DNA of 64,000 nucleotides from Flavobacterium sp. N2270 (GTDB lineage Bacteria > Bacteroidota > Bacteroidia > Flavobacteriales > Flavobacteriaceae). The notes under the pieces were generated by a model. It worked only from the letters and a program-made list of their open reading frames with translations, was not told the DNA's origin and did not search any database. Shown one piece after another: positions 1 to 64,000 of the stretch. Position 1 is the stretch's first letter. Every line of letters begins with the position of its first letter. The stretch is taken from assembly GCF_025947225.1 (NCBI RefSeq), contig NZ_CP110005.1, forward strand, positions 1,674,001-1,738,000, read 5' to 3'. The position numbers were made by a program, and so were the translations under genes.

Positions 1-3000
1 TGGCATAACTTTTTTGAGCAGTAGTGATTATCTGTTCTGCATATTTTAACCCTTCTTTTTCAAAATATTGAATTGCTTTTTCTTGTTTAGAAAATTGGTT
101 TACTAATTGTTCTTTTTGCAGTTTTAAAGTTAATTTTGTTTTATCAAATTCTAATTGCGATTGCGACATACTTATTTCAGAAGCTTTAGCACGAGCTGTA
201 TTTGCACCGCTAAACAAAGGAATTTGCAAACCAACAGTAAATCCTTGAAAATAAGATTCTTTGTTTAATGTTTGACCAAAGTAACCCAAGCCTAATTTTG
301 GTGCTCTAGATTTCTTAAAAGCATTTGATTCTTTTTCAAAAACCGTTGCTTGTTGGGTATAATAATCACTTACTAATGTTTCTACCTTATTTTCATTTAA
401 AGCAGCTGCATGTATATATTTTAAAGGAGTTGTACTCTCTGGAAGTATATCTTCATTTGTCTGTATAAAATACTGTAACTGTTTTTGGTAGATTACTAAA
501 TCAAGAAGCATTTGTTCTTTTAAGGTTTCTATTTCCTTTACTTTAGCTTTTGCACTAATTACTTCTATGTTTCCGCTCTCACCAGTTTTAAATCGAAGTT
601 CTGCATTTTTAAGAAATTTTGAATACACATCATACAATTCGTCATTTAGCTTTTGGATTGAAATACCATATAAATATTGATAGTAAGCAATAGTTACCGC
701 TTTTTCAATTTCATATTCAGATAAAGCCTTTCGTTTTTCAGCCAATTTTGCTAATTCTTCCTGAAGCTGTCTGTTTGCTTTTGTATTTCCACCAATTGGA
801 AAATATTGCTGAATACTTACATTATTATCATAATCTACACTATTGTATTGTCCACCCATGTATTCAATTTGCAAAGGATCTGCTTGAAAAGCTGTTTTCT
901 TAAGAACTGTTTGTTTTTCAATTTCCTTATCGGCAATTTTTAAATCCATATTATTGGTTTTAGCCATTGTAATAGCTTGTTCTAAAGTTATGGGTTTGCT
1001 GTTTTGAGCAAATGAAAACGTACTAATAAATAATACGATTAGGGTCATGATTGAATTTGACATTTTTTTTCTTTTTTTAAAACCTTTCTCAACTAATAAA
1101 TAAAGAATAGGTAGAACGATTAAGGTTAGTAAGGTTGCAGAAAATAAGCCACCGATAACAACGGTTGCTAATGGTTTTTGCACTTCCGCACCACCACTTG
1201 TTGATAAAGCCATTGGTAAAAACCCTAAAGAAGCAACAGCAGCTGTCATTAATACTGGTCTAAGTCTGGTTTTTGTTCCGATTAAAACTCTTTGTAATGG
1301 GTCTGTTATTCCTTCTGATTTTAATTGGTTGAAATAGGAGATTAGTACTATTCCATTAAGCACTGCAATACCGAATAAAGCAATAAAACCAATACCAGCT
1401 GATATGCTAAATGGCATTCCTCTCATCCATAGAGCAAAAACACCACCAATTGCTGATAATGGAATAGCTGTAAAAATTAATAAGGCTTGTTTCATGCTAT
1501 GGAATGTGAAGAATAACAATACCATGATTAATGCTAATGCAATTGGTAAGGCTACAGAAAGTCGTTTGTTAGCTTCTACTAAATTTTCAAATTGACCACC
1601 ATAAGTGATGTAATATCCTGCTGGAAGTTTATAATTGTTTTCTAATTTTTGTTGAATTTCTTCGACTACACTTTTTACATCACGACCACGAACATTTAAA
1701 CCCACAGTTATTCTACGTTTTCCATTTTCACGAGATACTTGAACAGGGCCTTGTTCGTATTCCACAGAAGCTACTTGATACAGTGGAACTTGTTGGCCGC
1801 TTGGTAATGGTATAAATAGGTTAGAAACATCTGAAATATCAGTACGGTTTTCGGCATTCATTCTAACTACAACATCAAAACGTTTGCTTTCTTCGTAAAT
1901 TTTCCCTGCACTTTCACCTGCAAAAGAGGCTCTGACTATCTTATTTACGTCTGTTATATTTAGTCCATATAAAGCTATTTTATCATAATCATATTTTATT
2001 GTAATTTGTGGTAAACCTGTTACTTTATCGGCTTTTAAATCACCCACACCTTCAATTTTATTGACTTTTGAAATTAATTCTTTAGCTTTTACATCTAATA
2101 TTTCCAAATCATCCCCAAAAATCTTTATAGCAATATCACTTCTACTACCCGTCATTAATTCGTTAAAACGCATTTGTATGGGTTGGGAAACTTCAATATT
2201 AGCACCAGGAATAACTTCCATTTCTTCTTTCATTAGATTGGCTAAATCTTCCCAATTATCAGCAGAAGTCCATTCTGATTTATCTTTTAAAACAATAATT
2301 AAATCACCACTTTCAATAGGCATTGGATCTGTTGGTATTTCACCACTACCAATTTTTGTAACAATAGTTTTAATTTCTGGAAATTTTGCTTTTAGAATTT
2401 TTTCGTATTTAGTAGTTGTTTCAATCATCTGCGTTAATGAACTTCCTGTCATTATCGTTGCATTAATAGCTAAATCTCCTTCTTCGATTGTAGGTATAAA
2501 TTCACCTCCCATATTTTGGAAAACTACTAATGCCATTACAAATAATCCGACAGCAATTCCTAAAACTACTTTTTTGATTTGTAATGCTTTGTCTAAAAAT
2601 GGAGTGTATATTTTTTCAAACCATGCCATCATTTTATCGCTAAAGTTTTCTTTATGCTCGGTGTTTTTAGATAAGAACATTGCACTCATCATAGGTACAT
2701 AAGTTAAAGAAAGTACGAAAGCTCCAATTACTGCAAATCCTACCGTCATTGCCATTGGCTTGAACATTTTACCTTCGGTTCCAACTAATGCTAATATTGG
2801 CAAATACACAATTAAAATTATTATTTCTCCAAATGCTGCACTATTACGAATTTTGGAAGCAGATTTATATACTTCGCTATCCATTTCTAATTGGGTTAAG
2901 TTCTTTTGTCTCTTGAGTTTTTGTAAATGATGCATTGTGGCTTCCACAATAATTACTGCACCATCGACAATAATTCCAAAATCGATAGCACCTAAACTCA

Positions 3001-4180
3001 TTAAGTTTCCACTAACACCAAAATGATTCATCAAAATAACTGCAAATAGCATTGACAACGGAATTACCGAAGCTACGATTAGTCCTGCACGAAGATTTCC
3101 TAAAAATAAAATCAATACAAAAATTACGATTAATGCACCTTCTAATAAATTTTTAGTAACTGTTCCAATGGCACTATCTACTAATTTCCCACGGTCGATA
3201 AAAGCTTCTGCAACGACTCCTTCAGGAAGTGTTTTGTTGATTTGAGCCATTTTTTCTTTCACTCGTTCTACAACTGCTTTAGAATTTTCTCCTTTTAGCA
3301 TTAATGCCATTCCACAAACAATTTCACCTTTACCATCTTTTGTAGCTGCTCCATATCGCATAGCATATCCTTCATTAACTGAAGCTACATCACGAATTAA
3401 AACAGGTGCACCGTTTCTGTTTTTTACAACAACATTTTCTAAATCCTTACTTCCGGTTGCCATACCTACACCACGAATAAAGTAGGTCATTTGATCTTTT
3501 TCTATATATGCACCCCCAGTATTTTGGTTGTTTTTTTCTAAAGCTTCAAAAATTTCAGTTATGGTTACATCTAAACTCTTTAAAGTATTTGGTTTAACAG
3601 CTATTTCAAACTGTTTTAATTTACCACCCCAAGTAGCAACTTCTGCAACACCTTCAATCCCTTGTAATTGTGGAATGATAATCCAATCTTGGATAGTTCT
3701 TAATTTGATTGCATCGTATTTATCTTCATATCCTTTTTTAGCATATACATCGTATTGAAATATTTCTCCTAAACCAGTTGAAATGGGAGCCATTTCTGGA
3801 GAACCTGCATAAGCTGGGATATTTTCTTTGGCTTGACTTATTCGTTGAAAAATTTGATTTCTTGCCCAATAAATATCTACATCATCTTTAAAAACAACAG
3901 TAACAACAGAAAGTCCAAAACGAGAAATACTTCGCAGTTCTATAACTTTTGGAATTGTTTTTAAAGATTGCTCTAATGGATAAGTAATGAGTTGCTCAAT
4001 TTCTTGACTGGCTAAAGTAGGTGCATTTGTAATAATTTGCACTTGATTATTAGTAACATCTGGTAATGCGTCAAGTGGTAATTGTTTTATTGAATAGCTT
4101 CCCCAAGCTATTAACACAAGTGTAAATAGTAGTATAATGAATTTGTTCTTTATACTGAATTGTATGATTTTGTCTAACAT
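1..4180 (-). CDS. CusA/CzcA-type heavy-metal RND efflux pump fused to a TolC-like domain (3' end outside window)
   Basis: Inner-membrane proton-driven efflux of metal cations across the envelope. The frame is open from the ATG at 4180 to the window edge, about 1393 codons, and continues beyond it. An N-terminal membrane helix lies near residues 12-28. The TM4 proton-relay motif GIIVDGAVIIVE lies near residue 398, and the porter-domain stretch has TDPMPIE and MRFNELMTGSRSD as in CzcA-like pumps. After the last pump helix the frame runs without a stop through KKRKKMSNS into a signal-peptide-like segment and then a TolC/OEP-like helical domain from about residue 1040. Bacteroidota are known to carry such CusA-TolC fusions of about 1,440 residues. 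Metal specificity (Cu/Ag versus Co/Zn/Cd) cannot be fixed from sequence alone. It is cargo of the first integrated element. Confidence 0.9.
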   Translation of the reverse strand, partial: MLDKIIQFSIKNKFIILLFTLVLIAWGSYSIKQLPLDALPDVTNNQVQIITNAPTLASQEIEQLITYPLEQSLKTIPKVIELRSISRFGLSVVTVVFKDDVDIYWARNQIFQRISQAKENIPAYAGSPEMAPISTGLGEIFQYDVYAKKGYEDKYDAIKLRTIQDWIIIPQLQGIEGVAEVATWGGKLKQFEIAVKPNTLKSLDVTITEIFEALEKNNQNTGGAYIEKDQMTYFIRGVGMATGSKDLENVVVKNRNGAPVLIRDVASVNEGYAMRYGAATKDGKGEIVCGMALMLKGENSKAVVERVKEKMAQINKTLPEGVVAEAFIDRGKLVDSAIGTVTKNLLEGALIVIFVLILFLGNLRAGLIVASVIPLSMLFAVILMNHFGVSGNLMSLGAIDFGIIVDGAVIIVEATMHHLQKLKRQKNLTQLEMDSEVYKSASKIRNSAAFGEIIILIVYLPILALVGTEGKMFKPMAMTVGFAVIGAFVLSLTYVPMMSAMFLSKNTEHKENFSDKMMAWFEKIYTPFLDKALQIKKVVLGIAVGLFVMALVVFQNMGGEFIPTIEEGDLAINATIMTGSSLTQMIETTTKYEKILKAKFPEIKTIVTKIGSGEIPTDPMPIESGDLIIVLKDKSEWTSADNWEDLANLMKEEMEVIPGANIEVSQPIQMRFNELMTGSRSDIAIKIFGDDLEILDVKAKELISKVNKIEGVGDLKADKVTGLPQITIKYDYDKIALYGLNITDVNKIVRASFAGESAGKIYEESKRFDVVVRMNAENRTDISDVSNLFIPLPSGQQVPLYQVASVEYEQGPVQVSRENGKRRITVGLNVRGRDVKSVVEEIQQKLENNYKLPAGYYITYGGQFENLVEANKRLSVALPIALALIMVLLFFTFHSMKQALLIFTAIPLSAIGGVFALWMRGMPFSISAGIGFIALFGIAVLNGIVLISYFNQLKSEGITDPLQRVLIGTKTRLRPVLMTAAVASLGFLPMALSTSGGAEVQKPLATVVIGGLFSATLLTLIVLPILYLLVEKGFKKRKKMSNSIMTLIVLFISTFSFAQNSKPITLEQAITMAKTNNMDLKIADKEIEKQTVLKKTAFQADPLQIEYMGGQYNSVDYDNNVSIQQYFPIGGNTKANRQLQEELAKLAEKRKALSEYEIEKAVTIAYYQYLYGISIQKLNDELYDVYSKFLKNAELRFKTGESGNIEVISAKAKVKEIETLKEQMLLDLVIYQKQLQYFIQTNEDILPESTTPLKYIHAAALNENKVETLVSDYYTQQATVFEKESNAFKKSRAPKLGLGYFGQTLNKESYFQGFTVGLQIPLFSGANTARAKASEISMSQSQLEFDKTKLTLKLQKEQLVNQFSKQEKAIQYFEKEGLKYAEQIITTAQKSYA

Positions 4181-4277
4181 TGAAAATATTATAATGAATT
4201 AGAAATTAGCAAATTAAAAATTTGCCATAATTTGTGGTAAAAACACAAGTTTCTAACCCGAAACTACTCGGGCTTCA

Positions 4278-4604
4278 TTATACTATTTGAGGTGGTTGCC
4301 AAATACTCCCAAAGAAATTGGAATACAAATTAGATTTGTAAATGGAGTTTAGCGTTTGAATTTCTACTGTTGGAGTATGAAAATTAAAAACTATTGCAGG
4401 AACATAAGATAAAACACTTTGTCCGCAACAATTACAAACACAAAAAGGAGAACAAGCGTCATTTTCCTTATCGTGTGAATGATTTTCGTGGTTTGTGTCT
4501 ATTTTACTAGAAGTGTGCGTAAAACTAGTTGCTTCCACATCTGCACAAGGCAAACATGAAAGTACTACTAAATACAGTGATAATATGTAGTTTAAAAATT
4601 TCAC
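4278..4604 (-). CDS. Small exported Cys/His-rich protein, DUF6660-like
   Basis: 108 residues with an N-terminal hydrophobic signal-like segment (about 1-20). A His/Asp/Glu-rich stretch (HENHSHDKEND) is followed by a cysteine cluster, CSPFCVCNCC. This composition suggests periplasmic metal binding, and small proteins of this type are found beside CusA-like pumps in Bacteroidota; assignment to DUF6660 is from memory. It starts with GTG at 4604, as no suitable ATG is nearby. It lies directly upstream of the pump gene on the same strand, 97 bases away, so a metal-resistance operon is the likely setting. Its role as chaperone, sensor or leader protein is unknown. Confidence 0.7.
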   Translation of the reverse strand: MKFLNYILSLYLVVLSCLPCADVEATSFTHTSSKIDTNHENHSHDKENDACSPFCVCNCCGQSVLSYVPAIVFNFHTPTVEIQTLNSIYKSNLYSNFFGSIWQPPQIV

Positions 4605-4647
4605 AGCTGTAAAAGTAGTAAAATTAATTTTTAATTTTTACTTTTTT

Positions 4648-5889
4648 TTATGCTTCTTTACTATTCAACTTAAAACTAGAACTAAATTTATCTTTCAAAG
4701 TTTTCATATCCTCACTTACTTTTCTATCCAACACTTTTGCGTAATGTTGTGTTGTTCTCAAATTTTTATGTCCAAGCATTTTACTTACGCTTTCAATTGG
4801 TACACCATTTGTAAGCGTTACAGTTGTCGCAAAAGTATGACGGGCAATGTGAAAAGTTAATTCTTTTTCAATCTCACAAACAGTTGCTATTTCTTTTAAA
4901 TAGGCATTCATTTTTTGATTAGATAAAATAGGAAGTAATTTTTCTTGATTGTTACTTTGTGGATGATTCTGGTATTTATCAATAATCATTTGTGTAACTG
5001 GTAAGATTGGAATTTTAGAAGCACTTTCTGTTTTTTGTCTATGTGTAAATATCCATCTCTCACCATCAATTCCAAAGCTTATATGCGATTTTGTTAAGTT
5101 TTTGACATCTATGTAAGCCAAACCAGTAAAGCAGCTAAAAAGGAATATATCGCGAACTAATGAAAGTCTTTCTGTTTTAAATTCCTTTTCAATTATAGCT
5201 TGAACTTCATCTTCGGTTAAATATACTCGTTCGACTTCTTTAACTTTTGATTTATAATTTGCAAATGGATTTTTATCAATCCAATCATTGGCCAAACATA
5301 TTTTGATAATTTTATTGAAGTTCTTGATGTATTTTACAGCTGTGTTATTCGCACAATTTCTAACACTTCTTAACCAGAATTCATAATCGGTTATAAAAGC
5401 GTGATCAATCTTGGTTATATCAATATCAGAAATATTATATTTCCATTGCATGAACTCAATGGTATGTTTCAAAGAAGTGGTGTAACGCTCTAATGTTCCA
5501 GGTGCATATTCTTTACCAACTAATTCTTTGATTTTGTTGTTGTGGTCTTGGAAAATAGGAACTAACATTCGTTTAGTCTCAGCTAATCCAAACAATTCAT
5601 TTTTAAGATTTTCAGTACTAACAGGAATATCTTTTTTAAATAGTCTTTTTTCAGCTTCTAACACTTGATTTTTTAAATAATCAAGATGACTATTGATTGT
5701 TCTAGCTTCTTCATTTGAACCCTTAACTTTAGTACCTTCTGATGACCATTTTTCTGGACTGATATACTTATTGGTACTAAACTCAAAACGTTTTGCATTG
5801 ATAGTAACTCTTGCATAGATTGGGCAAACTCCTAAACTGTTGACTTTTGCTCTTTTAATGTAAAAGAGAATTGATACGGATGTGTTCAT
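4648..5889 (-). CDS. int: Tyrosine integrase, CTnDOT/IntDOT type (element 1)
   Basis: Site-specific recombinase of 413 residues from the ATG at 5889. Longer in-frame starts exist to 5940, but the family begins at this Met. An N-terminal arm-type DNA-binding domain spans about 1-100, a SAM-like core-binding domain about 107-210, and the catalytic domain the rest. FHIARHTF carries the His-x-x-Arg pair, MLGHKN the second His, and Tyr383 (TTQHYAKV) is the nucleophile. The usual first catalytic Arg is absent (TGLAYIDV), as in IntDOT. The tRNA-derived att copy lies 260 bases upstream. From residue 107 on it is nearly identical to the second integrase of the window, while the first 106 residues are only about half identical. 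The same block GGTCACCAC stands directly before the start codon in both genes. Confidence 0.93.
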   Translation of the reverse strand: MNTSVSILFYIKRAKVNSLGVCPIYARVTINAKRFEFSTNKYISPEKWSSEGTKVKGSNEEARTINSHLDYLKNQVLEAEKRLFKKDIPVSTENLKNELFGLAETKRMLVPIFQDHNNKIKELVGKEYAPGTLERYTTSLKHTIEFMQWKYNISDIDITKIDHAFITDYEFWLRSVRNCANNTAVKYIKNFNKIIKICLANDWIDKNPFANYKSKVKEVERVYLTEDEVQAIIEKEFKTERLSLVRDIFLFSCFTGLAYIDVKNLTKSHISFGIDGERWIFTHRQKTESASKIPILPVTQMIIDKYQNHPQSNNQEKLLPILSNQKMNAYLKEIATVCEIEKELTFHIARHTFATTVTLTNGVPIESVSKMLGHKNLRTTQHYAKVLDRKVSEDMKTLKDKFSSSFKLNSKEA

Positions 5890-6002
5890 TGGTGGTGACC
5901 TTAAAGTTATTATTAAATTTATTATTTTTAATAAATACAAACAAGATGTTCAATTTTTGAATATGTTGTTGAACTGCTTGTAGTAGCAGTGTTTTTCATT
6001 GA

Positions 6003-6040
6003 GAGGAGTCACTTAATTTTTTATATTTTAGTGACACCTC
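6003..6040. repeat. Imperfect inverted repeat, possible integrase arm-type site
   Basis: gaggagtcac at 6003-6012 and gtgacacctc at 6031-6040 pair over 9 of 10 positions with an 18-base AT-rich spacer. It takes the same place relative to the integrase and att as the cgagaccct/agggtctcg repeat at 41284-41317, but its sequence is different. An integrase arm-binding site is the main reading. A terminator or operator is possible. Confidence 0.45.
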
Positions 6041-6095
6041 GAAAGACACCTAAACTTTGAGATTTAATGAATAATTTGATATAACCCAAAAAGAA

Positions 6096-6129
6096 AAAAC
6101 CCACTAAATTGTTGAATTTAGTGGGTTTT
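6096..6129. terminator. Rho-independent terminator-like hairpin beside att
   Basis: A perfect 15-bp stem (aaaacccactaaatt, 6096-6110, with 6115-6129) with a 4-base loop. The A-rich left side gives a T-tract when read on the minus strand. Before the second element inserted, it would have stood just downstream of the tRNA-Ser gene. An equivalent hairpin of different sequence lies at 41374-41407. Confidence 0.6.
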
Positions 6130-6151
6130 GTTACCATTTGCTTTTCAGCTC

Positions 6152-6168
6152 GCGGAGAAAGAGGGATT
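6152..6168. repeat. Attachment site (att): duplicated 3' end of tRNA-Ser
   Basis: gcggagaaagagggatt is identical to 41430-41446, where it forms the 3' end of the intact tRNA-Ser gene. After this block the two sequences differ (t versus c). A 17-bp copy of a tRNA 3' end beside a tyrosine integrase is the classic mark of tRNA-targeted integration. It is the boundary between the first element (left) and the second (right). Confidence 0.85.
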
Positions 6169-6221
6169 TGTATTCCATTTCTAACCGATTGATATTATTA
6201 GCTTTAATAATTTTAAAAATC

Positions 6222-6232
6222 CTAGGGTCTCG
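6222..6232. repeat. Left-end arm-like block of element 2
   Basis: ctagggtctcg, 54 bases inside the left att, recurs exactly at 41307-41317 near the right att, where it forms half of an inverted repeat. The match links the two ends of the same element and fits an integrase or excisionase arm-binding site. Confidence 0.5.
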
Positions 6233-6405
6233 CTTTTGCATCTACAAATGACGTGCAAATTTTTCGAAATCTTATAGTACAAATGTATGAAAACTAAAGG
6301 ATTAATCACAATAAAACCTTTACAAATTGTACAATAAATGAACTAGTTATTGAACTTAATTAGTAGTATTTAGAAGTTTAATAATTAATACTTTCTTTAA
6401 GAACC

Positions 6406-6609
6406 TCATCCAATAATTAAAGGTTGAACTTGTTCAATCTTTAAGCTTGTATATTGGCAGAACTCTTCAACTGATACAAACTCATTTTCAAGCTTATTTA
6501 GGTCGTTTCGCATTTTTTGCAACATTCTAGCACTCTGTCTATAACTTTTGCCTGTAATGAGTTGTATGTCCTTTGGGTAGATACAAATCCTCTTATTTTC
6601 AAATTTCAT
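6406..6609 (-). CDS. Small conserved Bacteroidota protein, possibly DNA-binding
   Basis: 67 residues, charged and helical (YPKDIQLITGKSYRQSARML, then EFVSVEEFCQYTSL). The YPKDI...GKS.RQA-like start and the short helical body resemble helix-turn-helix or excisionase-type factors found near integrases in Flavobacterium elements. No cysteine cluster or membrane segment is present. It is the first gene inside the left end of the second element. An excisionase or regulator role is inference. Confidence 0.55.
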   Translation of the reverse strand: MKFENKRICIYPKDIQLITGKSYRQSARMLQKMRNDLNKLENEFVSVEEFCQYTSLKIEQVQPLIIG

Positions 6610-6755
6610 ACACTATCTATGCCTTTGACTAGGCTTTGAATTACTTAAAACTAGTCGGTTAATTAATTTAAACAGTGTAAAATTAAGTAATATTTGAACT
6701 GGTTCAGAAACGATAGTTGAACTTGTCTCAGTGTATTTTATGTCAATTATGGACA

Positions 6756-6778
6756 AATGTGTCATGTAGTGACACATT
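6756..6778. promoter_or_regulatory. Perfect 9-bp palindrome upstream of the + strand operon
   Basis: aatgtgtca (6756-6764) and tgacacatt (6770-6778) form a perfect inverted repeat with a 5-base spacer, 117 bases before the start at 6895. The size and symmetry fit an operator for a dimeric regulator. No clear TAnnTTTG box was found next to it. Confidence 0.35.
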
Positions 6779-6894
6779 GTTTTGACGGTGTTGTTTATAG
6801 TTTAAATTTTGTTTTAAAATCAATCTAAAAGTGTTGCAACGTGATGATGATTGAATGAGTTTTTAACTGATTTATTAATGAAATTTTTAATGTT

Positions 6895-7653
6895 ATGGCT
6901 AGACAGAAAGGCATAATTAAATTAAAAGGTACTATCGGAGATATTACTTTTTACAAAACCCAAGACGGACATTTAGCTCGTGAGAAAGGTGGAATTGATG
7001 CTAGTAGAATTGCTAGCGATCCTGCGTTTCAAAGAACGCGTGAGAATGGTTCGGAGTTTGGAAGAGCTGGAAAAGCTGGTAAGCTTTTAAGAACGGCTCT
7101 TAGACCGTTACTTTTAAATTCTGCTGATGGTAGAATGGTGAGTAGACTTACTCAAAGAATGGTGAAAGTTATTCAAGCGGATTTAGTGAGTGAGAGAGGT
7201 TTGAGAAATGTTATTGATGGAGAAGCTGAATTGTTATTTGGTTTTGAATTCAATATTCGTGGTAAGCTTGGAACTTCTTTATTTGCTCCTTATGTAGCAA
7301 CTATTGATCGAGCAGCTGGAGAAATTAAAGTGGATTTGGCATCATTTATTCCTGCGAATATGATTGCAGCTCCTAGTGGAACTACTCACTTTAAAATTAT
7401 TTCTGGAGGTGCAGAAGTTGATTTTGAAACGGAAACTTTTGTAGTTTCTAGTTCTGAAACTGCGATTTTACCTTGGGATAATACAGCTACTGCTGCAATA
7501 AACCAAGTGAATGCTGTTACTCCTGCAAGTACAAAACCATTGTTTTTGGCTGTTGGAGTTGAATTTTATCAAGAAATTAATGGACAAATGTATCCTTTGA
7601 AAAATGGTGCTTTTAATCCGTTATCACTTGCTAAAGTTGATGGTGGTGTGTAA
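6895..7653 (+). CDS. Conserved Bacteroidota protein of unknown function
   Basis: 252 residues with no signal peptide or membrane helix. The basic N-terminus (MARQKGIIKLKGTIGDITFY) is followed by an Arg-rich segment to about residue 80, then a Ser/Thr-rich beta-type C-terminal half. It is of a kind found in Bacteroidota mobile elements, often before DUF5675 genes; I do not recognise a function. Its stop overlaps the next start by one base (TAATG), so the two are translationally coupled. A phage-derived structural or delivery role is possible but not shown. Confidence 0.7.
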   Translation: MARQKGIIKLKGTIGDITFYKTQDGHLAREKGGIDASRIASDPAFQRTRENGSEFGRAGKAGKLLRTALRPLLLNSADGRMVSRLTQRMVKVIQADLVSERGLRNVIDGEAELLFGFEFNIRGKLGTSLFAPYVATIDRAAGEIKVDLASFIPANMIAAPSGTTHFKIISGGAEVDFETETFVVSSSETAILPWDNTATAAINQVNAVTPASTKPLFLAVGVEFYQEINGQMYPLKNGAFNPLSLAKVDGGV

Positions 7654-8045
7654 TGGTTATTCATTTAACTAGAACTTATTTCCCTTACGGAACAAACGGA
7701 AAACTCGAATGTGAAGGTAAATTTATTTGTTATACGATTGAATTACCTTGGAAGAATAATGAAAAGAGAGTTTCCTGCATTCCGGTAGGGAAATATTTTA
7801 TTAGAAAGCGATATAGTCAAAAATTCAAATGGCATTTAGAAGTTTTAGATGTAGAAAATAGAAGTTTTATTTTATTTCATCCTGCTAATAATGCATTAAG
7901 AGAATTGAATGGTTGTATTGCTCCGGTGACAAAACTTTCTGGTCCAGGATTAGGACTAATGTCACGAAAAGCATTTGAAAAGCTAAAAACGTTAGTTTAT
8001 CAAGCTTTGGACAATAAAGAAAGTGTTGAATTGATTGTTGAATAG
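7653..8045 (+). CDS. DUF5675 family protein
   Basis: 130 residues. It has the family layout: an N-terminal strand region with TYFPYGTNGKL, then IPVGKY, then a conserved segment with His76 and the Gly87-Cys88 pair (FHPANNALRELNGCI). The His...Gly-Cys spacing recalls the His/Cys arrangement of YkuD-like L,D-transpeptidases, but the usual Ser-His-Gly-Cys order is not complete, so enzyme activity is only a hypothesis. Coupled to the preceding gene by TAATG and followed after 35 bases by two tiny membrane-protein genes. Confidence 0.75.
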   Translation: MVIHLTRTYFPYGTNGKLECEGKFICYTIELPWKNNEKRVSCIPVGKYFIRKRYSQKFKWHLEVLDVENRSFILFHPANNALRELNGCIAPVTKLSGPGLGLMSRKAFEKLKTLVYQALDNKESVELIVE

Positions 8046-8080
8046 ATTCCCATTTTCATGGGAATGAAAAAATATAAATT

Positions 8081-8296
8081 ATGAAAAAAATTGTAAATAG
8101 AGCTACAGCTCCTACTCCAAAGTTTTTTAAAGTGCTTCGAAATGTTGGTTTGGTTTTGGCAGCTGTTGGTGGAACGATTTTAGCTGCTCCAATTGCCTTG
8201 CCAGTATTAGTTACAACTATTGGAGGTTATATGGCAGTTGCTGGAGGAGTTTTGACAGCAACTAGTCAGCTTACTACAACTGATGACAGCGAATAA
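8081..8296 (+). CDS. Small hydrophobic membrane protein
   Basis: 71 residues. A basic N-terminus is followed by a long Ala/Gly/Val-rich hydrophobic stretch (about 20-60), enough for one or two helices, and an acidic tail TTDDSE. Size and composition are holin-like. It follows DUF5675, and the next small membrane gene starts inside its 3' end. The annotation as holin-like is inference from size and context. Confidence 0.6.
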   Translation: MKKIVNRATAPTPKFFKVLRNVGLVLAAVGGTILAAPIALPVLVTTIGGYMAVAGGVLTATSQLTTTDDSE

Positions 8297-8459
8297 CCAT
8301 ACTTTAATGGGAACTGCTGGAGGCACATTTTTAAGTATAGTACCCAATATAAATTCTGATGATATTGCAAAAACTATTATATTAGCTACTGTTGGAGCAA
8401 TTGTCAGTTTTACAATTTCGTTACTGCTTAAAAGCCTACAAAAGAAGCACAAAAAATAA
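8283..8459 (+). CDS. Tiny membrane protein overlapping the previous gene
   Basis: 58 residues (starts MTANNHTLMGTAGG, ends KSLQKKHKK). One clear helix spans about residues 26-48 (AKTIILATVGAIVSFTISLLL), with a basic cytoplasmic-type tail. It overlaps the end of the preceding gene by 14 bases, typical of coupled small genes in phage-like cassettes. It is followed by a terminator-like hairpin at 8501-8530. Small holin or spanin-like roles are possible; nothing in the sequence proves them. Confidence 0.55.
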   Translation: MTANNHTLMGTAGGTFLSIVPNINSDDIAKTIILATVGAIVSFTISLLLKSLQKKHKK

Positions 8460-8500
8460 GTTTAACTCTTGTTGTGGTGACCTTTGGGTTAAACAAAATG

Positions 8501-8530
8501 AAAGCCAAGTCGAAAGACCTGGCTTTTTTT
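8501..8530 (+). terminator. Rho-independent terminator of the DUF5675 operon
   Basis: aaagccaagtc/gacctggcttt forms an 11-bp stem with one mismatch around a gaaa loop, followed by a run of T. It ends the + strand operon and also touches the 3' end of the converging DUF6943-like gene. Confidence 0.7.
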
Positions 8531-8951
8531 ATCTATTACAATATCGATATAAAATGACTTTACGCATATCGTTGATAAGATTTAGATTTTCATGGAAACG
8601 TTTTTCAGATTGTTCTAAAAGCTTTAAAGTTTGAACGTTTTTAAGGTGTTCTTCGTGGTCTTTTATCTCTTGATTTACTTTGTTTGGAAATTCTTTTCTA
8701 ACATCGTGTAAGCGTAAAAAAGGAATTACAGAACCACAAAGAAACTGATGCCAGAATTTTGTTTTCCAAAGTGCATAAGCTGTTAAATTGATGTTGTCAA
8801 AATCTTCTTTATTCTCGAAAATGATAACAAAACTATTTGTGAATGGCTCATTTGAAGGCTTTCCACTGTTTAATCCTTTGTTTAAAATGAATAGGTGTGG
8901 ATTTTTGTAAATCGTTCCTTTAGTGTAGGTTTTAATGACAAATTTTAGCAT
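8529..8951 (-). CDS. DUF6943-like conserved hypothetical protein
   Basis: 140 residues. The N-terminal part reads NPHLFILNKGLNSGKPSNEP, a pattern I associate with DUF6943 proteins of Bacteroidota mobile elements. The C-terminal half is helical with His/Glu clusters (KDHEEHLKNVQTLKLLEQSE). No signal peptide. It converges on the DUF5675 operon and sits between that operon and the gene-free hairpin region. Function unknown. Confidence 0.6.
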   Translation of the reverse strand: MLKFVIKTYTKGTIYKNPHLFILNKGLNSGKPSNEPFTNSFVIIFENKEDFDNINLTAYALWKTKFWHQFLCGSVIPFLRLHDVRKEFPNKVNQEIKDHEEHLKNVQTLKLLEQSEKRFHENLNLINDMRKVILYRYCNR

Positions 8952-9093
8952 AACATCGGCTTTTAAAAATTGATTAGATTTTCAATTTTCTACGGTGTTT
9001 CTTATGAAATGCAGGTTTGCCTCGCTATGCTCCGCACACATAAATTTTTCAAAAGAAAAAAAGAAAAAAAAGAAAGCCGTATTTTCAAGTGGA

Positions 9094-9192
9094 AGGTTTC
9101 AAAAAAGCAAGTTTTTCGGATAAAATACTACCTGATAAGGTGGAGATTTTATCCGAAACCTGAAAGGCTTGAACTTGCTTTTTTGAATACCT
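9094..9192. repeat. Hairpin 1: triple nested stem
   Basis: Arms ttcaaaaaagcaagtt (9098-9113) and aacttgcttttttgaa (9172-9187) pair perfectly and extend outward by aggt/acct past one bulged base. Inside, tcggataaaat (9116-9126) pairs with attttatccga (9146-9156), and acct/aggt (9130-9141) closes a gata loop. The T-run after the right arm could also act as a terminator. Confidence 0.7.
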
Positions 9193-9327
9193 GGAACTTA
9201 TCTTTGCTTCCTTTTTTTTATTTATTTTTTTTGAATTTCCAATCAATTATTGTTTTGAAATCGGATGTTGTTTTGGATACGTTCTATCTACCGAGGTTGT
9301 GTTTTGGAATGTGGGAAGTTGTTTAAA

Positions 9328-9409
9328 GGGTATTGAATTATAAAACAGGATAAATAACCATAGGCAAATTAATATGAATACTTTTATCCTGTTTTAAAAT
9401 TTAATACTC
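9328..9409. repeat. Hairpin 2: 27-position stem
   Basis: 9328-9354 pairs with 9383-9409. The inner 13 bp (aaacaggataaa type) are perfect. Two of the outer pairs are G-T on the + strand, and there is one A-A mismatch. Confidence 0.7.
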
Positions 9410-9593
9410 TTTTGTGGATTTGATTTTTGAGGATGCCTTTAGGTCAGTTGGCAGTAGCAGTGTTCAGTTAGCAGAAAAGTATCTTATGGAAATGGGAAGC
9501 ATCTTCAAAAAACAATGCATTATCATACCTAGTGCGATGAGGCAGTAGCGTAGGCAAGTGTGTGATTTTTTATTTGCTTATGGGGTTGTTGTG

Positions 9594-9700
9594 ATTGCTT
9601 TTATGTTGGATAGATGCCTGATATGCGATTGAGAACATATGCTTCAATAACTTTAAATGTACCTAGTATCGTTATGGCATCTGTCCAACGTGAAAGCAAT
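9594..9700. repeat. Hairpin 4: 25-position stem with three wobbles
   Basis: 9594-9618 (attgcttttatgttgg...) pairs with 9676-9700 (ggcatctgtccaacgtg...). All 25 positions pair on the + strand, three of them as G-T. On the minus strand the same three would be A-C mismatches. The 57-base loop itself holds a smaller gatatgc/catatgc pairing. Confidence 0.7.
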
Positions 9701-9944
9701 GGAGTTCGTGGTTTCTGGCAAATGAAAAATCATACTCTTGCTGACTCTTTTTGTATTTGTGGGTGCCAGAAAATAATTAGCAAAGTAGAGTTATGAATTA
9801 TGAATTGGGTTGTTTTGGAAATGTAGCACGCACAAAAACAATGAAAATACTACCTATGTCTGCGGTTAGTTTATAAAACAATACTACTAGTCATGCGATA
9901 TAAAAATTATCTAACTACTAAAAATATGCAACGGATTATTGAAA

Positions 9945-10024
9945 GTGGTTTGTGAAGGACGGTGTTTTTTGTAGCTGGGTGATGCGATGGGAGCTGCAAA
10001 AAATGTTGTCCTGGAACAAACCAC
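9945..10024. repeat. Hairpin 6: interrupted stem with four consecutive wobbles
   Basis: gtggtttgt (9945-9953) pairs with acaaaccac (10016-10024), aggac with gtcct, ttttttg with caaaaaa, and agct with agct. Between the second and third blocks, ggtg faces tgtt as four G-T pairs in a row, and a fifth G-T lies next to agct. A short asymmetric loop separates the outer block. Confidence 0.7.
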
Positions 10025-10048
10025 ACGAGCGGTGGGTGTGCGGCTTTT

Positions 10049-10131
10049 TTACATAATGTTATTATAGTGCATCCTTTGGTTTCATTAGATGCAGGATATT
10101 TGTTTATGCACTATAATGCCACATTATGTAA
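10049..10131. repeat. Hairpin 7: ttacataatgt nested stem
   Basis: ttacataatgt at 10049-10059 pairs with acattatgtaa at 10121-10131, and attatagtgcat (10061-10072) with atgcactataat (10106-10117), both perfect. I recall acattatgtaac-type ends from other Flavobacteriaceae accessory loci but cannot verify that here. Confidence 0.7.
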
Positions 10132-10367
10132 CTAAGCTTGGGAGAAAAAATTACTGGCATGAGTTGCGAAGCGTACGTGTTTTTGTTTTGAGCGTTGGGC
10201 AAGCTCTTTGACTGATGGCTTATTGGATTTTTCTTTTTAAACAAAACGTTTTAGCCAACAGACAAAGTGCTTGATGTGCGTTGGGACAAAAACCATGACA
10301 GTAATTTTTTTAGGAGCGTTGGCAAAGGAGTGGCAATTGGAAAGAGATTTTAATTCATTTATTTTAA

Positions 10368-10393
10368 CCTTTTCTACCCACCTTTTCTACCCA
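10368..10393. repeat. 13-base tandem repeat just after the AlbA_2 gene
   Basis: ccttttctaccca occurs twice head to tail directly downstream of the stop codon. The 12-base version inside the gene (about 10593-10616) encodes the repeated Trp-Val-Glu-Lys linker (KWVEKWVE). The downstream copy is therefore an echo of a coding repeat outside the reading frame. Confidence 0.6.
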
Positions 10394-10394
10394 C

Positions 10395-11774
10395 TTATGG
10401 TAATTTAAAATGAATAACCCAGTATCCACCTTTAGCACCTTTCATTCTTTCTAGTATGCCTAAATCTTTTAAGAAAAGCAAGTTTTTGTCAATAGCAGAA
10501 AGGCTTAACCCAATATTATCTGATAGCTCACGAATGGTGATTTTACTGTTTTTATGAATATTTTTTAGAATATCAACTCTATTTTCCGTTAGGTTTTCTA
10601 CCCACTTTTCTACCCACTTTTCGAAGTCGAAAGGTCTTCTTAATGTAACCGTAAACATTCCATCAATACTAAATTCAGGAGGAGTTAATCCTTCATCATT
10701 CATTACATCACGAATACGAGTAATACCTGAACCTATTTGTTCTACTAAACGCATTCTTTCGAATAAGCCAAAAATTAGTGGATTTCTACTAGCACTTCTT
10801 TTACCAAATTCATTTCTTGGAACAGCACTTATTAAACCACCAGGATTTGATATTTCTACACGATCATCGAAAACTTCGATTGTTATTCTAGCTCCTTTAT
10901 CGTAATAATCTCGGTGTGCTAATGAATTTATAATTATTTCTTTAAAAGCTATTTCTGGAATTTCCCATAATTCTTTTCTTGGATTACCACCTTCGCTTTC
11001 TATTTCATATCTGACATCCAATTTTGATTTTAACCAAATCATACTTTGCAAGTATTGTTGATATAATGTTCCGGACATTACTTTATCATCAACAATATAT
11101 CTTTTATCAATACCATCAAAAACTACACAACGAATAACTGCTTTTTCAAAAAACTGTTCGGGATTGTTTCCAAAAAATAAAATAGTACCATTTTTTAAAT
11201 GGCCATCGTTTGCAATTAGTTTTAAGTTTGTAAATAATTGTTCGTCTGAAGTTGTATTGACTAAACCTGCTTCGAATCTAAATGTTTTGATGTTTTCTTC
11301 TGATATGTCTTTTTCTATACTAGCATTTATACAAGAAGCATCATCAAAATAAATTTTACCTGTTTGTTGAAAAAAGTCTCTCATCTCTTCAGGTGTTGTT
11401 AATTTCTGTGAATTTGGACCTTGACGAACGTAAATTGCACCTGATAGAACATAAGGTTTGTTTTGACCAGATGGCACTTCGATAACTGCTACATTTAAAC
11501 CCTCTACGTCAACAATGTAGAATTCACATTTTAGTGATGGAGAGATTTCATTTATAGAATTTTGCAAAGCTGAACGCTTACCATTATCAATAGTTATTCC
11601 TTTAATGTTATTTGCATCATCAACACCAATTAACACAACACCACCTGAAGCATTAGCAAAAGCACATACTTCTTCGGTAATTCCTTTTACATTACTTGGA
11701 ATACTAACTTTGAATTCGGCATTATAGCCTTCTCCAGCAGCTGCTATTGATTTTATTTCGGTTGGGCTTAACAT
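10395..11774 (-). CDS. AlbA_2 / divergent AAA_4 ATP-binding regulator with C-terminal winged helix
   Basis: 459 residues. The N-terminal AlbA_2 (Schlafen-like) domain has YNAEFKVSIP (about 18-27) and AFANASGGVVLIGVDD (38-53). A GHKL-type ATPase-like C-terminal domain follows (EIIINSLAHRDYYDKG and VEISNPGGL, about 275-312; GSGITRIRD about 345), and a winged-helix domain ends the protein (about 405-455). A KWVEKWVE repeat forms the linker, as often in this family. Such proteins are putative DNA- or RNA-binding regulators and recur in defence islands. It starts 10 bases after the methyltransferase stop, so it is probably the last gene of that operon. Confidence 0.85.
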   Translation of the reverse strand: MLSPTEIKSIAAAGEGYNAEFKVSIPSNVKGITEEVCAFANASGGVVLIGVDDANNIKGITIDNGKRSALQNSINEISPSLKCEFYIVDVEGLNVAVIEVPSGQNKPYVLSGAIYVRQGPNSQKLTTPEEMRDFFQQTGKIYFDDASCINASIEKDISEENIKTFRFEAGLVNTTSDEQLFTNLKLIANDGHLKNGTILFFGNNPEQFFEKAVIRCVVFDGIDKRYIVDDKVMSGTLYQQYLQSMIWLKSKLDVRYEIESEGGNPRKELWEIPEIAFKEIIINSLAHRDYYDKGARITIEVFDDRVEISNPGGLISAVPRNEFGKRSASRNPLIFGLFERMRLVEQIGSGITRIRDVMNDEGLTPPEFSIDGMFTVTLRRPFDFEKWVEKWVENLTENRVDILKNIHKNSKITIRELSDNIGLSLSAIDKNLLFLKDLGILERMKGAKGGYWVIHFKLP

Positions 11775-11784
11775 GTCTTTTTAA

Positions 11785-13623
11785 TTAAAATTGAATGTCA
11801 TATCTCTCCTCAAAAAAACTATCTAATTTACTTTTGTTTTGTTCATTAATAATATATGTTTTTTCTTCATCTGAAAAATCATAAACTCCAAAATTCTTAA
11901 TATAATTTCTACTCAAAGAATAATAATCAGAGCCATAGGGTTTACTTGTGTTTTTTATATAAAACCAAAATATTTTAGAACTCATAAGTTTTTGTAAAAA
12001 GAATAAATCATTTTCATTTTCTGTGACAACTGCTAATCCATTATGAAATAATAAATTTTCATCTGTGTTAATTACATAATTTGGTATATCAGGAGTTATG
12101 TGAGGAAAAAATAGTTTGAATTTTAATTTTTCTAATGATTGATTTCTTCCATATGCATACCAGTTTTCATAGTTTCCTTCTCCTTTATCTCTCTGAGCTA
12201 GTAAGTCTTCTTTTGATTTTAAATAATTATATGAAAAAGGAAATTTCTTTTTAAAGATGTCTTCATCAATTAATTGAACTTTACGATTGATATGCAGATA
12301 TGGAAATATTAATTTTCTATTAATTTCTTTTACGTTATCAATTTTTGTAAACTTGTTAGGATTAATAATGTTTTTACATATACCCTTTTCAATTGGAAAA
12401 ACTTCACCATTAAATTTTAGATAATAAAACTCTTTATCTTCATTGACTGGATTAAAAATATAGATATTATTCTTTAATGTTGCTATCCCATTTCTTGTTT
12501 TAAATAATTCTCCTAATGGTTTACCTGTTTTTTCTATCTTATTAATTAAAGTAGTTTCTTCTAAATTCCAACCATTTTTGAATTCTAAATCATCATAAAT
12601 TAATGAATTATATTTATAGCTAATTTTTAAACTATTGGTCTTTATATAATTTAAAAATTCACTTTGATTATTTTCAATTAAACAAATACATGTGTAAGTA
12701 GATTTACTTTTAAAAATTTGTTTTGTTCCAAAATCAATTATTTTAAATGTTAGTTTCTTCTTCTGAAAATATTCTCTTAATGCTCTACCATTTACACTTT
12801 TGAAAAAAGTATTCATTGTTATATAACCAAGGATACCATCTATTGATAAATTTTCAATACCAATTTGAAAAAATGGAATATATAAATCAGGATGTCCTGT
12901 TGAACATACTTCCCATTTAGAAAGATGAACTTTTGTATTGGCAGGAATATTTCTTGAACACACATACGGAGGATTACCGACAATACATTTAAATCCGTTA
13001 AAATCATTAATGTTATTAGTCCATTTAAATTCTAGAGCATCACCTGTATAAATATTATAATTAAGTAAAACATTGTCCTCACCATTAAAAATAGCAAGTA
13101 ATGTCAATACAATTTTTGTTCGATCTGTTGAATATTTCTGTATGTCTAGTCCAAATATATTATCCCTAATAATTTCAAAAAAACTCCTGTTTGTATTTTT
13201 ATTAATAAATAAAGCAGCTTCATATAAAAAGCTCCCGCATCCACATGATATATCTGCTATTTTAAAATTTTCATCGATGTTTTTATCAAAAAGAGTTTGC
13301 TTGATAATATACTCTCTTATTTTTTTTGGAGTATATATTGCACCAGTAATAATTTTATCATCTGGAGAAATAACAAATTCAAATAGTTCAATTAAAGTTT
13401 CTAAATCAAACTTTTTTATTTTAACTTTTATAATTTCAATAAATTTATCTAAAGCTTTGTTTTCAACTATATCATTTTCTGTAATTATATATTTTTTAAT
13501 AAATACGTTATTGTAAATTTCTATTTTATTAAATCTTAAAAATGAAGAAACAATCAACCTATCGACTAGTATAGTATCGGTAGTATAATTATTTTGTAAG
13601 TAATTAAATATTTCTTTATTCAT
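11785..13623 (-). CDS. DNA N6-adenine methyltransferase, Eco57I/TaqI-like, without visible nuclease
   Basis: 612 residues from the ATG at 13623, which stands two bases after the stop of the gene before it. A longer in-frame start at 13689 would overlap that gene by 64 bases. A helical N-terminal region (about 1-95) is followed by GAIYTPKKI (94-102), motif I ADISCGCGSF (123-132) and motif IV NPPY (217-220). The C-terminal third looks like a TaqI-type target-recognition domain. It transfers methyl from S-adenosylmethionine to adenine in a target sequence. No PD-(D/E)xK motif was seen at the N-terminus, so it is not an obvious type IIG restriction-modification fusion. It is the fifth gene of the tight operon. 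Confidence 0.88.
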   Translation of the reverse strand: MNKEIFNYLQNNYTTDTILVDRLIVSSFLRFNKIEIYNNVFIKKYIITENDIVENKALDKFIEIIKVKIKKFDLETLIELFEFVISPDDKIITGAIYTPKKIREYIIKQTLFDKNIDENFKIADISCGCGSFLYEAALFINKNTNRSFFEIIRDNIFGLDIQKYSTDRTKIVLTLLAIFNGEDNVLLNYNIYTGDALEFKWTNNINDFNGFKCIVGNPPYVCSRNIPANTKVHLSKWEVCSTGHPDLYIPFFQIGIENLSIDGILGYITMNTFFKSVNGRALREYFQKKKLTFKIIDFGTKQIFKSKSTYTCICLIENNQSEFLNYIKTNSLKISYKYNSLIYDDLEFKNGWNLEETTLINKIEKTGKPLGELFKTRNGIATLKNNIYIFNPVNEDKEFYYLKFNGEVFPIEKGICKNIINPNKFTKIDNVKEINRKLIFPYLHINRKVQLIDEDIFKKKFPFSYNYLKSKEDLLAQRDKGEGNYENWYAYGRNQSLEKLKFKLFFPHITPDIPNYVINTDENLLFHNGLAVVTENENDLFFLQKLMSSKIFWFYIKNTSKPYGSDYYSLSRNYIKNFGVYDFSDEEKTYIINEQNKSKLDSFFEERYDIQF

Positions 13624-13625
13624 TT

Positions 13626-14369
13626 TTAAATAATTGTTGGACATAAATGTTGTTTTGACCAACAAATATTTGCAATATCGTATGTCCAATTACTAGCAAT
13701 AGTATGATAATATGGTTTTAATATTTTATTTTGATATACTTTATATATTGATGAAAAATAACCATCATCCATAATATTATCAAAAGCAAATGGAAAAAAA
13801 TTTGAAGTTAATAAACCTATACCTAAAATTAAATCTACTGGGTGGTGTACTATTCTAGGAGTATCAAGGAATAAAGTATTTCCATATTGAAATTCATCCT
13901 CATCTAGTGGGTTGCTTGCGATTTGAAGATGATATGTAGGATGTGGTTCAGTTGCTACTTTTGAAGGATCGTGTTTGTCAATATGAAAACAGAAGTAATG
14001 AGGTTGATCCCCAATACCACGAATTACTGCATTAAAATTCAAATCTATTAAAGGGTCATTTAAATCATTCCAATTTTTATAATTAGCCACTAATTTCATA
14101 TTTAATATTAGCTCTACTTTTTTATGATTTATACCCTTTGGACGCATGTGTTTAGTTGTGTCAACTGGGATTATTAAATCACAAATCTCATAACCCCATA
14201 AATCATCATTGGTCGTACCATCTTTTAAAAAAGGAGCTCTTTTTCTTAATTCTTCAGCGGCTATATAAATTGGAGTTGTTAAAATACTTCCTGAAAAAAC
14301 GCTTTCAATAATTTTAGCTGCAGTGATTAAGTCGTCCGCTCTAGATTGTCTAAATTGTTCAATTTTCAT
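13626..14369 (-). CDS. Protein of unknown function in the GHKL/receiver/methyltransferase operon
   Basis: 247 residues, no family recognised. It is soluble, with no signal peptide. The central region carries a His/Asp-rich stretch (YFCFHIDKHDP, about 126-136) and, a few residues on, EPHPTYHLQ, then RIVHHPVDLI, then conserved-looking aromatic positions to the end. The clustered His and Asp residues could form a metal site, which would fit an enzymatic effector, but no known nuclease or hydrolase motif is complete. Start and stop are fixed by the neighbours: four bases overlap with the receiver gene (ATGA) and a two-base gap to the methyltransferase. Confidence 0.8.
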   Translation of the reverse strand: MKIEQFRQSRADDLITAAKIIESVFSGSILTTPIYIAAEELRKRAPFLKDGTTNDDLWGYEICDLIIPVDTTKHMRPKGINHKKVELILNMKLVANYKNWNDLNDPLIDLNFNAVIRGIGDQPHYFCFHIDKHDPSKVATEPHPTYHLQIASNPLDEDEFQYGNTLFLDTPRIVHHPVDLILGIGLLTSNFFPFAFDNIMDDGYFSSIYKVYQNKILKPYYHTIASNWTYDIANICWSKQHLCPTII

Positions 14370-15472
14370 TTAAAGCTATCTTTCATTAATTGTATCTTTT
14401 CATTTTCACTAAAATGTGGTTTTAAACCTTTCTTTTTAATTCCTTCAATTGCTATTGCGTAGAAAGATAAATACTTCGGTTCTTGCCATGGTTTTAAATC
14501 ATCACTTTGAAAAACTTTAAAACCTTCAATTGGATCTAAAGGTAGTTTTGTTTCTTCACAAATAGTCCAAAAATTTGAACTTACACAACATTCAATAGGT
14601 TCAGCTTCTTTTAAATTTTTAAGAGAAAATGCCTCTTTTAAAATTTCCACCCTTTGAATAGCATTGAGGTTTGTTAATCTTTTTCCTTTACTTACCTCCT
14701 TAAAAAAGGAATTGATTTTATCCATCCACCATCTTTCCCAACCATCATTAAATAATCCTGAAAATCTAAAAGGTGATAAATGTTGTTTTAAAGCATTCCA
14801 GTCATCTCCTGAAGCGTCAATATTAACACCAAGTCTTGATGCTAATAGACGCTCTTTAATTAATGCTCCAGGATGATTAAATATTTCCTTTATTACAAAA
14901 TGAGCATAATCATATGCAATAACTTTATTCTCTGGATCTTTAAATTTATCTGTAATTCTTGGGTCAAAATTGTAGATATCTTCTCTTTGTAAAATATCTT
15001 CTATTGTTCTGGACTTTTCATTAAGCCATTTGTAGCCGTTTGCCAAAGAATTTAATTTTTTTGAAAATCTTTCCCAATCCGGTTCGTCTCCTTTTAAAAA
15101 CTTATAATCAAACAAATCATGACTTGTTTTATCAGCATCATAAGTAGCTCGCATTCTTTCATCTGTAGAGCATAGAATTATAGGTAACGACTTTAAATTC
15201 ATTTCAGGTTCTGATACAGCCATCCTAAGCTCTTGTGCAATAGATGGAGCATTATATGCAACATCCAATTGCATATTTTGATTTAATCTGAAATCTAAAA
15301 TTAAACCATCATAATCTTTTAATTTTGTTGACAAATCTTTTATCTGCTCCTTAAAATTCATTGGTTGTTCAACATCAATATCGATAATACCTTCATCTAC
15401 AAAACCATCTCTAATAGCGGTTACGGACTCGTCATTTTCATCATCTATATATAAGTATTTAAATTTGCTCAT
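14366..15472 (-). CDS. Response-regulator receiver protein with a long unknown C-terminal domain
   Basis: 368 residues. Residues 1-140 form a CheY-like receiver with the full site: acidic pair Asp10-Asp11, phospho-acceptor Asp60 (GLILDFRL), Ser102/Thr103 (LCSTDE) and Lys127 (FLKGD). The remaining 230 residues are helical with no recognised DNA-binding motif, so this is not a standard transcription factor. The gene overlaps the kinase gene by 14 bases and the unknown gene by 4. By position it is the phosphotransfer partner of the preceding kinase-like ATPase. Confidence 0.85.
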   Translation of the reverse strand: MSKFKYLYIDDENDESVTAIRDGFVDEGIIDIDVEQPMNFKEQIKDLSTKLKDYDGLILDFRLNQNMQLDVAYNAPSIAQELRMAVSEPEMNLKSLPIILCSTDERMRATYDADKTSHDLFDYKFLKGDEPDWERFSKKLNSLANGYKWLNEKSRTIEDILQREDIYNFDPRITDKFKDPENKVIAYDYAHFVIKEIFNHPGALIKERLLASRLGVNIDASGDDWNALKQHLSPFRFSGLFNDGWERWWMDKINSFFKEVSKGKRLTNLNAIQRVEILKEAFSLKNLKEAEPIECCVSSNFWTICEETKLPLDPIEGFKVFQSDDLKPWQEPKYLSFYAIAIEGIKKKGLKPHFSENEKIQLMKDSFK

Positions 15473-17774
15473 TATTAATATTTTCAGGGATTTCTACTCT
15501 AATTGTTGTACTAAAATTATTTTCTGTTTCTGCTACATAAATAGTACCGTTGTAGCTCTCAATAATGTCTTTTAAAATTTTAAGTCCGAGACCAGTTCCT
15601 GTTAAAGAATCTACTTCAGAATCTTGATGACTAGATGCACTTGAAGTAGTGAAAAAAGCATTAAAAATTTTATCCTCATCTTTTTTATTTATACCATCTC
15701 CATTATCTGAAAATTCTAAGTAAACATTATTATTATCTCTACCACATTTTATAAATAACTCCCCTTTAACACCTTTACGTTTAATCGCTTTTTTTGAATT
15801 TGTATAAAAATTAAATAGAATTGAAGACCATTCTGAAGGATGCATAGGTATAGTGTATAAATCAAAATCATTAAATACTGGCTTGCGAAGTATAATACCA
15901 GACCTCTCAATATCTTTTTTAATAACATCCATAAAATCATTAACAGCATTCCTTAATTCGATAGGCTCTAATTCTCTAAAAACATTTCTTGAAATTGCTC
16001 TATCAAAATATGATGTATATGCAGTGAAAGATTTAATATTTGTTTCCAATCTTTCAACACGATTGAGAGCTTCAGCATAGTCTTTAACAACTTTTTTTAG
16101 AAATCTTGTATCTGTATCAAAACCAGGTAAAAATCTTTTTACTTCATGAACAAATTCACCGATGACTAAACCTAATGCAGCTAATATTCGTAACATGTTA
16201 ATCTCTTCAATTAACTTTTGTTTTTCAATTTCTTCTTCTTCTCGAGCTTGCTTAAACTCTTCAAAAGCTTTATTAAATTTTTCTTTTTTATCACTATGTT
16301 TTTTTGAATCTAAGTGTTCATTCTCATCAGTTTCTTCTTCTTCAAAAATTTCTTTTATCTTTTCAATAGCTGTGTCAACTTTTTTAGATGGATTTTCTGT
16401 TTTTTCCCAATTTTTTTGACTTGTTGTAGATTTTCGTCCTCTTAAATCTGCAATTTTAATTACCGCACTGATTAAACATCTTTGAGTGAAATTAACTAAT
16501 TCTTGAAATGCCTCATTTTCAAAAAGGCCTTCTCTACTTGAAGTTTCATCAAATAAAAGTCCTGACTCATCAGTGATCTCAACAAAACCAAAAAAATTAA
16601 TATTTCTATGAGATGATAGAATTACTCTTTTTGCTGTTGATTCGTCTAACCCTAGCCAATCATTTAATTTTTCACCATAAGGAGGAACTCTAAAACCGTT
16701 TCTATACATTCTAACACCACCACGTTCATTTGCAACTTCTCGAATAAACGTCATCGTTTGAGTAGGTATTAATGAACTGTCATATAAAAAGTAGTAACAT
16801 TTAAAATGAACTCCTTTTATAAAATTAAATTTTGATTCTGGTGAATCTTTTTCTTTTCCAATTAAAAAAACTTCTTGGGGAAAATTTAGTTTTTCACTTT
16901 CTAATGACCAACATCCTTGACCATCTTCTAATACATAACCTTCAATTTCCGCTAATGCATGCTTTAAGAAAGCTTCTTCTTCGTCAATAATTAAATTATC
17001 TTCTGATATATATTCTCTGTAATATGAACTATTAAAACCAGGATCTATTTTAATTTTATCCTTTTCTTTTCTCTCTTTAGAAAGAGGAAAGGGTTGTAAT
17101 AAATCTGAAGTATACCTATAAACTTTTTTTATTGTAGCATCACTCCAACCTTCTCTTAAATTTTCAATAATTAAATTTGTACCTTCTTCTTTCTCTTTTG
17201 CAATAAGCTCAATTGAATTTGAAATAGTAGAAAGGTCTATATCAGAGGCAAATTTTTTCCAGTCTATTGATATTTTTAAGGCATAATCTAAGTCTGATTT
17301 TTGAGTAATTATAGTTAATTTATCTCCTAAACGTTGAGTAGCAAATCTTCCAATTCCTTTTCTTCCAGCTCTTATTCTTTGATACTTATTTGAAATTGGA
17401 TTATGAATTTTTTCAGAAGATGATAGTCGCATAAAACCATTGACTAACTCTTCTTTATTCATACCGGTACCATCATCAATAATCTCTAAAGTTCCACCTT
17501 TATTCCAAGCGTTTATATAAATTAATTTAACATTTTTGGCATCAGCATCGTAGGCATTCTTTACTAATTCAGAAACTGCTGTTTCTTGACGTCCAACAAG
17601 TTCTTTACCTAATCTATTTATTATTCCTGCATCAACAGAAAATCTTACATTAGAATCATCTAATTTGGCAATTTCATTTGATAAAGATATAATAACACTA
17701 TTATCAGAAACATCTTTTGATATTTCTTCTGTTAATTTCTTTTTTAATTCTATTAATTTAGAAGTACTTTCCAT
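15459..17774 (-). CDS. Double-GHKL protein: Hsp90/MORC-like N-terminal ATPase plus C-terminal histidine kinase
   Basis: 771 residues. The N-terminal GHKL ATPase has the N box ELVKNAYDADA (Asn73), DDGTGM (100-105) and the lid GRKGIGRFAT (137-146), as in Hsp90, MutL and MORC proteins. A middle domain runs to about 460, then a charged coiled-coil-like linker (about 465-525). The C-terminal kinase has the H box GEFVHEVKR (His543), N box around FNFYTNSKKA (653-662), G1 SDNGDGI (689-695), FNAFFTTS and G2 GTGLGLKI (726-733). No membrane segment, so it senses a cytoplasmic signal. It starts 3 bases after the XRE gene. Confidence 0.9.
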   Translation of the reverse strand: MESTSKLIELKKKLTEEISKDVSDNSVIISLSNEIAKLDDSNVRFSVDAGIINRLGKELVGRQETAVSELVKNAYDADAKNVKLIYINAWNKGGTLEIIDDGTGMNKEELVNGFMRLSSSEKIHNPISNKYQRIRAGRKGIGRFATQRLGDKLTIITQKSDLDYALKISIDWKKFASDIDLSTISNSIELIAKEKEEGTNLIIENLREGWSDATIKKVYRYTSDLLQPFPLSKERKEKDKIKIDPGFNSSYYREYISEDNLIIDEEEAFLKHALAEIEGYVLEDGQGCWSLESEKLNFPQEVFLIGKEKDSPESKFNFIKGVHFKCYYFLYDSSLIPTQTMTFIREVANERGGVRMYRNGFRVPPYGEKLNDWLGLDESTAKRVILSSHRNINFFGFVEITDESGLLFDETSSREGLFENEAFQELVNFTQRCLISAVIKIADLRGRKSTTSQKNWEKTENPSKKVDTAIEKIKEIFEEEETDENEHLDSKKHSDKKEKFNKAFEEFKQAREEEEIEKQKLIEEINMLRILAALGLVIGEFVHEVKRFLPGFDTDTRFLKKVVKDYAEALNRVERLETNIKSFTAYTSYFDRAISRNVFRELEPIELRNAVNDFMDVIKKDIERSGIILRKPVFNDFDLYTIPMHPSEWSSILFNFYTNSKKAIKRKGVKGELFIKCGRDNNNVYLEFSDNGDGINKKDEDKIFNAFFTTSSASSHQDSEVDSLTGTGLGLKILKDIIESYNGTIYVAETENNFSTTIRVEIPENINNEQI

Positions 17775-17777
17775 AGG

Positions 17778-17981
17778 TTATTTATCATTTATTAATTCTG
17801 AAATACTTATTTCAAGTAATTCAGAAATTTTAGAGAGTGTATTTAATGTAGGTTGTACATCATTAGTACACCACCTTGAAATAGTCGCCTCATTTTTTCC
17901 TAATTGTTCAGCAAGCCATTTACTAGTCAAGTTCTTTTCAGCTAATACTACTTTCAATCGATTAATTGCTTTTTTACTCAT
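17778..17981 (-). CDS. XRE-family helix-turn-helix regulator
   Basis: 67 residues, almost entirely a Cro/CI-type HTH (LTSKWLAEQLGKNEATISRW, about 18-37). It is the first gene of the tight operon, 3 bases before the ATPase/kinase gene. A 17-base palindrome (17986-18002) with an overlapping -7 box stands immediately upstream, so it probably represses its own operon. Confidence 0.88.
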   Translation of the reverse strand: MSKKAINRLKVVLAEKNLTSKWLAEQLGKNEATISRWCTNDVQPTLNTLSKISELLEISISELINDK

Positions 17982-17985
17982 AAAG

Positions 17986-18006
17986 TTTGCATTATATGCA
18001 AATATA
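17986..18006 (-). promoter_or_regulatory. Palindromic operator overlapping a -7 promoter box of the XRE operon
   Basis: tttgcattatatgcaaa (17986-18002) has perfect 7-bp arms around a 3-base centre. On the minus strand TATATTTG (reverse of 17999-18006) matches the Bacteroidota -7 consensus TAnnTTTG, and its TTTG is half of the palindrome. A regulator bound here would block transcription starting about 10 bases before the ATG at 17981. No well-spaced -33 TTG was found. Confidence 0.5.
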
Positions 18007-18016
18007 TTGAATTTAA

Positions 18017-18652
18017 TTACAATTCAGAAGTATTAATATTATCTAAATAATACTGAAATTCATATAATTCAATGAGTTCTTCTATTTGATTTGGCATTTT
18101 AGCAAGTTGAACAAAATTGATTTTTTCGCAAATTGATTTTTCTCCTAATAAGTCTTTAAGTATAATATATATAATTTGTTTAAATGTTTTAGTATTGCAA
18201 CGAATGTAGTAGTTTTTTAAGTAAATGATAATGTCTAATTCTTTAGAGTTTACATCATAGTCGAGTGGAAGAAACTTTACTTGATTAGTTTTGATTGTTA
18301 ATTCTTGGATAACATAATGATCGTCTAATCTTTCTATGATTTTATCTATTTTTTCGGTGAGTTGAATAAATACTATAAATCTCCAGTTTCTTAAAACAGG
18401 AGCATTGTTGATTAGTTGGATTACTTGGTCGAAGTATTCCGGATTACCGTTTGCTGTAATGATGAGTTCTGATTTTTGATTTACCTTTTTTGGTAATACA
18501 ATAATAAAATCTAATTCTTTACAATAATACCCTAATTGCTTGTTTAACCAATAGCATATTTGGTTTTGATTGTGTTGTGTTTCGTTGATTAGGTTTTTTA
18601 TGGTTTGGTTGTTGTCTTGGAACCAGTTCCAGAAGATGTTTATTTTTCTCAT
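18017..18652 (-). CDS. Conserved hypothetical protein
   Basis: 211 residues, soluble, aromatic- and Asn-rich. It begins MRKINIFWNWFQDNNQTI and has a central SELIITANGNPEYFDQVIQL followed by NWRFIVFIQL. I have seen this layout in uncharacterised Bacteroidota proteins but can assign no function. It ends 35 bases before the XRE start, so the XRE operator lies in the gap. It may be transcribed separately from the downstream operon. Confidence 0.7.
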   Translation of the reverse strand: MRKINIFWNWFQDNNQTIKNLINETQHNQNQICYWLNKQLGYYCKELDFIIVLPKKVNQKSELIITANGNPEYFDQVIQLINNAPVLRNWRFIVFIQLTEKIDKIIERLDDHYVIQELTIKTNQVKFLPLDYDVNSKELDIIIYLKNYYIRCNTKTFKQIIYIILKDLLGEKSICEKINFVQLAKMPNQIEELIELYEFQYYLDNINTSEL

Positions 18653-18781
18653 GATTTAGTTAATTTTAAGTTGATGGTTTGCAGTTATTATTTATTGTCC
18701 CTCGACTGCGCTCGGGATGACGGTAAGGTACTTCGACAAGCTAAGTGTGACAAGAGTTTGCTTCGTTCCTCGCAATGACGG
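18653..18781. repeat. Dispersed Flavobacterium-type intergenic repeat
   Basis: The spacer contains ccctcgactgcgctcgggat and gcttcgttcctcgcaatgac, GC-rich phrases of the kind scattered between genes in Flavobacterium genomes. ctcg/cgag arms suggest small hairpins. No coding sequence. Confidence 0.4.
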
Positions 18782-19393
18782 TTAGCGTTTGTCTTGTGTT
18801 GTTTTGTCGAATGCGATGAGGTTTAGCATGGCTCTAAATCTTGAGCGAACTCGATTGCCATACATGGTTTCTATTTCTGAAGCTGATAGGTTTGTTGTTA
18901 TATGGGTTTTTACTTTTCTGGAGATGAATAGATCATATCTTGATAAGATTATTTCTGCCATCACATTACATTCATTTCCATAGTATTTTAGATTACTTTC
19001 TACTCCTAAATCGTCAAAACAATAGTTTTTATATTCTGATTGAGAATAGCTTCCACGACTGTATCGGTGAATTATTTCATAGCCTTCTTTTATGAATTCA
19101 AAACTTATATCTCGACAGGTTTTTAGGTAGAATTTATTCTCTTTTGGAGCAACATATTTCATTAGTGTCATTAATGTAGTTTTACCACAACCCACTGGTC
19201 CAGAAAGTAGAATTCCTTTTGTTAAATCTATGCCTAATTGATTGGTAGTTTCCTCATCGTTTAAGAAGTAAGCGATTAGTTTTGTAATGTTAGCTATGTC
19301 TTGTTCCAAGAATTGAAATTTTTCTCCATAATCTTGTTTGGCTTTTTGTTCTAGCCATGTTAAGATTTCTGGGTAGTTGTATTTTGAACTCAT
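18782..19393 (-). CDS. DnaC/IstB-like P-loop ATPase of the element
   Basis: 203 residues. Walker A is GPVGCGKT (65-72) and Walker B is around NYCFDDLGVE. The C-terminal TNLSASEIETMYGNRVRSR fits the DnaC/IstB sensor region. Such ATPases lie beside Rep-like genes in Bacteroidota integrative elements, where they probably load a helicase or assist element replication after excision. Next gene upstream is the Rep-like protein. Confidence 0.8.
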   Translation of the reverse strand: MSSKYNYPEILTWLEQKAKQDYGEKFQFLEQDIANITKLIAYFLNDEETTNQLGIDLTKGILLSGPVGCGKTTLMTLMKYVAPKENKFYLKTCRDISFEFIKEGYEIIHRYSRGSYSQSEYKNYCFDDLGVESNLKYYGNECNVMAEIILSRYDLFISRKVKTHITTNLSASEIETMYGNRVRSRFRAMLNLIAFDKTTQDKR

Positions 19394-19445
19394 AGTTGAT
19401 AGTTAACGGTTAACAGTTTACAGATTGTTTGTAATAAGAACAGAT

Positions 19446-19496
19446 CCTGAAACAAGTTCAGGATGACAGTTGAAGAGAACCTGAAACAAGTTCAGG
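19446..19496. repeat. Two copies of a 17-base palindromic repeat
   Basis: cctgaaacaagttcagg at 19446-19462 and 19480-19496, with a third identical copy at 20358-20374. Each is an inverted repeat (cctgaa/ttcagg with a short centre). The second copy abuts the stop codon of the Rep-like gene. Confidence 0.6.
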
Positions 19497-20303
19497 TTAA
19501 AGTGGTTCTGCATAGTTTTTATCCTCAGTAACTTGTAAGTGTTTGGCTCTTGGTTGTTCTTTTGTTTGTAGATTTTGTGGAAGATTAACTGTGAATTTTG
19601 CTGTATTCAACATCCAATTTCGAGCTGCTGCATGCCAATCTATCATTTTAGTTTTACCACCAATTAACCAACCATTACTTGTGTAATAATTGTAAAATCG
19701 TTCTGCTTCAAATTCTGAATACTCTTGTTGTTTGAAATATTCTTTGACTTGTTCTAAACTTGGCTTTTCGGCTTTTTCTTTTTTTGCGGAACTTTTTTCT
19801 TTTTTATTATTTATACTTAAAATAAAATCATCTTGATTAAAAATTTTAAAATTGTTGTCTATAGATATGTTTTCATTGTTTTTAGATGTTTTTGTATTAT
19901 TATATATATTGGGTTCATCAACTTGTTCAGCACCATTGCTATTGGCTAGGTCATTTATTGGTTGGGTTTGGTCAATAATTGAACTGGTTTGGTTTTTAAA
20001 AACACTTTTTCTATCTGATAGATCATGTAATATTACTTCTGAACCGGAATACGGATTGTATGATGGTAAATATTCTATAAAGCCCATACTTTGCAATTCT
20101 TTAATACACTTATGATAAGTAGCTTTTGAAGCTATTCTACTGGTTTTCATCATTTCTTCTCTAGAAATAGTTATTGGGTTTTTAAAACGATTGATATTCC
20201 AACTTTGGAATAAGGCAATGTATAGACTTATGTGTGTTGGATAAATGGTTTCTTGAGATGCAATGCGAATGAAGAAACCGGTTAGGTGTTTGATGTAATT
20301 CAT
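19497..20303 (-). CDS. Rep-like / replication-initiation or DnaD-type protein
   Basis: 268 residues. An N-terminal winged-helix-like region (about 1-95, with ISREEMMKTSRIASKATYHK and LQSMGFIEY) is followed by a low-complexity Asn/Lys-rich linker and a C-terminal segment (EYFKQQEYSEFEAERFYNYY...WHAAARNWML) shared with Bacteroidota element replication proteins. It precedes the DnaC-like ATPase, as in phage and element replication modules. Exact family not certain. Confidence 0.7.
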   Translation of the reverse strand: MNYIKHLTGFFIRIASQETIYPTHISLYIALFQSWNINRFKNPITISREEMMKTSRIASKATYHKCIKELQSMGFIEYLPSYNPYSGSEVILHDLSDRKSVFKNQTSSIIDQTQPINDLANSNGAEQVDEPNIYNNTKTSKNNENISIDNNFKIFNQDDFILSINNKKEKSSAKKEKAEKPSLEQVKEYFKQQEYSEFEAERFYNYYTSNGWLIGGKTKMIDWHAAARNWMLNTAKFTVNLPQNLQTKEQPRAKHLQVTEDKNYAEPL

Positions 20304-20307
20304 TTTG

Positions 20308-20374
20308 TTAGTGATAAGTGACTAGTAATTAGTGATAAGTGACTAGTATTATTAGAACCTGAAACAAGTTCAGG
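20308..20374. repeat. Tandem and palindromic intergenic repeats
   Basis: agtgataagtgactagt is present twice in direct order (about 20308-20345), followed by the third copy of cctgaaacaagttcagg (20358-20374). Non-coding. Confidence 0.5.
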
Positions 20375-20389
20375 TTGACAAATACATTT

Positions 20390-20677
20390 TTACTTAAAAA
20401 GAGTTGGAACTGCATGTACTTTATTTCCGTTCAGTAGTTTTTCGATGTCTGCATTGTCGTAATACATGATACCGCCAACTTTGGTATAGGTTAGTGTGCC
20501 GTTAATTCTTAAATTTTGTAAAGTTCCTGGAGAAATATTTAACAGCTTTCTGACTTCTTTAGATTTGAGCCACTGTTTTTGCTGTTGGGGTTTTGAATGA
20601 ATGATTTCTTTTAAATCATTTAGGAGAAGACTACGGAATTCGTTTAAGTCTTCGCGTGTAATAACTTCGATTGCCAT
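20390..20677 (-). CDS. Excisionase-type (HTH_17) DNA-binding protein
   Basis: 95 residues. A MerR/Xis-type winged helix is visible in WLKSKEVRKLLNISPGTLQN (about 36-55), then the wing LTYTKVGGIMYYDNADIEKLL. Such proteins bend DNA at attachment sites or regulate element genes in CTnDOT-like elements. It lies between the RteC gene and the Rep-like gene. Confidence 0.82.
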   Translation of the reverse strand: MAIEVITREDLNEFRSLLLNDLKEIIHSKPQQQKQWLKSKEVRKLLNISPGTLQNLRINGTLTYTKVGGIMYYDNADIEKLLNGNKVHAVPTLFK

Positions 20678-20766
20678 AACTGATATTTTAGATTGTTATG
20701 GTACAAATTTGTGAAGTTTGAATGGTTTTATTTCACAACGGGGTTCATGTTGTGAACGATTTTTAT

Positions 20767-21684
20767 TTAAATAACCTCATCTGAACTTTCCATTCTTTTC
20801 AATAATGCTTCATTTAATGTTGTAATGAATTTTGTGTTTTCATTCTTTCTTGCTCTAATTTCAAGGAATGCACGACGGTATTGCCCTAAATCAATTTCAA
20901 AAACATGTTCAAAATATTCAGCAATATCTTTTAAATCAGCGGCACCATTATTGAAAACACCTTTCGTATGTAAAGCATACATTAATTCAATTAATGAAAC
21001 TTTTGAGCTTGTCCAAGTCATTTTTATGTTCGGTTTGCGTTGTGATTTTTCACAAGAGTCTTTATTGTCAATCATAATAATTTGATTTTCTAAATACAAT
21101 TGGATTAAATCGTTAGCTAATATTCTAGCTACTTTGAAGTCATGAGAGGTTGAAAAAGTTTTATCGGTTTCAAAGTAATAACTATCTAATGCCATTTTAA
21201 TATCGAATTTACCTCTTAAAAAGTATTTATAATCTAAATAAGTACTTCCTGAACGGTAATATTGATAAAATTCAAGTTCGTTGTCAAAGAAAGCTTTTAG
21301 CTTTAAAAGCTCATTGTTATAATATTTTTTTAATATTCTACTTCCACCATTTGGTCTTTTCATTTCAATCTTATAAATCATATTGTTGTATATAAGTTTA
21401 GAAGAGAATTGAGGCTTTATTTCTTTAAAAAATTGGATTTCTTCAGTTTCAGATTTGAATTTGAATTTTGAAATTAAGTTTTTCAAATTAATCAATACTT
21501 TTAAAATAATTTCAATGGAACTTTCGCAACGAGTTATCTGATTATCAATTTCTAATTCGATAAAATTTAGTTGCTCGTTGAGATCGGATAATAATTTGGT
21601 TGTTTTTATATTCAATTTAGGATAAGTAGTTTTATGTTTAAATTTACAGTAGAATCTAATAGAAAATATTACTCCAGAAAGCAT
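20767..21684 (-). CDS. rteC: RteC-like element regulator
   Basis: 305 residues from the ATG at 21684. The C-terminal half has the family signature: MTWTSSKVSLIELMYALHT, GVFNNGAADLKDIAEYFEHV and YRRAFLEIRARKN. N-terminally it has LNFIELEIDNQ and FFKEIKPQFSSKLIY. In CTnDOT, RteC activates the excision operon by binding upstream of xis2c. Here it stands before a Xis-type gene, so it probably controls excision of the second element. The first 25 residues look less like the family, so the true start may be later. Confidence 0.85.
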   Translation of the reverse strand: MLSGVIFSIRFYCKFKHKTTYPKLNIKTTKLLSDLNEQLNFIELEIDNQITRCESSIEIILKVLINLKNLISKFKFKSETEEIQFFKEIKPQFSSKLIYNNMIYKIEMKRPNGGSRILKKYYNNELLKLKAFFDNELEFYQYYRSGSTYLDYKYFLRGKFDIKMALDSYYFETDKTFSTSHDFKVARILANDLIQLYLENQIIMIDNKDSCEKSQRKPNIKMTWTSSKVSLIELMYALHTKGVFNNGAADLKDIAEYFEHVFEIDLGQYRRAFLEIRARKNENTKFITTLNEALLKRMESSDEVI

Positions 21685-21748
21685 CAATTCTTCTAATAAT
21701 CCACTTGATTAAAAAAAAATTTTTCATAATTGATTTATTATTAATTAT

Positions 21749-24700
21749 CTAAAAACCAAAACCTAGACTAAAAGCTATACGTATTCCATCAATTGAATTA
21801 TATACTCCAAGGTTTGTTGTTATAACATCAACTCCAGACATGAAAAAACCACCACCATAAGAGTTATTCCATTTGTTTGAATCTTCATTATCAAACCAAA
21901 CTCTTCCATAATCAAACCCACCAAATAAACCAAAACGGATTGGTATTAATTTGGTTTTTATTTTATCAAAACTATATCTTAAGTCAGTATTTTGGAAAAC
22001 ATAACTGTTACCCGTAAATCGTTGATTTCTAAACCCTCTTAACCCATTAGTGCCACCAATAGAAGGTGCTTGATAAAATTCGAAATTATTACCTAAATTA
22101 ACTTGACTTTTTATTCTACTAGCCAATACAAGTTTTCCTGATGATACTAATTTATGAGTAATACTTAATTCGGGAATTAGATAAGTATAACCTCTGTTGC
22201 TTTGGTCCAAATTCATTTTATAACCAATATCAACACTTGATTTAAAACCTATAGTAGGGTATGCCTTATTATCATAATTTTCAAATTCAAATTTGGTATT
22301 TATGCTTCCAAATTGATTAGTCTTAAAAATATAGCTTGGCAATTGAGAACTGTTTTCTACATATCTGTTTTGAGTATTTTCTACTTCAATTGACTCATAT
22401 CCTAAACCAAAACTAAATTGACTACCACCATAAGCTCTATAAACCAATGAAGGATTAAGTTGAAATTCGCGAACTCTTACTCGATTGTAGTCAAGTCCAA
22501 AAGCATTTTCTAAATTTTCAGTTTCATTACCAAAACCAAAAAAGTTTAAGGTGTAGTTAGGACTTTGAAAAATTGAATTAATTTTTAAGTTTAAATTGCC
22601 AATAATATTAGCAAATTCACCTTGATATTTAATTTCATAGCCATTAGTAGCAAAATAAAAAGCCGTGTTGATTTTATGCTGGCTAGTAAATGGATTTCTT
22701 TCGAAACCATAAGTTGTATAGGTGTTATTGATTCCAATTTTAATGCCATCATCTGGATTTGTACCAATGGTCGGAATTATTTGATTGAAATTATTTTTAA
22801 GTTTCTTATAATCGTAAACATTGGTGCTATATTTATCTTGTAGTTTAATCGTAGCATTATGTATTTCTTTTAGTGTATTTGGCTTGGATTTGTAATCATA
22901 TATTACTATATTTTTACCGTTTTCAACAATGTATTCATCTTCATTTTGACCACCAATAATTCTAATTTTTATTTTTTTTATTTCATCTGTTATATTAAAA
23001 ATGTCATCATCATCTAACCCATAAATCCATATTTCCTTTGTAAGTTTTGGGTTGTAAGTTCTATTATGAAAATAATCTATATTTGAATTTTCTTTCCATT
23101 GATACATTGAAACTTCTACATTTCCATTTTCTAATCCATTTATTTTTATAGAATCTTTTTTATTGGTTGCGACAATAACGGCATATTTATTTATTAGCTT
23201 ATAATATGAATCGGCTATGGTTTGTAAATTGGTTTTTCTGCCTTTTAATAGATGTTTAATGGTTTCAATAGATTCATCTTGTACTTCTTTTGGAACAGTA
23301 TTAAAAGCTTTGTCTATTACTTCATTGGTTAAATCATTTTGTATTTCTGCAACTTGTTTATCCCAAATATCCTTATTGGATTGTGATATAAATGCGATAT
23401 CTAAAGGATAAGGTTCTATATTAAATCCTTTTACATCTTTTAAATCAGCTGCATATTTTCGTAATAATTTGGAAGCAGGAATTAGGTGAATTGAAGTACC
23501 TAACATAAAACCATCAGACATTTTAGAAAAAGCTTGATCTCTATCTCTTGGCAATGGTCTATATATTGTTTTGTTATTTTCTTGATATTCTATCCAAAGC
23601 CATTGGTCGTAATGTCTATCCCAATCACCAATTAACATATCAAACAATCGAGCTTTAATGTATGCTTGTTCGTCTATAACTTTTGTATCGTCTTCATGAA
23701 TTTTTTCAATAACATCTTTGGTGTTTATAATGTTTCCCGTAAAATTTCCATTAGTCAATTGAGTATTTCCTTCAGATGCATATTCTTCAAACACGTATAG
23801 TTCATTACCATATTCTTGATTGTATTTTTCCAAATTATCTTGTTTGGGAATATAATATAGGTGCGAATTCAAATATGGAATATTCAAACTACTAGACAAC
23901 GATGCCACAACAAAAGGTGCGTAAGGATATGAGCCAGTAAACACATCTTTCACCAGTGATTCTGAAGCTGTGTTCTCAAAATAACCTTCAACATATTGGT
24001 CTTTAAAAGCTGAAGCTTGAATATATTGAGTGGCATTCTTTTTTAAAGCTCTCATTACAAATCTTTTTCCCTCTTTTGTTTGTAAATGAAGCGTTTTGGA
24101 TTGTGTGCCACCACCTTTACGTATAGGAGTTAAACCACCCATAAGAGTGTCTAAATAAGCTACTTTAGCATTTACAGGAATACTATAGTATTTTCTATAT
24201 CTTTCTCCCCATAAAAATTTAAAAAAGGCATTTTTAGAGGTTTCTTTATTTGTATAAATAGACGCTTTGACTGAATCTTGAATTATTTTAGGATATTTTA
24301 TTGTAGATTTTTCAAAATCAGAAGGAAAAACTTGTTCATTAAAAACTATTTGATTGTTTTCTGCTGCAATAAAATTAACTTCTGAAGAACCATCTTTAAA
24401 AAAATTCAAAACAGCAAATCCACTTTTAGGGTATGCAAATTTACCTCCTTTTACTAACCGTGTAGCCGTATTTTTAGAACCTGAACCACTAATGATTTGC
24501 GGAATATTGTCTTCAACAAGATATTGTAAATTATGATCATGTCCAGAAACAAAAATTACATTATCGTTTTGTTGTGATGCCGTTACTAAATTTTGTTTTA
24601 ATTCGTTGTAAAACTTGTTTGATAAGTCTGCATTAGAAACACCAGTGGTATTTCTAAAAAGGTTTTTAAGAGACCCTAAAATTGGGAATGGATTAAGATG

Positions 24701-25417
24701 GTTTTTTAAACTATATTGTCCACCATGAGATCCATTGGTAAACATAGGATGATGAATGGCAACTACTACTGTTTTTCCTCTTGCTTTTTTTATTTCGCTT
24801 CTAAATTCGTCAAAAAAATCTGTACGTGTTTTTATTTCGCAATTATCGTTTATGGTTGGGTGTTTGTCCCAATTAGTAATATACCATTGTGAATCAACAA
24901 CTAATAAAATGGTTTCATCATTAATGTTTACTTTTTTAATTGCACAACCATTTTCAGGTAAAAAAGTGTTAGTGCCTAATGCTTCTTCAACTAATAATTC
25001 TTGTTGGTATAATCCTGAAAAACCACTATACCAATCGTGATTTCCTGGAATAAAGATTACACGACCAGGAAATTTTTTTGCTACGTTGATTTGTAATGAT
25101 AATGCAAATACAGCATCCTTTTTTTCTGGGCTATCTATTTTGGGAATACCTTTTGGGTAAACATTATCTCCCAAGAATAGCAATAAATCTGAAGTGTTCG
25201 CCTTTTTAATTTCTTTTTCCAAGGCATTAAGTGCATCCGGAGCATTTCCATTATCAGGTTCTCCAACATCACCAATTAAATAGATTTTAAAAGTAGGTTG
25301 CTGTTTGTTTACTTCTAATACAATTTGGTCTTTTAGTTTAGGATTCAGTGATGCACAACTATATAATAAAAGTGATGAAAGGATAATTATTGATAAAAAT
25401 GTAAAGTAAGCTTTCAT
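21749..25417 (-). CDS. Lipoprotein metallophosphoesterase fused to a BamA/TamA-like outer-membrane barrel
   Basis: 1222 residues. Signal peptide and lipobox LLYSC (Cys21). A calcineurin-like phosphoesterase has all blocks: IGDVGEP, GDNVYPKG, GNHDWY (about 126), IHHPMF and GHDHN (about 293). A middle region (about 400-760) contains DWDRHYDQW and RPLPRDRDQAF, of unknown role. The last 300 residues are barrel strands with the GLRGF motif typical of Omp85-like surface antigens, ending in an aromatic residue. The enzyme part is thus held at the outer membrane. Substrate unknown. Confidence 0.88.
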   Translation of the reverse strand: MKAYFTFLSIIILSSLLLYSCASLNPKLKDQIVLEVNKQQPTFKIYLIGDVGEPDNGNAPDALNALEKEIKKANTSDLLLFLGDNVYPKGIPKIDSPEKKDAVFALSLQINVAKKFPGRVIFIPGNHDWYSGFSGLYQQELLVEEALGTNTFLPENGCAIKKVNINDETILLVVDSQWYITNWDKHPTINDNCEIKTRTDFFDEFRSEIKKARGKTVVVAIHHPMFTNGSHGGQYSLKNHLNPFPILGSLKNLFRNTTGVSNADLSNKFYNELKQNLVTASQQNDNVIFVSGHDHNLQYLVEDNIPQIISGSGSKNTATRLVKGGKFAYPKSGFAVLNFFKDGSSEVNFIAAENNQIVFNEQVFPSDFEKSTIKYPKIIQDSVKASIYTNKETSKNAFFKFLWGERYRKYYSIPVNAKVAYLDTLMGGLTPIRKGGGTQSKTLHLQTKEGKRFVMRALKKNATQYIQASAFKDQYVEGYFENTASESLVKDVFTGSYPYAPFVVASLSSSLNIPYLNSHLYYIPKQDNLEKYNQEYGNELYVFEEYASEGNTQLTNGNFTGNIINTKDVIEKIHEDDTKVIDEQAYIKARLFDMLIGDWDRHYDQWLWIEYQENNKTIYRPLPRDRDQAFSKMSDGFMLGTSIHLIPASKLLRKYAADLKDVKGFNIEPYPLDIAFISQSNKDIWDKQVAEIQNDLTNEVIDKAFNTVPKEVQDESIETIKHLLKGRKTNLQTIADSYYKLINKYAVIVATNKKDSIKINGLENGNVEVSMYQWKENSNIDYFHNRTYNPKLTKEIWIYGLDDDDIFNITDEIKKIKIRIIGGQNEDEYIVENGKNIVIYDYKSKPNTLKEIHNATIKLQDKYSTNVYDYKKLKNNFNQIIPTIGTNPDDGIKIGINNTYTTYGFERNPFTSQHKINTAFYFATNGYEIKYQGEFANIIGNLNLKINSIFQSPNYTLNFFGFGNETENLENAFGLDYNRVRVREFQLNPSLVYRAYGGSQFSFGLGYESIEVENTQNRYVENSSQLPSYIFKTNQFGSINTKFEFENYDNKAYPTIGFKSSVDIGYKMNLDQSNRGYTYLIPELSITHKLVSSGKLVLASRIKSQVNLGNNFEFYQAPSIGGTNGLRGFRNQRFTGNSYVFQNTDLRYSFDKIKTKLIPIRFGLFGGFDYGRVWFDNEDSNKWNNSYGGGFFMSGVDVITTNLGVYNSIDGIRIAFSLGFGF

Positions 25418-25450
25418 ATATATCGATTAATTGCTTTTTTTTTATCTAAT

Positions 25451-26017
25451 TTAAATACTAAAAATAGCATAAGTAAGTGTTGCTAATACACCTATCAATA
25501 GAACTATAACTGAAACATATAATAATTGTTGTTTTTTAGTAATTACCAATCCTAAAAAGTAAATATCATAAATCATTTCATCGTAAACGGAATTTCCGCT
25601 ATCCATGATGCGTTCAATTTCTTTCTTAAATTCAGATAGCGACTGTTTTGAAAAATTAGCGGCATATAACGTTCCTTTATAACCGCTGTTTTGAAAAACT
25701 TTACCTAAATACCTATGTGGCAACATGCTTATTAATGCAAAAATCATAGACAACATACTGCTTATTACCAATATTTTAGTACCAATATTTATGTTTATTG
25801 TTTTAGATTCTGTTGTAATAAAATGAATACCAAATAGTAAAGAAGTAATGATAGAATTTACTGTTAAAATAATTCTTGCTTTATTATCAATCATCTTTAA
25901 TAACATGTAGTGATTTCTTGATAGCGTTTTAAAAAGTGTTTGCACTCCACGAGTGTCAAATTTCGCCAATTTTTCTTGACGCAAACTACTTTTACTTTCT
26001 TTATTAGTGTTTTCCAT
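25451..26017 (-). CDS. Pycsar-effector-like membrane protein (DUF5706/PycTM)
   Basis: 188 residues. A soluble N-terminus with NHYMLLKMIDNKARIILTVN is followed by a helix pair (about 52-100), a loop with the conserved YDIYFLG segment and a last helix (about 163-186). This is the layout of PycTM effectors, which kill the cell by membrane damage when a cyclic pyrimidine nucleotide binds. No uridylate or cytidylate cyclase is present in the window. DUF5706 proteins are also common outside Pycsar. It lies 5 bases after the ATP-cone nuclease gene. Confidence 0.8.
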   Translation of the reverse strand: MENTNKESKSSLRQEKLAKFDTRGVQTLFKTLSRNHYMLLKMIDNKARIILTVNSIITSLLFGIHFITTESKTININIGTKILVISSMLSMIFALISMLPHRYLGKVFQNSGYKGTLYAANFSKQSLSEFKKEIERIMDSGNSVYDEMIYDIYFLGLVITKKQQLLYVSVIVLLIGVLATLTYAIFSI

Positions 26018-26022
26018 AGATA

Positions 26023-26865
26023 TTAAATTTTACATAAGTGCGTAATTTCGTCTAAAACCCGTTTAATTCTAATTTCAGATATTCCAATTTTTTTCAACAT
26101 ATAAGAAGCTTTAAATAATTCTTTAACCAATACAATATCTTTATCAATTAGTTGGTGTTTTTCTTTTATGGTTAATGTTGTTAATACTGTTACTGGATAT
26201 AATCCATAAGTATCAATATTGGCTTTTATACCATTGGCTTTTGGGTAATCCCAGCTTAATAAAGTTAATCCAACACATTTTGCATAGTTTATTGCATCTA
26301 GTGTAAACCTTGTATTTGTAACCAACCAACCTTGTTTGAGGTGCGTTGAATTGTTAGAATTAGTATTCCATTGTTTTTGTATGTCTAAAAACCTTGAATT
26401 TATGTATAATGGAATTTTGACATTACTAACCACTTTAGCATCAGAATGAAATTTACATTCAATTGCATAAACGTTTCCTTCTTTTTCTGCCAATACATCT
26501 ATTTCATGTGTTACGCATTCGCCATTTAAAATAACACTGACTTTTGTTTCATATCCTTTTTCACGTAATAAAGCTCCAACTAATCTTTCAAACGGATAAC
26601 CCGTTGGGCCTAATTCAAAAATAGCCCGTTTTAGACTATATCGTGAAGCTGATGTTCGGTTTGATTTTTTTAAATAAGCATACGCTTTTTTATATATTTC
26701 ATTTGTAGAAATTCCGTCATAAATATCTGGTTCTATTTTAGATATAATGTTTTCAATTTCTTCTTTAGTTGCACCACTATGTTGAAGTGATTGTTCTAGT
26801 TTATGAGTTAAAAAAGGTTCAACTTCTTTATTACTCTTCTTTATAAATATTGGTTTTTCTTTCAT
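26023..26865 (-). CDS. ATP-cone protein with Mrr-like PD-(D/E)xK nuclease domain
   Basis: 280 residues. An N-terminal ATP-cone (about 1-90: IFIKKSNKEVEPF...SASRYSLKRAIFELGPTG) is followed by a restriction-endonuclease-like domain with Asp123 and Glu136-x-Lys138 (EIDVLAEKEGNVYAIECKFH). The ATP-cone is a nucleotide-sensing module known from ribonucleotide reductase and NrdR. The fusion suggests a nuclease or nuclease-fold binder gated by (d)ATP level. Such genes are common in Flavobacteria next to LOG and MBL genes, as here. Confidence 0.85.
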   Translation of the reverse strand: MKEKPIFIKKSNKEVEPFLTHKLEQSLQHSGATKEEIENIISKIEPDIYDGISTNEIYKKAYAYLKKSNRTSASRYSLKRAIFELGPTGYPFERLVGALLREKGYETKVSVILNGECVTHEIDVLAEKEGNVYAIECKFHSDAKVVSNVKIPLYINSRFLDIQKQWNTNSNNSTHLKQGWLVTNTRFTLDAINYAKCVGLTLLSWDYPKANGIKANIDTYGLYPVTVLTTLTIKEKHQLIDKDIVLVKELFKASYMLKKIGISEIRIKRVLDEITHLCKI

Positions 26866-26875
26866 AAATATTGTT

Positions 26876-27799
26876 TTAAAAACGTAAAGTTTCGGTCATA
26901 ATACCAAATCTAATTGAGCTGATTTGATGTTGGAAATAAATATTATAATAATCCATACCTTGATAGAATTGAACAAAAAATCCAATGTCTTCTAAAAATT
27001 TGGGATGATAATAAACAATTAAACTGGCATTAATTCTTTTTGAATTAAAAGTATCCCAATTGTTAATATTATCTAGCATCAAAGTTGTTTCTGCTTTTAC
27101 AGAAAAGTTTGCTCTTTGTTCACTACTTTTTACAAGGTTTGTTTTCATAGGAAGTTTATAAGCTAAAAAAGTATTGTGCCATCGCAATCCGCTATATTGA
27201 CCATGAAGTTCCTCTAACATCCAACTCTTTGGGTGAATTTCAACAGAACTTTTTATAAATTTGAAAGCTTTCAAGTTTTGACTATATGATGATTGTAAAA
27301 ACCCTAATTCTAAATAGTTTGTTGCAAAATTTCCTGATTGTAAATTGACTTTTCCATCATCTGTATAAAAATTACCATCTTGACCATTAGAATGATGAGC
27401 AATTTTACCAAATAAAGTTAATTTATTGGCTGCATCTTTATGTCCTGTTAAAAAATAGAACGCAATTTGAGGTATGTAACTAGGTGTTCTTACTGGATAA
27501 GAGTATTCGTCATACATTCGTATAATAATTTGAGAAGTAAGCACTGCCATTAATCTAGAATCTTTACGTTCTCTAATCTTAAAATTAGGGCTAACATTTG
27601 CCTCAAACATTAAAGGTTCTAAATTTCCAACATCAAAAGGAAAAGTAACATAACTTTCTCCTTGATTTACTTGTGCTATTTTATCTAAATCAAGTGAAGT
27701 TATTGAATCTGCTTTAGTTTGTGCATATGTAATATTTGAGACTAAAATAACAAAAACTAATACTATACTATTTCTCATAATTTTATTTATAATATTCAT
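26876..27799 (-). CDS. Outer-membrane barrel protein, phospholipase A-like
   Basis: 307 residues with a signal peptide ending near ITYAQ. Alternating beta-barrel pattern and C-terminal aromatic (TLRF). KIAHHSNGQDG resembles the catalytic HxSNG of outer-membrane phospholipase A, with a later GNFATNYLELG that could supply the Asn. The identification is by motif only. It could instead be a generic porin-like protein. The small DUF2141 gene lies upstream on the same strand. Confidence 0.6.
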   Translation of the reverse strand: MNIINKIMRNSIVLVFVILVSNITYAQTKADSITSLDLDKIAQVNQGESYVTFPFDVGNLEPLMFEANVSPNFKIRERKDSRLMAVLTSQIIIRMYDEYSYPVRTPSYIPQIAFYFLTGHKDAANKLTLFGKIAHHSNGQDGNFYTDDGKVNLQSGNFATNYLELGFLQSSYSQNLKAFKFIKSSVEIHPKSWMLEELHGQYSGLRWHNTFLAYKLPMKTNLVKSSEQRANFSVKAETTLMLDNINNWDTFNSKRINASLIVYYHPKFLEDIGFFVQFYQGMDYYNIYFQHQISSIRFGIMTETLRF

Positions 27800-27845
27800 A
27801 ATTAGACTGATAAAGGTTATATCATTTTGAAATAGTTTGACTTCG

Positions 27846-28280
27846 TTACTTATAAATAATTTTAATACTTTTTGTTAAGTTTTCATCTATTTTAAAACTA
27901 GCTTTGGAAAAATTAGGTCTATTTGTTAAGTTGATATTTTGATAATTCGAAAAACCTATTCCTTCTATAGGTAGAATGAATTTTTTGTCAATTTTGCCAT
28001 TTTTATTTTCGTCATGAAGTATAAATACTGCATATTTCCCTTTAGGAATATTATTAAATGTTATAGTTGATGAATTCATAGAAATTGTACCAACTTCTTT
28101 TTTATAATAGTTTTTAATTTTCTCATCAGGTATTGAACCCTCTTTATTGTATAATAAAAAAAGAACATCTCCATTAGAGTTTCTTAAATCTGAAACTTTA
28201 ACCGTTAAAGAATAGGACTCTTGACCTTGAGAATAATTGGATAAAAGAACTAAAAATAATGTTGTTATTAGTTTTTTCAT
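27846..28280 (-). CDS. Secreted DUF2141 protein
   Basis: 144 residues. Signal peptide MKKLITTLFLVLLSNYSQGQ. The family core is visible: VKVSDLRNSNGDVLFLLYN, IPKGKYAVFILHDENKNGKID. The Asp/Asn-rich loop resembles a calcium site. The start overlaps the LOG gene stop by four bases. Function of the family is unknown. Confidence 0.85.
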   Translation of the reverse strand: MKKLITTLFLVLLSNYSQGQESYSLTVKVSDLRNSNGDVLFLLYNKEGSIPDEKIKNYYKKEVGTISMNSSTITFNNIPKGKYAVFILHDENKNGKIDKKFILPIEGIGFSNYQNINLTNRPNFSKASFKIDENLTKSIKIIYK

Positions 28281-29023
28281 TTTTTAGATGTATTTTCAAA
28301 AAACCACCATTTTGGTTTAATTTGTTGTTTGATTAATCCAAATTTTTCAATTGCATGAGTTTCTAGATGTGTTACTAAATCAGGTATTGAATCCGTAACG
28401 TAAAGTAGCTTCATATCTTCTGGACTAATGCTTTCATTTTCAACCATAATTTTAATATGATGACAAAGTTCTTTATGATATTCTGAATCAAAAATAATTA
28501 TTGGAAAGTTTTTAATTACTTTGGTTTGAATTAATGTAAGTGCTTCAAATAATTCATCTAAAGTTCCAACACCACCCGGCATTACAATAAAAGCGTATGA
28601 ATATTTTATTAAAACAACTTTACGAACAAAAAAATATGGAATATCTATCCATTTATGTAAGTATGGGTTAGGTTTTTGTTCTCGTGGCAATACAATATTG
28701 CAACCTACAGAATATCCGCCATTTTCAAAAGCTCCTTTATTTGCCGCTTCCATTATTCCTGGACCACCACCAGTCAAAACAGTAAATCCTAGTTTAGAAA
28801 TTTCAGCACCAATTTTTTCTGCATTTTGGTAATGTTCTGAATCGGGTGTAAATCTAGCAGATCCAAAAACGGTTACACAAGGGCCAATAAAATGTAACTT
28901 TCTAAAAGATTTTATAAAATTAAATTGAACCTTAAAAGTAAACATGAGTTCTTTAAATCGAGATAGCGGCCCTCGAATAAATAAAGATTCATTTGTAATT
29001 AATTTATTTTTATGCTTTTTCAT
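28277..29023 (-). CDS. LOG/TIGR00730-family Rossmann protein
   Basis: 248 residues. GGGPGIMEAANKGA (85-98) and PGGVGTLDE (149-157) are the diagnostic phosphoribohydrolase motifs of the LOG (lonely guy, 'lysine decarboxylase-like') family. Enzymes with these motifs cleave nucleoside 5'-monophosphates to base plus ribose phosphate. It fits a nucleotide-stress cargo with the ATP-cone protein and the MBL nuclease. Confidence 0.9.
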   Translation of the reverse strand: MKKHKNKLITNESLFIRGPLSRFKELMFTFKVQFNFIKSFRKLHFIGPCVTVFGSARFTPDSEHYQNAEKIGAEISKLGFTVLTGGGPGIMEAANKGAFENGGYSVGCNIVLPREQKPNPYLHKWIDIPYFFVRKVVLIKYSYAFIVMPGGVGTLDELFEALTLIQTKVIKNFPIIIFDSEYHKELCHHIKIMVENESISPEDMKLLYVTDSIPDLVTHLETHAIEKFGLIKQQIKPKWWFFENTSKK

Positions 29024-29048
29024 GTTACATTATTTTAGTTATCAGAGA

Positions 29049-30404
29049 TTATAAATCAATCTCTTGTCCCATTAAAGCTACAACGCAATCAAAACCATAT
29101 TTCTCGTTTATTTTAATACGTAGTTCATCTGCTGGAATATTTTCACCGTGAACCAAGAATACTTTTTTAGGTTTATTTTCTAATATTGAAAGCCAGTTGA
29201 TTAAATCTTGCTGGTCGCCGTGAGCTGATAATCCTTCAATTTCAAGAATATTTGCTTTTACTTCATAATATTTTCCATGAATTTTGATGTCTTTTGCACC
29301 TTCTAATAATTTTCGTCCACGAGTTCCTTCAGCTTGATATCCAACGATAATAACAGTTGTTTCAGGCAAACCTATATATTTTTCTAAATAGCTTAATACT
29401 CGACCACCTGTAACCATTCCGCTAGCAGCAATGACTACTTTAGGTTGTTTATCATAAATAGCTTCAATTGTGTCTTTATAATCGATAATCATGGTAAACA
29501 TTTTACACATTTCAACACATTCGTTTGGAGAGAGTTTGTGCCATTTTGTGTTATTTTCAAAAACGTCTAATATTCTTATTCCCATTGGTGTATCAATGAT
29601 GTAGGGAATATTTGGAATTTTACCTTCACTTTTAAGTTGCCAAAGCAAATACATTACCGTTTGAGCTCGTTCGACAGCAAAACTTGGAATAATGATTGTG
29701 CCGCCTTTGTTGACTGTATTGTTAATGTAAGTTTCTAGCTCAAATTTTGTATCAGTGTCTGGATGAATTCTATTACCATAAGTGCTTTCAAGAAAAATAT
29801 AATCGGCATTTTTCGGTTTTGTTGGTGCATACATAAGTACATCGTCATCACGACCAATATCTCCAGAAAAAACTAATTTTTTATTTTCAATCATTAAATC
29901 TATTGTACAAGCTCCAATGATATGTCCTGCATTTGTAAAAACTGCCTCAATTTCAGCATCAAGATTGACAACTTCATTCACTTTTACTACTCTAAAAAGA
30001 GGAAAAACTTGTTTGGCTTGTTCTACTGTATAAAGTGGTTTTGCAATTTGGTGTTTTGAATAATGCCCTTCATTAGCTTTGTTAGCTTCTTCTTCCTGAA
30101 TTTTTGCACTATCCAATAAAATAAGTTTTGCGATGTCTTTGGTTGGACTCGTGCAGTAAATCTTACCTTTAAAACCTTGATCAACTAATCTAGGCAACCA
30201 ACCGCAATGGTCTAAATGACCGTGTGTAAGTAGAACAAAATCAATTGTTGATGGTAAAACTGGTAATGGTTCCCAGTTGAGTTCACGTAAGGGTTTTATG
30301 CCTTGAAAAAGACCGCAATCTATAAGAATTGTTACTCCGTTACTTTCGATTAGTGTTTTTGAACCCGTTACAGTTCCTGCACCTCCAATGAATTTAATTT
30401 TCAT
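29049..30404 (-). CDS. Beta-CASP metallo-beta-lactamase-fold RNA-processing nuclease
   Basis: 451 residues. The MBL motif HGHLDH (61-66), GHIIGACT, FSGDIGRDDD and a beta-CASP domain with the C-terminal SAHGDQQDL and VHGE are as in CPSF73/YSH1-like RNases. It probably acts as an exo- or endoribonuclease in the cytoplasm. It is followed by the LOG gene in the same direction. Confidence 0.9.
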   Translation of the reverse strand: MKIKFIGGAGTVTGSKTLIESNGVTILIDCGLFQGIKPLRELNWEPLPVLPSTIDFVLLTHGHLDHCGWLPRLVDQGFKGKIYCTSPTKDIAKLILLDSAKIQEEEANKANEGHYSKHQIAKPLYTVEQAKQVFPLFRVVKVNEVVNLDAEIEAVFTNAGHIIGACTIDLMIENKKLVFSGDIGRDDDVLMYAPTKPKNADYIFLESTYGNRIHPDTDTKFELETYINNTVNKGGTIIIPSFAVERAQTVMYLLWQLKSEGKIPNIPYIIDTPMGIRILDVFENNTKWHKLSPNECVEMCKMFTMIIDYKDTIEAIYDKQPKVVIAASGMVTGGRVLSYLEKYIGLPETTVIIVGYQAEGTRGRKLLEGAKDIKIHGKYYEVKANILEIEGLSAHGDQQDLINWLSILENKPKKVFLVHGENIPADELRIKINEKYGFDCVVALMGQEIDL

Positions 30405-30533
30405 AATGTTTTATTTTTTACTGCATTTAGCAAATTATTTTAAAAATTATCTATGTTATATTTCCTTATACAAATAAATCATCTTGGTTTGGTTCTATAC
30501 TTTAAAACTATCAAATAGAGTCACTTAAAATTT

Positions 30534-31655
30534 TTAATTTGTTTTTTTATAACTCCAAACAGCCAAACCATTTACAACTACTGCAAATCCAAATATTATT
30601 AATAAATTATTTAGTACTTCAACAAAACCAGAACCTTTTAAAAGTACCATTCTAATAAACTCAACATAATAACGAATAGGGTTTAACAAAGTAAAGTTTT
30701 GAGCCCATTTTGGCATACTTTCAATAGGCGTAAACAAACCACTCATTAAAATAAAGATTACCATAAAAAACCATGCAATAAACATAGCTTGTTGTTGGGT
30801 TTCTGTGTGATTAGATATAAAAAGACCAAACCCTAATATTAAAAGTAAATAAATAGATGTGAAGCCATAAACTAATAAAATATTACCTAGCATTGGAACA
30901 TTAAAAACAACTTTAGATATTATTAAACCTACAGTCAAAATGACTAATCCAAGTACCCAAAACGGAAATAATTTTCCGATAATAAATTGATGTTTTTTTA
31001 TTGGTGTAACGTTTATTTGCTCTAATGTACCCAACTCTTTTTCTCTAACAATATTCATAGACGAAAGAAACAATGTTAGCATGGTTACCAACAAAACTAA
31101 TATGCCTGGAACCATAAAGGTTTTGTAGTTTAAGGTATTGTTATACCAAAAAGAAGGTATAACCATTATATTTTGTTCTACTTCTTTGTTTTCTGAAATA
31201 TATTTAGATTGTATTTGAATATTCTTATTATAAGCACTAACGATCTGTGTTACATACACATTTTCTACACCAGCAGTTGCAGCATCAATAGCATTAATGT
31301 TAACAGAAATACTTCCTTTTTTATCTTTTTGTAGATTTCGATTAAAGTTTACAGGAATGTTTACAATAATATCTGTTTTACCTTTTTGCATTTCTTCAAT
31401 AGCTTTATTCTCTGAAAAATAAGATTCTGTAACATTAAAATAGGTAGAAGCGTCAAATGCACTTATTAACTCTCTAGATTCTCGACTTTGATTATTATCA
31501 ACAAAAGTGATAGCAATATTTTTAACATCAAATGTGGCAGCATTCGACAAAATTAATAATTGTAAAATAGGTAAAATAAATATTAGCTGAAGCATACTTT
31601 TATCTCTAAAAATCTGCTTGAACTCTTTTTGTATGATGAATAATATTGTTTTCAT
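30534..31655 (-). CDS. ABC-2 type permease (second of the pair)
   Basis: 373 residues. N-terminal helix (about 20-40), a large extracytoplasmic domain (45-175), then five or six helices, with the ELGTLEQINVTPI coupling motif near residue 205. It is YbhR/YbhS-like. It forms one exporter with the next permease, the two ATPases, the HlyD protein and TolC encoded upstream. Confidence 0.9.
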   Translation of the reverse strand: MKTILFIIQKEFKQIFRDKSMLQLIFILPILQLLILSNAATFDVKNIAITFVDNNQSRESRELISAFDASTYFNVTESYFSENKAIEEMQKGKTDIIVNIPVNFNRNLQKDKKGSISVNINAIDAATAGVENVYVTQIVSAYNKNIQIQSKYISENKEVEQNIMVIPSFWYNNTLNYKTFMVPGILVLLVTMLTLFLSSMNIVREKELGTLEQINVTPIKKHQFIIGKLFPFWVLGLVILTVGLIISKVVFNVPMLGNILLVYGFTSIYLLLILGFGLFISNHTETQQQAMFIAWFFMVIFILMSGLFTPIESMPKWAQNFTLLNPIRYYVEFIRMVLLKGSGFVEVLNNLLIIFGFAVVVNGLAVWSYKKTN

Positions 31656-31689
31656 TTAGAAAATATTAAGTGTATTTAAAAAAATAATT

Positions 31690-32796
31690 TTATTCTAATC
31701 TGATTTTATATTTTTTAATACTTATTGTTATAAATAGTATTGTCATTCCAATTAATATGAGTGTTTCTTTCCAAATATATTGAATACCAACACCTTTAAG
31801 CATTATGGCTTTTACAATAATAATGAACCATTTAGCAGGAATAATATTACTGATGATTTGCATTGGCAAAGGCATACTATTTATTGGAAAAATAAAACCA
31901 GAAAGTATTATAACAGGTAGCATTAGCCCCATCAAGGATAGCATCATTGCCGTTTGTTGCGAATCTGAAATAGTGGAAATTAAAATCCCTAAAGAAAGAG
32001 CAGATATAATGAATAAAATGCTTTCAAAAGATAAAAGTAGTAAGCTACCATTTATTGGCATTTTGAAAACAAAAAAGCCCAATAATAGTATGATTATAGC
32101 ATTAATGATTGATAGAAAAATATAAGGAAATACTTTGCCAATAATTACCTGAAAAGGTTTTATTGGAGAAACCAAAAGGATTTCCATTGTACCGATTTCT
32201 TTTTCTCGTGTAATAGAAATAGAAGTCATCATTGCAGACACTAACATTAAAATAACAGTCATAACACCGGGAACAAAATTGAAAACACTTTTAAGTTCTG
32301 GATTATAAAACATTCTCGATTGTACTTCAACTTTTACTAAATTTGTTTTAGGTTGTTTTTTTTGTGACTGATAATTTTGAATAATCGCAGATGTATAATT
32401 TGCTATTGTGTTTGCTACGTTTGGTTCTGTAGCATCGGTTATAGCTTGTACTACTGCAACATTTTTTGTTTGCAAATTTTTACTAAAATCACGTTCAAAA
32501 ATTAAAACCGCTTTAATTTTTCCTTTTTTAAATTCTTTTTCAATATCACTTTCATTATTTATTTGATTTTCGACATTAAAATAAGGAGACGATTTTATTT
32601 TGTTAATAATTTTTTGTGTTTCTACATCATTTGATTGGTCAAAAATTGCAATTTCTACATTATTAATTTCATTTGTAATTGCAAAACCAAACAATAAAAT
32701 TTGAGCAATAGGCATTCCAAATAAAATAAACAAGGAGCGTTTATCACGAAAAATGTGATAGAATTCTTTTTTTACAAAACCGATGAATCTTTTCAT
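31690..32796 (-). CDS. ABC-2 type permease (first of the pair)
   Basis: 368 residues with the same architecture as its neighbour: N-terminal helix, large outer domain, then helices after REKEIGTMEILLVSPIKP (about residue 198). It probably pairs with the neighbour as a heterodimer, like YbhS and YbhR. Confidence 0.9.
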   Translation of the reverse strand: MKRFIGFVKKEFYHIFRDKRSLFILFGMPIAQILLFGFAITNEINNVEIAIFDQSNDVETQKIINKIKSSPYFNVENQINNESDIEKEFKKGKIKAVLIFERDFSKNLQTKNVAVVQAITDATEPNVANTIANYTSAIIQNYQSQKKQPKTNLVKVEVQSRMFYNPELKSVFNFVPGVMTVILMLVSAMMTSISITREKEIGTMEILLVSPIKPFQVIIGKVFPYIFLSIINAIIILLLGFFVFKMPINGSLLLLSFESILFIISALSLGILISTISDSQQTAMMLSLMGLMLPVIILSGFIFPINSMPLPMQIISNIIPAKWFIIIVKAIMLKGVGIQYIWKETLILIGMTILFITISIKKYKIRLE

Positions 32797-32802
32797 TTAT
32801 AA

Positions 32803-32829
32803 TAGTAATTAGTAACTAGTTAATAGTAA
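32803..32829. repeat. Short AT-rich tandem repeat (tagtaattag type)
   Basis: Repeats of tagtaattagtaactagtta between the permease and ATPase genes. Similar runs are at 34485-34507 and 20308-20345. Confidence 0.4.
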
Positions 32830-32834
32830 TTAGC

Positions 32835-33569
32835 TTACTCAATATTACGTGCTAATTTTAAAAACACATCATTCATTGAATCTACTTGGAATTGTTCTTT
32901 TAGTTTTTTTGGAGAGTCTAATGCTTCAATAGCACCATCAACCATAATGGAAACACGGTCGCAATATTCGGCTTCATCCATGTAATGTGTGGTTACAAAA
33001 ATGGTTGTTCCTTTGTAAGCTTGTGTATATATCATTTCCCAAAATTGTCTTCTTGTTATTGGATCAACGCCACCTGTTGGTTCGTCTAGAAAAACAATTT
33101 TAGGTTCATGCAACAAGGCAACAGAAAAAGATAATTTCTGTTTCCAACCTAATGGTAATGAACCCACTAAATTATTTATAACCTCTTGAAGTTCTAACTC
33201 TTCAACTAATTGTGTAATTTTTTGTTTGATTTGTTTTCTAGATAAACCGTAAATTCCTCCAAAAAAAGTAATGTTCTCTTTAATTGTTAAGTCATCGTAC
33301 ATTGAAAATTTCTGGCTCATATAACCAATACTTTTCTTAACCATTTCTGATTGTGACAATACATCAAAACCAGCAACATTTGCTTTTCCTGAAGTTGGAT
33401 TAGAAATTCCGATGAGCATTTTCATTGCGGTAGTTTTTCCTGCTCCGTTTGCTCCAAGAAAACCGAAAATTTCTCCTTTATACACATCAAAAGTAATTCC
33501 TTTGACAGCAGTGAAATCTCCAAATTTTTTGGTTAGGTTTTCGACTTGTATGATTTTTTCTTCGTTCAT
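32835..33569 (-). CDS. ABC transporter ATPase
   Basis: 244 residues. Walker A GANGAGKTTAM (about 38-48), Walker B IVFLDEPTGG. The signature loop is unusual, SLPLGWKQKL in place of LSGGQ, as in some two-ATPase exporters where one site is degenerate. Its partner ATPase has a normal signature. Confidence 0.92.
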   Translation of the reverse strand: MNEEKIIQVENLTKKFGDFTAVKGITFDVYKGEIFGFLGANGAGKTTAMKMLIGISNPTSGKANVAGFDVLSQSEMVKKSIGYMSQKFSMYDDLTIKENITFFGGIYGLSRKQIKQKITQLVEELELQEVINNLVGSLPLGWKQKLSFSVALLHEPKIVFLDEPTGGVDPITRRQFWEMIYTQAYKGTTIFVTTHYMDEAEYCDRVSIMVDGAIEALDSPKKLKEQFQVDSMNDVFLKLARNIE

Positions 33570-33571
33570 AA

Positions 33572-34468
33572 TTATAAATCCATAAACACATCTTCAATTG
33601 TCGTTTGAGCAGGTTTTATGATAATTTGAGTGTGATTTTTTTGTTGTAAATAATCCTGTAAATCGTTTGGATTAAAGTTTTGATTTGTATCTATATAATG
33701 AATAAATTCTCCAAAAGCATAAACACTAAAATGACTTGGGTAATTTTTTAAATCGTGAATTAATCCGTGTGTGTTTTTAGATTGAATATCATAAATTACT
33801 TTGTCGTATTTTGAAATGATGTTGCTTGGTGAATCGATTTTCAAGATTTTTCCTTTTTGTATTAAAGCAATTCTATCACACAATGAAGCTTCGTCCATGT
33901 AAGGTGTTGAAACTAAAATCGTGATTCCTTTTTGCTGTAATCGTTTTAGCATTTGCCAAAATTCCTTACGAGAAACGGGATCAACTCCAGTTGTGGGTTC
34001 GTCTAAAAACAAAACTTTTGGTGCGTGAATTAAAGCACAACACAATGCTAGTTTTTGTTTCATTCCTCCAGACAATGCTCCTGCTCTTCGTTTTTTAAAC
34101 GGTTCTATTTGAACGTAAATATCTTCGATTAAATCGTAATTTTCTTCAATGGTTGTTCCGAAAATAGTGGCAAAAAAGGTTAGGTTTTCTTCTACTGTTA
34201 AATCTTGGTACAGTGAAAACTTTCCTGGCATATAACCCACAGAATTTCGAATGGCTTTGTAATCTTTAACTACATCATATTCTAAAACTTTTGCGTTACC
34301 TTTATTGGCAATTAAAAGCGTTGTTAATATTCTGAAAATAGTAGTTTTTCCTGCTCCATCTGGTCCAATAAGGCCAAATAATTCTCCTTCATTTACTTCA
34401 AAGGAAACGTCATCAATGGCTTGGATTGATTTGTAGGATTTTGATATGTTTTGGACAGAAATACTCAT
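33572..34468 (-). CDS. ABC transporter ATPase
   Basis: 298 residues. Walker A GPDGAGKTTIF, signature LSGGMKQKLAL and Walker B VLFLDEPTTGVD. The C-terminal extension (about 230-298) is a regulatory tail. In E. coli the two ATPase units are fused as YbhF; here they are separate genes 2 bases apart. Confidence 0.92.
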   Translation of the reverse strand: MSISVQNISKSYKSIQAIDDVSFEVNEGELFGLIGPDGAGKTTIFRILTTLLIANKGNAKVLEYDVVKDYKAIRNSVGYMPGKFSLYQDLTVEENLTFFATIFGTTIEENYDLIEDIYVQIEPFKKRRAGALSGGMKQKLALCCALIHAPKVLFLDEPTTGVDPVSRKEFWQMLKRLQQKGITILVSTPYMDEASLCDRIALIQKGKILKIDSPSNIISKYDKVIYDIQSKNTHGLIHDLKNYPSHFSVYAFGEFIHYIDTNQNFNPNDLQDYLQQKNHTQIIIKPAQTTIEDVFMDL

Positions 34469-34484
34469 TATTTTAAAAGTGATT

Positions 34485-34507
34485 AGTTACTAGTTACTAG
34501 TAATTAG
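34485..34507. repeat. Short AT-rich tandem repeat
   Basis: gtgattagttactagttact and continuation between the ATPase and cupin genes, related to the repeats at 32803 and 20308. Confidence 0.4.
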
Positions 34508-34795
34508 CTATTTAATTAACAGAAAATTACTTTCTTCTATTGCTTTTACTTCATGTTTAATATTTACTTCTATCATTACATAAACTCCGGAATTAAGATT
34601 AATTACAGTTCCTTTTTCATCAGTAAAAACGGCATTTCCAGAAATACAAACTAATAATGCAGGTATTTTTGAAACGTGTTCTTTTAAGGTTTCGCCTTTA
34701 GCAATTTGTAATGAAACAACTTTTTTATCATTTGATTCAAACAACAACTGTGTTTGAACTGCTGTATTTTCGGTGTGAAGATTTTTTAATATCAT
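34508..34795 (-). CDS. Small cupin-fold protein
   Basis: 95 residues, one beta-barrel domain. LKEHVSKIPALLVCISG and IEVNIKHEVKA are the two cupin half-motifs, with few of the usual metal-binding His residues kept. It overlaps the next gene by 4 bases. Probably a redox or metabolite sensor of the stress cluster. Confidence 0.75.
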   Translation of the reverse strand: MILKNLHTENTAVQTQLLFESNDKKVVSLQIAKGETLKEHVSKIPALLVCISGNAVFTDEKGTVINLNSGVYVMIEVNIKHEVKAIEESNFLLIK

Positions 34796-35241
34796 TGGAA
34801 ATATTGATTAAAGGTTGTAAATGATTCTTGAATTTTAGCCAGGTTTTCATTTGATTTATCTTTTGAAAAATCATCAACTAATTCGATATAAGGAAGTAAC
34901 CATTTATGTAATTCATCATGAGCTTGACCTTTCATAGTGCAATTTGATGTTAATAAATCAAGATTTTTTTTCAAATTATCAGCTAATAATTGATAGTTTT
35001 CAGGTGTTTCTTTGTCAAATGAAGTCACGTCATTTTCCATAGTACGAATATGAGCTATCATATCAACATCTACTTTCCATTTTTGTCCATCATTTAGTTG
35101 AATGGTTTCGTCATTTGAATGTTCGTGAACTTCTGTTTTAGTAGCTTGACTTGTTTCAGCAGATTCATTTTTTGCTTTGTCGTTGCAAGAAAAAAGAAAG
35201 AACGTTGATAATAGGATTGATGTAATTTTTAATTTGTTCAT
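34792..35241 (-). CDS. Small lipoprotein
   Basis: 149 residues. Lipobox FLFSC (Cys19). A helical, Glu/Lys-rich body with no recognised domain (ENDVTSFDKETPENYQLLAD). It overlaps its neighbours by 4 bases on each side, so it belongs to the stress operon. Confidence 0.8.
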   Translation of the reverse strand: MNKLKITSILLSTFFLFSCNDKAKNESAETSQATKTEVHEHSNDETIQLNDGQKWKVDVDMIAHIRTMENDVTSFDKETPENYQLLADNLKKNLDLLTSNCTMKGQAHDELHKWLLPYIELVDDFSKDKSNENLAKIQESFTTFNQYFQ

Positions 35242-35639
35242 AATTTTTTAATTTGTTTACTTTTGTTAATTGTAAAATAGGCTAATGCTATAAAAAATAG
35301 GGTTATAATGATTCTAAAAATCATTGCACCAATTGTTTTAGTTTCATGAATACCATCAGCGTATATATAAATAATAAAAACTATGAATGCGTTTATGAGA
35401 ATTAGTGCCGATACTCCTAAAATAGTAGTTGCCCACTTTTTACTTTTTAATATACCATAACTAGCAATTAAATAAATTATACTGCTAATGAAATTTGCCC
35501 AAACAATGAATAAAACGTAATTACCTTCTTTGGCTCTTATTCCAAATAAATCAAAAATAACCGAAGCACTCAAGAACAAAGTCAAAAGTCCAAATGCAGC
35601 TAATAAAAATGCTATACCATATGAAATTAACTTTTTCAT
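35238..35639 (-). CDS. Small four-helix membrane protein
   Basis: 133 residues from the ATG at 35639 (an in-frame GTG at 35645 overlaps the OsmC stop). Four hydrophobic segments at about 5-27, 40-62, 70-97 and 105-127. No family recognised. Lies within the stress operon. Confidence 0.75.
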   Translation of the reverse strand: MKKLISYGIAFLLAAFGLLTLFLSASVIFDLFGIRAKEGNYVLFIVWANFISSIIYLIASYGILKSKKWATTILGVSALILINAFIVFIIYIYADGIHETKTIGAMIFRIIITLFFIALAYFTINKSKQIKKL

Positions 35640-35641
35640 AA

Positions 35642-36094
35642 TCACTCTGTTTTTATTATTGAATTCATAGTAATTTTAGAAATTATTGAATTTGAAATTA
35701 AACATGCAGTTTCCGATTTTTGAATAACTCTTTCAGCTCTTTCACGATTTTTTTCATCATTAATAATAATTGTTGGTTCTAGGATTATTTCACTTATTAG
35801 AAATTTACCTTCTATTTGTTCTAAAACACCTTTAGACTTGCAACTGAAATTTTTAAATTCAAGTTTAGAGTTTTCTGCAATTGCTAAAAAAGTAGTCATT
35901 AAACAACTGCTTACTGCGGCAGTAAACAAGTGTTCTGGAGTCCAAATACCTGGTATTCCTTTTTGAAATTCAGGTGGAGTAGCCACTTCAATACATTTTT
36001 TTACTGCATTAAATTGATTTATTTCGGGAGAACATAAATTTCCTTTACGATCACTGCTCCAATTTACATCAACATTATAATAGTGCTTTTCCAT
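35642..36094 (-). CDS. OsmC/Ohr-family peroxide-reducing protein
   Basis: 150 residues. The two family cysteines are present in SSCLMTTF and TACLISN. The N-terminal part has the GIPGIWTPEHLFTAAVSSC box. Reduces organic hydroperoxides. It follows the Dps gene by 4 bases. Confidence 0.9.
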   Translation of the reverse strand: MEKHYYNVDVNWSSDRKGNLCSPEINQFNAVKKCIEVATPPEFQKGIPGIWTPEHLFTAAVSSCLMTTFLAIAENSKLEFKNFSCKSKGVLEQIEGKFLISEIILEPTIIINDEKNRERAERVIQKSETACLISNSIISKITMNSIIKTE

Positions 36095-36098
36095 TTTT

Positions 36099-36575
36099 TT
36101 ACTTGTTTAAAAACGATGAATACATCCAAATTTGTTTCTCTTGAAAACGGATATAATCACTCATTAAAGCATTTGTACCTTCATCGTTTGCATCGCTTGC
36201 TAATTCAAGAATTGCTCTTTGCATTACAATAACTATTTTCAAGCTTTCAAGAATTTGTGCTACAGCTGTATGACCATCTGAAACTTTATTGCTTTCAATT
36301 ATAGTGGAAGTTTTAGTGTATTCATTATAACTGTGTTCTGGAGTATAGCCCAATGTTAATATACGTTCGGCTATTTCATCGATTTTTAGTAATAAATCAT
36401 TATAAAGTTCTTCAAATTTTAAATGTAATTCAAAAAATTTCTCTCCTTGAATGTTCCAATGAAATCCTCTTGTATTTTGATAGAAGATTGAATAGTTAGA
36501 TAGTAATATATTTAGCTTTTTCGCCAAGTTTTCTACTTTTTTTTGGTCTAAACCAATTGCATTAAATTTTTCCAT
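36099..36575 (-). CDS. dps: Dps-family ferritin-like DNA-protection protein
   Basis: 158 residues. The inter-subunit ferroxidase residues are all visible: His39 (GFHWNIQG), His51, Asp66 and Glu70 (KIDEIAER). Forms a dodecamer that stores iron and removes peroxide. Part of the stress cargo. Confidence 0.93.
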   Translation of the reverse strand: MEKFNAIGLDQKKVENLAKKLNILLSNYSIFYQNTRGFHWNIQGEKFFELHLKFEELYNDLLLKIDEIAERILTLGYTPEHSYNEYTKTSTIIESNKVSDGHTAVAQILESLKIVIVMQRAILELASDANDEGTNALMSDYIRFQEKQIWMYSSFLNK

Positions 36576-36600
36576 TATTTTTTATTTTAATAAGTTAATT

Positions 36601-37011
36601 TTATTTTATTGAAGGTTTCATTTTTAAAAAAGAAACACCAAGCCATACAACTGATGCTGTCATTGCAATAGCTCCTAATAGCACAAAAATTGGTGGAAAA
36701 CCTAAATATACTTCAGATAATATTCCAATTGGCATAAGTAAACCTATTAAAGCCAACCAAGAAATTGCTTTCACATTTTTTAATTCGTTTTGAAAATGAA
36801 GCAATAAATATCCAATTACAATATTTAAAAATGCGAATAAATTGCCATGTACATGAGCTAATCTAGTTTCAAAATGTTTACCAATACTATATGTATTTAC
36901 CCATTCTTCCTTACCCGGAGCAAAATCTCTTAAATAAATTAAAAGAAATCCATAAGCCATAAAAAAGCCCATTGTAAGAAAACCAATTGCGATGTTGTTT
37001 TTACCATTCAT
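36601..37011 (-). CDS. Membrane protein of unknown function with HVHGN motif
   Basis: 136 residues with four helices. HFETRLAHVHGNLFAFLNIV at the start of helix 2 recalls haem-copper-oxidase-like or cytochrome-binding membrane proteins, but there is too little for an assignment. It sits between the HlyD and Dps genes. Confidence 0.75.
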   Translation of the reverse strand: MNGKNNIAIGFLTMGFFMAYGFLLIYLRDFAPGKEEWVNTYSIGKHFETRLAHVHGNLFAFLNIVIGYLLLHFQNELKNVKAISWLALIGLLMPIGILSEVYLGFPPIFVLLGAIAMTASVVWLGVSFLKMKPSIK

Positions 37012-37049
37012 GATTTTTAGTTTTAAGTTAGTATTTATTTTAAATTTTA

Positions 37050-37922
37050 TTAAAATTTAACTTCTGCTGGCATTCCAATTTTCAATGCACCATCATTTTT
37101 TACGATAATTTTTACAGCATACACCAAATTGACTCTTTCCTCTTTTGTTTGAATGATTTTTGGTGTGAATTCTGCTGATGATGAAATCCATGAAATTTTT
37201 CCTTTATAGGGTTTTGTTCCATCTTTATCATCAATAGTTACGTTTACATCTTGCCCGACTTTTATGGATGCTAATTGGGTTTCACTAAAATAAACTCGCA
37301 GTGTCATTTCATTTAAATTTGCCATTTTATATAATGGTTTACCAAAAGCTGTGATTTCGTTTGGTTCGGCATATTTGGCCAAAACAGTACCAGAAATTGG
37401 ATTGAAGATTTTTGATTTTTTTAATTGGTCGTTTATCTTTTCAATCTGAATTTCAATCGATTTAACTTCGTTAATAATTGGTGCATTTTGGGTTTCAACA
37501 CTTTGCATTTGTTGCTTTAAAACACTTACTTTTCCGTTTACTTCATCTACTTGACGTTTTGTTGCAGCACTTTCAGCAAACATATTTTGAATTCTTTTTT
37601 GCTCAATTAAAGTCGTTTTTAATTGTTCGTTTAACACATTTCGTTGTGATAAAACATTAGTTGATTTAGAATAAATCGTATTTTTTGAAGCCAATAATTG
37701 TTGTTTATTCAAATACAATTGAGTGGTATCTATTTGTCCAACTAAAGCGTTTTCTTGTAAAAGATCTCCTTCTTCAAGTTTTAGAAATTCGATTTTTCCG
37801 TTTGCTTCAGATGAAATAGTTATTTCTGTAGCTTCAAAGTTTCCAAAAGCATCTGCTTCATTTTTGTCTTTGTTACAAGAAAATATCGCTAATACTGTAA
37901 TATATAAAATACTTTTTTTCAT
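37050..37922 (-). CDS. HlyD-family periplasmic adaptor lipoprotein
   Basis: 290 residues. Lipobox IFSC. Lipoyl halves flank a long coiled coil (about 75-170): VGQIDTTQLY before it and ILAKYAEPNEI after, then MRVYFSETQLASIKVGQ. Links the ABC exporter to TolC. Resembles YbhG. Confidence 0.92.
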   Translation of the reverse strand: MKKSILYITVLAIFSCNKDKNEADAFGNFEATEITISSEANGKIEFLKLEEGDLLQENALVGQIDTTQLYLNKQQLLASKNTIYSKSTNVLSQRNVLNEQLKTTLIEQKRIQNMFAESAATKRQVDEVNGKVSVLKQQMQSVETQNAPIINEVKSIEIQIEKINDQLKKSKIFNPISGTVLAKYAEPNEITAFGKPLYKMANLNEMTLRVYFSETQLASIKVGQDVNVTIDDKDGTKPYKGKISWISSSAEFTPKIIQTKEERVNLVYAVKIIVKNDGALKIGMPAEVKF

Positions 37923-37923
37923 C

Positions 37924-39174
37924 TTAATGGGTTCCTTTAATAGTTTGATAATTTATTTTAGCCAATTCTAATTGTGTTTGATGTACTTTTTGATTGGTTT
38001 TAGCATCAAAAAGTTGATTTAATTCTGAAACATATTCAGATGTTGTAATCACACCATTTCGCATTTGAGAATCGGAAGATTGAACAACTTTATCCCGTAA
38101 CAGAATAATTTGAGAATCTGTTTTAATAATGGTTTCTAGTTTAGAAATTTCAGATTGTAATTCGTTTAATTGCATTTGATTATTGGTTTCAAAAGTTTCT
38201 TTTTCAGTTGTAACAATTTCTTTTGCAATATCTAAAGCTTGTTTCTCCGATTTTGATTTATTCCAATCAAATACATTCCAATTCAATTTTAAACCTACAA
38301 CATAAAAATCGTCAAATGAATTATTAAGCATGTTCAAACCTGGATTTCCATAACCTGCTTGTCCAAAAGCGTTTAATTTTGGTAAAATTGATTTTGAAAC
38401 TACATTTTTTGAAGCATCTATTTGAGCTTGTTGCAATTCAAAAAATTTCATTTCAGGTCGAATTCCGTTTTTTTCTAAAGCAGAACTAGGTCTTTCTAAA
38501 ACAGAGTTTTCTTTAATAGTTATTGAAGTTAAACCGGCTAAATTTTGAAGTTCTTTTATTCGTTGAAATGTATTTTCAGTTAATGCCTGTTCTAATTTTA
38601 ACAATTCAGCTTCTAAAACTTGTTCAGATGAAGGCAACATAGCACCATTTTTTACACCTGATTTTACTTCTTTTATTTTTGAATGGATAGTGCTTTGTTT
38701 GGCTAATAATAATTCTCTTTGGTCTTGCCATAACAAAATCATCATGTATGAATAATTGATACGAGATTTAAGTTGATACAAATTAACAGCAACTAGTTGT
38801 TGCTGTGTAAGCATTTGAGCTTCTTTTAATTTGGTGTTTGCATTAATCATTCCTCCATTATAAAGTAATTGATTTACATCTAAAGTGGCTCTATATTGGT
38901 CTTTATTTATTGGTTCTACACCAGGTAAAGAAGTAGGTAATCCAATTACATCTGATTGATAAGTTGCCTGTGCGTTTATGTCTATTTTAGGTAATTTTGC
39001 TTTATTTAGAGCATCTATTTCAAACGTTGTTTTTTGTTGTAAAAAATTTGTTTGTTTAGCAATGGGATAATTTTTTTCTGCCAAAGCATAACATTCTTCA
39101 ATCGTTAGTTTTTGTTGTGCATAAGAACTAATAGTTAAAATTAGAAGCAATATTGTTACTAAATTATTTTTCAT
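37924..39174 (-). CDS. TolC-family outer-membrane channel
   Basis: 416 residues with a signal peptide (ILTISSYAQQ). OEP repeats with long helices; LTIEECYALAEKNYPI is the typical start. It is next to the HlyD gene (1 base apart) and behind the TetR gene, so it serves the same exporter. Confidence 0.92.
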   Translation of the reverse strand: MKNNLVTILLLILTISSYAQQKLTIEECYALAEKNYPIAKQTNFLQQKTTFEIDALNKAKLPKIDINAQATYQSDVIGLPTSLPGVEPINKDQYRATLDVNQLLYNGGMINANTKLKEAQMLTQQQLVAVNLYQLKSRINYSYMMILLWQDQRELLLAKQSTIHSKIKEVKSGVKNGAMLPSSEQVLEAELLKLEQALTENTFQRIKELQNLAGLTSITIKENSVLERPSSALEKNGIRPEMKFFELQQAQIDASKNVVSKSILPKLNAFGQAGYGNPGLNMLNNSFDDFYVVGLKLNWNVFDWNKSKSEKQALDIAKEIVTTEKETFETNNQMQLNELQSEISKLETIIKTDSQIILLRDKVVQSSDSQMRNGVITTSEYVSELNQLFDAKTNQKVHQTQLELAKINYQTIKGTH

Positions 39175-39177
39175 AAT

Positions 39178-39789
39178 TTAAATTTTTATTGAATTAATAA
39201 TAAACTCCGATACTTCCGTTTTACGTTTTTTTAATAATTTCTTGTAGCTTTCTTTGTCCATATTCACAAGTGCCATTAATAGAGGTTCACCTATAAATGG
39301 AAAAATATTTAAGGATATAATATTAATAAACAATTGTTCTGCTTCAATTGGTTTAATAATGCCTTTATCTATCGCTTCATTAACCTGAATTTTAAATTTA
39401 TCAATTGTAGGGAAGTTTTTTTCTGCACGAAGCTTTTGTATAAAATCAGGATTTTTACTTAACTCTTGTATTACAAAATTTGGCAAATAAGGATGTTTGA
39501 TTACAAATGCGACATAATTCTCTGTAAATTTTCTTATTTTTTCAATTAAATCGGTGTCGTCATTCAACACTTTATTTAATTGAGGAGCTAACAATTTAAA
39601 AGCACTTTTAAAAACTGCCTCGAATAAAAGTTGTTTGCTTCTATAATAATAATGTAATAATGCCTTATTTATATTGGCTTTATCCGCAATTTCTTGCATT
39701 CTTGCTCCAGCCATTCCTTTCTGTAGGAAAACTTCCTTTGCTGCATTTAATATTTCAGTTTCAGTATTTTCTGATTCTTTATTATTCAT
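39178..39789 (-). CDS. TetR/AcrR-family repressor of the efflux operon
   Basis: 203 residues. N-terminal HTH (ARMQEIADKANINKALLHYY, about 29-48). It is the first gene of the TolC-HlyD-...-ABC operon, 3 bases before it, so it probably represses it; efflux substrates would be the ligands. Confidence 0.92.
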   Translation of the reverse strand: MNNKESENTETEILNAAKEVFLQKGMAGARMQEIADKANINKALLHYYYRSKQLLFEAVFKSAFKLLAPQLNKVLNDDTDLIEKIRKFTENYVAFVIKHPYLPNFVIQELSKNPDFIQKLRAEKNFPTIDKFKIQVNEAIDKGIIKPIEAEQLFINIISLNIFPFIGEPLLMALVNMDKESYKKLLKKRKTEVSEFIINSIKI

Positions 39790-39903
39790 AATGTTTAACT
39801 ATCTGATTTAACTATTTGGTTAACAAATTTATTGAAAATATATTTATTAAACCTTATTTAAGATTTATTTAACATAAATCATTTATTTATATTTGATTAA
39901 TAT

Positions 39904-41157
39904 TCAACTAGAAATTACATTTTTATTTAATTGGCTATTATTTAGAACAGTGAATTTATCTTTTAAAATTTTCATATCATCGCTTACTTTTCTATCTAAA
40001 ACCTTTGCATAATGTTGGGTAGTTCTTAAATTTTTATGTCCAAGCATTTTACTTACACTTTCAATTGGCACTCCATTTGTAAGCGTTACAGTTGTCGCAA
40101 ATGTATGTCGGGCAATGTGAAAGGTTAATTCTTTTTCTATTTCACAAACAGCAGCAATTTCTTTTAAATAGGAATTCATTTTTTGATTGGATAGGATAGG
40201 AAGTAATTTTTCTTGATTATTACTTTGAGGATGGTTTTCATATTTATCAATTATCATCTGTGTAACTGGTAAGATTGGAATTTTAGAAGCACTTTCTGTT
40301 TTCTGTCTGTGTGTAAATATCCATTTCTCACCATCAATACCGAAGCTTATATGCGACTTTGTTAAGTTTTTGACATCTATGTAAGCAAGACCAGTAAAAC
40401 AGCTAAAAAGAAATATATCGCGAACTAGTGAAAGTCTTTCTGTTTTAAATTCTTTTTCAATTATAGCTTGAACTTCCTCTTCAGATAAATAAACTCTTTC
40501 AACTTCTTTAACTTTTGATTTATAGTTTGCAAATGGGTTCTTGTCAAGCCAGTCATTGGCCAAACATATCTTGATAATTTTATTGAAGTTCTTGATGTAT
40601 TTAACAGCTGTGTTATTCGCACAATTTCTAACACTTCTTAACCAGAATTCATAATCGGTTATAAAAGCGTGATCAATCTTGGTAATATCAATATCTGAAA
40701 TATTATATTTCCATTGCATGAACTCAATAGTGTGTTTTAAAGAAGTGTTGTAACGTTCTAATGTTCCTGGTGCATATTCTTTACCTACCAATTCTTTTAT
40801 TTTGTTGTTATGGTCTTGGAATATAGGAACTAACATTCTTTGACGTTCTTCGGTTCCGAGCAACTTATTTTTAAAGTTTTCAATTGATAATGTTTCATTA
40901 CGATGGAGTAGTTCCATTTGAGCATCTAATACTTTAGATTTCATTAAATCAAGGTAGCTATTGATTGAACGAGCTTCTTCTGTTGTACCTTTCATTTTAG
41001 CTAATTCGCTTGACCATTTTGATTTTTCTACAAACTTTTTGGTGCTAAACTCTAAACGTTTACCATCGACTGTTAGTCTTACATAAATTGGAAGTAGTCC
41101 GTTTGAATTGGCTTTTGTGCTTTTAGCATAAAAGTGAAGTGTGATTTTTGTTTTCAT
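39904..41157 (-). CDS. int: Tyrosine integrase, CTnDOT/IntDOT type (element 2)
   Basis: 417 residues from the ATG at 41157; a TTG four codons earlier is also in frame. Domain plan and active site equal those of the first integrase: HIARHTF, MLGHKN and Tyr383, with Arg I replaced (TGLAYIDV). From residue 107 it differs from the first integrase at only about ten positions. The first 106 residues agree at about 51 (hand count). This fits the same core site but different arm sites. GGTCACCAC precedes both start codons. It lies 275 bases from the tRNA. Confidence 0.93.
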   Translation of the reverse strand: MKTKITLHFYAKSTKANSNGLLPIYVRLTVDGKRLEFSTKKFVEKSKWSSELAKMKGTTEEARSINSYLDLMKSKVLDAQMELLHRNETLSIENFKNKLLGTEERQRMLVPIFQDHNNKIKELVGKEYAPGTLERYNTSLKHTIEFMQWKYNISDIDITKIDHAFITDYEFWLRSVRNCANNTAVKYIKNFNKIIKICLANDWLDKNPFANYKSKVKEVERVYLSEEEVQAIIEKEFKTERLSLVRDIFLFSCFTGLAYIDVKNLTKSHISFGIDGEKWIFTHRQKTESASKIPILPVTQMIIDKYENHPQSNNQEKLLPILSNQKMNSYLKEIAAVCEIEKELTFHIARHTFATTVTLTNGVPIESVSKMLGHKNLRTTQHYAKVLDRKVSDDMKILKDKFTVLNNSQLNKNVISS

Positions 41158-41283
41158 TGTGGTGACCAATTAATTATTATTCAATTTAAATTTCTTCTTT
41201 AAATCAAACAAGATGTTTACTGACTGAACGAGTTATTGAACATGTCTTTGAACCTAATGTTTGCAGTTGTTGAGGTAATTTAG

Positions 41284-41317
41284 CGAGACCCTAATTTTTG
41301 AATTTTCTAGGGTCTCG
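41284..41317. repeat. Inverted repeat with arm-type sequence, right end of element 2
   Basis: cgagaccct (41284-41292) and agggtctcg (41309-41317) pair perfectly. The longer form ctagggtctcg (41307-41317) recurs exactly at the left end (6222-6232). Candidate integrase or excisionase binding sites. Confidence 0.55.
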
Positions 41318-41373
41318 ATTTTATCTCGATTTAAATAAGATTGAATGAATAATTTGGTATGTCTGCAAAAGCA

Positions 41374-41407
41374 AAAACCCTGTAAATCATAAGATTTACA
41401 GGGTTTT
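41374..41407 (-). terminator. Terminator of tRNA-Ser, carried by the element end
   Basis: aaaaccctgtaaatc (41374-41388) and its partner (41393-41407) form a perfect 15-bp stem with a 4-base loop. On the minus strand it is followed by T-rich sequence and stands 24 bases beyond the tRNA 3' end. Confidence 0.75.
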
Positions 41408-41429
41408 GATACCGTTTAGGATTTTTTCA

Positions 41430-41446
41430 GCGGAGAAAGAGGGATT
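41430..41446. repeat. Attachment site (att) inside the tRNA 3' end
   Basis: gcggagaaagagggatt, identical to 6152-6168. It overlaps the acceptor and T arm of the intact tRNA-Ser, so integration restored a complete gene. Confidence 0.85.
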
Positions 41447-41515
41447 CGAACCCCCGGACCTGTTACAGTCAACAGTTTTCAAGACTGCCGCATTCGACCG
41501 CTCTGCCATTTCTCC
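41432..41515 (-). tRNA. tRNA-Ser (anticodon UGA)
   Basis: 84 bases, minus strand. Acceptor stem GGAGAAA/TTTCTCC, anticodon loop CTTGAAA within stem CAGT/ACTG, long variable arm after it, and T-loop GGTTCGAATCC. CCA is not encoded. It is the integration target of both elements. Confidence 0.95.
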
Positions 41516-41548
41516 AGTAATTATCGCTTTACTTCCGTATTGCGAGTG

Positions 41549-41577
41549 CAAATATAGGATGATTTTTTTACTTACAA
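41549..41577 (-). promoter_or_regulatory. Promoter of tRNA-Ser
   Basis: On the minus strand TTG (41577-41575), an 18-base spacer and TATATTTG (41556-41549): the Bacteroidota -33/-7 pattern. The start of transcription would lie about 30 bases before the tRNA 5' end. Confidence 0.8.
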
Positions 41578-41691
41578 AATAAAAATGATAAAAAAATTAT
41601 ACTTTTTTTTATTTGTTTTCATAACGTTTTGACTTTCAGTTAATATATGGTTTTGTCTTATTAAAATATTTTTTCTTTTCTAGATTTAAAT

Positions 41692-41699
41692 ATCTTTGC
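41692..41699 (+). promoter_or_regulatory. Likely -7 box of the TSUP gene
   Basis: TATCTTTG fits TAnnTTTG and lies 24 bases before the ATG at 41723. No TTG at the usual distance. Confidence 0.45.
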
Positions 41700-41722
41700 A
41701 GTCATATAATTATTTTAAATAA

Positions 41723-42478
41723 ATGGACTTTCCTTTAGAATATCTATTACTTATTCCGATCGGTTTTATTGCTGGTTTTTTAAATACTGTTGCTGGAGGT
41801 GGAACTTTATTGACCTTGCCAACTTTGATTTTTTTAGGATTACCTGCTTCTGTTGCAAATGGTACAAATAGAATTGCAATTTTAGTTCAAACATTTGCCG
41901 CTATAAAGGGGTTTAAGAGCAAAGGAGAATCAATGTACCCATTTAGTTTATATCTTGGAATATCAGCATTCTTAGGTTCGTTTATAGGCGCAAAACTTGC
42001 CATTGATATAAATGGTGAGCTATTCAACAAAATACTAGCATTAATTATGCTTATGGTGTTGTTAATAATTATAGTTAAGCCAAAAGTTAACTTGGCAACC
42101 CTAACTGAAAAAATTACTGGTAAAACATTAGGAGTTTCAATTGTTATTTTCTTTTTCTTAGGAATTTATGGTGGTTTTATAAATGCCGGAATTGGTTTTT
42201 TAATGTTGTTAATTCTTCCTTATGTTAACGGATTGACTCTTTTAAAGTCTAATGTTACAAAAGTATTTGTAGTCTGTATGTATACAGTAGGAGCAGTGTT
42301 GGTTTTTGCTTACGAAAATAAAATAAATTATCCTTTAGCCTTTATATTGACTATTGGTAATGCTTCTGGTGCTTGGGTGGCGAGTAGGTGGTCAGTAAAA
42401 AAAGACGATAAAGTAATTAAACTATTTTTAATAATTACTGTATCGTCTTTAGCTGTAAAATTGTGGTTTTTTAATTGA
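41723..42478 (+). CDS. TSUP-family (TauE/SafE) sulfite/sulfur-compound exporter
   Basis: 251 residues, about eight helices. GFIAGFLNTVAGGGTLLTLPTL at the N-terminus and GFINAGIGFLMLLILP in the second half are the two repeated family motifs. Substrate not certain. First chromosomal gene after the tRNA; convergent with ribB. Confidence 0.9.
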   Translation: MDFPLEYLLLIPIGFIAGFLNTVAGGGTLLTLPTLIFLGLPASVANGTNRIAILVQTFAAIKGFKSKGESMYPFSLYLGISAFLGSFIGAKLAIDINGELFNKILALIMLMVLLIIIVKPKVNLATLTEKITGKTLGVSIVIFFFLGIYGGFINAGIGFLMLLILPYVNGLTLLKSNVTKVFVVCMYTVGAVLVFAYENKINYPLAFILTIGNASGAWVASRWSVKKDDKVIKLFLIITVSSLAVKLWFFN

Positions 42479-42479
42479 T

Positions 42480-43613
42480 TTAGTAATTTACATAATCAAC
42501 TATTTCAAGTCCGTAACCTATCATTCCAACACGTTTTGTGTGTTCTGTTTGATTAGAAAGTAATTTGATTTTTGAAATATCTATATCGTGTAAAATTTGG
42601 GCGCCAATGCCAAAATCTTTATTGTCCATTTTAATACTTGGCGCTTTTACAATTCCTTTTTCTTGAAGCTCTTTTAATTCTGTTAATCTAGAAAGTAATT
42701 CTAATGATTTTACTTCTTGATTAATGAATATAACGGCGCCTTGACCTTCTTCATTGATTTTTTTGAACATTCCATCTAGCTTTTTATCAGCATCGTTAGT
42801 TAATGTTCCTAATATATCATTGTTTACTTGTGTTGAGTTAATTCTTGTTAAAACCGCATCTCCACTGTTCCAAGTTCCTTTCGTAAGTGCTAAATGTACT
42901 TGTTTATTTGTAGTTTGTAAATAGGCTCTTAAGCGGAAAGTTCCAAAACGTGTTTCAATTTCAAAATCTTCCTTCTTTTGAATTAAACTATCATGCAACA
43001 TTCTATAAGCAACTAAATCTTCAATTGAGACCAATTTTAAATCGAATTTTTTAGCAACTTCAACAAGTTCAGGTAAACGAGCCATGGTTCCATCTTCGTT
43101 CATGATTTCAACGATAACTCCGGCTGATTTAAAACCAGCTAAGCGAGCAAAATCAATTGCAGCTTCTGTATGACCTGTTCTTCTTAAAACACCACCTTGT
43201 TTTGCAATAAGTGGAAAAATATGACCTGGACGAGCTAAATCAAAAGGTTTTGTGTCTGGGTTTACCAATGATAAAACTGTTTTTGCTCTATCTGCAGCAG
43301 AAATTCCGGTTGTAACTCCGTTTCCTCTTAAATCTACAGAAACAGTAAAGGCAGTTTCCATATGATCAGTATTATTTCTCACCATTGCATGTAAATCTAA
43401 TTCTTTACAGCGAGATTCGGTTAATGGAGTACATATAAGTCCACGACCATGAGTTGCCATGAAATTTATCATTTCTGGCGTTACCATTTCGGCAGCTGCT
43501 AAAAAATCGCCTTCATTTTCTCTATCTTCATCATCAACTACTATTATAACTTTGCCTTGTCGAATGTCTTCTATGGCTTCTTCAATAGTGTTAAGTTTTA
43601 TCTTGTTAGACAT
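42480..43613 (-). CDS. ribB: RibBA: DHBP synthase with degenerate GTP cyclohydrolase II domain
   Basis: 377 residues. The N-terminal 3,4-dihydroxy-2-butanone 4-phosphate synthase is complete ([10 protein letters not shown], 27-36; [13 protein letters not shown]). The C-terminal GCHII-like domain lacks the zinc cysteines: where GCHII has ECL...CDCG this protein has [19 protein letters not shown]. So only the RibB activity is expected (riboflavin synthesis). It touches the LptF/G stop. Confidence 0.92.
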
Positions 43614-45058
43614 TATAATTTGTTGTTTTGTTTATTAAACTTTGAAATTATTTTTTTGAAAGGATCTGTAATCCAATCAAAATTAATCATTATTCCAATA
43701 TCATTTGTAGCTCTATAAGTAAATAAAATTGCTAATGGTGTTAAAATAATTGACGAAAGCCAAACTCCTAACATAACCGGTAAAGCGTCTTCTTCAGCAA
43801 GTTTTCTGCCGAATAGATTTAAAAAGTGATATAAAATAAAAATTACAATTGCTAATACCATTGGTAATCCTAATCCGCCTTTTCTGATGATTGCTCCAAG
43901 TGGTGCTCCAATAAAAAACATTAAAAGACATGAATACGCCATTATGAACTTTTCATGAATAACAATCCAATGAGAATTAATATTTTTCTTTTTATATTCT
44001 AAATCCGTTTTACCATTACTAATACTAAACTCTGTGCTAATAGTATTATTTTTGGCTAATTCTAAGACTTTTTTTGCTTGTTCTAATGATAATATTTTTA
44101 ATATATCTTTTGTAGATTTATTATCAACTACAGCAATATTTTGATTTTTTTTAGAGTTAAAAATATTATCATTACGTGTAACAATATTTTCTGAAAACGA
44201 AACTATTTCTTTATTGTATTGATTTTGAAGTGAATCTACAGAATATTTTAACTCTCCAATGTTTAACATCTTTTCAGATGTTATTTCTTGATTGTCATCA
44301 ACCTTATTTAGTTTAGATAAATCAATATTTATAACGTATTTTTTAAAACTACTTTTTGCAAAAGGTTGTTTTTTTCGATCATTAATATCGCTTGGCTGTA
44401 TGTTTTCGTAATAATTACCATCTAGTAATGTAAGTTGTAGTAAGTTAGAATCTTCTGTACTTCCTAAAATTCCTTTTTTAGATTTAATTACAGTATTTGC
44501 ACCAAACCCATAGTTGGTATTTTTAATATGCATTATTACCCCATCAAGTAACTCTCCATTATCTCCTGATTTTTTATCAACTTTTATACTTATATTTCCT
44601 ATAGTATTAAACTGTCCTTCAGCAATTGCCATTGCAGGTTTTTGTTGAATAATTGTTTTTCTTAGGTTTAGAAAACGATATTGAGCATTTGGTATAACAT
44701 TATTTGCAAAGACAAAAGTAACTAAACTTAGCAATACAATTGCTAATGAAAGCATTCTCATTGCTCTGTTTAATGAAATTCCTGCCGATTTCATTGCGGC
44801 AAATTCATAGTTTTCTGAAAAACTTCCAAAAGTCATAATTCCTGCTAATAATACCGAAAGTGGTAATACTAGTGGAACAATAGTAGGAGCGTAGAAAGAA
44901 AGGAATTTTATTATTGTGAAAAAATCTAAATCTTTTCCAGCTAAATCAGCAATAAAAAGCCATATACCTTGTAAAATGAAGATAAAAAAAAGGATTACAA
45001 ATACCGTGGTAAATGTAATCATGTAAGATTTTAAAATGTACTTATCTAAAATTTTCAC
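43613..45058 (-). CDS. LptF/LptG-family permease (YjgP/YjgQ)
   Basis: 481 residues, three N-terminal helices, a long periplasmic domain (about 130-340) and three C-terminal helices. Part of the LptBFG ABC system that extracts lipopolysaccharide from the inner membrane. Followed by ribB, preceded by lolA. Confidence 0.92.
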
Positions 45059-45061
45059 CTT

Positions 45062-45706
45062 TTAGTCTAATCTGTTGATGTAGTAATTAGGATACTTTGA
45101 TTGTGTAAAGGTAAAATGATTTTTTGATAAAGGTTGGTTTGTTTTAAAAGAATTAACAGTTAATGTCGTTTTAGTACCGTTTTTACCTAATTCAATAAGG
45201 TTATAAATGTTTTTTGTTTGTACATCTATACCAATAAGAATTTCTTTACGCTGATCTTTAGAACTTATAGGAATTAATTTTACATACTGTATTTTTCTGC
45301 CTTTTACATTTTGTAAAATATCCCATGAATATTTGTATCCAGATTGAAAGAATGTTAACATTTTAGATGGTGTTACTGCATTTTCATCGCTATCATCAAA
45401 CTTAGAAATGGTGATTTCTTCATCTTCAGGAACTATAGTGTAAACTTTCTTGCCATCAAATATTTTAGTAACTCCCATAAAGTTTAAATTATATAAATTT
45501 CCTTTAAGGGCAACATTTCCTTTACTTTCTTGATTAATGTTTTCTTTTGGGTTATTCAAAGAATACTTAAAATCGATTACAATATTGTTATATGTTTTTA
45601 TTTTTGCTGAAACGTCATCTAACAAGTTTTTAGCTTTAGCTGAATTTTGAGCTTGTAATGAGAAAGTCGCTATTAAAAGAAAGAATATTTTAAAAAATTT
45701 GTTCAT
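45062..45706 (-). CDS. lolA: LolA-like outer-membrane lipoprotein carrier
   Basis: 214 residues with a signal peptide (LLIATFSLQAQ). Typical half-barrel pattern with LLDDVSAKIKTYNNI at the start. Moves lipoproteins through the periplasm. Lies in a tight ftsK-lolA-lptF/G-ribB run. Confidence 0.88.
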   Translation of the reverse strand: MNKFFKIFFLLIATFSLQAQNSAKAKNLLDDVSAKIKTYNNIVIDFKYSLNNPKENINQESKGNVALKGNLYNLNFMGVTKIFDGKKVYTIVPEDEEITISKFDDSDENAVTPSKMLTFFQSGYKYSWDILQNVKGRKIQYVKLIPISSKDQRKEILIGIDVQTKNIYNLIELGKNGTKTTLTVNSFKTNQPLSKNHFTFTQSKYPNYYINRLD

Positions 45707-45711
45707 TTTGA

Positions 45712-48198
45712 TTAACTATTATTTTGTTCGTTATTTAAAAATTGTTCAAGAGCAACTAAATCAGGAATTAATACAGAACGAGCTTTACTTCCTTCAAAAC
45801 CACCTACAATTCCGGCAGCTTCTAATTGATCAATAATTCGACCCGCTCTGTTGTAACCTAATTTTAGTTTTCTTTGTATTAAAGAAGCACTACCTTGTTG
45901 AGCTGTTACTATAACTTCTGCAGCTTCTCTAAACAGTGTATCCCTTTCGGAAATATTAATATCAAGAGTCGTGCCACTTTCCTCACCAACATACTCTGGT
46001 AAAAGATAAGCATCCGGATAAGCTTTTTGTCCTCCAATAAAGTCACAAACCTTTTCTACTTCTGGTGTATCGATAAATGCACATTGTACACGAACCATAT
46101 CATTTCCATTAGTATACAGCATATCTCCACGACCAATTAATTGATCGGCTCCACCAGCATCTAAAATAGTTCTTGAATCTATTTTTGACATTACTCTAAA
46201 TGCTATTCTGGCTGGAAAATTGGCTTTAATCATACCTGTAATTACATTTACAGATGGTCTTTGTGTTGCAATAATTAAGTGAATACCAATTGCACGAGCC
46301 AATTGAGCTAAACGAGCAATAGGAGTTTCTACTTCTTTGCCTGCAGTCATAATTAAATCGGCGAATTCATCAACGACTAAAACAATATAGGGTAAGAAAC
46401 GGTGTCCATTTTCTGGATTTAATTTTCGTGTTTTAAACTTTTCATTGTATTCTTTAATGTTACGAACCATTGCATCTTTTAATAAAGAGTAACGGTTATC
46501 CATTTCAATACATAATGAATTTAAAGTGTTGATTACCTTTGTGTTATCGGTGATAATTGCTTCTTCATTATCGGGTAGTTTAGCCAAATAATGACGTTCA
46601 ATTTTATTAAAAAGTGTTAATTCTACTTTCTTTGGATCAACTAAAACAAATTTGACTTCAGCTGGATGTTTTTTGTATAAAAGTGAAGCTAAGATAGCAT
46701 TTAACCCAACCGATTTACCTTGTCCGGTTGCTCCAGCCATTAAAAGGTGAGGCATTTTCGCTAAATCAACTACAAATGTTTCGTTTGAAATGGTTTTCCC
46801 TATAGCAATAGGTAACTCCATTTCTGCTTGTTGGAATTTTGGTGAAGAAATAACACTTTTCATAGAAACCATAGTAGGATTACTATTGGGTACTTCAATA
46901 CCAATCGTTCCTTTCCCTGGAATTGGGGCAATAATACGAATTCCTAATGCTGCAAGTGATAATGCAATATCGTCTTCAAGGTTTTTAATTTTTGATATAC
47001 GAATTCCAGCATCAGGTACAATCTCATATAAAGTAACTGTTGGACCAACAGTTGCTTTGATTTGGGTGATACCAATACTGTAGTTTTTTAATGTACTTAC
47101 AATTCGGTTTTTATTGTCTTCTAATTCTTCTTGATTAATTGTAATTCCGCCATTTGAATAGTCTTTTAATAATTCAATAGGTGGGAATTTGTAATTTGAA
47201 AGTTCTAAAGTTGGGTCAAATTCTCCAAAATCTTGAACTAATCGTGCAGCAATATTTTCTGTAACGGATTCTTCTTCTTCAGTTTTTTCAATCACAAAAT
47301 CATCAGTAGGTTCAATCTCTTGCTGAGTTTCCTCTTCTATTTTCTCTTTTAATTTTGGCTCTAGACTTAATTCAGAAGCGTTAGATATTGTTGGCTTTAA
47401 ATCTTCTTTATTGATTTCAAATGAAGACGTTGGTTTCATTTCAATTTTTGAAATAGCTTCTTCATCTTCTCTAATAATGAAATCGTCATCGCCAGTAGTA
47501 ATATCTGTAGATGCAACAATATCAGGAGAAGGAGTAGAGTTATCTTCAAAACTTACATCTTGTAATAAGTCTTTTTGATCAATTTCGTCTTTTAATTCTT
47601 TACTTGGTCGTTCAAATGCTTCTTTAATTTTGTCTGGGGAGATTCTAATTTTAAAAACTAAAAAGAGTACTAATCCAAAAATAAGCAATAAAGCTGTTCC
47701 TGCTTTTCCTATATAATCTTGAATGAATAAATTCATTTCAAAGCCTATCGTTCCTGCTAATTCGGGTAAATAACTCCAGAAAAAACCAAAACTAATTGAA
47801 ATTATGATGATTAAATATAAATCCCAAAAAAGCGTTTTCTTTAATTTAGATAAAGAAAGATCTAAAATTAAATATACACCAGCTAAAAATAAAACTCTAA
47901 CAAATATAAATGAGGCTACACCAAAACCTTTGTAAATGAATAAATCCGATAAATAGGCTCCAATTTTCCCTAACCAATTATCAACCTTTCGTTCTCTATT
48001 GAAAACTTCAAGAACTTGACTCTGATCATTATGTCCAGTTAAAAAGAACGATATAAATGACAAAAGTAAAGCCAAAGCAATAAGTGACAATAAAATTCCA
48101 ATAGTGAATTTTTGTTGTCGTGAAAGCTTTTTTGGCAGACGATTTTCTTTATTTGAAGTATCGCTATTTTGAGTTTCTTTTTTACTTTTTTTGGTCAT
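45712..48198 (-). CDS. ftsK: DNA translocase FtsK
   Basis: 828 residues. Four N-terminal helices (about 30-185), an acidic linker (190-320), the motor with Walker A GATGQGKS (about 483-490) and Walker B VLVVDEFADL, and the C-terminal gamma winged helix (GSASLIQRKLKLGYNRAGRI). Segregates chromosome termini at division. Confidence 0.95.
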   Translation of the reverse strand: MTKKSKKETQNSDTSNKENRLPKKLSRQQKFTIGILLSLIALALLLSFISFFLTGHNDQSQVLEVFNRERKVDNWLGKIGAYLSDLFIYKGFGVASFIFVRVLFLAGVYLILDLSLSKLKKTLFWDLYLIIIISISFGFFWSYLPELAGTIGFEMNLFIQDYIGKAGTALLLIFGLVLFLVFKIRISPDKIKEAFERPSKELKDEIDQKDLLQDVSFEDNSTPSPDIVASTDITTGDDDFIIREDEEAISKIEMKPTSSFEINKEDLKPTISNASELSLEPKLKEKIEEETQQEIEPTDDFVIEKTEEEESVTENIAARLVQDFGEFDPTLELSNYKFPPIELLKDYSNGGITINQEELEDNKNRIVSTLKNYSIGITQIKATVGPTVTLYEIVPDAGIRISKIKNLEDDIALSLAALGIRIIAPIPGKGTIGIEVPNSNPTMVSMKSVISSPKFQQAEMELPIAIGKTISNETFVVDLAKMPHLLMAGATGQGKSVGLNAILASLLYKKHPAEVKFVLVDPKKVELTLFNKIERHYLAKLPDNEEAIITDNTKVINTLNSLCIEMDNRYSLLKDAMVRNIKEYNEKFKTRKLNPENGHRFLPYIVLVVDEFADLIMTAGKEVETPIARLAQLARAIGIHLIIATQRPSVNVITGMIKANFPARIAFRVMSKIDSRTILDAGGADQLIGRGDMLYTNGNDMVRVQCAFIDTPEVEKVCDFIGGQKAYPDAYLLPEYVGEESGTTLDINISERDTLFREAAEVIVTAQQGSASLIQRKLKLGYNRAGRIIDQLEAAGIVGGFEGSKARSVLIPDLVALEQFLNNEQNNS

Positions 48199-48230
48199 GA
48201 AATAAACACTAATTTACAAAAATAGGGATT

Positions 48231-48605
48231 TTATGATAAATAAGGAATATAAATTATAGCAGCAATAATTATTGCCGTCATAGCAGCAAAGAAAACAGCT
48301 CCAGCAGCAATGTCTTTTATAAAACCTATTCTTTCATGATAATCAGGATGAATAAAATCGGCTATTTTTTCTACTGCAGTGTTTAATCCTTCAATGCTTA
48401 AAACTAAACCAATGGCTAAAGTTTGAAACAACCACTCAGTTTTTGTTATTCCAAAGTAAAAACCTGCAATTGTTATAAGAACACCGATTGATATTTGTGA
48501 AATGACACTATGTTCAGTGTTTGCTAATTTATAAGCTCCAAGAATAGCATATTTAAAACTTTTCATCCTTCCAGATAAAAAGCGTTCATCTTTTTCAAAT
48601 TTCAT
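48231..48605 (-). CDS. dgkA: Diacylglycerol/undecaprenol kinase family protein
   Basis: 124 residues, three helices. The family block EGLNTAVEKIADF (72-84) carries Glu72, Asn75 and Glu79. Phosphorylates lipid alcohols in the inner membrane. Confidence 0.92.
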   Translation of the reverse strand: MKFEKDERFLSGRMKSFKYAILGAYKLANTEHSVISQISIGVLITIAGFYFGITKTEWLFQTLAIGLVLSIEGLNTAVEKIADFIHPDYHERIGFIKDIAAGAVFFAAMTAIIIAAIIYIPYLS

Positions 48606-48609
48606 ATTA

Positions 48610-49107
48610 TTATAATGCTTTTAAAGCAGCTTCATAATTTGGTTCGTCTGCAATTTCATTAACTTGCTCAGCATGTTTTACCATTCCATTTTCATCTAAA
48701 ACAATTACTACTCTAGAATGTAAACCAGCTAAAGGTCCGTCAGTAATTTCTAAGCCAAAATCTTTTCCAAATTTTCCTGTATTAAAATCAGATAAGTTAA
48801 CTACGTTTTCTAATCCTTCAGCACCACAAAAACGTTTTTGAGCAAAAGGTAAATCACGTGAAATACATAATACTTTAGTATTTTCTAATTCACCTGCTTT
48901 TTGGTTGAAATTTCTAACAGATGCAGCACAAGTTCCAGTATCAATACTTGGAAAAATATTTAAAACCACTTTACTTCCAGAGAAATCTGACAAAGTAGCC
49001 GTTGATAAATCGTTTTGAATTAAAGAAAAATCAGGTGATTTAGAACCAACTTTTGGTAATTCTCCTGATGTATGTATTGGATTTCCTCCTAATGTGATAT
49101 TTGCCAT
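48610..49107 (-). CDS. tpx: Thiol peroxidase Tpx
   Basis: 165 residues, atypical 2-Cys peroxiredoxin. Peroxidatic Cys60 in [10 protein letters not shown] and resolving Cys94 in KRFCGAEGL. Uses thioredoxin to reduce peroxides. Confidence 0.95.
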
Positions 49108-49251
49108 AATATAATTATTTTTTGAACCTCAAAAGTAATAAATATAAATTGAAAGACCTTAATATATTACTTGATATAAATTTTTTATTCCTTTTTTAAA
49201 ACCAAAAGAAAAGTTCTCTCGTAAATGACTATATAACTTAAAAATAAATTT

Positions 49252-49821
49252 ATGAAATCAATTAACAAAATTAATGTTGCTCTTTTAGCTTTTTCTTTAT
49301 TTTTTGGAATTACCGCTATGGCTCAAAAAATGGAAAAAACTGTTGAAGTAGGAGGAGCACCTATGTATCCAAGTAAAAACATAGTTGAAAATGCAGTAAA
49401 TTCTAAAGATCATACTACTCTTGTAGCAGCTGTAAAAACTGCAGGTTTAGTTGATGTGTTAATGTCTGAAGGTCCATTTACCGTTTTTGCCCCAACAAAT
49501 GCCGCGTTTGATAAATTACCAGCAGGAACAGTTGAAACTTTATTAAAACCAGAAAATTTAAAAACACTGCAAACCATTTTAACCTATCATGTAGTTGCGG
49601 GAAAAATGAATAAAAGTGATATTTTAATGGCTATTAAAAAGGGAAAAGGAAAAGCAATGATGACAACTGTAAGTGGTGGAACTCTTACTGCTTGGATGAA
49701 AGGAAAAAATTTATATATAACAGATGAAAACGGTACTAGTTCTATGATAACAATTACCGATGTTAACCAGAAAAACGGAGTTATCCATGTAGTGGATACT
49801 GTTGTTTTGCCAAAGTCATAA
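49252..49821 (+). CDS. Secreted fasciclin-domain protein
   Basis: 189 residues. Signal peptide (FFGITAMAQK). One FAS1 domain: DHTTLVAAVKTAGLVDVL, GPFTVFAPTNAAFDKLPAG and a final NGVIHVVDTVVLP. Putative surface adhesion protein. Ends at a strong terminator. Confidence 0.93.
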   Translation: MKSINKINVALLAFSLFFGITAMAQKMEKTVEVGGAPMYPSKNIVENAVNSKDHTTLVAAVKTAGLVDVLMSEGPFTVFAPTNAAFDKLPAGTVETLLKPENLKTLQTILTYHVVAGKMNKSDILMAIKKGKGKAMMTTVSGGTLTAWMKGKNLYITDENGTSSMITITDVNQKNGVIHVVDTVVLPKS

Positions 49822-49845
49822 TTGGTGTTTAGTTTGTTTAGTTTG

Positions 49846-49873
49846 AAAATCTCCATTGAAAAATGGAGATTTT
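49846..49873 (+). terminator. Terminator of the fasciclin gene
   Basis: aaaatctccatt (49846-49857), gaaa loop and aatggagatttt with an eight-T tract. Confidence 0.85.
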
Positions 49874-49879
49874 TTTTAT

Positions 49880-50464
49880 TTATAATAATTCCTTACTTTT
49901 TAAAATCATTCTTGTGACAGAATAAAGAACGGCTCCATTCCAATCATTCATGTAATCTGTTAAAACATATACAGAAGAATTAGATTTTGAACTTAGTGAA
50001 TAATAATTTGTATAATTTTTTGTTAGTAAATCTTCCCAAAAAATAAATTTATTATTAAAACTGATACCTTCTTTAGTGAATTCAATGTCGTTTATTTTAA
50101 ATGGAATTTCATTTGAAAAATTTTCAAGATGTTTTCTAGAGATATCATCAAAGTAATATTCTTCTAAAAGACTTATGATTTTAAAGTATTTTTCAGTTAA
50201 TAACTTTATATTTATTTTATAAATAGACTTTAATCTGATTTTTATAACAATTCCTTCATTATTTATTATGTCAATACAATAAATTCTTCCGAATGTAAAA
50301 GAGTATCCATTAATCCATTTCACTCCAAATTTAAATCCAGATATATTTTCTTTATTAAATTTGAAATCATTCTCATCAAATTCAATATAATCTTGATGAA
50401 AAGTTAATGTTCTTTTTCGGTTATATAAAGAAGACTTTATGGATATTTTTATTATCTCTTTCAA
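49880..50464 (-). CDS. Conserved hypothetical protein
   Basis: 194 residues, no signal peptide. Beta-rich with Ile/Phe/Asn/Lys, PH-like in its N-terminal half (RTLTFHQDYIEFDENDFKF). It overlaps the esterase stop by four bases. Not recognised. Confidence 0.7.
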   Translation of the reverse strand: MKEIIKISIKSSLYNRKRTLTFHQDYIEFDENDFKFNKENISGFKFGVKWINGYSFTFGRIYCIDIINNEGIVIKIRLKSIYKINIKLLTEKYFKIISLLEEYYFDDISRKHLENFSNEIPFKINDIEFTKEGISFNNKFIFWEDLLTKNYTNYYSLSSKSNSSVYVLTDYMNDWNGAVLYSVTRMILKSKELL

Positions 50465-51108
50465 AGATTATTATTTTCTAACCAATTTTTAAAATCATAA
50501 AAATTCTGAGGAGCAACACCGTGACCAATAGGATATTCTTTATACATAACCTCTAAGCCTAAATTTTGTAAAAAAGGTTCTGCTTTTCTTGCCCAATCAA
50601 CTGGTATTACTTGATCTACAGTTCCGTGAGAAACGAAGAATTTTAAATTACTAAGGTCTTTAGATTTGAAATCTTCTGTAATTATTTTTTCATTTAAATA
50701 GCCGCTTAAGGCAACGACTCTTGCAATTTTTTCAGGATAAGATAGAGCAGCGGCATAACTTAAAATAGCACCTTGACTGAAGCCAATTAAACTAACTTGT
50801 GTTTCATCAATAGGGTATTTAGCAATTAATTTATCAATAAATTGAATGATTAATTCTCTAGACTCAATAGCTTGTACATCATCAGAAAATTTATTTTCAT
50901 CTGCATCAAAATGTATCGCATACCAAGCATGTCCGTAAGGTTGTAAATCATAAGGAGCCCTTACTGAAACCACATAATATTCATCTGGTAATTCGCTTGC
51001 GAAAGAAAATAAATCTTCTTCGTTACTTCCATAGCCGTGTAATAATAGTAATAACGGATTTTTCTCTTGTTTTATTTTTGGTTCTCTAACGAGGTAAGTA
51101 AGATTCAT
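50461..51108 (-). CDS. Alpha/beta hydrolase (carboxylesterase/phospholipase type)
   Basis: 215 residues from the ATG at 51108, which clears the preceding gene by 10 bases; an in-frame start at 51156 would overlap it. GYGSNEED oxyanion loop, nucleophile GFSQG, Asp in DQVIPVDWA and His in IGHGVAP complete the triad. Confidence 0.9.
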   Translation of the reverse strand: MNLTYLVREPKIKQEKNPLLLLLHGYGSNEEDLFSFASELPDEYYVVSVRAPYDLQPYGHAWYAIHFDADENKFSDDVQAIESRELIIQFIDKLIAKYPIDETQVSLIGFSQGAILSYAAALSYPEKIARVVALSGYLNEKIITEDFKSKDLSNLKFFVSHGTVDQVIPVDWARKAEPFLQNLGLEVMYKEYPIGHGVAPQNFYDFKNWLENNNL

Positions 51109-51118
51109 TTTTTTATTT

Positions 51119-51445
51119 TTATAAATTTTTAAATGTTTTTTGGTAAAATTCTCCAACTAAAGGAACCATTCTTTTTTCACCACTTAAAGCGCCTAAAAAG
51201 CCATAGATCCAAAGAATAAAAATAAATACCCAAAATGCAGAAGAAACCATCCAACTATCAAAATATCCGATAGGATAACCTAATAAAAAGAAAGTTAAAA
51301 AAATGCCTAATGCTTGTCGAATATGAAAACTTGCAAATTCACTTCTTTTTTCTTCTTGATTCATAAAAATGGCCACAATACTTCCAATAATTGTAAAATA
51401 GCTAACTATCGCAGTCGTTTTTCCTTTTTCAATATCATTTTGCAT
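51119..51445 (-). CDS. DUF4870-like small membrane protein
   Basis: 108 residues, three helices. ASFHIRQALGIFLTFFLLG with a conserved His is typical of DUF4870-type proteins. Between the dihydroorotase-like and esterase genes. Confidence 0.78.
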   Translation of the reverse strand: MQNDIEKGKTTAIVSYFTIIGSIVAIFMNQEEKRSEFASFHIRQALGIFLTFFLLGYPIGYFDSWMVSSAFWVFIFILWIYGFLGALSGEKRMVPLVGEFYQKTFKNL

Positions 51446-51447
51446 GC

Positions 51448-52701
51448 TTATAAAATTAAAGTATTGTTATTATAAATCCCTAAGGCTTTTCCTTTCATAG
51501 TTTGACCTAAAAATGCTGAATTTTTAGATTTTGACAATATGTTTTCTTTCGTAAAAGTCCAATTGTCATTTATGTTGAATAAACTTAAATTAGCTGTTGA
51601 ACCAACTTTTATAGTATTTTCTTCTATTCCAAATATCGATTTTACTGAAGTCAATTTTTCAATGATAACTTCTAGTGGAAGAACGGTTTGCAAAGCACCA
51701 AAAGCACTTTCAAGCCCAACTGTTCCATCTTTTGCTAAATCAAATTCTAACTTTTTATGTTCTATGTCTAACGGATTATGGTCAGATGTGATGCAATCTA
51801 TCGTTCCATCAATTACAGCATTGATTAAAGCTTTTCTTGTTGCTTCATCGCGTAAAGGTGGCGCTACTTTATAACGAGAATCAAAACCTTCTAATTCATT
51901 ATCTGTTAAGATTAATTGATGCACAGCTACACTACAAGTAACCTGTAATCCTTTGGCTTTCGCTTCTTTAATTAATTCAATCGATTTTATAGTTGAAATG
52001 GTAGCAATGTGCATTTTTCCACCAGTATATTCTAACAGAAATAAATTTCTGGCAATGTGCAATTCTTCAGCTAAAGTTGGAATTCCTTTTAAACCTAATT
52101 TGGTTGAAACAGGTCCTTCATGTACAATTCCTTTTCCTTTAATTGAATTATCTAAACAGTAACTTATTACCAATCCGTCAAAATCTTGTACATATTGCAA
52201 GGCTATCTTTTGAATGTTGGCATTTTGAATCGCTTTGTTATAATCTCCAAAAGCAATTGCACCTGCGTTTTTCATGTCAAATAATTCCGCCAAATCATTT
52301 CCTTCGCTTCCTACTGTCAGAGCTCCAATTGGATACAAATCGGTTGCGTTGTTTTTAGCTTTATCCATAACAAATCGTATTTGCGATTGGTTGTCAATTA
52401 CAGGAAAACTATTTGGTTGTAAAGCTACCGCAGTAAATCCGCTTTTTGCCGCTACTTTTAATCCGTTTGCTATAGTTTCTCTGTCTTCAAAACCTGGTTC
52501 TCCAAAAGAAACCGAGCTGTCCATCCAACCTTGAGATATATGTAAATCATCTTCCACAATTTCGATAAAATCAGCATCAGAAGTTAGGTTTTTACCTATT
52601 TCAATGATTTTTCCATCTTGAATTTTAATATCGACCGTTTGTTTGTGAAAAGCACTTTTTGGGTCAATAATTGTGGCGTTTTTTAAAACAATATTTGTCA
52701 T
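51448..52701 (-). CDS. Dihydroorotase-like amidohydrolase lacking the HxH metal site
   Basis: 417 residues. The amidohydrolase fold is clear (MHIATISTIKSIELI; ITSDHNPLD). The first metal motif, normally DxHxHxREPG, reads DSSVSFGEPG (61-70), so both His are Ser and the substrate Arg is Gly. It is probably inactive as a dihydroorotase. Inactive DHOase paralogues act as partners of aspartate carbamoyltransferase in other bacteria. Overlaps the BatA gene by four bases. Confidence 0.88.
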   Translation of the reverse strand: MTNIVLKNATIIDPKSAFHKQTVDIKIQDGKIIEIGKNLTSDADFIEIVEDDLHISQGWMDSSVSFGEPGFEDRETIANGLKVAAKSGFTAVALQPNSFPVIDNQSQIRFVMDKAKNNATDLYPIGALTVGSEGNDLAELFDMKNAGAIAFGDYNKAIQNANIQKIALQYVQDFDGLVISYCLDNSIKGKGIVHEGPVSTKLGLKGIPTLAEELHIARNLFLLEYTGGKMHIATISTIKSIELIKEAKAKGLQVTCSVAVHQLILTDNELEGFDSRYKVAPPLRDEATRKALINAVIDGTIDCITSDHNPLDIEHKKLEFDLAKDGTVGLESAFGALQTVLPLEVIIEKLTSVKSIFGIEENTIKVGSTANLSLFNINDNWTFTKENILSKSKNSAFLGQTMKGKALGIYNNNTLIL

Positions 52702-54626
52702 TTTACAAATTTTTGGATTAGTAGTTCAATCAATAAAAGTAGTAGTGTTGCTATAATAAACCATTTCCATAAAACCGTATCTGTTCGTTTTGTGTGTAAA
52801 TCATTCAAAACTTCATCCACAGAATTTATTTTGGCAAAATTATCATTATTTAGTGTGCTTTGCAAAGTTACATCGCTTTCATTTCTTGGAAAATTGAAAC
52901 TTATCGAGGTAATCAATTTGTCCTTTTGTTTTACATTATAATTTCCTGCTTGTTCAGGATAATCGCCAAATGTCAACTTTACTTTATTACTTAAAATTTG
53001 TTGCAATGGAATAAAACTGTTACTTTCATTAGAAAAAGAAACCACTTCGTCTTTTTCCAAATCAGCTTCAATAATTTTAGTTTCATTTTCACTTATGGTA
53101 AAAGCCAACTTATCTTTGGTATCGTTACCTATTGTCATATTGAAAAACGTAGGAACGATTAAAGGCGAATTTTGAAAATTAGAATTGGTTTTATTTATAG
53201 CTGAAGCAAAAAAGTAAACTGTTCCTAATTTATTAGTTACCGAAGTTAAAAAAATTTCAGCATCTTCAAATTGTAATATAGGTGAACTATTTTTAGAAAC
53301 TATGAAGTTTGAATTTACCTTTGGATATTGAAAATTAGTAACATTCTTTTCGAAAACATTCTTGTAAACAGGATGATTAAAACTAATCTTCGTGATTTGT
53401 TTTTCTGTTTTTGATGGATTTGAAAAAGTTACGTTTCCAATTTTCTTCGATAAACCATTCAAGCTTTCTAAATTACTTTCAGTAGAAGGAATCACAATTA
53501 CGTTTCCGCCTTTTTCATAAAACGAAACCAAGTTGGTTTGTAAAGCTTGTGAAATTTCTTTTACTTCATTTAGAACGATGGTTTGTTGGTTTTCTAAACG
53601 ATTAAAATCCAACAGTTCTAAAGTAGTTTCATACGTTACAAAATCTTCATTGGTATAAATGCGATGTAGGAATTTGTTTTTAGAAGCTTCGCCAATAATC
53701 GCAACATTTGTCTTTTTGGGCGATTGAATGGTAAAGAAAAATTCGTTGTCAAATTGCAAACTGTTGTCTTGAATTACAATTCTTCCGGCCATTTCCTTTT
53801 TAGGAATAGACAATTTTATTTTTTGTTCGCTTTTCTCAAACGTGACTTGTGTTTTGGCAATTGCTTTATCGTTATCATATAAAGTAAGTGGAGTTTCATT
53901 TTCAACAGTTCCAAAAGCTTTCAATACAACTTCTAAAGTGTAAAAAGCATCGGAAACTTCAGTAATTGTCGCCTTTTCAATACTTATGTTAACTGATTTT
54001 TCTGCTTTTGGTTGCAACCAATAAATTTCATTATTTTCGGAAATCGTGTTGATTTTTTCAGAAGTAACTGAAATTCCATCTGAAATAATCATGTAATCTT
54101 TAGAAACGTTTGGCTTTTTTAATTCCACTTGATTGATTAATGCGTCCAATTCAAATGAAGTAGAAGCGTAGTCTAATTGTTGCAGTTCTTTTTGTATGGA
54201 TTTTATATCGGTATCCCAAAAAACTTCCGTGTTTGTAAGTAACGAAAAGGTTTGATTTTCTGGAAAGCTTTCTAAAAGTTCTTGAATACTTCGTTTTAAA
54301 AGTTCTCCTTTTGCTCCTTTTGCTTGCATAGAAAACGAATTGTCTAATAAAACAACCAACTCATTTTCTTTATTTTCAGCATCTTTAGCGGTGAAAAAAG
54401 GTTGTGCAAATGCAAAGATTATTGCCGCTAATAATAACAAACGCGTAGCCAAGAGCAACCATTTTTTGATGCTTTTACTTTTACGGGTTTGGATTTGGAT
54501 TTCTTTAAGCAGTTTTACATTCGTAAAGTACTCTTTTTTAAAACGGCGGAATTGAAATAAATGCACTAAAATTGGAATCACCAACAGAAAAAGGAAGTAT
54601 AAAATTTCTGGATGTTTAAATTGCAT
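52698..54626 (-). CDS. BatA/vWA-domain membrane protein
   Basis: 642 residues. The N-terminal BatA segment has helices about 5-25 and 58-76, followed by a von Willebrand A-like domain (ELVVLLDNSFSMQAKG) and a C-terminal helix (about 617-637). Large periplasmic region. Widespread in Bacteroidota; function unknown. Confidence 0.9.
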   Translation of the reverse strand: MQFKHPEILYFLFLLVIPILVHLFQFRRFKKEYFTNVKLLKEIQIQTRKSKSIKKWLLLATRLLLLAAIIFAFAQPFFTAKDAENKENELVVLLDNSFSMQAKGAKGELLKRSIQELLESFPENQTFSLLTNTEVFWDTDIKSIQKELQQLDYASTSFELDALINQVELKKPNVSKDYMIISDGISVTSEKINTISENNEIYWLQPKAEKSVNISIEKATITEVSDAFYTLEVVLKAFGTVENETPLTLYDNDKAIAKTQVTFEKSEQKIKLSIPKKEMAGRIVIQDNSLQFDNEFFFTIQSPKKTNVAIIGEASKNKFLHRIYTNEDFVTYETTLELLDFNRLENQQTIVLNEVKEISQALQTNLVSFYEKGGNVIVIPSTESNLESLNGLSKKIGNVTFSNPSKTEKQITKISFNHPVYKNVFEKNVTNFQYPKVNSNFIVSKNSSPILQFEDAEIFLTSVTNKLGTVYFFASAINKTNSNFQNSPLIVPTFFNMTIGNDTKDKLAFTISENETKIIEADLEKDEVVSFSNESNSFIPLQQILSNKVKLTFGDYPEQAGNYNVKQKDKLITSISFNFPRNESDVTLQSTLNNDNFAKINSVDEVLNDLHTKRTDTVLWKWFIIATLLLLLIELLIQKFVK

Positions 54627-54785
54627 TTATTTAAATTTTATCAAAAATACGAAATTTGAATGTATTAATAATTAACTCTTTTTGAATGTTTTTTCAACCA
54701 TATAGACACATAGGTTTTTGCTTTTTGATAAAGACGTTTCACTTTTTTTAGTAAAACAAAGCTATGTTACTATGTGTTTTAATTC

Positions 54786-55229
54786 CTAGCTGTCTTTTTG
54801 GTTTGGTTTACCATTTTTAAACTTTACTTTTTCAACCACCTGAATTTTCTTAGGTGTATTTTTAAAGTTTTTCTTTTTTTCAAACGGTTTTTTATCTCCA
54901 GAAGTTGGTGCTTTTTTATCTGACTTGAATTCTGGCTTTTTAGCTTTAAAATCAGATGTAGCAACTTTTGGTTTATGACTTTTAATAACTTCAGTTGGGT
55001 TTTTAGGATTTTCCTTTGTTCCTCTTAAATGAATAACTAAACCGTTTAAGAAATTGCGCAACAATTGGTCGCCACATTCCATATAATCTTTGTGATCTTC
55101 TTTTCTGAATATGTTACCCAATTCGCCTTTAGAAACTCTAAAATCTACCAATTCTAAAATTTCTACAATTTGGTCGTCACGAAGCTGTAATGCAACTCTT
55201 AATTTCTTAAAAATATCGTTATTTGTCAT
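54786..55229 (-). CDS. DUF1456 family protein (YehS-like)
   Basis: 147 residues. Only one of the two usual repeats is complete: MTNNDIFKKLRVALQLRDDQ and VSKGELGNIFRKEDHKDYM. The rest is a Lys/Pro-rich tail, which may bind nucleic acid. Confidence 0.85.
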   Translation of the reverse strand: MTNNDIFKKLRVALQLRDDQIVEILELVDFRVSKGELGNIFRKEDHKDYMECGDQLLRNFLNGLVIHLRGTKENPKNPTEVIKSHKPKVATSDFKAKKPEFKSDKKAPTSGDKKPFEKKKNFKNTPKKIQVVEKVKFKNGKPNQKDS

Positions 55230-55306
55230 TTGTCTAATAAATATGCTTCAAAGATATTCAATTAAATTCAGAATTATTATTTTTACAAAAAAAGAATAGC
55301 ATTTAT

Positions 55307-55708
55307 ATGGACAGTTATCAGGAAAAAATAGGCTTATTACAAGAAATGATTGGTTTTGCATTAGTAGATGGAGAATTGCATGATCGTGAATATGATTTTA
55401 TTGAAATGGTAGCTCATGAACTTGAAATAGATAAAGAAACACTTTTGAAATTATATGAAAAGAAAACCGAAAAAGTAGTGATTAAAGATGAATTTCATAG
55501 AATTTGTCAGTTTTATCGTTTGGCTTTGTTGATGTATTGTGATGGTGTTTTACACGAAAGAGAACAAATTAAAATTAATGAAATTGGTATTAACATGGGA
55601 TTAAACCCTTATGCTATGAAGCGTGTTTTAAAATTGATGGAAAATTCTCCAAACCTTATGGTTGATGGAGATATGTTACTTTCCGTTTTTAGTGAACAGC
55701 ATAATTAG
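55307..55708 (+). CDS. TerB-like helical protein
   Basis: 133 residues, all-helical. Two acidic repeats, ALVDGELHDREYDFIEMVA and YCDGVLHEREQIKINEIG, match the TerB/DjlA-type metal-binding pattern. No tellurite operon around it. Confidence 0.75.
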   Translation: MDSYQEKIGLLQEMIGFALVDGELHDREYDFIEMVAHELEIDKETLLKLYEKKTEKVVIKDEFHRICQFYRLALLMYCDGVLHEREQIKINEIGINMGLNPYAMKRVLKLMENSPNLMVDGDMLLSVFSEQHN

Positions 55709-55712
55709 TCGA

Positions 55713-56354
55713 ATGAAATTAAAACTTTACATATTCTTTTTAGTTGCAATTACTTTCAGTAGTTGTAATGCTCAATTGCCTACAAAGCACATCTTTTATT
55801 TACATGGAAGAATTATTGAACAGCAAGGTAAAAATGCCGTTAGTGAACAATTTGGCAAATACGAATTAGATAGTATTATTGCTGCTTTAAAAGTTGAAAA
55901 TGGAATTGTTCACGCTGAAATTAGAAATAGTAATGTAGATTATAAGCTTTATGCTATTAAAGTTTCCAAACAAATTGATGAACTTATAAAAAGCGGTGTT
56001 GAAGCAAAAAATATAACAGTAATTGGAGCTTCAAAAGGTGCTATTATTGCTTGTAATATTTCTAGTTTAAATACGAATGCGATTAATTATGTTTTCCTTG
56101 CCGGAAATAACGATTACCAAGAAATGAACAACGAATGGAAATTTCACGGGAAAGTTTTATGTATTTATGATTCATCTGATGATATTGCAGGAAAAAACTA
56201 CGATTATTGGAAAGCCAAAGATAATTTTACTACTAAATTTGAACAGATTGAATTGAAGACAAATTTAGGTCACGGTTTCATATACAAACCTTTGAGCGTT
56301 TGGATGGAACCAACGAAGAAATGGATTTTTGAGCAGCGTTTATTAACTAATTAA
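55713..56354 (+). CDS. Alpha/beta-hydrolase-like lipoprotein
   Basis: 213 residues from the ATG at 55713; an upstream start would overlap the TerB-like gene. Lipobox FSSC (Cys16 or so). A nucleophile-elbow-like GASKGA, DSSDDIAG and a late GHGFIYKP suggest a serine hydrolase, with His in GHG. Confidence 0.8.
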   Translation: MKLKLYIFFLVAITFSSCNAQLPTKHIFYLHGRIIEQQGKNAVSEQFGKYELDSIIAALKVENGIVHAEIRNSNVDYKLYAIKVSKQIDELIKSGVEAKNITVIGASKGAIIACNISSLNTNAINYVFLAGNNDYQEMNNEWKFHGKVLCIYDSSDDIAGKNYDYWKAKDNFTTKFEQIELKTNLGHGFIYKPLSVWMEPTKKWIFEQRLLTN

Positions 56355-56367
56355 AAAATATTATTTG

Positions 56368-57009
56368 ATGTATAAATCGACTTTTTTTCTAATCATAATT
56401 TTAAATATTAGTACTCTTTTTGGTCAAAAAAATGAAATATATGTAAATGATAATTTAGAAATCATTACAGTTGATGAATTCAACAAAATAGAATCATTAG
56501 AATCTTTTATTAATTTAAAATTTGATGTTGATACGGCTTTTGTAAATGTTAAAGTTAAAAGGTTAGTCAAGAAAAAAATTTCAATTGCTTTACTCGATTC
56601 TATAAAATCAAATTTATCATTTAAAAAAGATTATTTTAGTAAGGATGATATTATTATAATAAATTATTATCCTGGAATGGATTATTGTAATTCTTCAGGA
56701 CATAAGAGCAACAGCTATATTAGTGCAAAATATCAAAATTATGAAAGAAGAATAAATAGAGTTAATAATGTTAAACAATTTTTTGTATTTACCTCCAAAG
56801 TAGGGACTGAAAAATATGGGAAATTAAAATGGGTTTAAGACAAAAATGCATTGATTGAATCAGTTTATTTTCCATTGCATTATCCATGTGGTAGTTTTGT
56901 GTTAATAGATCCAAATGGCAATTGTTATATATATAAAGGCGAATATAATATTGATGATATTTTTGAACTTTTAAAAGACAAAAAAGCTTTTACATTTGAT
57001 TTTAATTAA
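56368..57009 (+). pseudogene. Secreted hypothetical protein broken by one in-frame stop
   Basis: A frame from the ATG at 56368 codes for a signal peptide (IILNISTLFGQ) and a protein interrupted by TAA at 56836-56838 after KLKWV. The same frame then continues without a stop for 56 codons to a normal TAA at 57009, with protein-like sequence (FVLIDPNGNCYIYKGEYN). Removing one stop joins them to 213 residues. It could be a pseudogene, a polymorphic allele or a sequencing error. Confidence 0.7.
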
Positions 57010-57473
57010 ACATAATTAAAATCAGATGTATTATTTCTAATGTATTCTACAATTAGCGTTACCACATCTTCTTCTTGTTCGTCTTCAAAGAAAATTTCTT
57101 CTAAATCTTCCCAACCCGAAAGTGCATTTTCATCTAGTTTTGCAATGGCATTTTTTCTCTTTTCCAATTCATCATGGAAATTATTAATTCCGAATAAACC
57201 AATTGCTTTTGCAATAATGTTTGCGGTTTTTGGAGCGCCAATTTTCTTATATGCTTCTAATACTTCTCTGGCATAATCGCCCACTTCATTGCTAAAAAAA
57301 TGAAGAAATCCGCCTTCGTTTATTGCGCCTTCAAAAATATCAATAAGTATAAAATTTGTTTCACCTTCAGATAATTCGTCCGCTTCTTGTTTTTTATCCC
57401 AAATGATTGTTCCAACAGCTTCAATAATTTCAATTTCGTCAGTAAGGGTAAGTATTTCGTTTATGTTTTTCAT
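57006..57473 (-). CDS. DMP19/DUF4375 family protein
   Basis: 155 residues, helical. The core GETNFILIDIFEGAINEGGFLHFFSNE and GAPKTANIIAKAI are typical of DMP19-type proteins. It overlaps the end of the broken gene by four bases in converging orientation. Confidence 0.82.
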   Translation of the reverse strand: MKNINEILTLTDEIEIIEAVGTIIWDKKQEADELSEGETNFILIDIFEGAINEGGFLHFFSNEVGDYAREVLEAYKKIGAPKTANIIAKAIGLFGINNFHDELEKRKNAIAKLDENALSGWEDLEEIFFEDEQEEDVVTLIVEYIRNNTSDFNYV

Positions 57474-57477
57474 TTTA

Positions 57478-57936
57478 TTAAGGATTTATTTTCCAGATTT
57501 TATCTGATGATTCTAAATATTCTGATAAGGCAGCAGAACCATACCAGTTGTATAATTCAGCTTTTAATATTTTTTCTTTTATGGCTTTGTCGTTTTCTAA
57601 TAACAAATTGGCTTCTTCAAATGTTTTTACATCAAGAATAAAAATTCCTCTTATATTATCGTCGTTTTTAAACATTGGTCCAGCAACAATTAGTTTTTTT
57701 TCTTTTACTAATTTGTTAATATTAGCCATATGACTTGTAAAACATTCAGATGTAAATTCCTTATCAGTTGTTGTATTTGTTCCTGTTTTTAGAATTACAA
57801 AAACATATTGTTTCATTCCGTAATCATCAGCATTTAGTTTTTTTGCTAATTCAGCATCATAATTTGGATTAACATCTTGAGCAAATGAAGCTGTTATGCC
57901 GAATAAAATAATGAATAGTATATGTAGTTTTTTCAT
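57478..57936 (-). CDS. Exported YciI-like protein
   Basis: 152 residues. Signal peptide (IILFGITASFAQD). YCII-type ferredoxin-like fold: YVFVILKTGTNT, HMANINKLVKEKKLIVAGPM and EANLLLENDKAIKE. Function unknown. Confidence 0.82.
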   Translation of the reverse strand: MKKLHILFIILFGITASFAQDVNPNYDAELAKKLNADDYGMKQYVFVILKTGTNTTTDKEFTSECFTSHMANINKLVKEKKLIVAGPMFKNDDNIRGIFILDVKTFEEANLLLENDKAIKEKILKAELYNWYGSAALSEYLESSDKIWKINP

Positions 57937-57997
57937 TTTTTTTTAGTGTATAATTTTTTATTATGAGTGAAAAGAAACCGAGCTAAAATAATCTTAA

Positions 57998-58023
57998 TGA
58001 GATTTCTCCTACGTCGAAATGAC
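57998..58023. repeat. Short dispersed intergenic repeat
   Basis: gatttctcctacgtcgaaat is a phrase common between Flavobacterium genes. Non-coding. Confidence 0.35.
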
Positions 58024-58035
58024 AAAATTACTGTA

Positions 58036-60024
58036 TTAAATTCTTTCTTGTAATGCTTTTATTTCATCTCTAAATTTTGCCGCTTGCATAAAGTCGAGTT
58101 CTTTTGCTGCTTTTTCCATTGCTTTTCGTTTTTCACGAATTTTCTTTTCAATTTCAGGTTTGGTTAAGTATTCGCTTTCGGGTTCAGCTGCTTTGTATTC
58201 TAAATTATCATAATATTGCGTAGAAACCGAATTTCCACTTAAAGCGTTTCCTAAACTTTTATTCAAAGCTTTTGGTTCTAATCCGTGCTTTGCATTATAA
58301 GCCATTTGTTTTTCCCTACGATATGTAGTTTCGTCAATTGTTTTCTGCATACTTTTGGTAATCTTATCCGCATACATAATGGCTTTTCCGTTTACGTTTC
58401 GTGCTGCACGACCCACCGTTTGCGTCAACGAACGATGGCTACGAAGGAAACCTTCTTTATCCGCATCTAAAATAGCAACAAGCGAAACTTCAGGTAAATC
58501 TAAACCTTCACGAAGTAAGTTAACACCAATTAAAACATCAAAAATACCTTTTCGTAAATCTTGCATGATTTCTACGCGTTCCAAAGTATCAACATCAGAA
58601 TGAATATAACGACAACGAATAGCTACTTTAGTTAAATATTTAGTCAATTCTTCCGCCATTCGCTTGGTTAAGGTTGTTACCAATGTACGTTCGTCTTTTT
58701 CACATCGTTGTTGAATTTCTTCAATTAAATCGTCAATTTGATTTTCACTTGGGCGAATTTCAATAATTGGATCCAATAAACCTGTTGGACGAATGACTTG
58801 CTCTACATAAATTCCTTCACTTTTTTCTAATTCATAATCTGCTGGAGTTGCAGAGACATAAATGACTTGGTTTTGTAAGGCTTCAAATTCTTCAAACTTC
58901 AACGGACGATTGTCCATTGCTGCTGGCAAACGAAAACCGTATTCAACTAAATTTTCTTTACGACTTCTGTCACCACCATACATTGCATGCACTTGAGAAA
59001 TAGTTACGTGACTTTCATCGACCACCATTAAAAAATCATCAGGAAAATAATCTAATAAACAGAAAGGTCGTGTTCCAGGTTCTCTTCCGTCAAGGTAACG
59101 CGAGTAATTTTCAATTCCTGAACAATAACCTAATTCGCGAATCATTTCTAAATCGAAATTGGTTCGTTCTTCTAATCGTTTTGCTTCTAAATGTTTTCCA
59201 ATTTCTCTGAAATATTCCACTTGCTTCACCATGTCTTGCTGAATTTGCCAAATGGCATTTTGTAAGACATCAGGCGAAGTAACAAACATGTTCGCAGGGT
59301 AAATATTCAGTTTGTCGTATTTTTCAATCACTTTTGCATCACGAGCATCAAAAGATTCTATTTCTTCAATTTCATCACCAAAAAAATGTACTCTGAATGG
59401 GTCATCGGCATAACTTGGAAAAATTTCAACCGTGTCGCCTTTAATTCGGAATGTTCCTGGAGTAAACTCTGCTTCAGTTCTAGCGTATAAACTTTGTACT
59501 AAACGATGTAGTAATTTGGTTCGTGAAATTTGTTGGTTTTTTTCAACCGTAACCACATTTTTTTGAAACTCAACCGGATTTCCAATACCGTATAAACAAG
59601 AAACTGAAGCAACCACCAAAATATCCCTACGACCTGATAGAAGCGAAGAAGTTGTGCTTAAACGCATTTTCTCTAATTCTTCATTGATAGATAAATCTTT
59701 TTCAATATACGTTCCTGTAACAGGAATAAATGCTTCGGGTTGATAATAATCATAGTAAGAAACAAAATATTCTACCGCATTGTTTGGGAAAAACTGTTTA
59801 AATTCAGAATATAACTGTGCAGCCAATGTTTTATTATGCGCTAAAACCAAAGTAGGTTTTTGTACTTCTTGAATTACATTGGCAACCGTAAATGTTTTAC
59901 CAGAACCCGTAACCCCTAATAAAGTTTGAAACTGGTCACCATCGACAATTCCTTTTGCTAATTTTTCAATTGCTTGGGGTTGATCGCCGGTTGGTTTATA
60001 TTCTGATACTACTTGAAATTTCAT
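58036..60024 (-). CDS. uvrB: Excinuclease ABC subunit B
   Basis: 662 residues. Walker A GVTGSGKT (37-44), beta-hairpin region YYDYYQPEAFIP, helicase motifs (LVVDESHVT-like, LREGLDLPEVSLV, QTVGRAARN) and a C-terminal UvrC-binding UVR motif. Damage verification in nucleotide excision repair. Confidence 0.97.
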   Translation of the reverse strand: MKFQVVSEYKPTGDQPQAIEKLAKGIVDGDQFQTLLGVTGSGKTFTVANVIQEVQKPTLVLAHNKTLAAQLYSEFKQFFPNNAVEYFVSYYDYYQPEAFIPVTGTYIEKDLSINEELEKMRLSTTSSLLSGRRDILVVASVSCLYGIGNPVEFQKNVVTVEKNQQISRTKLLHRLVQSLYARTEAEFTPGTFRIKGDTVEIFPSYADDPFRVHFFGDEIEEIESFDARDAKVIEKYDKLNIYPANMFVTSPDVLQNAIWQIQQDMVKQVEYFREIGKHLEAKRLEERTNFDLEMIRELGYCSGIENYSRYLDGREPGTRPFCLLDYFPDDFLMVVDESHVTISQVHAMYGGDRSRKENLVEYGFRLPAAMDNRPLKFEEFEALQNQVIYVSATPADYELEKSEGIYVEQVIRPTGLLDPIIEIRPSENQIDDLIEEIQQRCEKDERTLVTTLTKRMAEELTKYLTKVAIRCRYIHSDVDTLERVEIMQDLRKGIFDVLIGVNLLREGLDLPEVSLVAILDADKEGFLRSHRSLTQTVGRAARNVNGKAIMYADKITKSMQKTIDETTYRREKQMAYNAKHGLEPKALNKSLGNALSGNSVSTQYYDNLEYKAAEPESEYLTKPEIEKKIREKRKAMEKAAKELDFMQAAKFRDEIKALQERI

Positions 60025-60051
60025 TTAGTTGTATTGCAAAGTTTAAAGGTG

Positions 60052-60059
60052 CAAAGTTA
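60052..60059 (-). promoter_or_regulatory. Likely -7 box of uvrB
   Basis: On the minus strand TAACTTTG matches TAnnTTTG, about 28 bases before the ATG. No -33 TTG at ideal spacing. Confidence 0.45.
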
Positions 60060-60130
60060 CGAAGAATTATGGTTTTTTATTTTAAAACAACAGAAGCTTT
60101 TAAATTTCTAAATTAATTCGGAAATATTTT

Positions 60131-60138
60131 TATATTTG
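60131..60138 (+). promoter_or_regulatory. Likely -7 box of the M28 peptidase gene
   Basis: TATATTTG, 38 bases before the ATG. No clear -33. Confidence 0.4.
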
Positions 60139-60175
60139 TAAAAAGCAATCCCCAAATCGCTTAACTTTATTACCT

Positions 60176-61354
60176 ATGAAAACCATAAAAATACTTTTTT
60201 TTAGTTTGTTCTTATTTGCAAATTATGCTAATTCTCAAACTTTTATTCAAGCTTATGCTGATATTGCAAACCAAGTATCTCAAGCAAATGTTACAGCCGA
60301 TTTAACAGAGTTTGAAGCTTTAGGTGTTAAACGTAGAGGAACTACTGCTTTAGATAATACTTTAAATTGGCTGAAAAACAAGTATACTTCTTATGGATAT
60401 ACAGCAGGGCAAATGACTGAAGATTCTTTTACAAATGGCTCTTTTACTTGTAAAAATTTAATTGTTACTAAGATAGGAACTGTTTATCCTAATAAATACG
60501 TTATCATTTGCGGACATTATGATTCTGTTGTTGGAACAGGGACTAATGATAATGGGAGTGGAGTAGCTTGTATTTTAGAGGCGGCTCGTTTACTTCAAAA
60601 TGTTCCAACAGAATATTCTATAAAATTCATTAATTTTAGTGGAGAAGAAGATGGATTAATTGGTAGTCAACATTATGTGAGTTCGGTTGTAAATGGAACA
60701 AACCCTAAATTAGATATAAAATTGGTTTTTAACCTTGATGAAGTTGGAGGTGTTGCAGGAATGACTAATAATACCATTACTTGTGAACGAGATACGTCAT
60801 CTCCAACAACAAATAATGCATTATCAACTACTTATACTAATGAATTGATAACATGTGTTGGTTTATATTCTCCTTTAAATACATTTTTATCTTATGCTTA
60901 TGCATCAGATTATATGCCGTTTCAATCGAATAATGAAATCATTACTGGTTTTTTTGAAACGAACGAAACATCACATAAACATTCAGCAACCGATTTGTTA
61001 GTAAATATGGATCCGGTTTATAATTATAATGTTGCTAAGGCAACTACCGGAGCAATGTTGCATTTTGCAGTTGCATCAACTGCATTAAGTGAAAATAGTT
61101 ATAATGAAGATTTTCAAGTTAGTTTTTTTCCAAATCCAGCAAGTGATTTTTTAAATATCAACTTTGGTACCTTAAATGATTCTAATTATACTTTTAGTAT
61201 TGTTGATATTAATGGAAAAAAAGTTTTAGAAAGAAAAATAAACAATCCTAGTTTATTAGAAAAAATAGATATAAGCCAATTTCAATCGGGTGTTTATTTA
61301 GTTGCTTTAGAAACTAATAGTAAAGTGATTAGAAGAAAAATTGTTATACAGTAA
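60176..61354 (+). CDS. Secreted M28 zinc aminopeptidase with type IX sorting domain
   Basis: 392 residues. Signal peptide to about 21. Zinc ligands and catalytic residues: His114 and Asp116 (CGHYDSVVG), Asp125, Glu157-Glu158 (GEEDG), Asp188 (LDEVGG) and a late His in HKHSATD. The last 75 residues are a type A T9SS tail (SFFPNPASDFLNI...SGVYLVAL...RRKIVIQ), so it is exported by the type IX system. Confidence 0.95.
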   Translation: MKTIKILFFSLFLFANYANSQTFIQAYADIANQVSQANVTADLTEFEALGVKRRGTTALDNTLNWLKNKYTSYGYTAGQMTEDSFTNGSFTCKNLIVTKIGTVYPNKYVIICGHYDSVVGTGTNDNGSGVACILEAARLLQNVPTEYSIKFINFSGEEDGLIGSQHYVSSVVNGTNPKLDIKLVFNLDEVGGVAGMTNNTITCERDTSSPTTNNALSTTYTNELITCVGLYSPLNTFLSYAYASDYMPFQSNNEIITGFFETNETSHKHSATDLLVNMDPVYNYNVAKATTGAMLHFAVASTALSENSYNEDFQVSFFPNPASDFLNINFGTLNDSNYTFSIVDINGKKVLERKINNPSLLEKIDISQFQSGVYLVALETNSKVIRRKIVIQ

Positions 61355-61409
61355 TTTTTTTTGAAATCGGCATAATTATTGTAAGAATAGCTTTAAAAAC
61401 TTTTATGTT

Positions 61410-61793
61410 ATGAAATATTTTCTATTCTTGTTTTTTGCTTTTTCAACTATTTATGCTCAAGATTATGCTGGAGTTTATACTAAAAATATAACTACTGATA
61501 CTGGAGTTGTTATTGATTACAAATTGAATTTAGCTTCTGATGGAACTTATGAGGTTTCTGTTTTTAGAAATTTGGGACAAAGTATAAGTGTTAATGAAAA
61601 TTTTTACGGTAACGGAAATTGGAAGGTAGTTAACAAATTGATAGTTTTTTCTTGCGAAGAATTAGCAGATAAAAATTTCATCAATCTTAATAAAACAACT
61701 TCAAGATTTGATGCAAAAAAGAAAAAAGAATTACGTTTTTTTAATTGTCCATCACTTTGGTTTAAAAATGTAACTTTAGAAAAAGTGAATTAA
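61410..61793 (+). CDS. Small secreted hypothetical protein
   Basis: 127 residues. Signal peptide (FFAFSTIYAQD). A lipocalin-like short beta protein (LNLASDGTYEVSVF). Converges with the thiamine pyrophosphokinase gene, overlapping by four bases. Confidence 0.78.
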   Translation: MKYFLFLFFAFSTIYAQDYAGVYTKNITTDTGVVIDYKLNLASDGTYEVSVFRNLGQSISVNENFYGNGNWKVVNKLIVFSCEELADKNFINLNKTTSRFDAKKKKELRFFNCPSLWFKNVTLEKVN

Positions 61794-62452
61794 TCCCAAC
61801 ATTCCATAAGTAATAAATTACCTTTTGAATGTTCGATGGTAACAATACCATCTTCGGTAACATGATTACTGCTACCGGTTCTAATACCAATAGATAAAGT
61901 ATCATTTTGTAAAGGATAAAACAAGTTTTTAGAATGAATTCCGCTTACTTCTCCAATAGGAATTAGTGATATAATCGAATCTTTTGTATACCATTTTTCG
62001 AACTTATTTGGCAACAAAAATATCTTAGAATGATCGTCTAAAATTACAATTTTAAGATTTTCTCTAAATCGAACAATATTGGTAATATTCGTTATGGTAT
62101 GATCGGCACGTTTTCCGGTTGCCCAAATTACATTTGCTGCTTTATGTCCTTTTTCAATTAAATATTCAAATGCTTTTTCTAAATCGGTTTTGTCCTGGTT
62201 TGGCGTGTGTACGATTTCAATAGGATATTGACTTTCTTTATAATATTCGGCATCAAAACCTCTGTCGAAATCACCTAAAAGAACATCTATTTTTATTCCC
62301 AATTCTAAAACACGTTCAATGGCCGAATCTAAAACGATTACAAGTGGAGACCATTCTAATAGTTGGCCTAAAAGTTCTTCATTACAAGCAGCTCCATTAG
62401 CTATAATTAAAGCCGGTTCTTGATCGTCTCGAACAATATGGTGTGATGACAT
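61790..62452 (-). CDS. Thiamine pyrophosphokinase
   Basis: 220 residues. LDSAIERV, DVLLGDFDRG and PNQDKTDLEKAFEYL are the catalytic motifs. Makes thiamine diphosphate from thiamine. Confidence 0.93.
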   Translation of the reverse strand: MSSHHIVRDDQEPALIIANGAACNEELLGQLLEWSPLVIVLDSAIERVLELGIKIDVLLGDFDRGFDAEYYKESQYPIEIVHTPNQDKTDLEKAFEYLIEKGHKAANVIWATGKRADHTITNITNIVRFRENLKIVILDDHSKIFLLPNKFEKWYTKDSIISLIPIGEVSGIHSKNLFYPLQNDTLSIGIRTGSSNHVTEDGIVTIEHSKGNLLLMECWD

Positions 62453-62485
62453 TTTTAGATTTTTGAACTACGAATTTAAAAATAA

Positions 62486-63322
62486 TTATTGAACTGTATA
62501 CGTCATCGTATCTATTTCTGACAATCTAAAGAACCCAAGTGCATAATTGTCAAAATTAGTTTGATTAACGATGTTTCCTCTTACAGTTGCTGGTGGCGCT
62601 TGGAATGGGCCACCGCTGTTTCCTGCAACACCAAGTAATACGTTCATATAGTTATAATATCGTTCAGAAATACCATGAAGTGTAAAAGTTAAATCATCAG
62701 CGGCTTCTAAATCTTCGTTAAAATAAAGCCCAAACATTTGATTTCCTTGAAAGAATTCATCATCAACCACATCATATTCAGGAAGGTTTAAAAATGAAGG
62801 ATTAAATTGGATAAGGTAGAAATTATCTACTAATCCATCGTCCTGAAAAAAGAATTTAACTTCAATTTCATCGCCAGTAAAGCCACCTTCGTCATTTTGT
62901 TCAACAGAATCTATTGTTGGTGATGGTATTAAGTTTTCAGTAGCTAAATACGTTTGTCCGTCATGAATAACAGTTAAAACATAAGTTTCATTTAAAACCG
63001 GATTAAAATTAGTACAAATGTAGTTTCCGGTTCCAATATCTTCGTTAAAATCATATTGTATTAAATTACTATCTGTAATAAAAACTATTGCACCCGAAAC
63101 TGTAGGAATTGTGTTTTCAAAATAACCTGTTGTGGTTGATAGTTTAATAGTTTGTTCGTCACCCAAAGTTCCTTTTTGCCACTTTATTGATGCGTCAATT
63201 ACAAGTTTTGGGGCAGCTGTATTTAAATCTACATCCACAACATCCTCACAAGAAATTAAACCAATTGATGATAGTACTATTGAGATTATAAGTAGCGTTG
63301 TTTTTAATATAATTTTCATCAT
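62486..63322 (-). CDS. DUF4249 outer-membrane lipoprotein
   Basis: 278 residues. Lipobox GLISC (about Cys25) and the family pattern LVIDASIKWQKG near the start. Directly behind a TonB-dependent receptor, as usual for this family; probably the receptor's surface partner. Confidence 0.88.
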   Translation of the reverse strand: MMKIILKTTLLIISIVLSSIGLISCEDVVDVDLNTAAPKLVIDASIKWQKGTLGDEQTIKLSTTTGYFENTIPTVSGAIVFITDSNLIQYDFNEDIGTGNYICTNFNPVLNETYVLTVIHDGQTYLATENLIPSPTIDSVEQNDEGGFTGDEIEVKFFFQDDGLVDNFYLIQFNPSFLNLPEYDVVDDEFFQGNQMFGLYFNEDLEAADDLTFTLHGISERYYNYMNVLLGVAGNSGGPFQAPPATVRGNIVNQTNFDNYALGFFRLSEIDTMTYTVQ

Positions 63323-63326
63323 GATT

Positions 63327-64000
63327 CTAAAATTTAAAATTATAAGTTGCGCTAGGAACTATTCCAAAAATAGATAATCTTACAGCTTCATTATTACCAG
63401 AATCTTGGTTTTGTCTAAAACTGATAGATGTTGCATTTTTTCGGCTATAAACATTATAAATACTAAAAACCCATTCACCATACCATTTTCTATTCTTATT
63501 TTTATTAGGAACTAAAGTGGCAGAAATATCAAGTCTATGATAGGTGGGTAGTCTGTTCTCGTTTCTTAATCCATAACTTGGCACAGAAATATCTTGATAT
63601 ACATATTGACCGTTTGGATAAGTTACAGGTTGTCCGCTTTGCAGTGAAAAAATAGAACCAAAACTCCATTTTTCATTCAATTGATACATTCCGGTAACAG
63701 AAAGATTATGTAATTTGTCCCAACCGGTTTTGTACCATTCGCCGTTATTAATTCCGGTTTCGTTGGCATTTCTTCCTGGGGTTTGTTGTTCAGACCTTGA
63801 AAGAGTGTAAGAAACCCAGCCGTTTAATTTTCCTTCATTTTTTTTGGCTAAAATTTCTAAACCATAGGCTCTAGCTTTTCCATTTAAAACGACTTGTTCA
63901 ATTGCTTCATTTGCAATTAAATCAGCACCGTCAATATAATCTAATCTATTTTGAATTTCTTTGTAAAAAGATTCAACCTCAAGTGTGTATTTTCCATTTT
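63327..64000 (-). CDS. TonB-dependent receptor, partial (5' end outside window)
   Basis: The frame stays open from the stop at 63327 to the window edge. The visible part is the last strands of a barrel (GSIFSLQSGQPVTYPNGQYV, WYGEWVFSIYNVYSRKNA, ending FNFKF). An internal Met is present at 63689, but the frame continues upstream (...GINNGEWYKTGWDKLHNL). Its partner is the DUF4249 gene 4 bases downstream. Confidence 0.88.
   Translation of the reverse strand, partial: NGKYTLEVESFYKEIQNRLDYIDGADLIANEAIEQVVLNGKARAYGLEILAKKNEGKLNGWVSYTLSRSEQQTPGRNANETGINNGEWYKTGWDKLHNLSVTGMYQLNEKWSFGSIFSLQSGQPVTYPNGQYVYQDISVPSYGLRNENRLPTYHRLDISATLVPNKNKNRKWYGEWVFSIYNVYSRKNATSISFRQNQDSGNNEAVRLSIFGIVPSATYNFKF

Follow-up and report, generated by a model that had tools for sequence, protein, structure and literature searches.

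The window, the whole stretch of 64,000 nucleotides of Flavobacterium sp. N2270 that was analysed, carries six consecutive open reading frames, all on the minus strand and located where an earlier note on this DNA had placed them. In the direction of transcription, they encode XRE (17778-17981, 67 AA), an accessory XRE/Cro-type regulator with a Pfam HTH_26 match (9e-13), the kinase HK (15459-17774, 771 AA), the receiver protein REC (14366-15472, 368 AA), the candidate effector U (13626-14369, 247 AA), the DNA methyltransferase MT (11785-13623, 612 AA) and an AlbA_2 protein (10395-11774, 459 AA; SLFN_AlbA_2, HATPase_c_4 and winged HTH), which is a neighbour and not part of the core. The coordinates agree with the close packing reported previously, with gaps of at most 10 bases or overlaps throughout: 3 nt separate XRE from HK, HK overlaps REC by 14 nt and REC overlaps U by 4 nt, 2 nt lie between the U stop and the MT ATG at 13623, and 10 nt between MT and the AlbA_2 gene. 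The MT reading frame reaches 13689 from a TTG, which would give 634 AA. Just 5' of the XRE start lies a palindrome, TTTGCAT-ATA-ATGCAAA (17986-18002, minus strand), a candidate XRE operator, and together the two suggest that the operon is regulated.

The double-GHKL architecture proposed for the kinase was recovered in Pfam, with HATPase_c_3 (64-189 AA, 6e-25) and HATPase_c (651-764 AA) on either side of H543-E544. Across all 26 kinases compared, H543 and E544 never vary, nor do the main ATP-site residues of either GHKL domain, and G726 is kept in 24. Profile matches of the N-terminal part include MORC3 and MutL, indicating a related GHKL ATPase with intact motifs, and those of the C-terminal part include ZraS and other kinases. 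The nearest NCBIfam models to the N-terminal GHKL domain (44-216 AA) are the BbrUII/HgiDII restriction enzymes (1.3e-22), and the matches of HK to the REase_II and BbrUII models are confined to their GHKL region. The kinase had been called soluble; we prefer the softer wording that it has no evident membrane segments as judged by hydropathy alone (Kyte-Doolittle), the most hydrophobic 19-residue stretch being the H-box helix in 22 of the 26 kinases and the peak exceeding 1.6 in four, including the window HK (1.63).

REC gave no Pfam match at E 0.1 and, like U, none in PADLOC or NCBIfam, yet it has a receiver fold (1-156 AA) with the phospho-acceptor D60 and is a true receiver, as had been supposed; with the conserved His of HK, it completes the parts of a two-component phosphorelay. 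A conserved C-terminal domain follows. The statement that REC has no DNA-binding output was too firm, as the sole pointer on its C-terminal 210 residues is a weak profile match of residues 183-240 (E 0.2) to 4ham (Lmo2241), presumably a GntR-type HTH protein. No nuclease domain was found in REC by Pfam, PADLOC and NCBIfam searches, which covered the C-terminus as part of the whole protein. U was also without a Pfam match at E 0.1, without a nuclease family in Pfam, PADLOC, NCBIfam and profile searches, and without likeness to a known regulator family in Pfam; no solved fold resembling it was found with a predicted model of only moderate confidence (pLDDT 71). Its invariant residues, H129-x-D131, H143-P-x-Y-H147 and P171-R172-x-x-H175-x-P177, form a His/Asp cluster weakly suggestive of a metal-dependent hydrolase, for instance a nuclease, and U is the likely, still candidate, effector. 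Database searches returned 498 homologues of REC (at least 120 listed) vs 54 of U, so receivers with another third gene may exist.

MT is an Eco57I-type N6-adenine DNA methyltransferase with a C-terminal target-recognition region (Pfam Eco57I, 8.4e-26; PADLOC MTase_II, 2.2e-106; PDB sequence matches 7lni/8cxz and BseCI), in which NPPY (N217-P-P-Y220) is invariant among 20 aligned MTs. A type IIG model was matched at model positions 520-947 of 1011, the methylase half only, and no nuclease domain was detected. The operon shares a DNA methyltransferase with type II/IIG restriction-modification (R-M) systems and differs from them in the three-gene phosphorelay module beside it and in having no detectable endonuclease domain.

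The location of the operon on a mobile element was borne out by integrases at 4648-5940 and 39904-41169, RteC and HTH_17, and eight flanking genes of this element are common to a Mariniflexile element. Comparison with three other elements sharing both flanks (L113, L114 and L115) placed the operon in a defence setting, with Septu and AbiEii in the slot of L113 and AbiEi/ii in that of L114; the two proteins scanned in the L115 slot gave no match.

The conserved gene order that had been predicted was found in a set of 26 loci, with HK, REC and U contiguous in 26 of 26, indicating that the arrangement is more than chance. These loci span several Bacteroidota groups and one Vallitalea (Bacillota) bin, with the genes contiguous and mostly overlapping. 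The set leaves out L056 (identities as in L002) and L041; L001, L012, L013 and L014 are short copies of the window, L032, L033 and L034, respectively. L004, which holds only the first 118 AA of MT at a contig end, was counted as an MT locus and omitted from the 20-row MT alignment, and for L048 in G822, with one TGA within the aligned range, the stop-free 351-AA ORF was used unaltered. The unit is smaller than the six genes first proposed: its core is HK, REC, U and MT, and relatives of the outer two genes were found at a minority of the loci. A relative of XRE lies 5' of HK in nine of the 26 loci, window included; the palindrome has perfect 7-bp arms in the window and L007, a related copy in L003 and only degenerate forms in L010, L063 and L064, and was not seen in L011 and L065. 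An AlbA_2 relative stands beside the core in two loci, the window and L043 (BLAST, 22% identity), and is the gene after MT in both; in the other three of the five MT loci scanned at this position, that gene is GmrSD_N (L011), hydrolase-like (L003) or unassigned (L007).

Modification genes occur in or near all 26 loci, MT in 21 and phosphorothioation genes in or near the remaining five. Kinase-receiver pairs without a methyltransferase had been named as an observation that would speak against the proposal; they do occur, in these five loci, but phosphorothioation genes are there instead, a replacement that speaks for a link to modification. Searching with REC alone gave 17 places (window included; G666 repeats L002), and all of them have HK and U, with MT in 12 and phosphorothioation genes in or near five. 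Directly 5' of HK are ssp genes in L034 (overlap 22 nt; SspB 3.5e-106, SspC E 0 and SspD 9.2e-85 in PADLOC), L057 (gap 6 nt) and L058 (overlap 13 nt), the last without visible SspB because its contig ends in the sspB region. In L065, the dnd-like genes are ~9 kb away from U (~11 kb from HK), only a DndB/DpdB-like gene being adjacent, and L066 also lies near dnd-like genes. The divergent HK-REC-U operons adjoin SspBCD genes or have dnd-like genes nearby, whereas the window carries a methyltransferase in their place, with no SspB, SspC or SspD among its eight proteins scanned in PADLOC. In the HK tree, a branch with support 99/98 sets all 21 MT rows apart from the rest, and the MT-, Ssp- and Dnd-linked kinases are separate, although support for the Ssp clade is weak (63/51) and attraction to the long branch of the outgroup may affect the placement of the Dnd pair. 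HK, REC and U show correlated pairwise distances (r 0.86-0.93), as expected if the genes are inherited together.

Building on the observed gene content, linkage, residue conservation, receiver fold, grouping of HK by modification chemistry and defence-hotspot setting, we propose, with somewhat more belief than doubt, that the operon is a mobile R-M-like defence cassette in which a phosphate relay switches the attack arm. MT, judging from its family, would methylate adenines of the host DNA. HK may bind DNA or a DNA-bound complex through its MORC-like ATPase half and tell unmodified, incoming DNA from that of the host; recognition would switch on the kinase core for autophosphorylation of H543, and the phosphate would pass to D60 of REC, steps to which the invariant residues and receiver fold point. 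Phosphorylated REC, via its C-terminal domain, would then activate or recruit U. In the phosphorothioation loci, Ssp or Dnd-like modification would take the place of MT beside the same HK-REC-U arm; in line with the proposal, one SspE model found no full-length SspE in the five phosphorothioation genomes.

Two-component systems usually regulate transcription, and HK-REC-U could accordingly be imagined as a regulator that senses DNA state and tunes the modification genes, with restriction coming from Pbe, Mrr, GmrSD or AlbA_2 neighbours. The linkage of HK, REC and U would also be largely expected of such a regulator, and the weak 4ham match, the regulated operon suggested by XRE and its palindrome, and the PbeA and PbeC-like genes of L034 and L057 and Mrr endonuclease of L066, which could supply restriction there, all lean towards it. 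Against it, MT has no constant other partner (next gene scanned in five of 21 MT loci), and U is always present while resembling no known regulator family, so we regard this explanation as unlikely.

Abortive infection, in which the relay would respond to phage or to lost modification by letting U or the REC C-terminus poison the cell, with MT as self-marker or antidote, appears to us similarly improbable. It would suit a U without nuclease family or solved-fold match, the invariant His/Asp cluster of which fits many hydrolases, and the AbiE-type genes of the same hotspot; however, HK, REC, U and MT match no toxin family in Pfam or PADLOC, and the link with two different DNA modifications argues that DNA is the thing discriminated. 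That ordinary two-component signalling merely travels with an orphan methyltransferase, as the mobile location of the window copy might suggest, is very hard to reconcile with contiguous, mostly overlapping genes across several Bacteroidota groups and the Vallitalea bin, with kinases set apart on the tree by modification type, and with modification genes in or near 26 of 26 loci, which we judge, without a computed probability, too many for chance.

The gene set had been called undescribed. No paper on it was found among the matches listed; the word is nevertheless too strong, given a distantly related kinase-receiver pair adjoining R-M genes, HEF_HK and Response_reg_2 (Bellieny-Rabelo et al. 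2021, PMC8011034), and the paraMORC GHKL ATPases of R-M operons (Iyer et al. 2008, PMC2292703). Like the former, the window has a kinase with HATPase_c_3, a phospho-His region (DHp) and HATPase_c, a receiver neighbour and a DNA methyltransferase alongside, and HK aligns with HEF_HK kinases over 691 columns (hhalign E 3.6e-36). HEF_HK kinases are longer (about 970-1000 AA vs about 770 AA), as are Response_reg_2 receivers (about 530-580 AA vs 368 AA), and the available text of PMC8011034 describes nothing that corresponds to U. At E 0.1, PF19191 (HEF_HK) did not match the window HK, whereas it matches the L035 and L039 kinases (7.1e-20 and 8.8e-29); PF19192 (Response_reg_2) did not match REC or anything in the window's own genome, and REC aligned with Response_reg_2 over 73 columns only (hhalign probability 43%, E 2.4e-4). 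Two loci of the published relative type, beside R-M genes, were scanned here. As far as its available text goes, PMC8011034 puts its emphasis on C5 methyltransferases accompanied by HNH or Vsr and gives the N6/N4 class in one figure legend, and 'phosphorothio' is absent from its main text. With paraMORC operons, as seen in the available part of PMC2292703, the window shares an N-terminal GHKL domain, R-M context and mobility, and it differs in the fusion to a complete histidine kinase and in the receiver partner; no SFII helicase was found by Pfam among the eight window proteins scanned.

More tentatively, and with slightly more doubt than belief, HK-REC-U may be a portable attack arm paired with adenine methylation, ssp-/dnd-type phosphorothioation and, for the distant HEF_HK branch, with cytosine methylation; every lineage would read its own mark by a MORC-like clamp and act by His-to-Asp phosphotransfer to a new effector family. 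Restriction enzymes normally read a DNA mark and cut within one complex. If the proposal holds, restriction would be decided by signal transduction rather than direct nuclease recognition, and inserting a phosphorelay between recognition and response would bring a switch, amplification and a separate effector. The R-M-linked kinase-receiver pairs of 2021 would gain a testable role, one arm paired with both methylation and phosphorothioation would directly pose the question of self-DNA recognition, and through the MORC-like half of HK the topic would connect with how eukaryotic MORC proteins arose.

Among established defence systems, BREX and DISARM had been set aside in the earlier note, rightly so: MT has only weak PglX and DrmMI matches, and PADLOC found no PglZ, BrxC or other Drm protein among the eight proteins scanned. 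Detocs is a defence system with a kinase and a response regulator, with another sensor and a nucleotide-degrading effector, and to our knowledge has no DNA methyltransferase. HATPase and REC are also named among the domains of predicted systems in a legend of PMC13092281.

Relatives were collected by two routes, scanning genome contigs with an alignment of U, the 247-aa protein, and searching whole genomes with an alignment of REC, the 368-aa receiver. The contig scan gave 10 loci, each ordered HK-REC-U-MT (MT is cut in L004), in which HK is the 771-aa double-GHKL kinase and MT the N6-adenine methyltransferase. In the whole-genome searches, whose samples overlap, positives numbered 4 among 296 genomes at the order level, 2 among 395 at the phylum level, 8 among 246 in the family to which G125 belongs and 5 among 250 in the order that includes G384; a plasmid collection supplied one further locus from a Hymenobacter plasmid. 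Among the resulting 26 loci, with the window included and the L002 duplicate taken out, HK, REC and U are always neighbours (spacings of -53 to +13 nt) and MT follows U in 21; for these genes, the order described in the earlier note is kept beyond the window.

All five loci that lack MT carry phosphorothioation genes within or nearby. PADLOC named SspB, SspC and SspD in L034, where SspD overlaps HK by 22 nt; the sspBCD genes of L057 (73, 71 and 85% identity to these) lie 6 nt upstream of HK, and L058, whose contig stops in the sspB region, has sspC and sspD (38 and 56%) with a 13-nt overlap with HK. An SspA-like gene is close by in all three. In L034:1111-7871 and L057:11166-17844, SspA-like and PbeA/PbeC-like genes were also observed on the strand opposite to sspBCD-HK-REC-U. 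L066 encodes a PAPS-reductase that Pfam marks as DndC-like, an ATPase with PbeC and then DndD as top PADLOC matches, a 126-aa gene that is a dndE candidate by position and an Mrr endonuclease, convergent with HK-REC-U. The link is weakest in L065, because relatives of the three L066 dnd-like genes lie ~9 kb past U; the gene upstream of HK there matches DpdB (7.9e-21) and DndB (Pfam, 1.6e-13). Taken together, the loci show that HK-REC-U is a conserved phosphorelay module of three genes associated with a system for DNA modification, the partner being either methylation or phosphorothioation.

In an HK tree of the 26 loci and L041, the 21 MT rows fall on one side of a branch (support 99/98), the three Ssp rows group at 63/51 only, and the Dnd pair has support of 100/98, with a program warning that it joins the very long outgroup branch. 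The modification labels require three changes, the minimum possible, which was equalled in 0 of 200 shuffles. The kinases therefore split by modification chemistry, with no free mixing. The nearest relative of the window HK is from Halpernia humi (L002), followed by a Vallitalea bin (L005, Bacillota), other Bacteroidota being further away; this fits horizontal movement, the bin contig being only 8.8 kb and possibly misassigned. L041:655-4052 (G486:C134) encodes a very distant 738-aa kinase (HATPase_c_3 and HATPase_c) and then a 393-aa protein, receiver-like by eye with no hhalign match, which possibly form a third branch; the contig also has a HEF_HK-type/Response_reg_2 pair.

According to PMC8011034, HEF_HK kinases and Response_reg_2 receivers show 91.6% linkage and occur close to type II R-M genes, with a suggested connection to paraMORCs; phosphorothioation goes unmentioned in its main text. 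HEF_HK kinases align with HK over almost the whole length (E 3.6e-36), but neither defining Pfam domain is present in the window kinase and receiver. PMC2292703 describes R-M operons that contain MORC and paraMORC ATPases. No report of this gene set was found in open-licence PMC literature among the matches listed. We infer that HK-REC-U is the attack arm of a modification-linked defence, a task that Pbe or Mrr genes may share in phosphorothioation loci; should this hold, the novelty would be real.

ORF coordinates bore out the six window genes as claimed, all on a single strand, no gap or overlap between neighbours exceeding 14 nt. The MT ORF has 634 aa from a TTG, and an alternative 612-aa start, 2 nt past the U stop, seems likelier. 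Pfam assigned HATPase_c_3 and HATPase_c to HK, an Eco57I domain to MT, and AlbA_2 and HATPase_c_4 to the last gene product; REC and U had no match in Pfam or PADLOC. In PADLOC, MT matched MTase_II (2.2e-106) and the GHKL part of HK (aa 45-175) a type II restriction-enzyme model (2.8e-13); the best NCBIfam match of HK, again in the GHKL part (aa 44-216), is the BbrUII/HgiDII restriction-enzyme family (1.3e-22). Nine of the 26 loci, window included, encode an XRE protein upstream of HK, with identities to that of the window of 73-78% in six others, 53% in L011 and 45% in L065. Both the window and Mariniflexile gromovii (L007) have the palindrome TTTGCAT-N3-ATGCAAA immediately upstream of the XRE start, and L003 has a related palindrome. 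The arrangement resembles that of the autoregulated controller proteins of R-M systems, which is a lead only.

The mobile setting claimed previously was also upheld, the module lying within an integrative element that also carries RteC, HTH_17 and integrases. L007 has relatives of eight cargo-flanking window genes (70-94% identity) and the same XRE-HK-REC-U-MT cargo, followed by a different gene. The two flanks, as relatives of window 18017-18652 and of 8529-8951, recur together at three other places, enclosing PtuA, PtuB, AbiEii and a HerA-like gene in L113, and AbiEi and AbiEii in L114; because of this Septu/AbiE cargo, we read the slot as a defence hotspot. The third, L115 (G000:C1:1639001-1656500), is a second copy, in the same genome, of the element backbone (window 4648-21687), with two genes at 97-99.6% identity and the rest at 32-88%; its cargo differs (472-, 214-, 183-, 130- and 149-aa ORFs), and the 472- and 214-aa proteins gave no match when scanned. 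On the Hymenobacter plasmid (NZ_CP014303.1; L043:983-6638 and 7363-15655), the module, with MT and an AlbA_2 protein, adjoins a gene annotated as Piwi-domain and an MmeI-like type IIG enzyme. Adjoining the window element, 21749-41169 encodes, by eye from translations, a metallophosphatase-like 1222-aa protein, ABC transporters, an MBL-fold protein and an efflux-like set, and the integrase at its end adjoins a tRNA-Ser (41430-41515).
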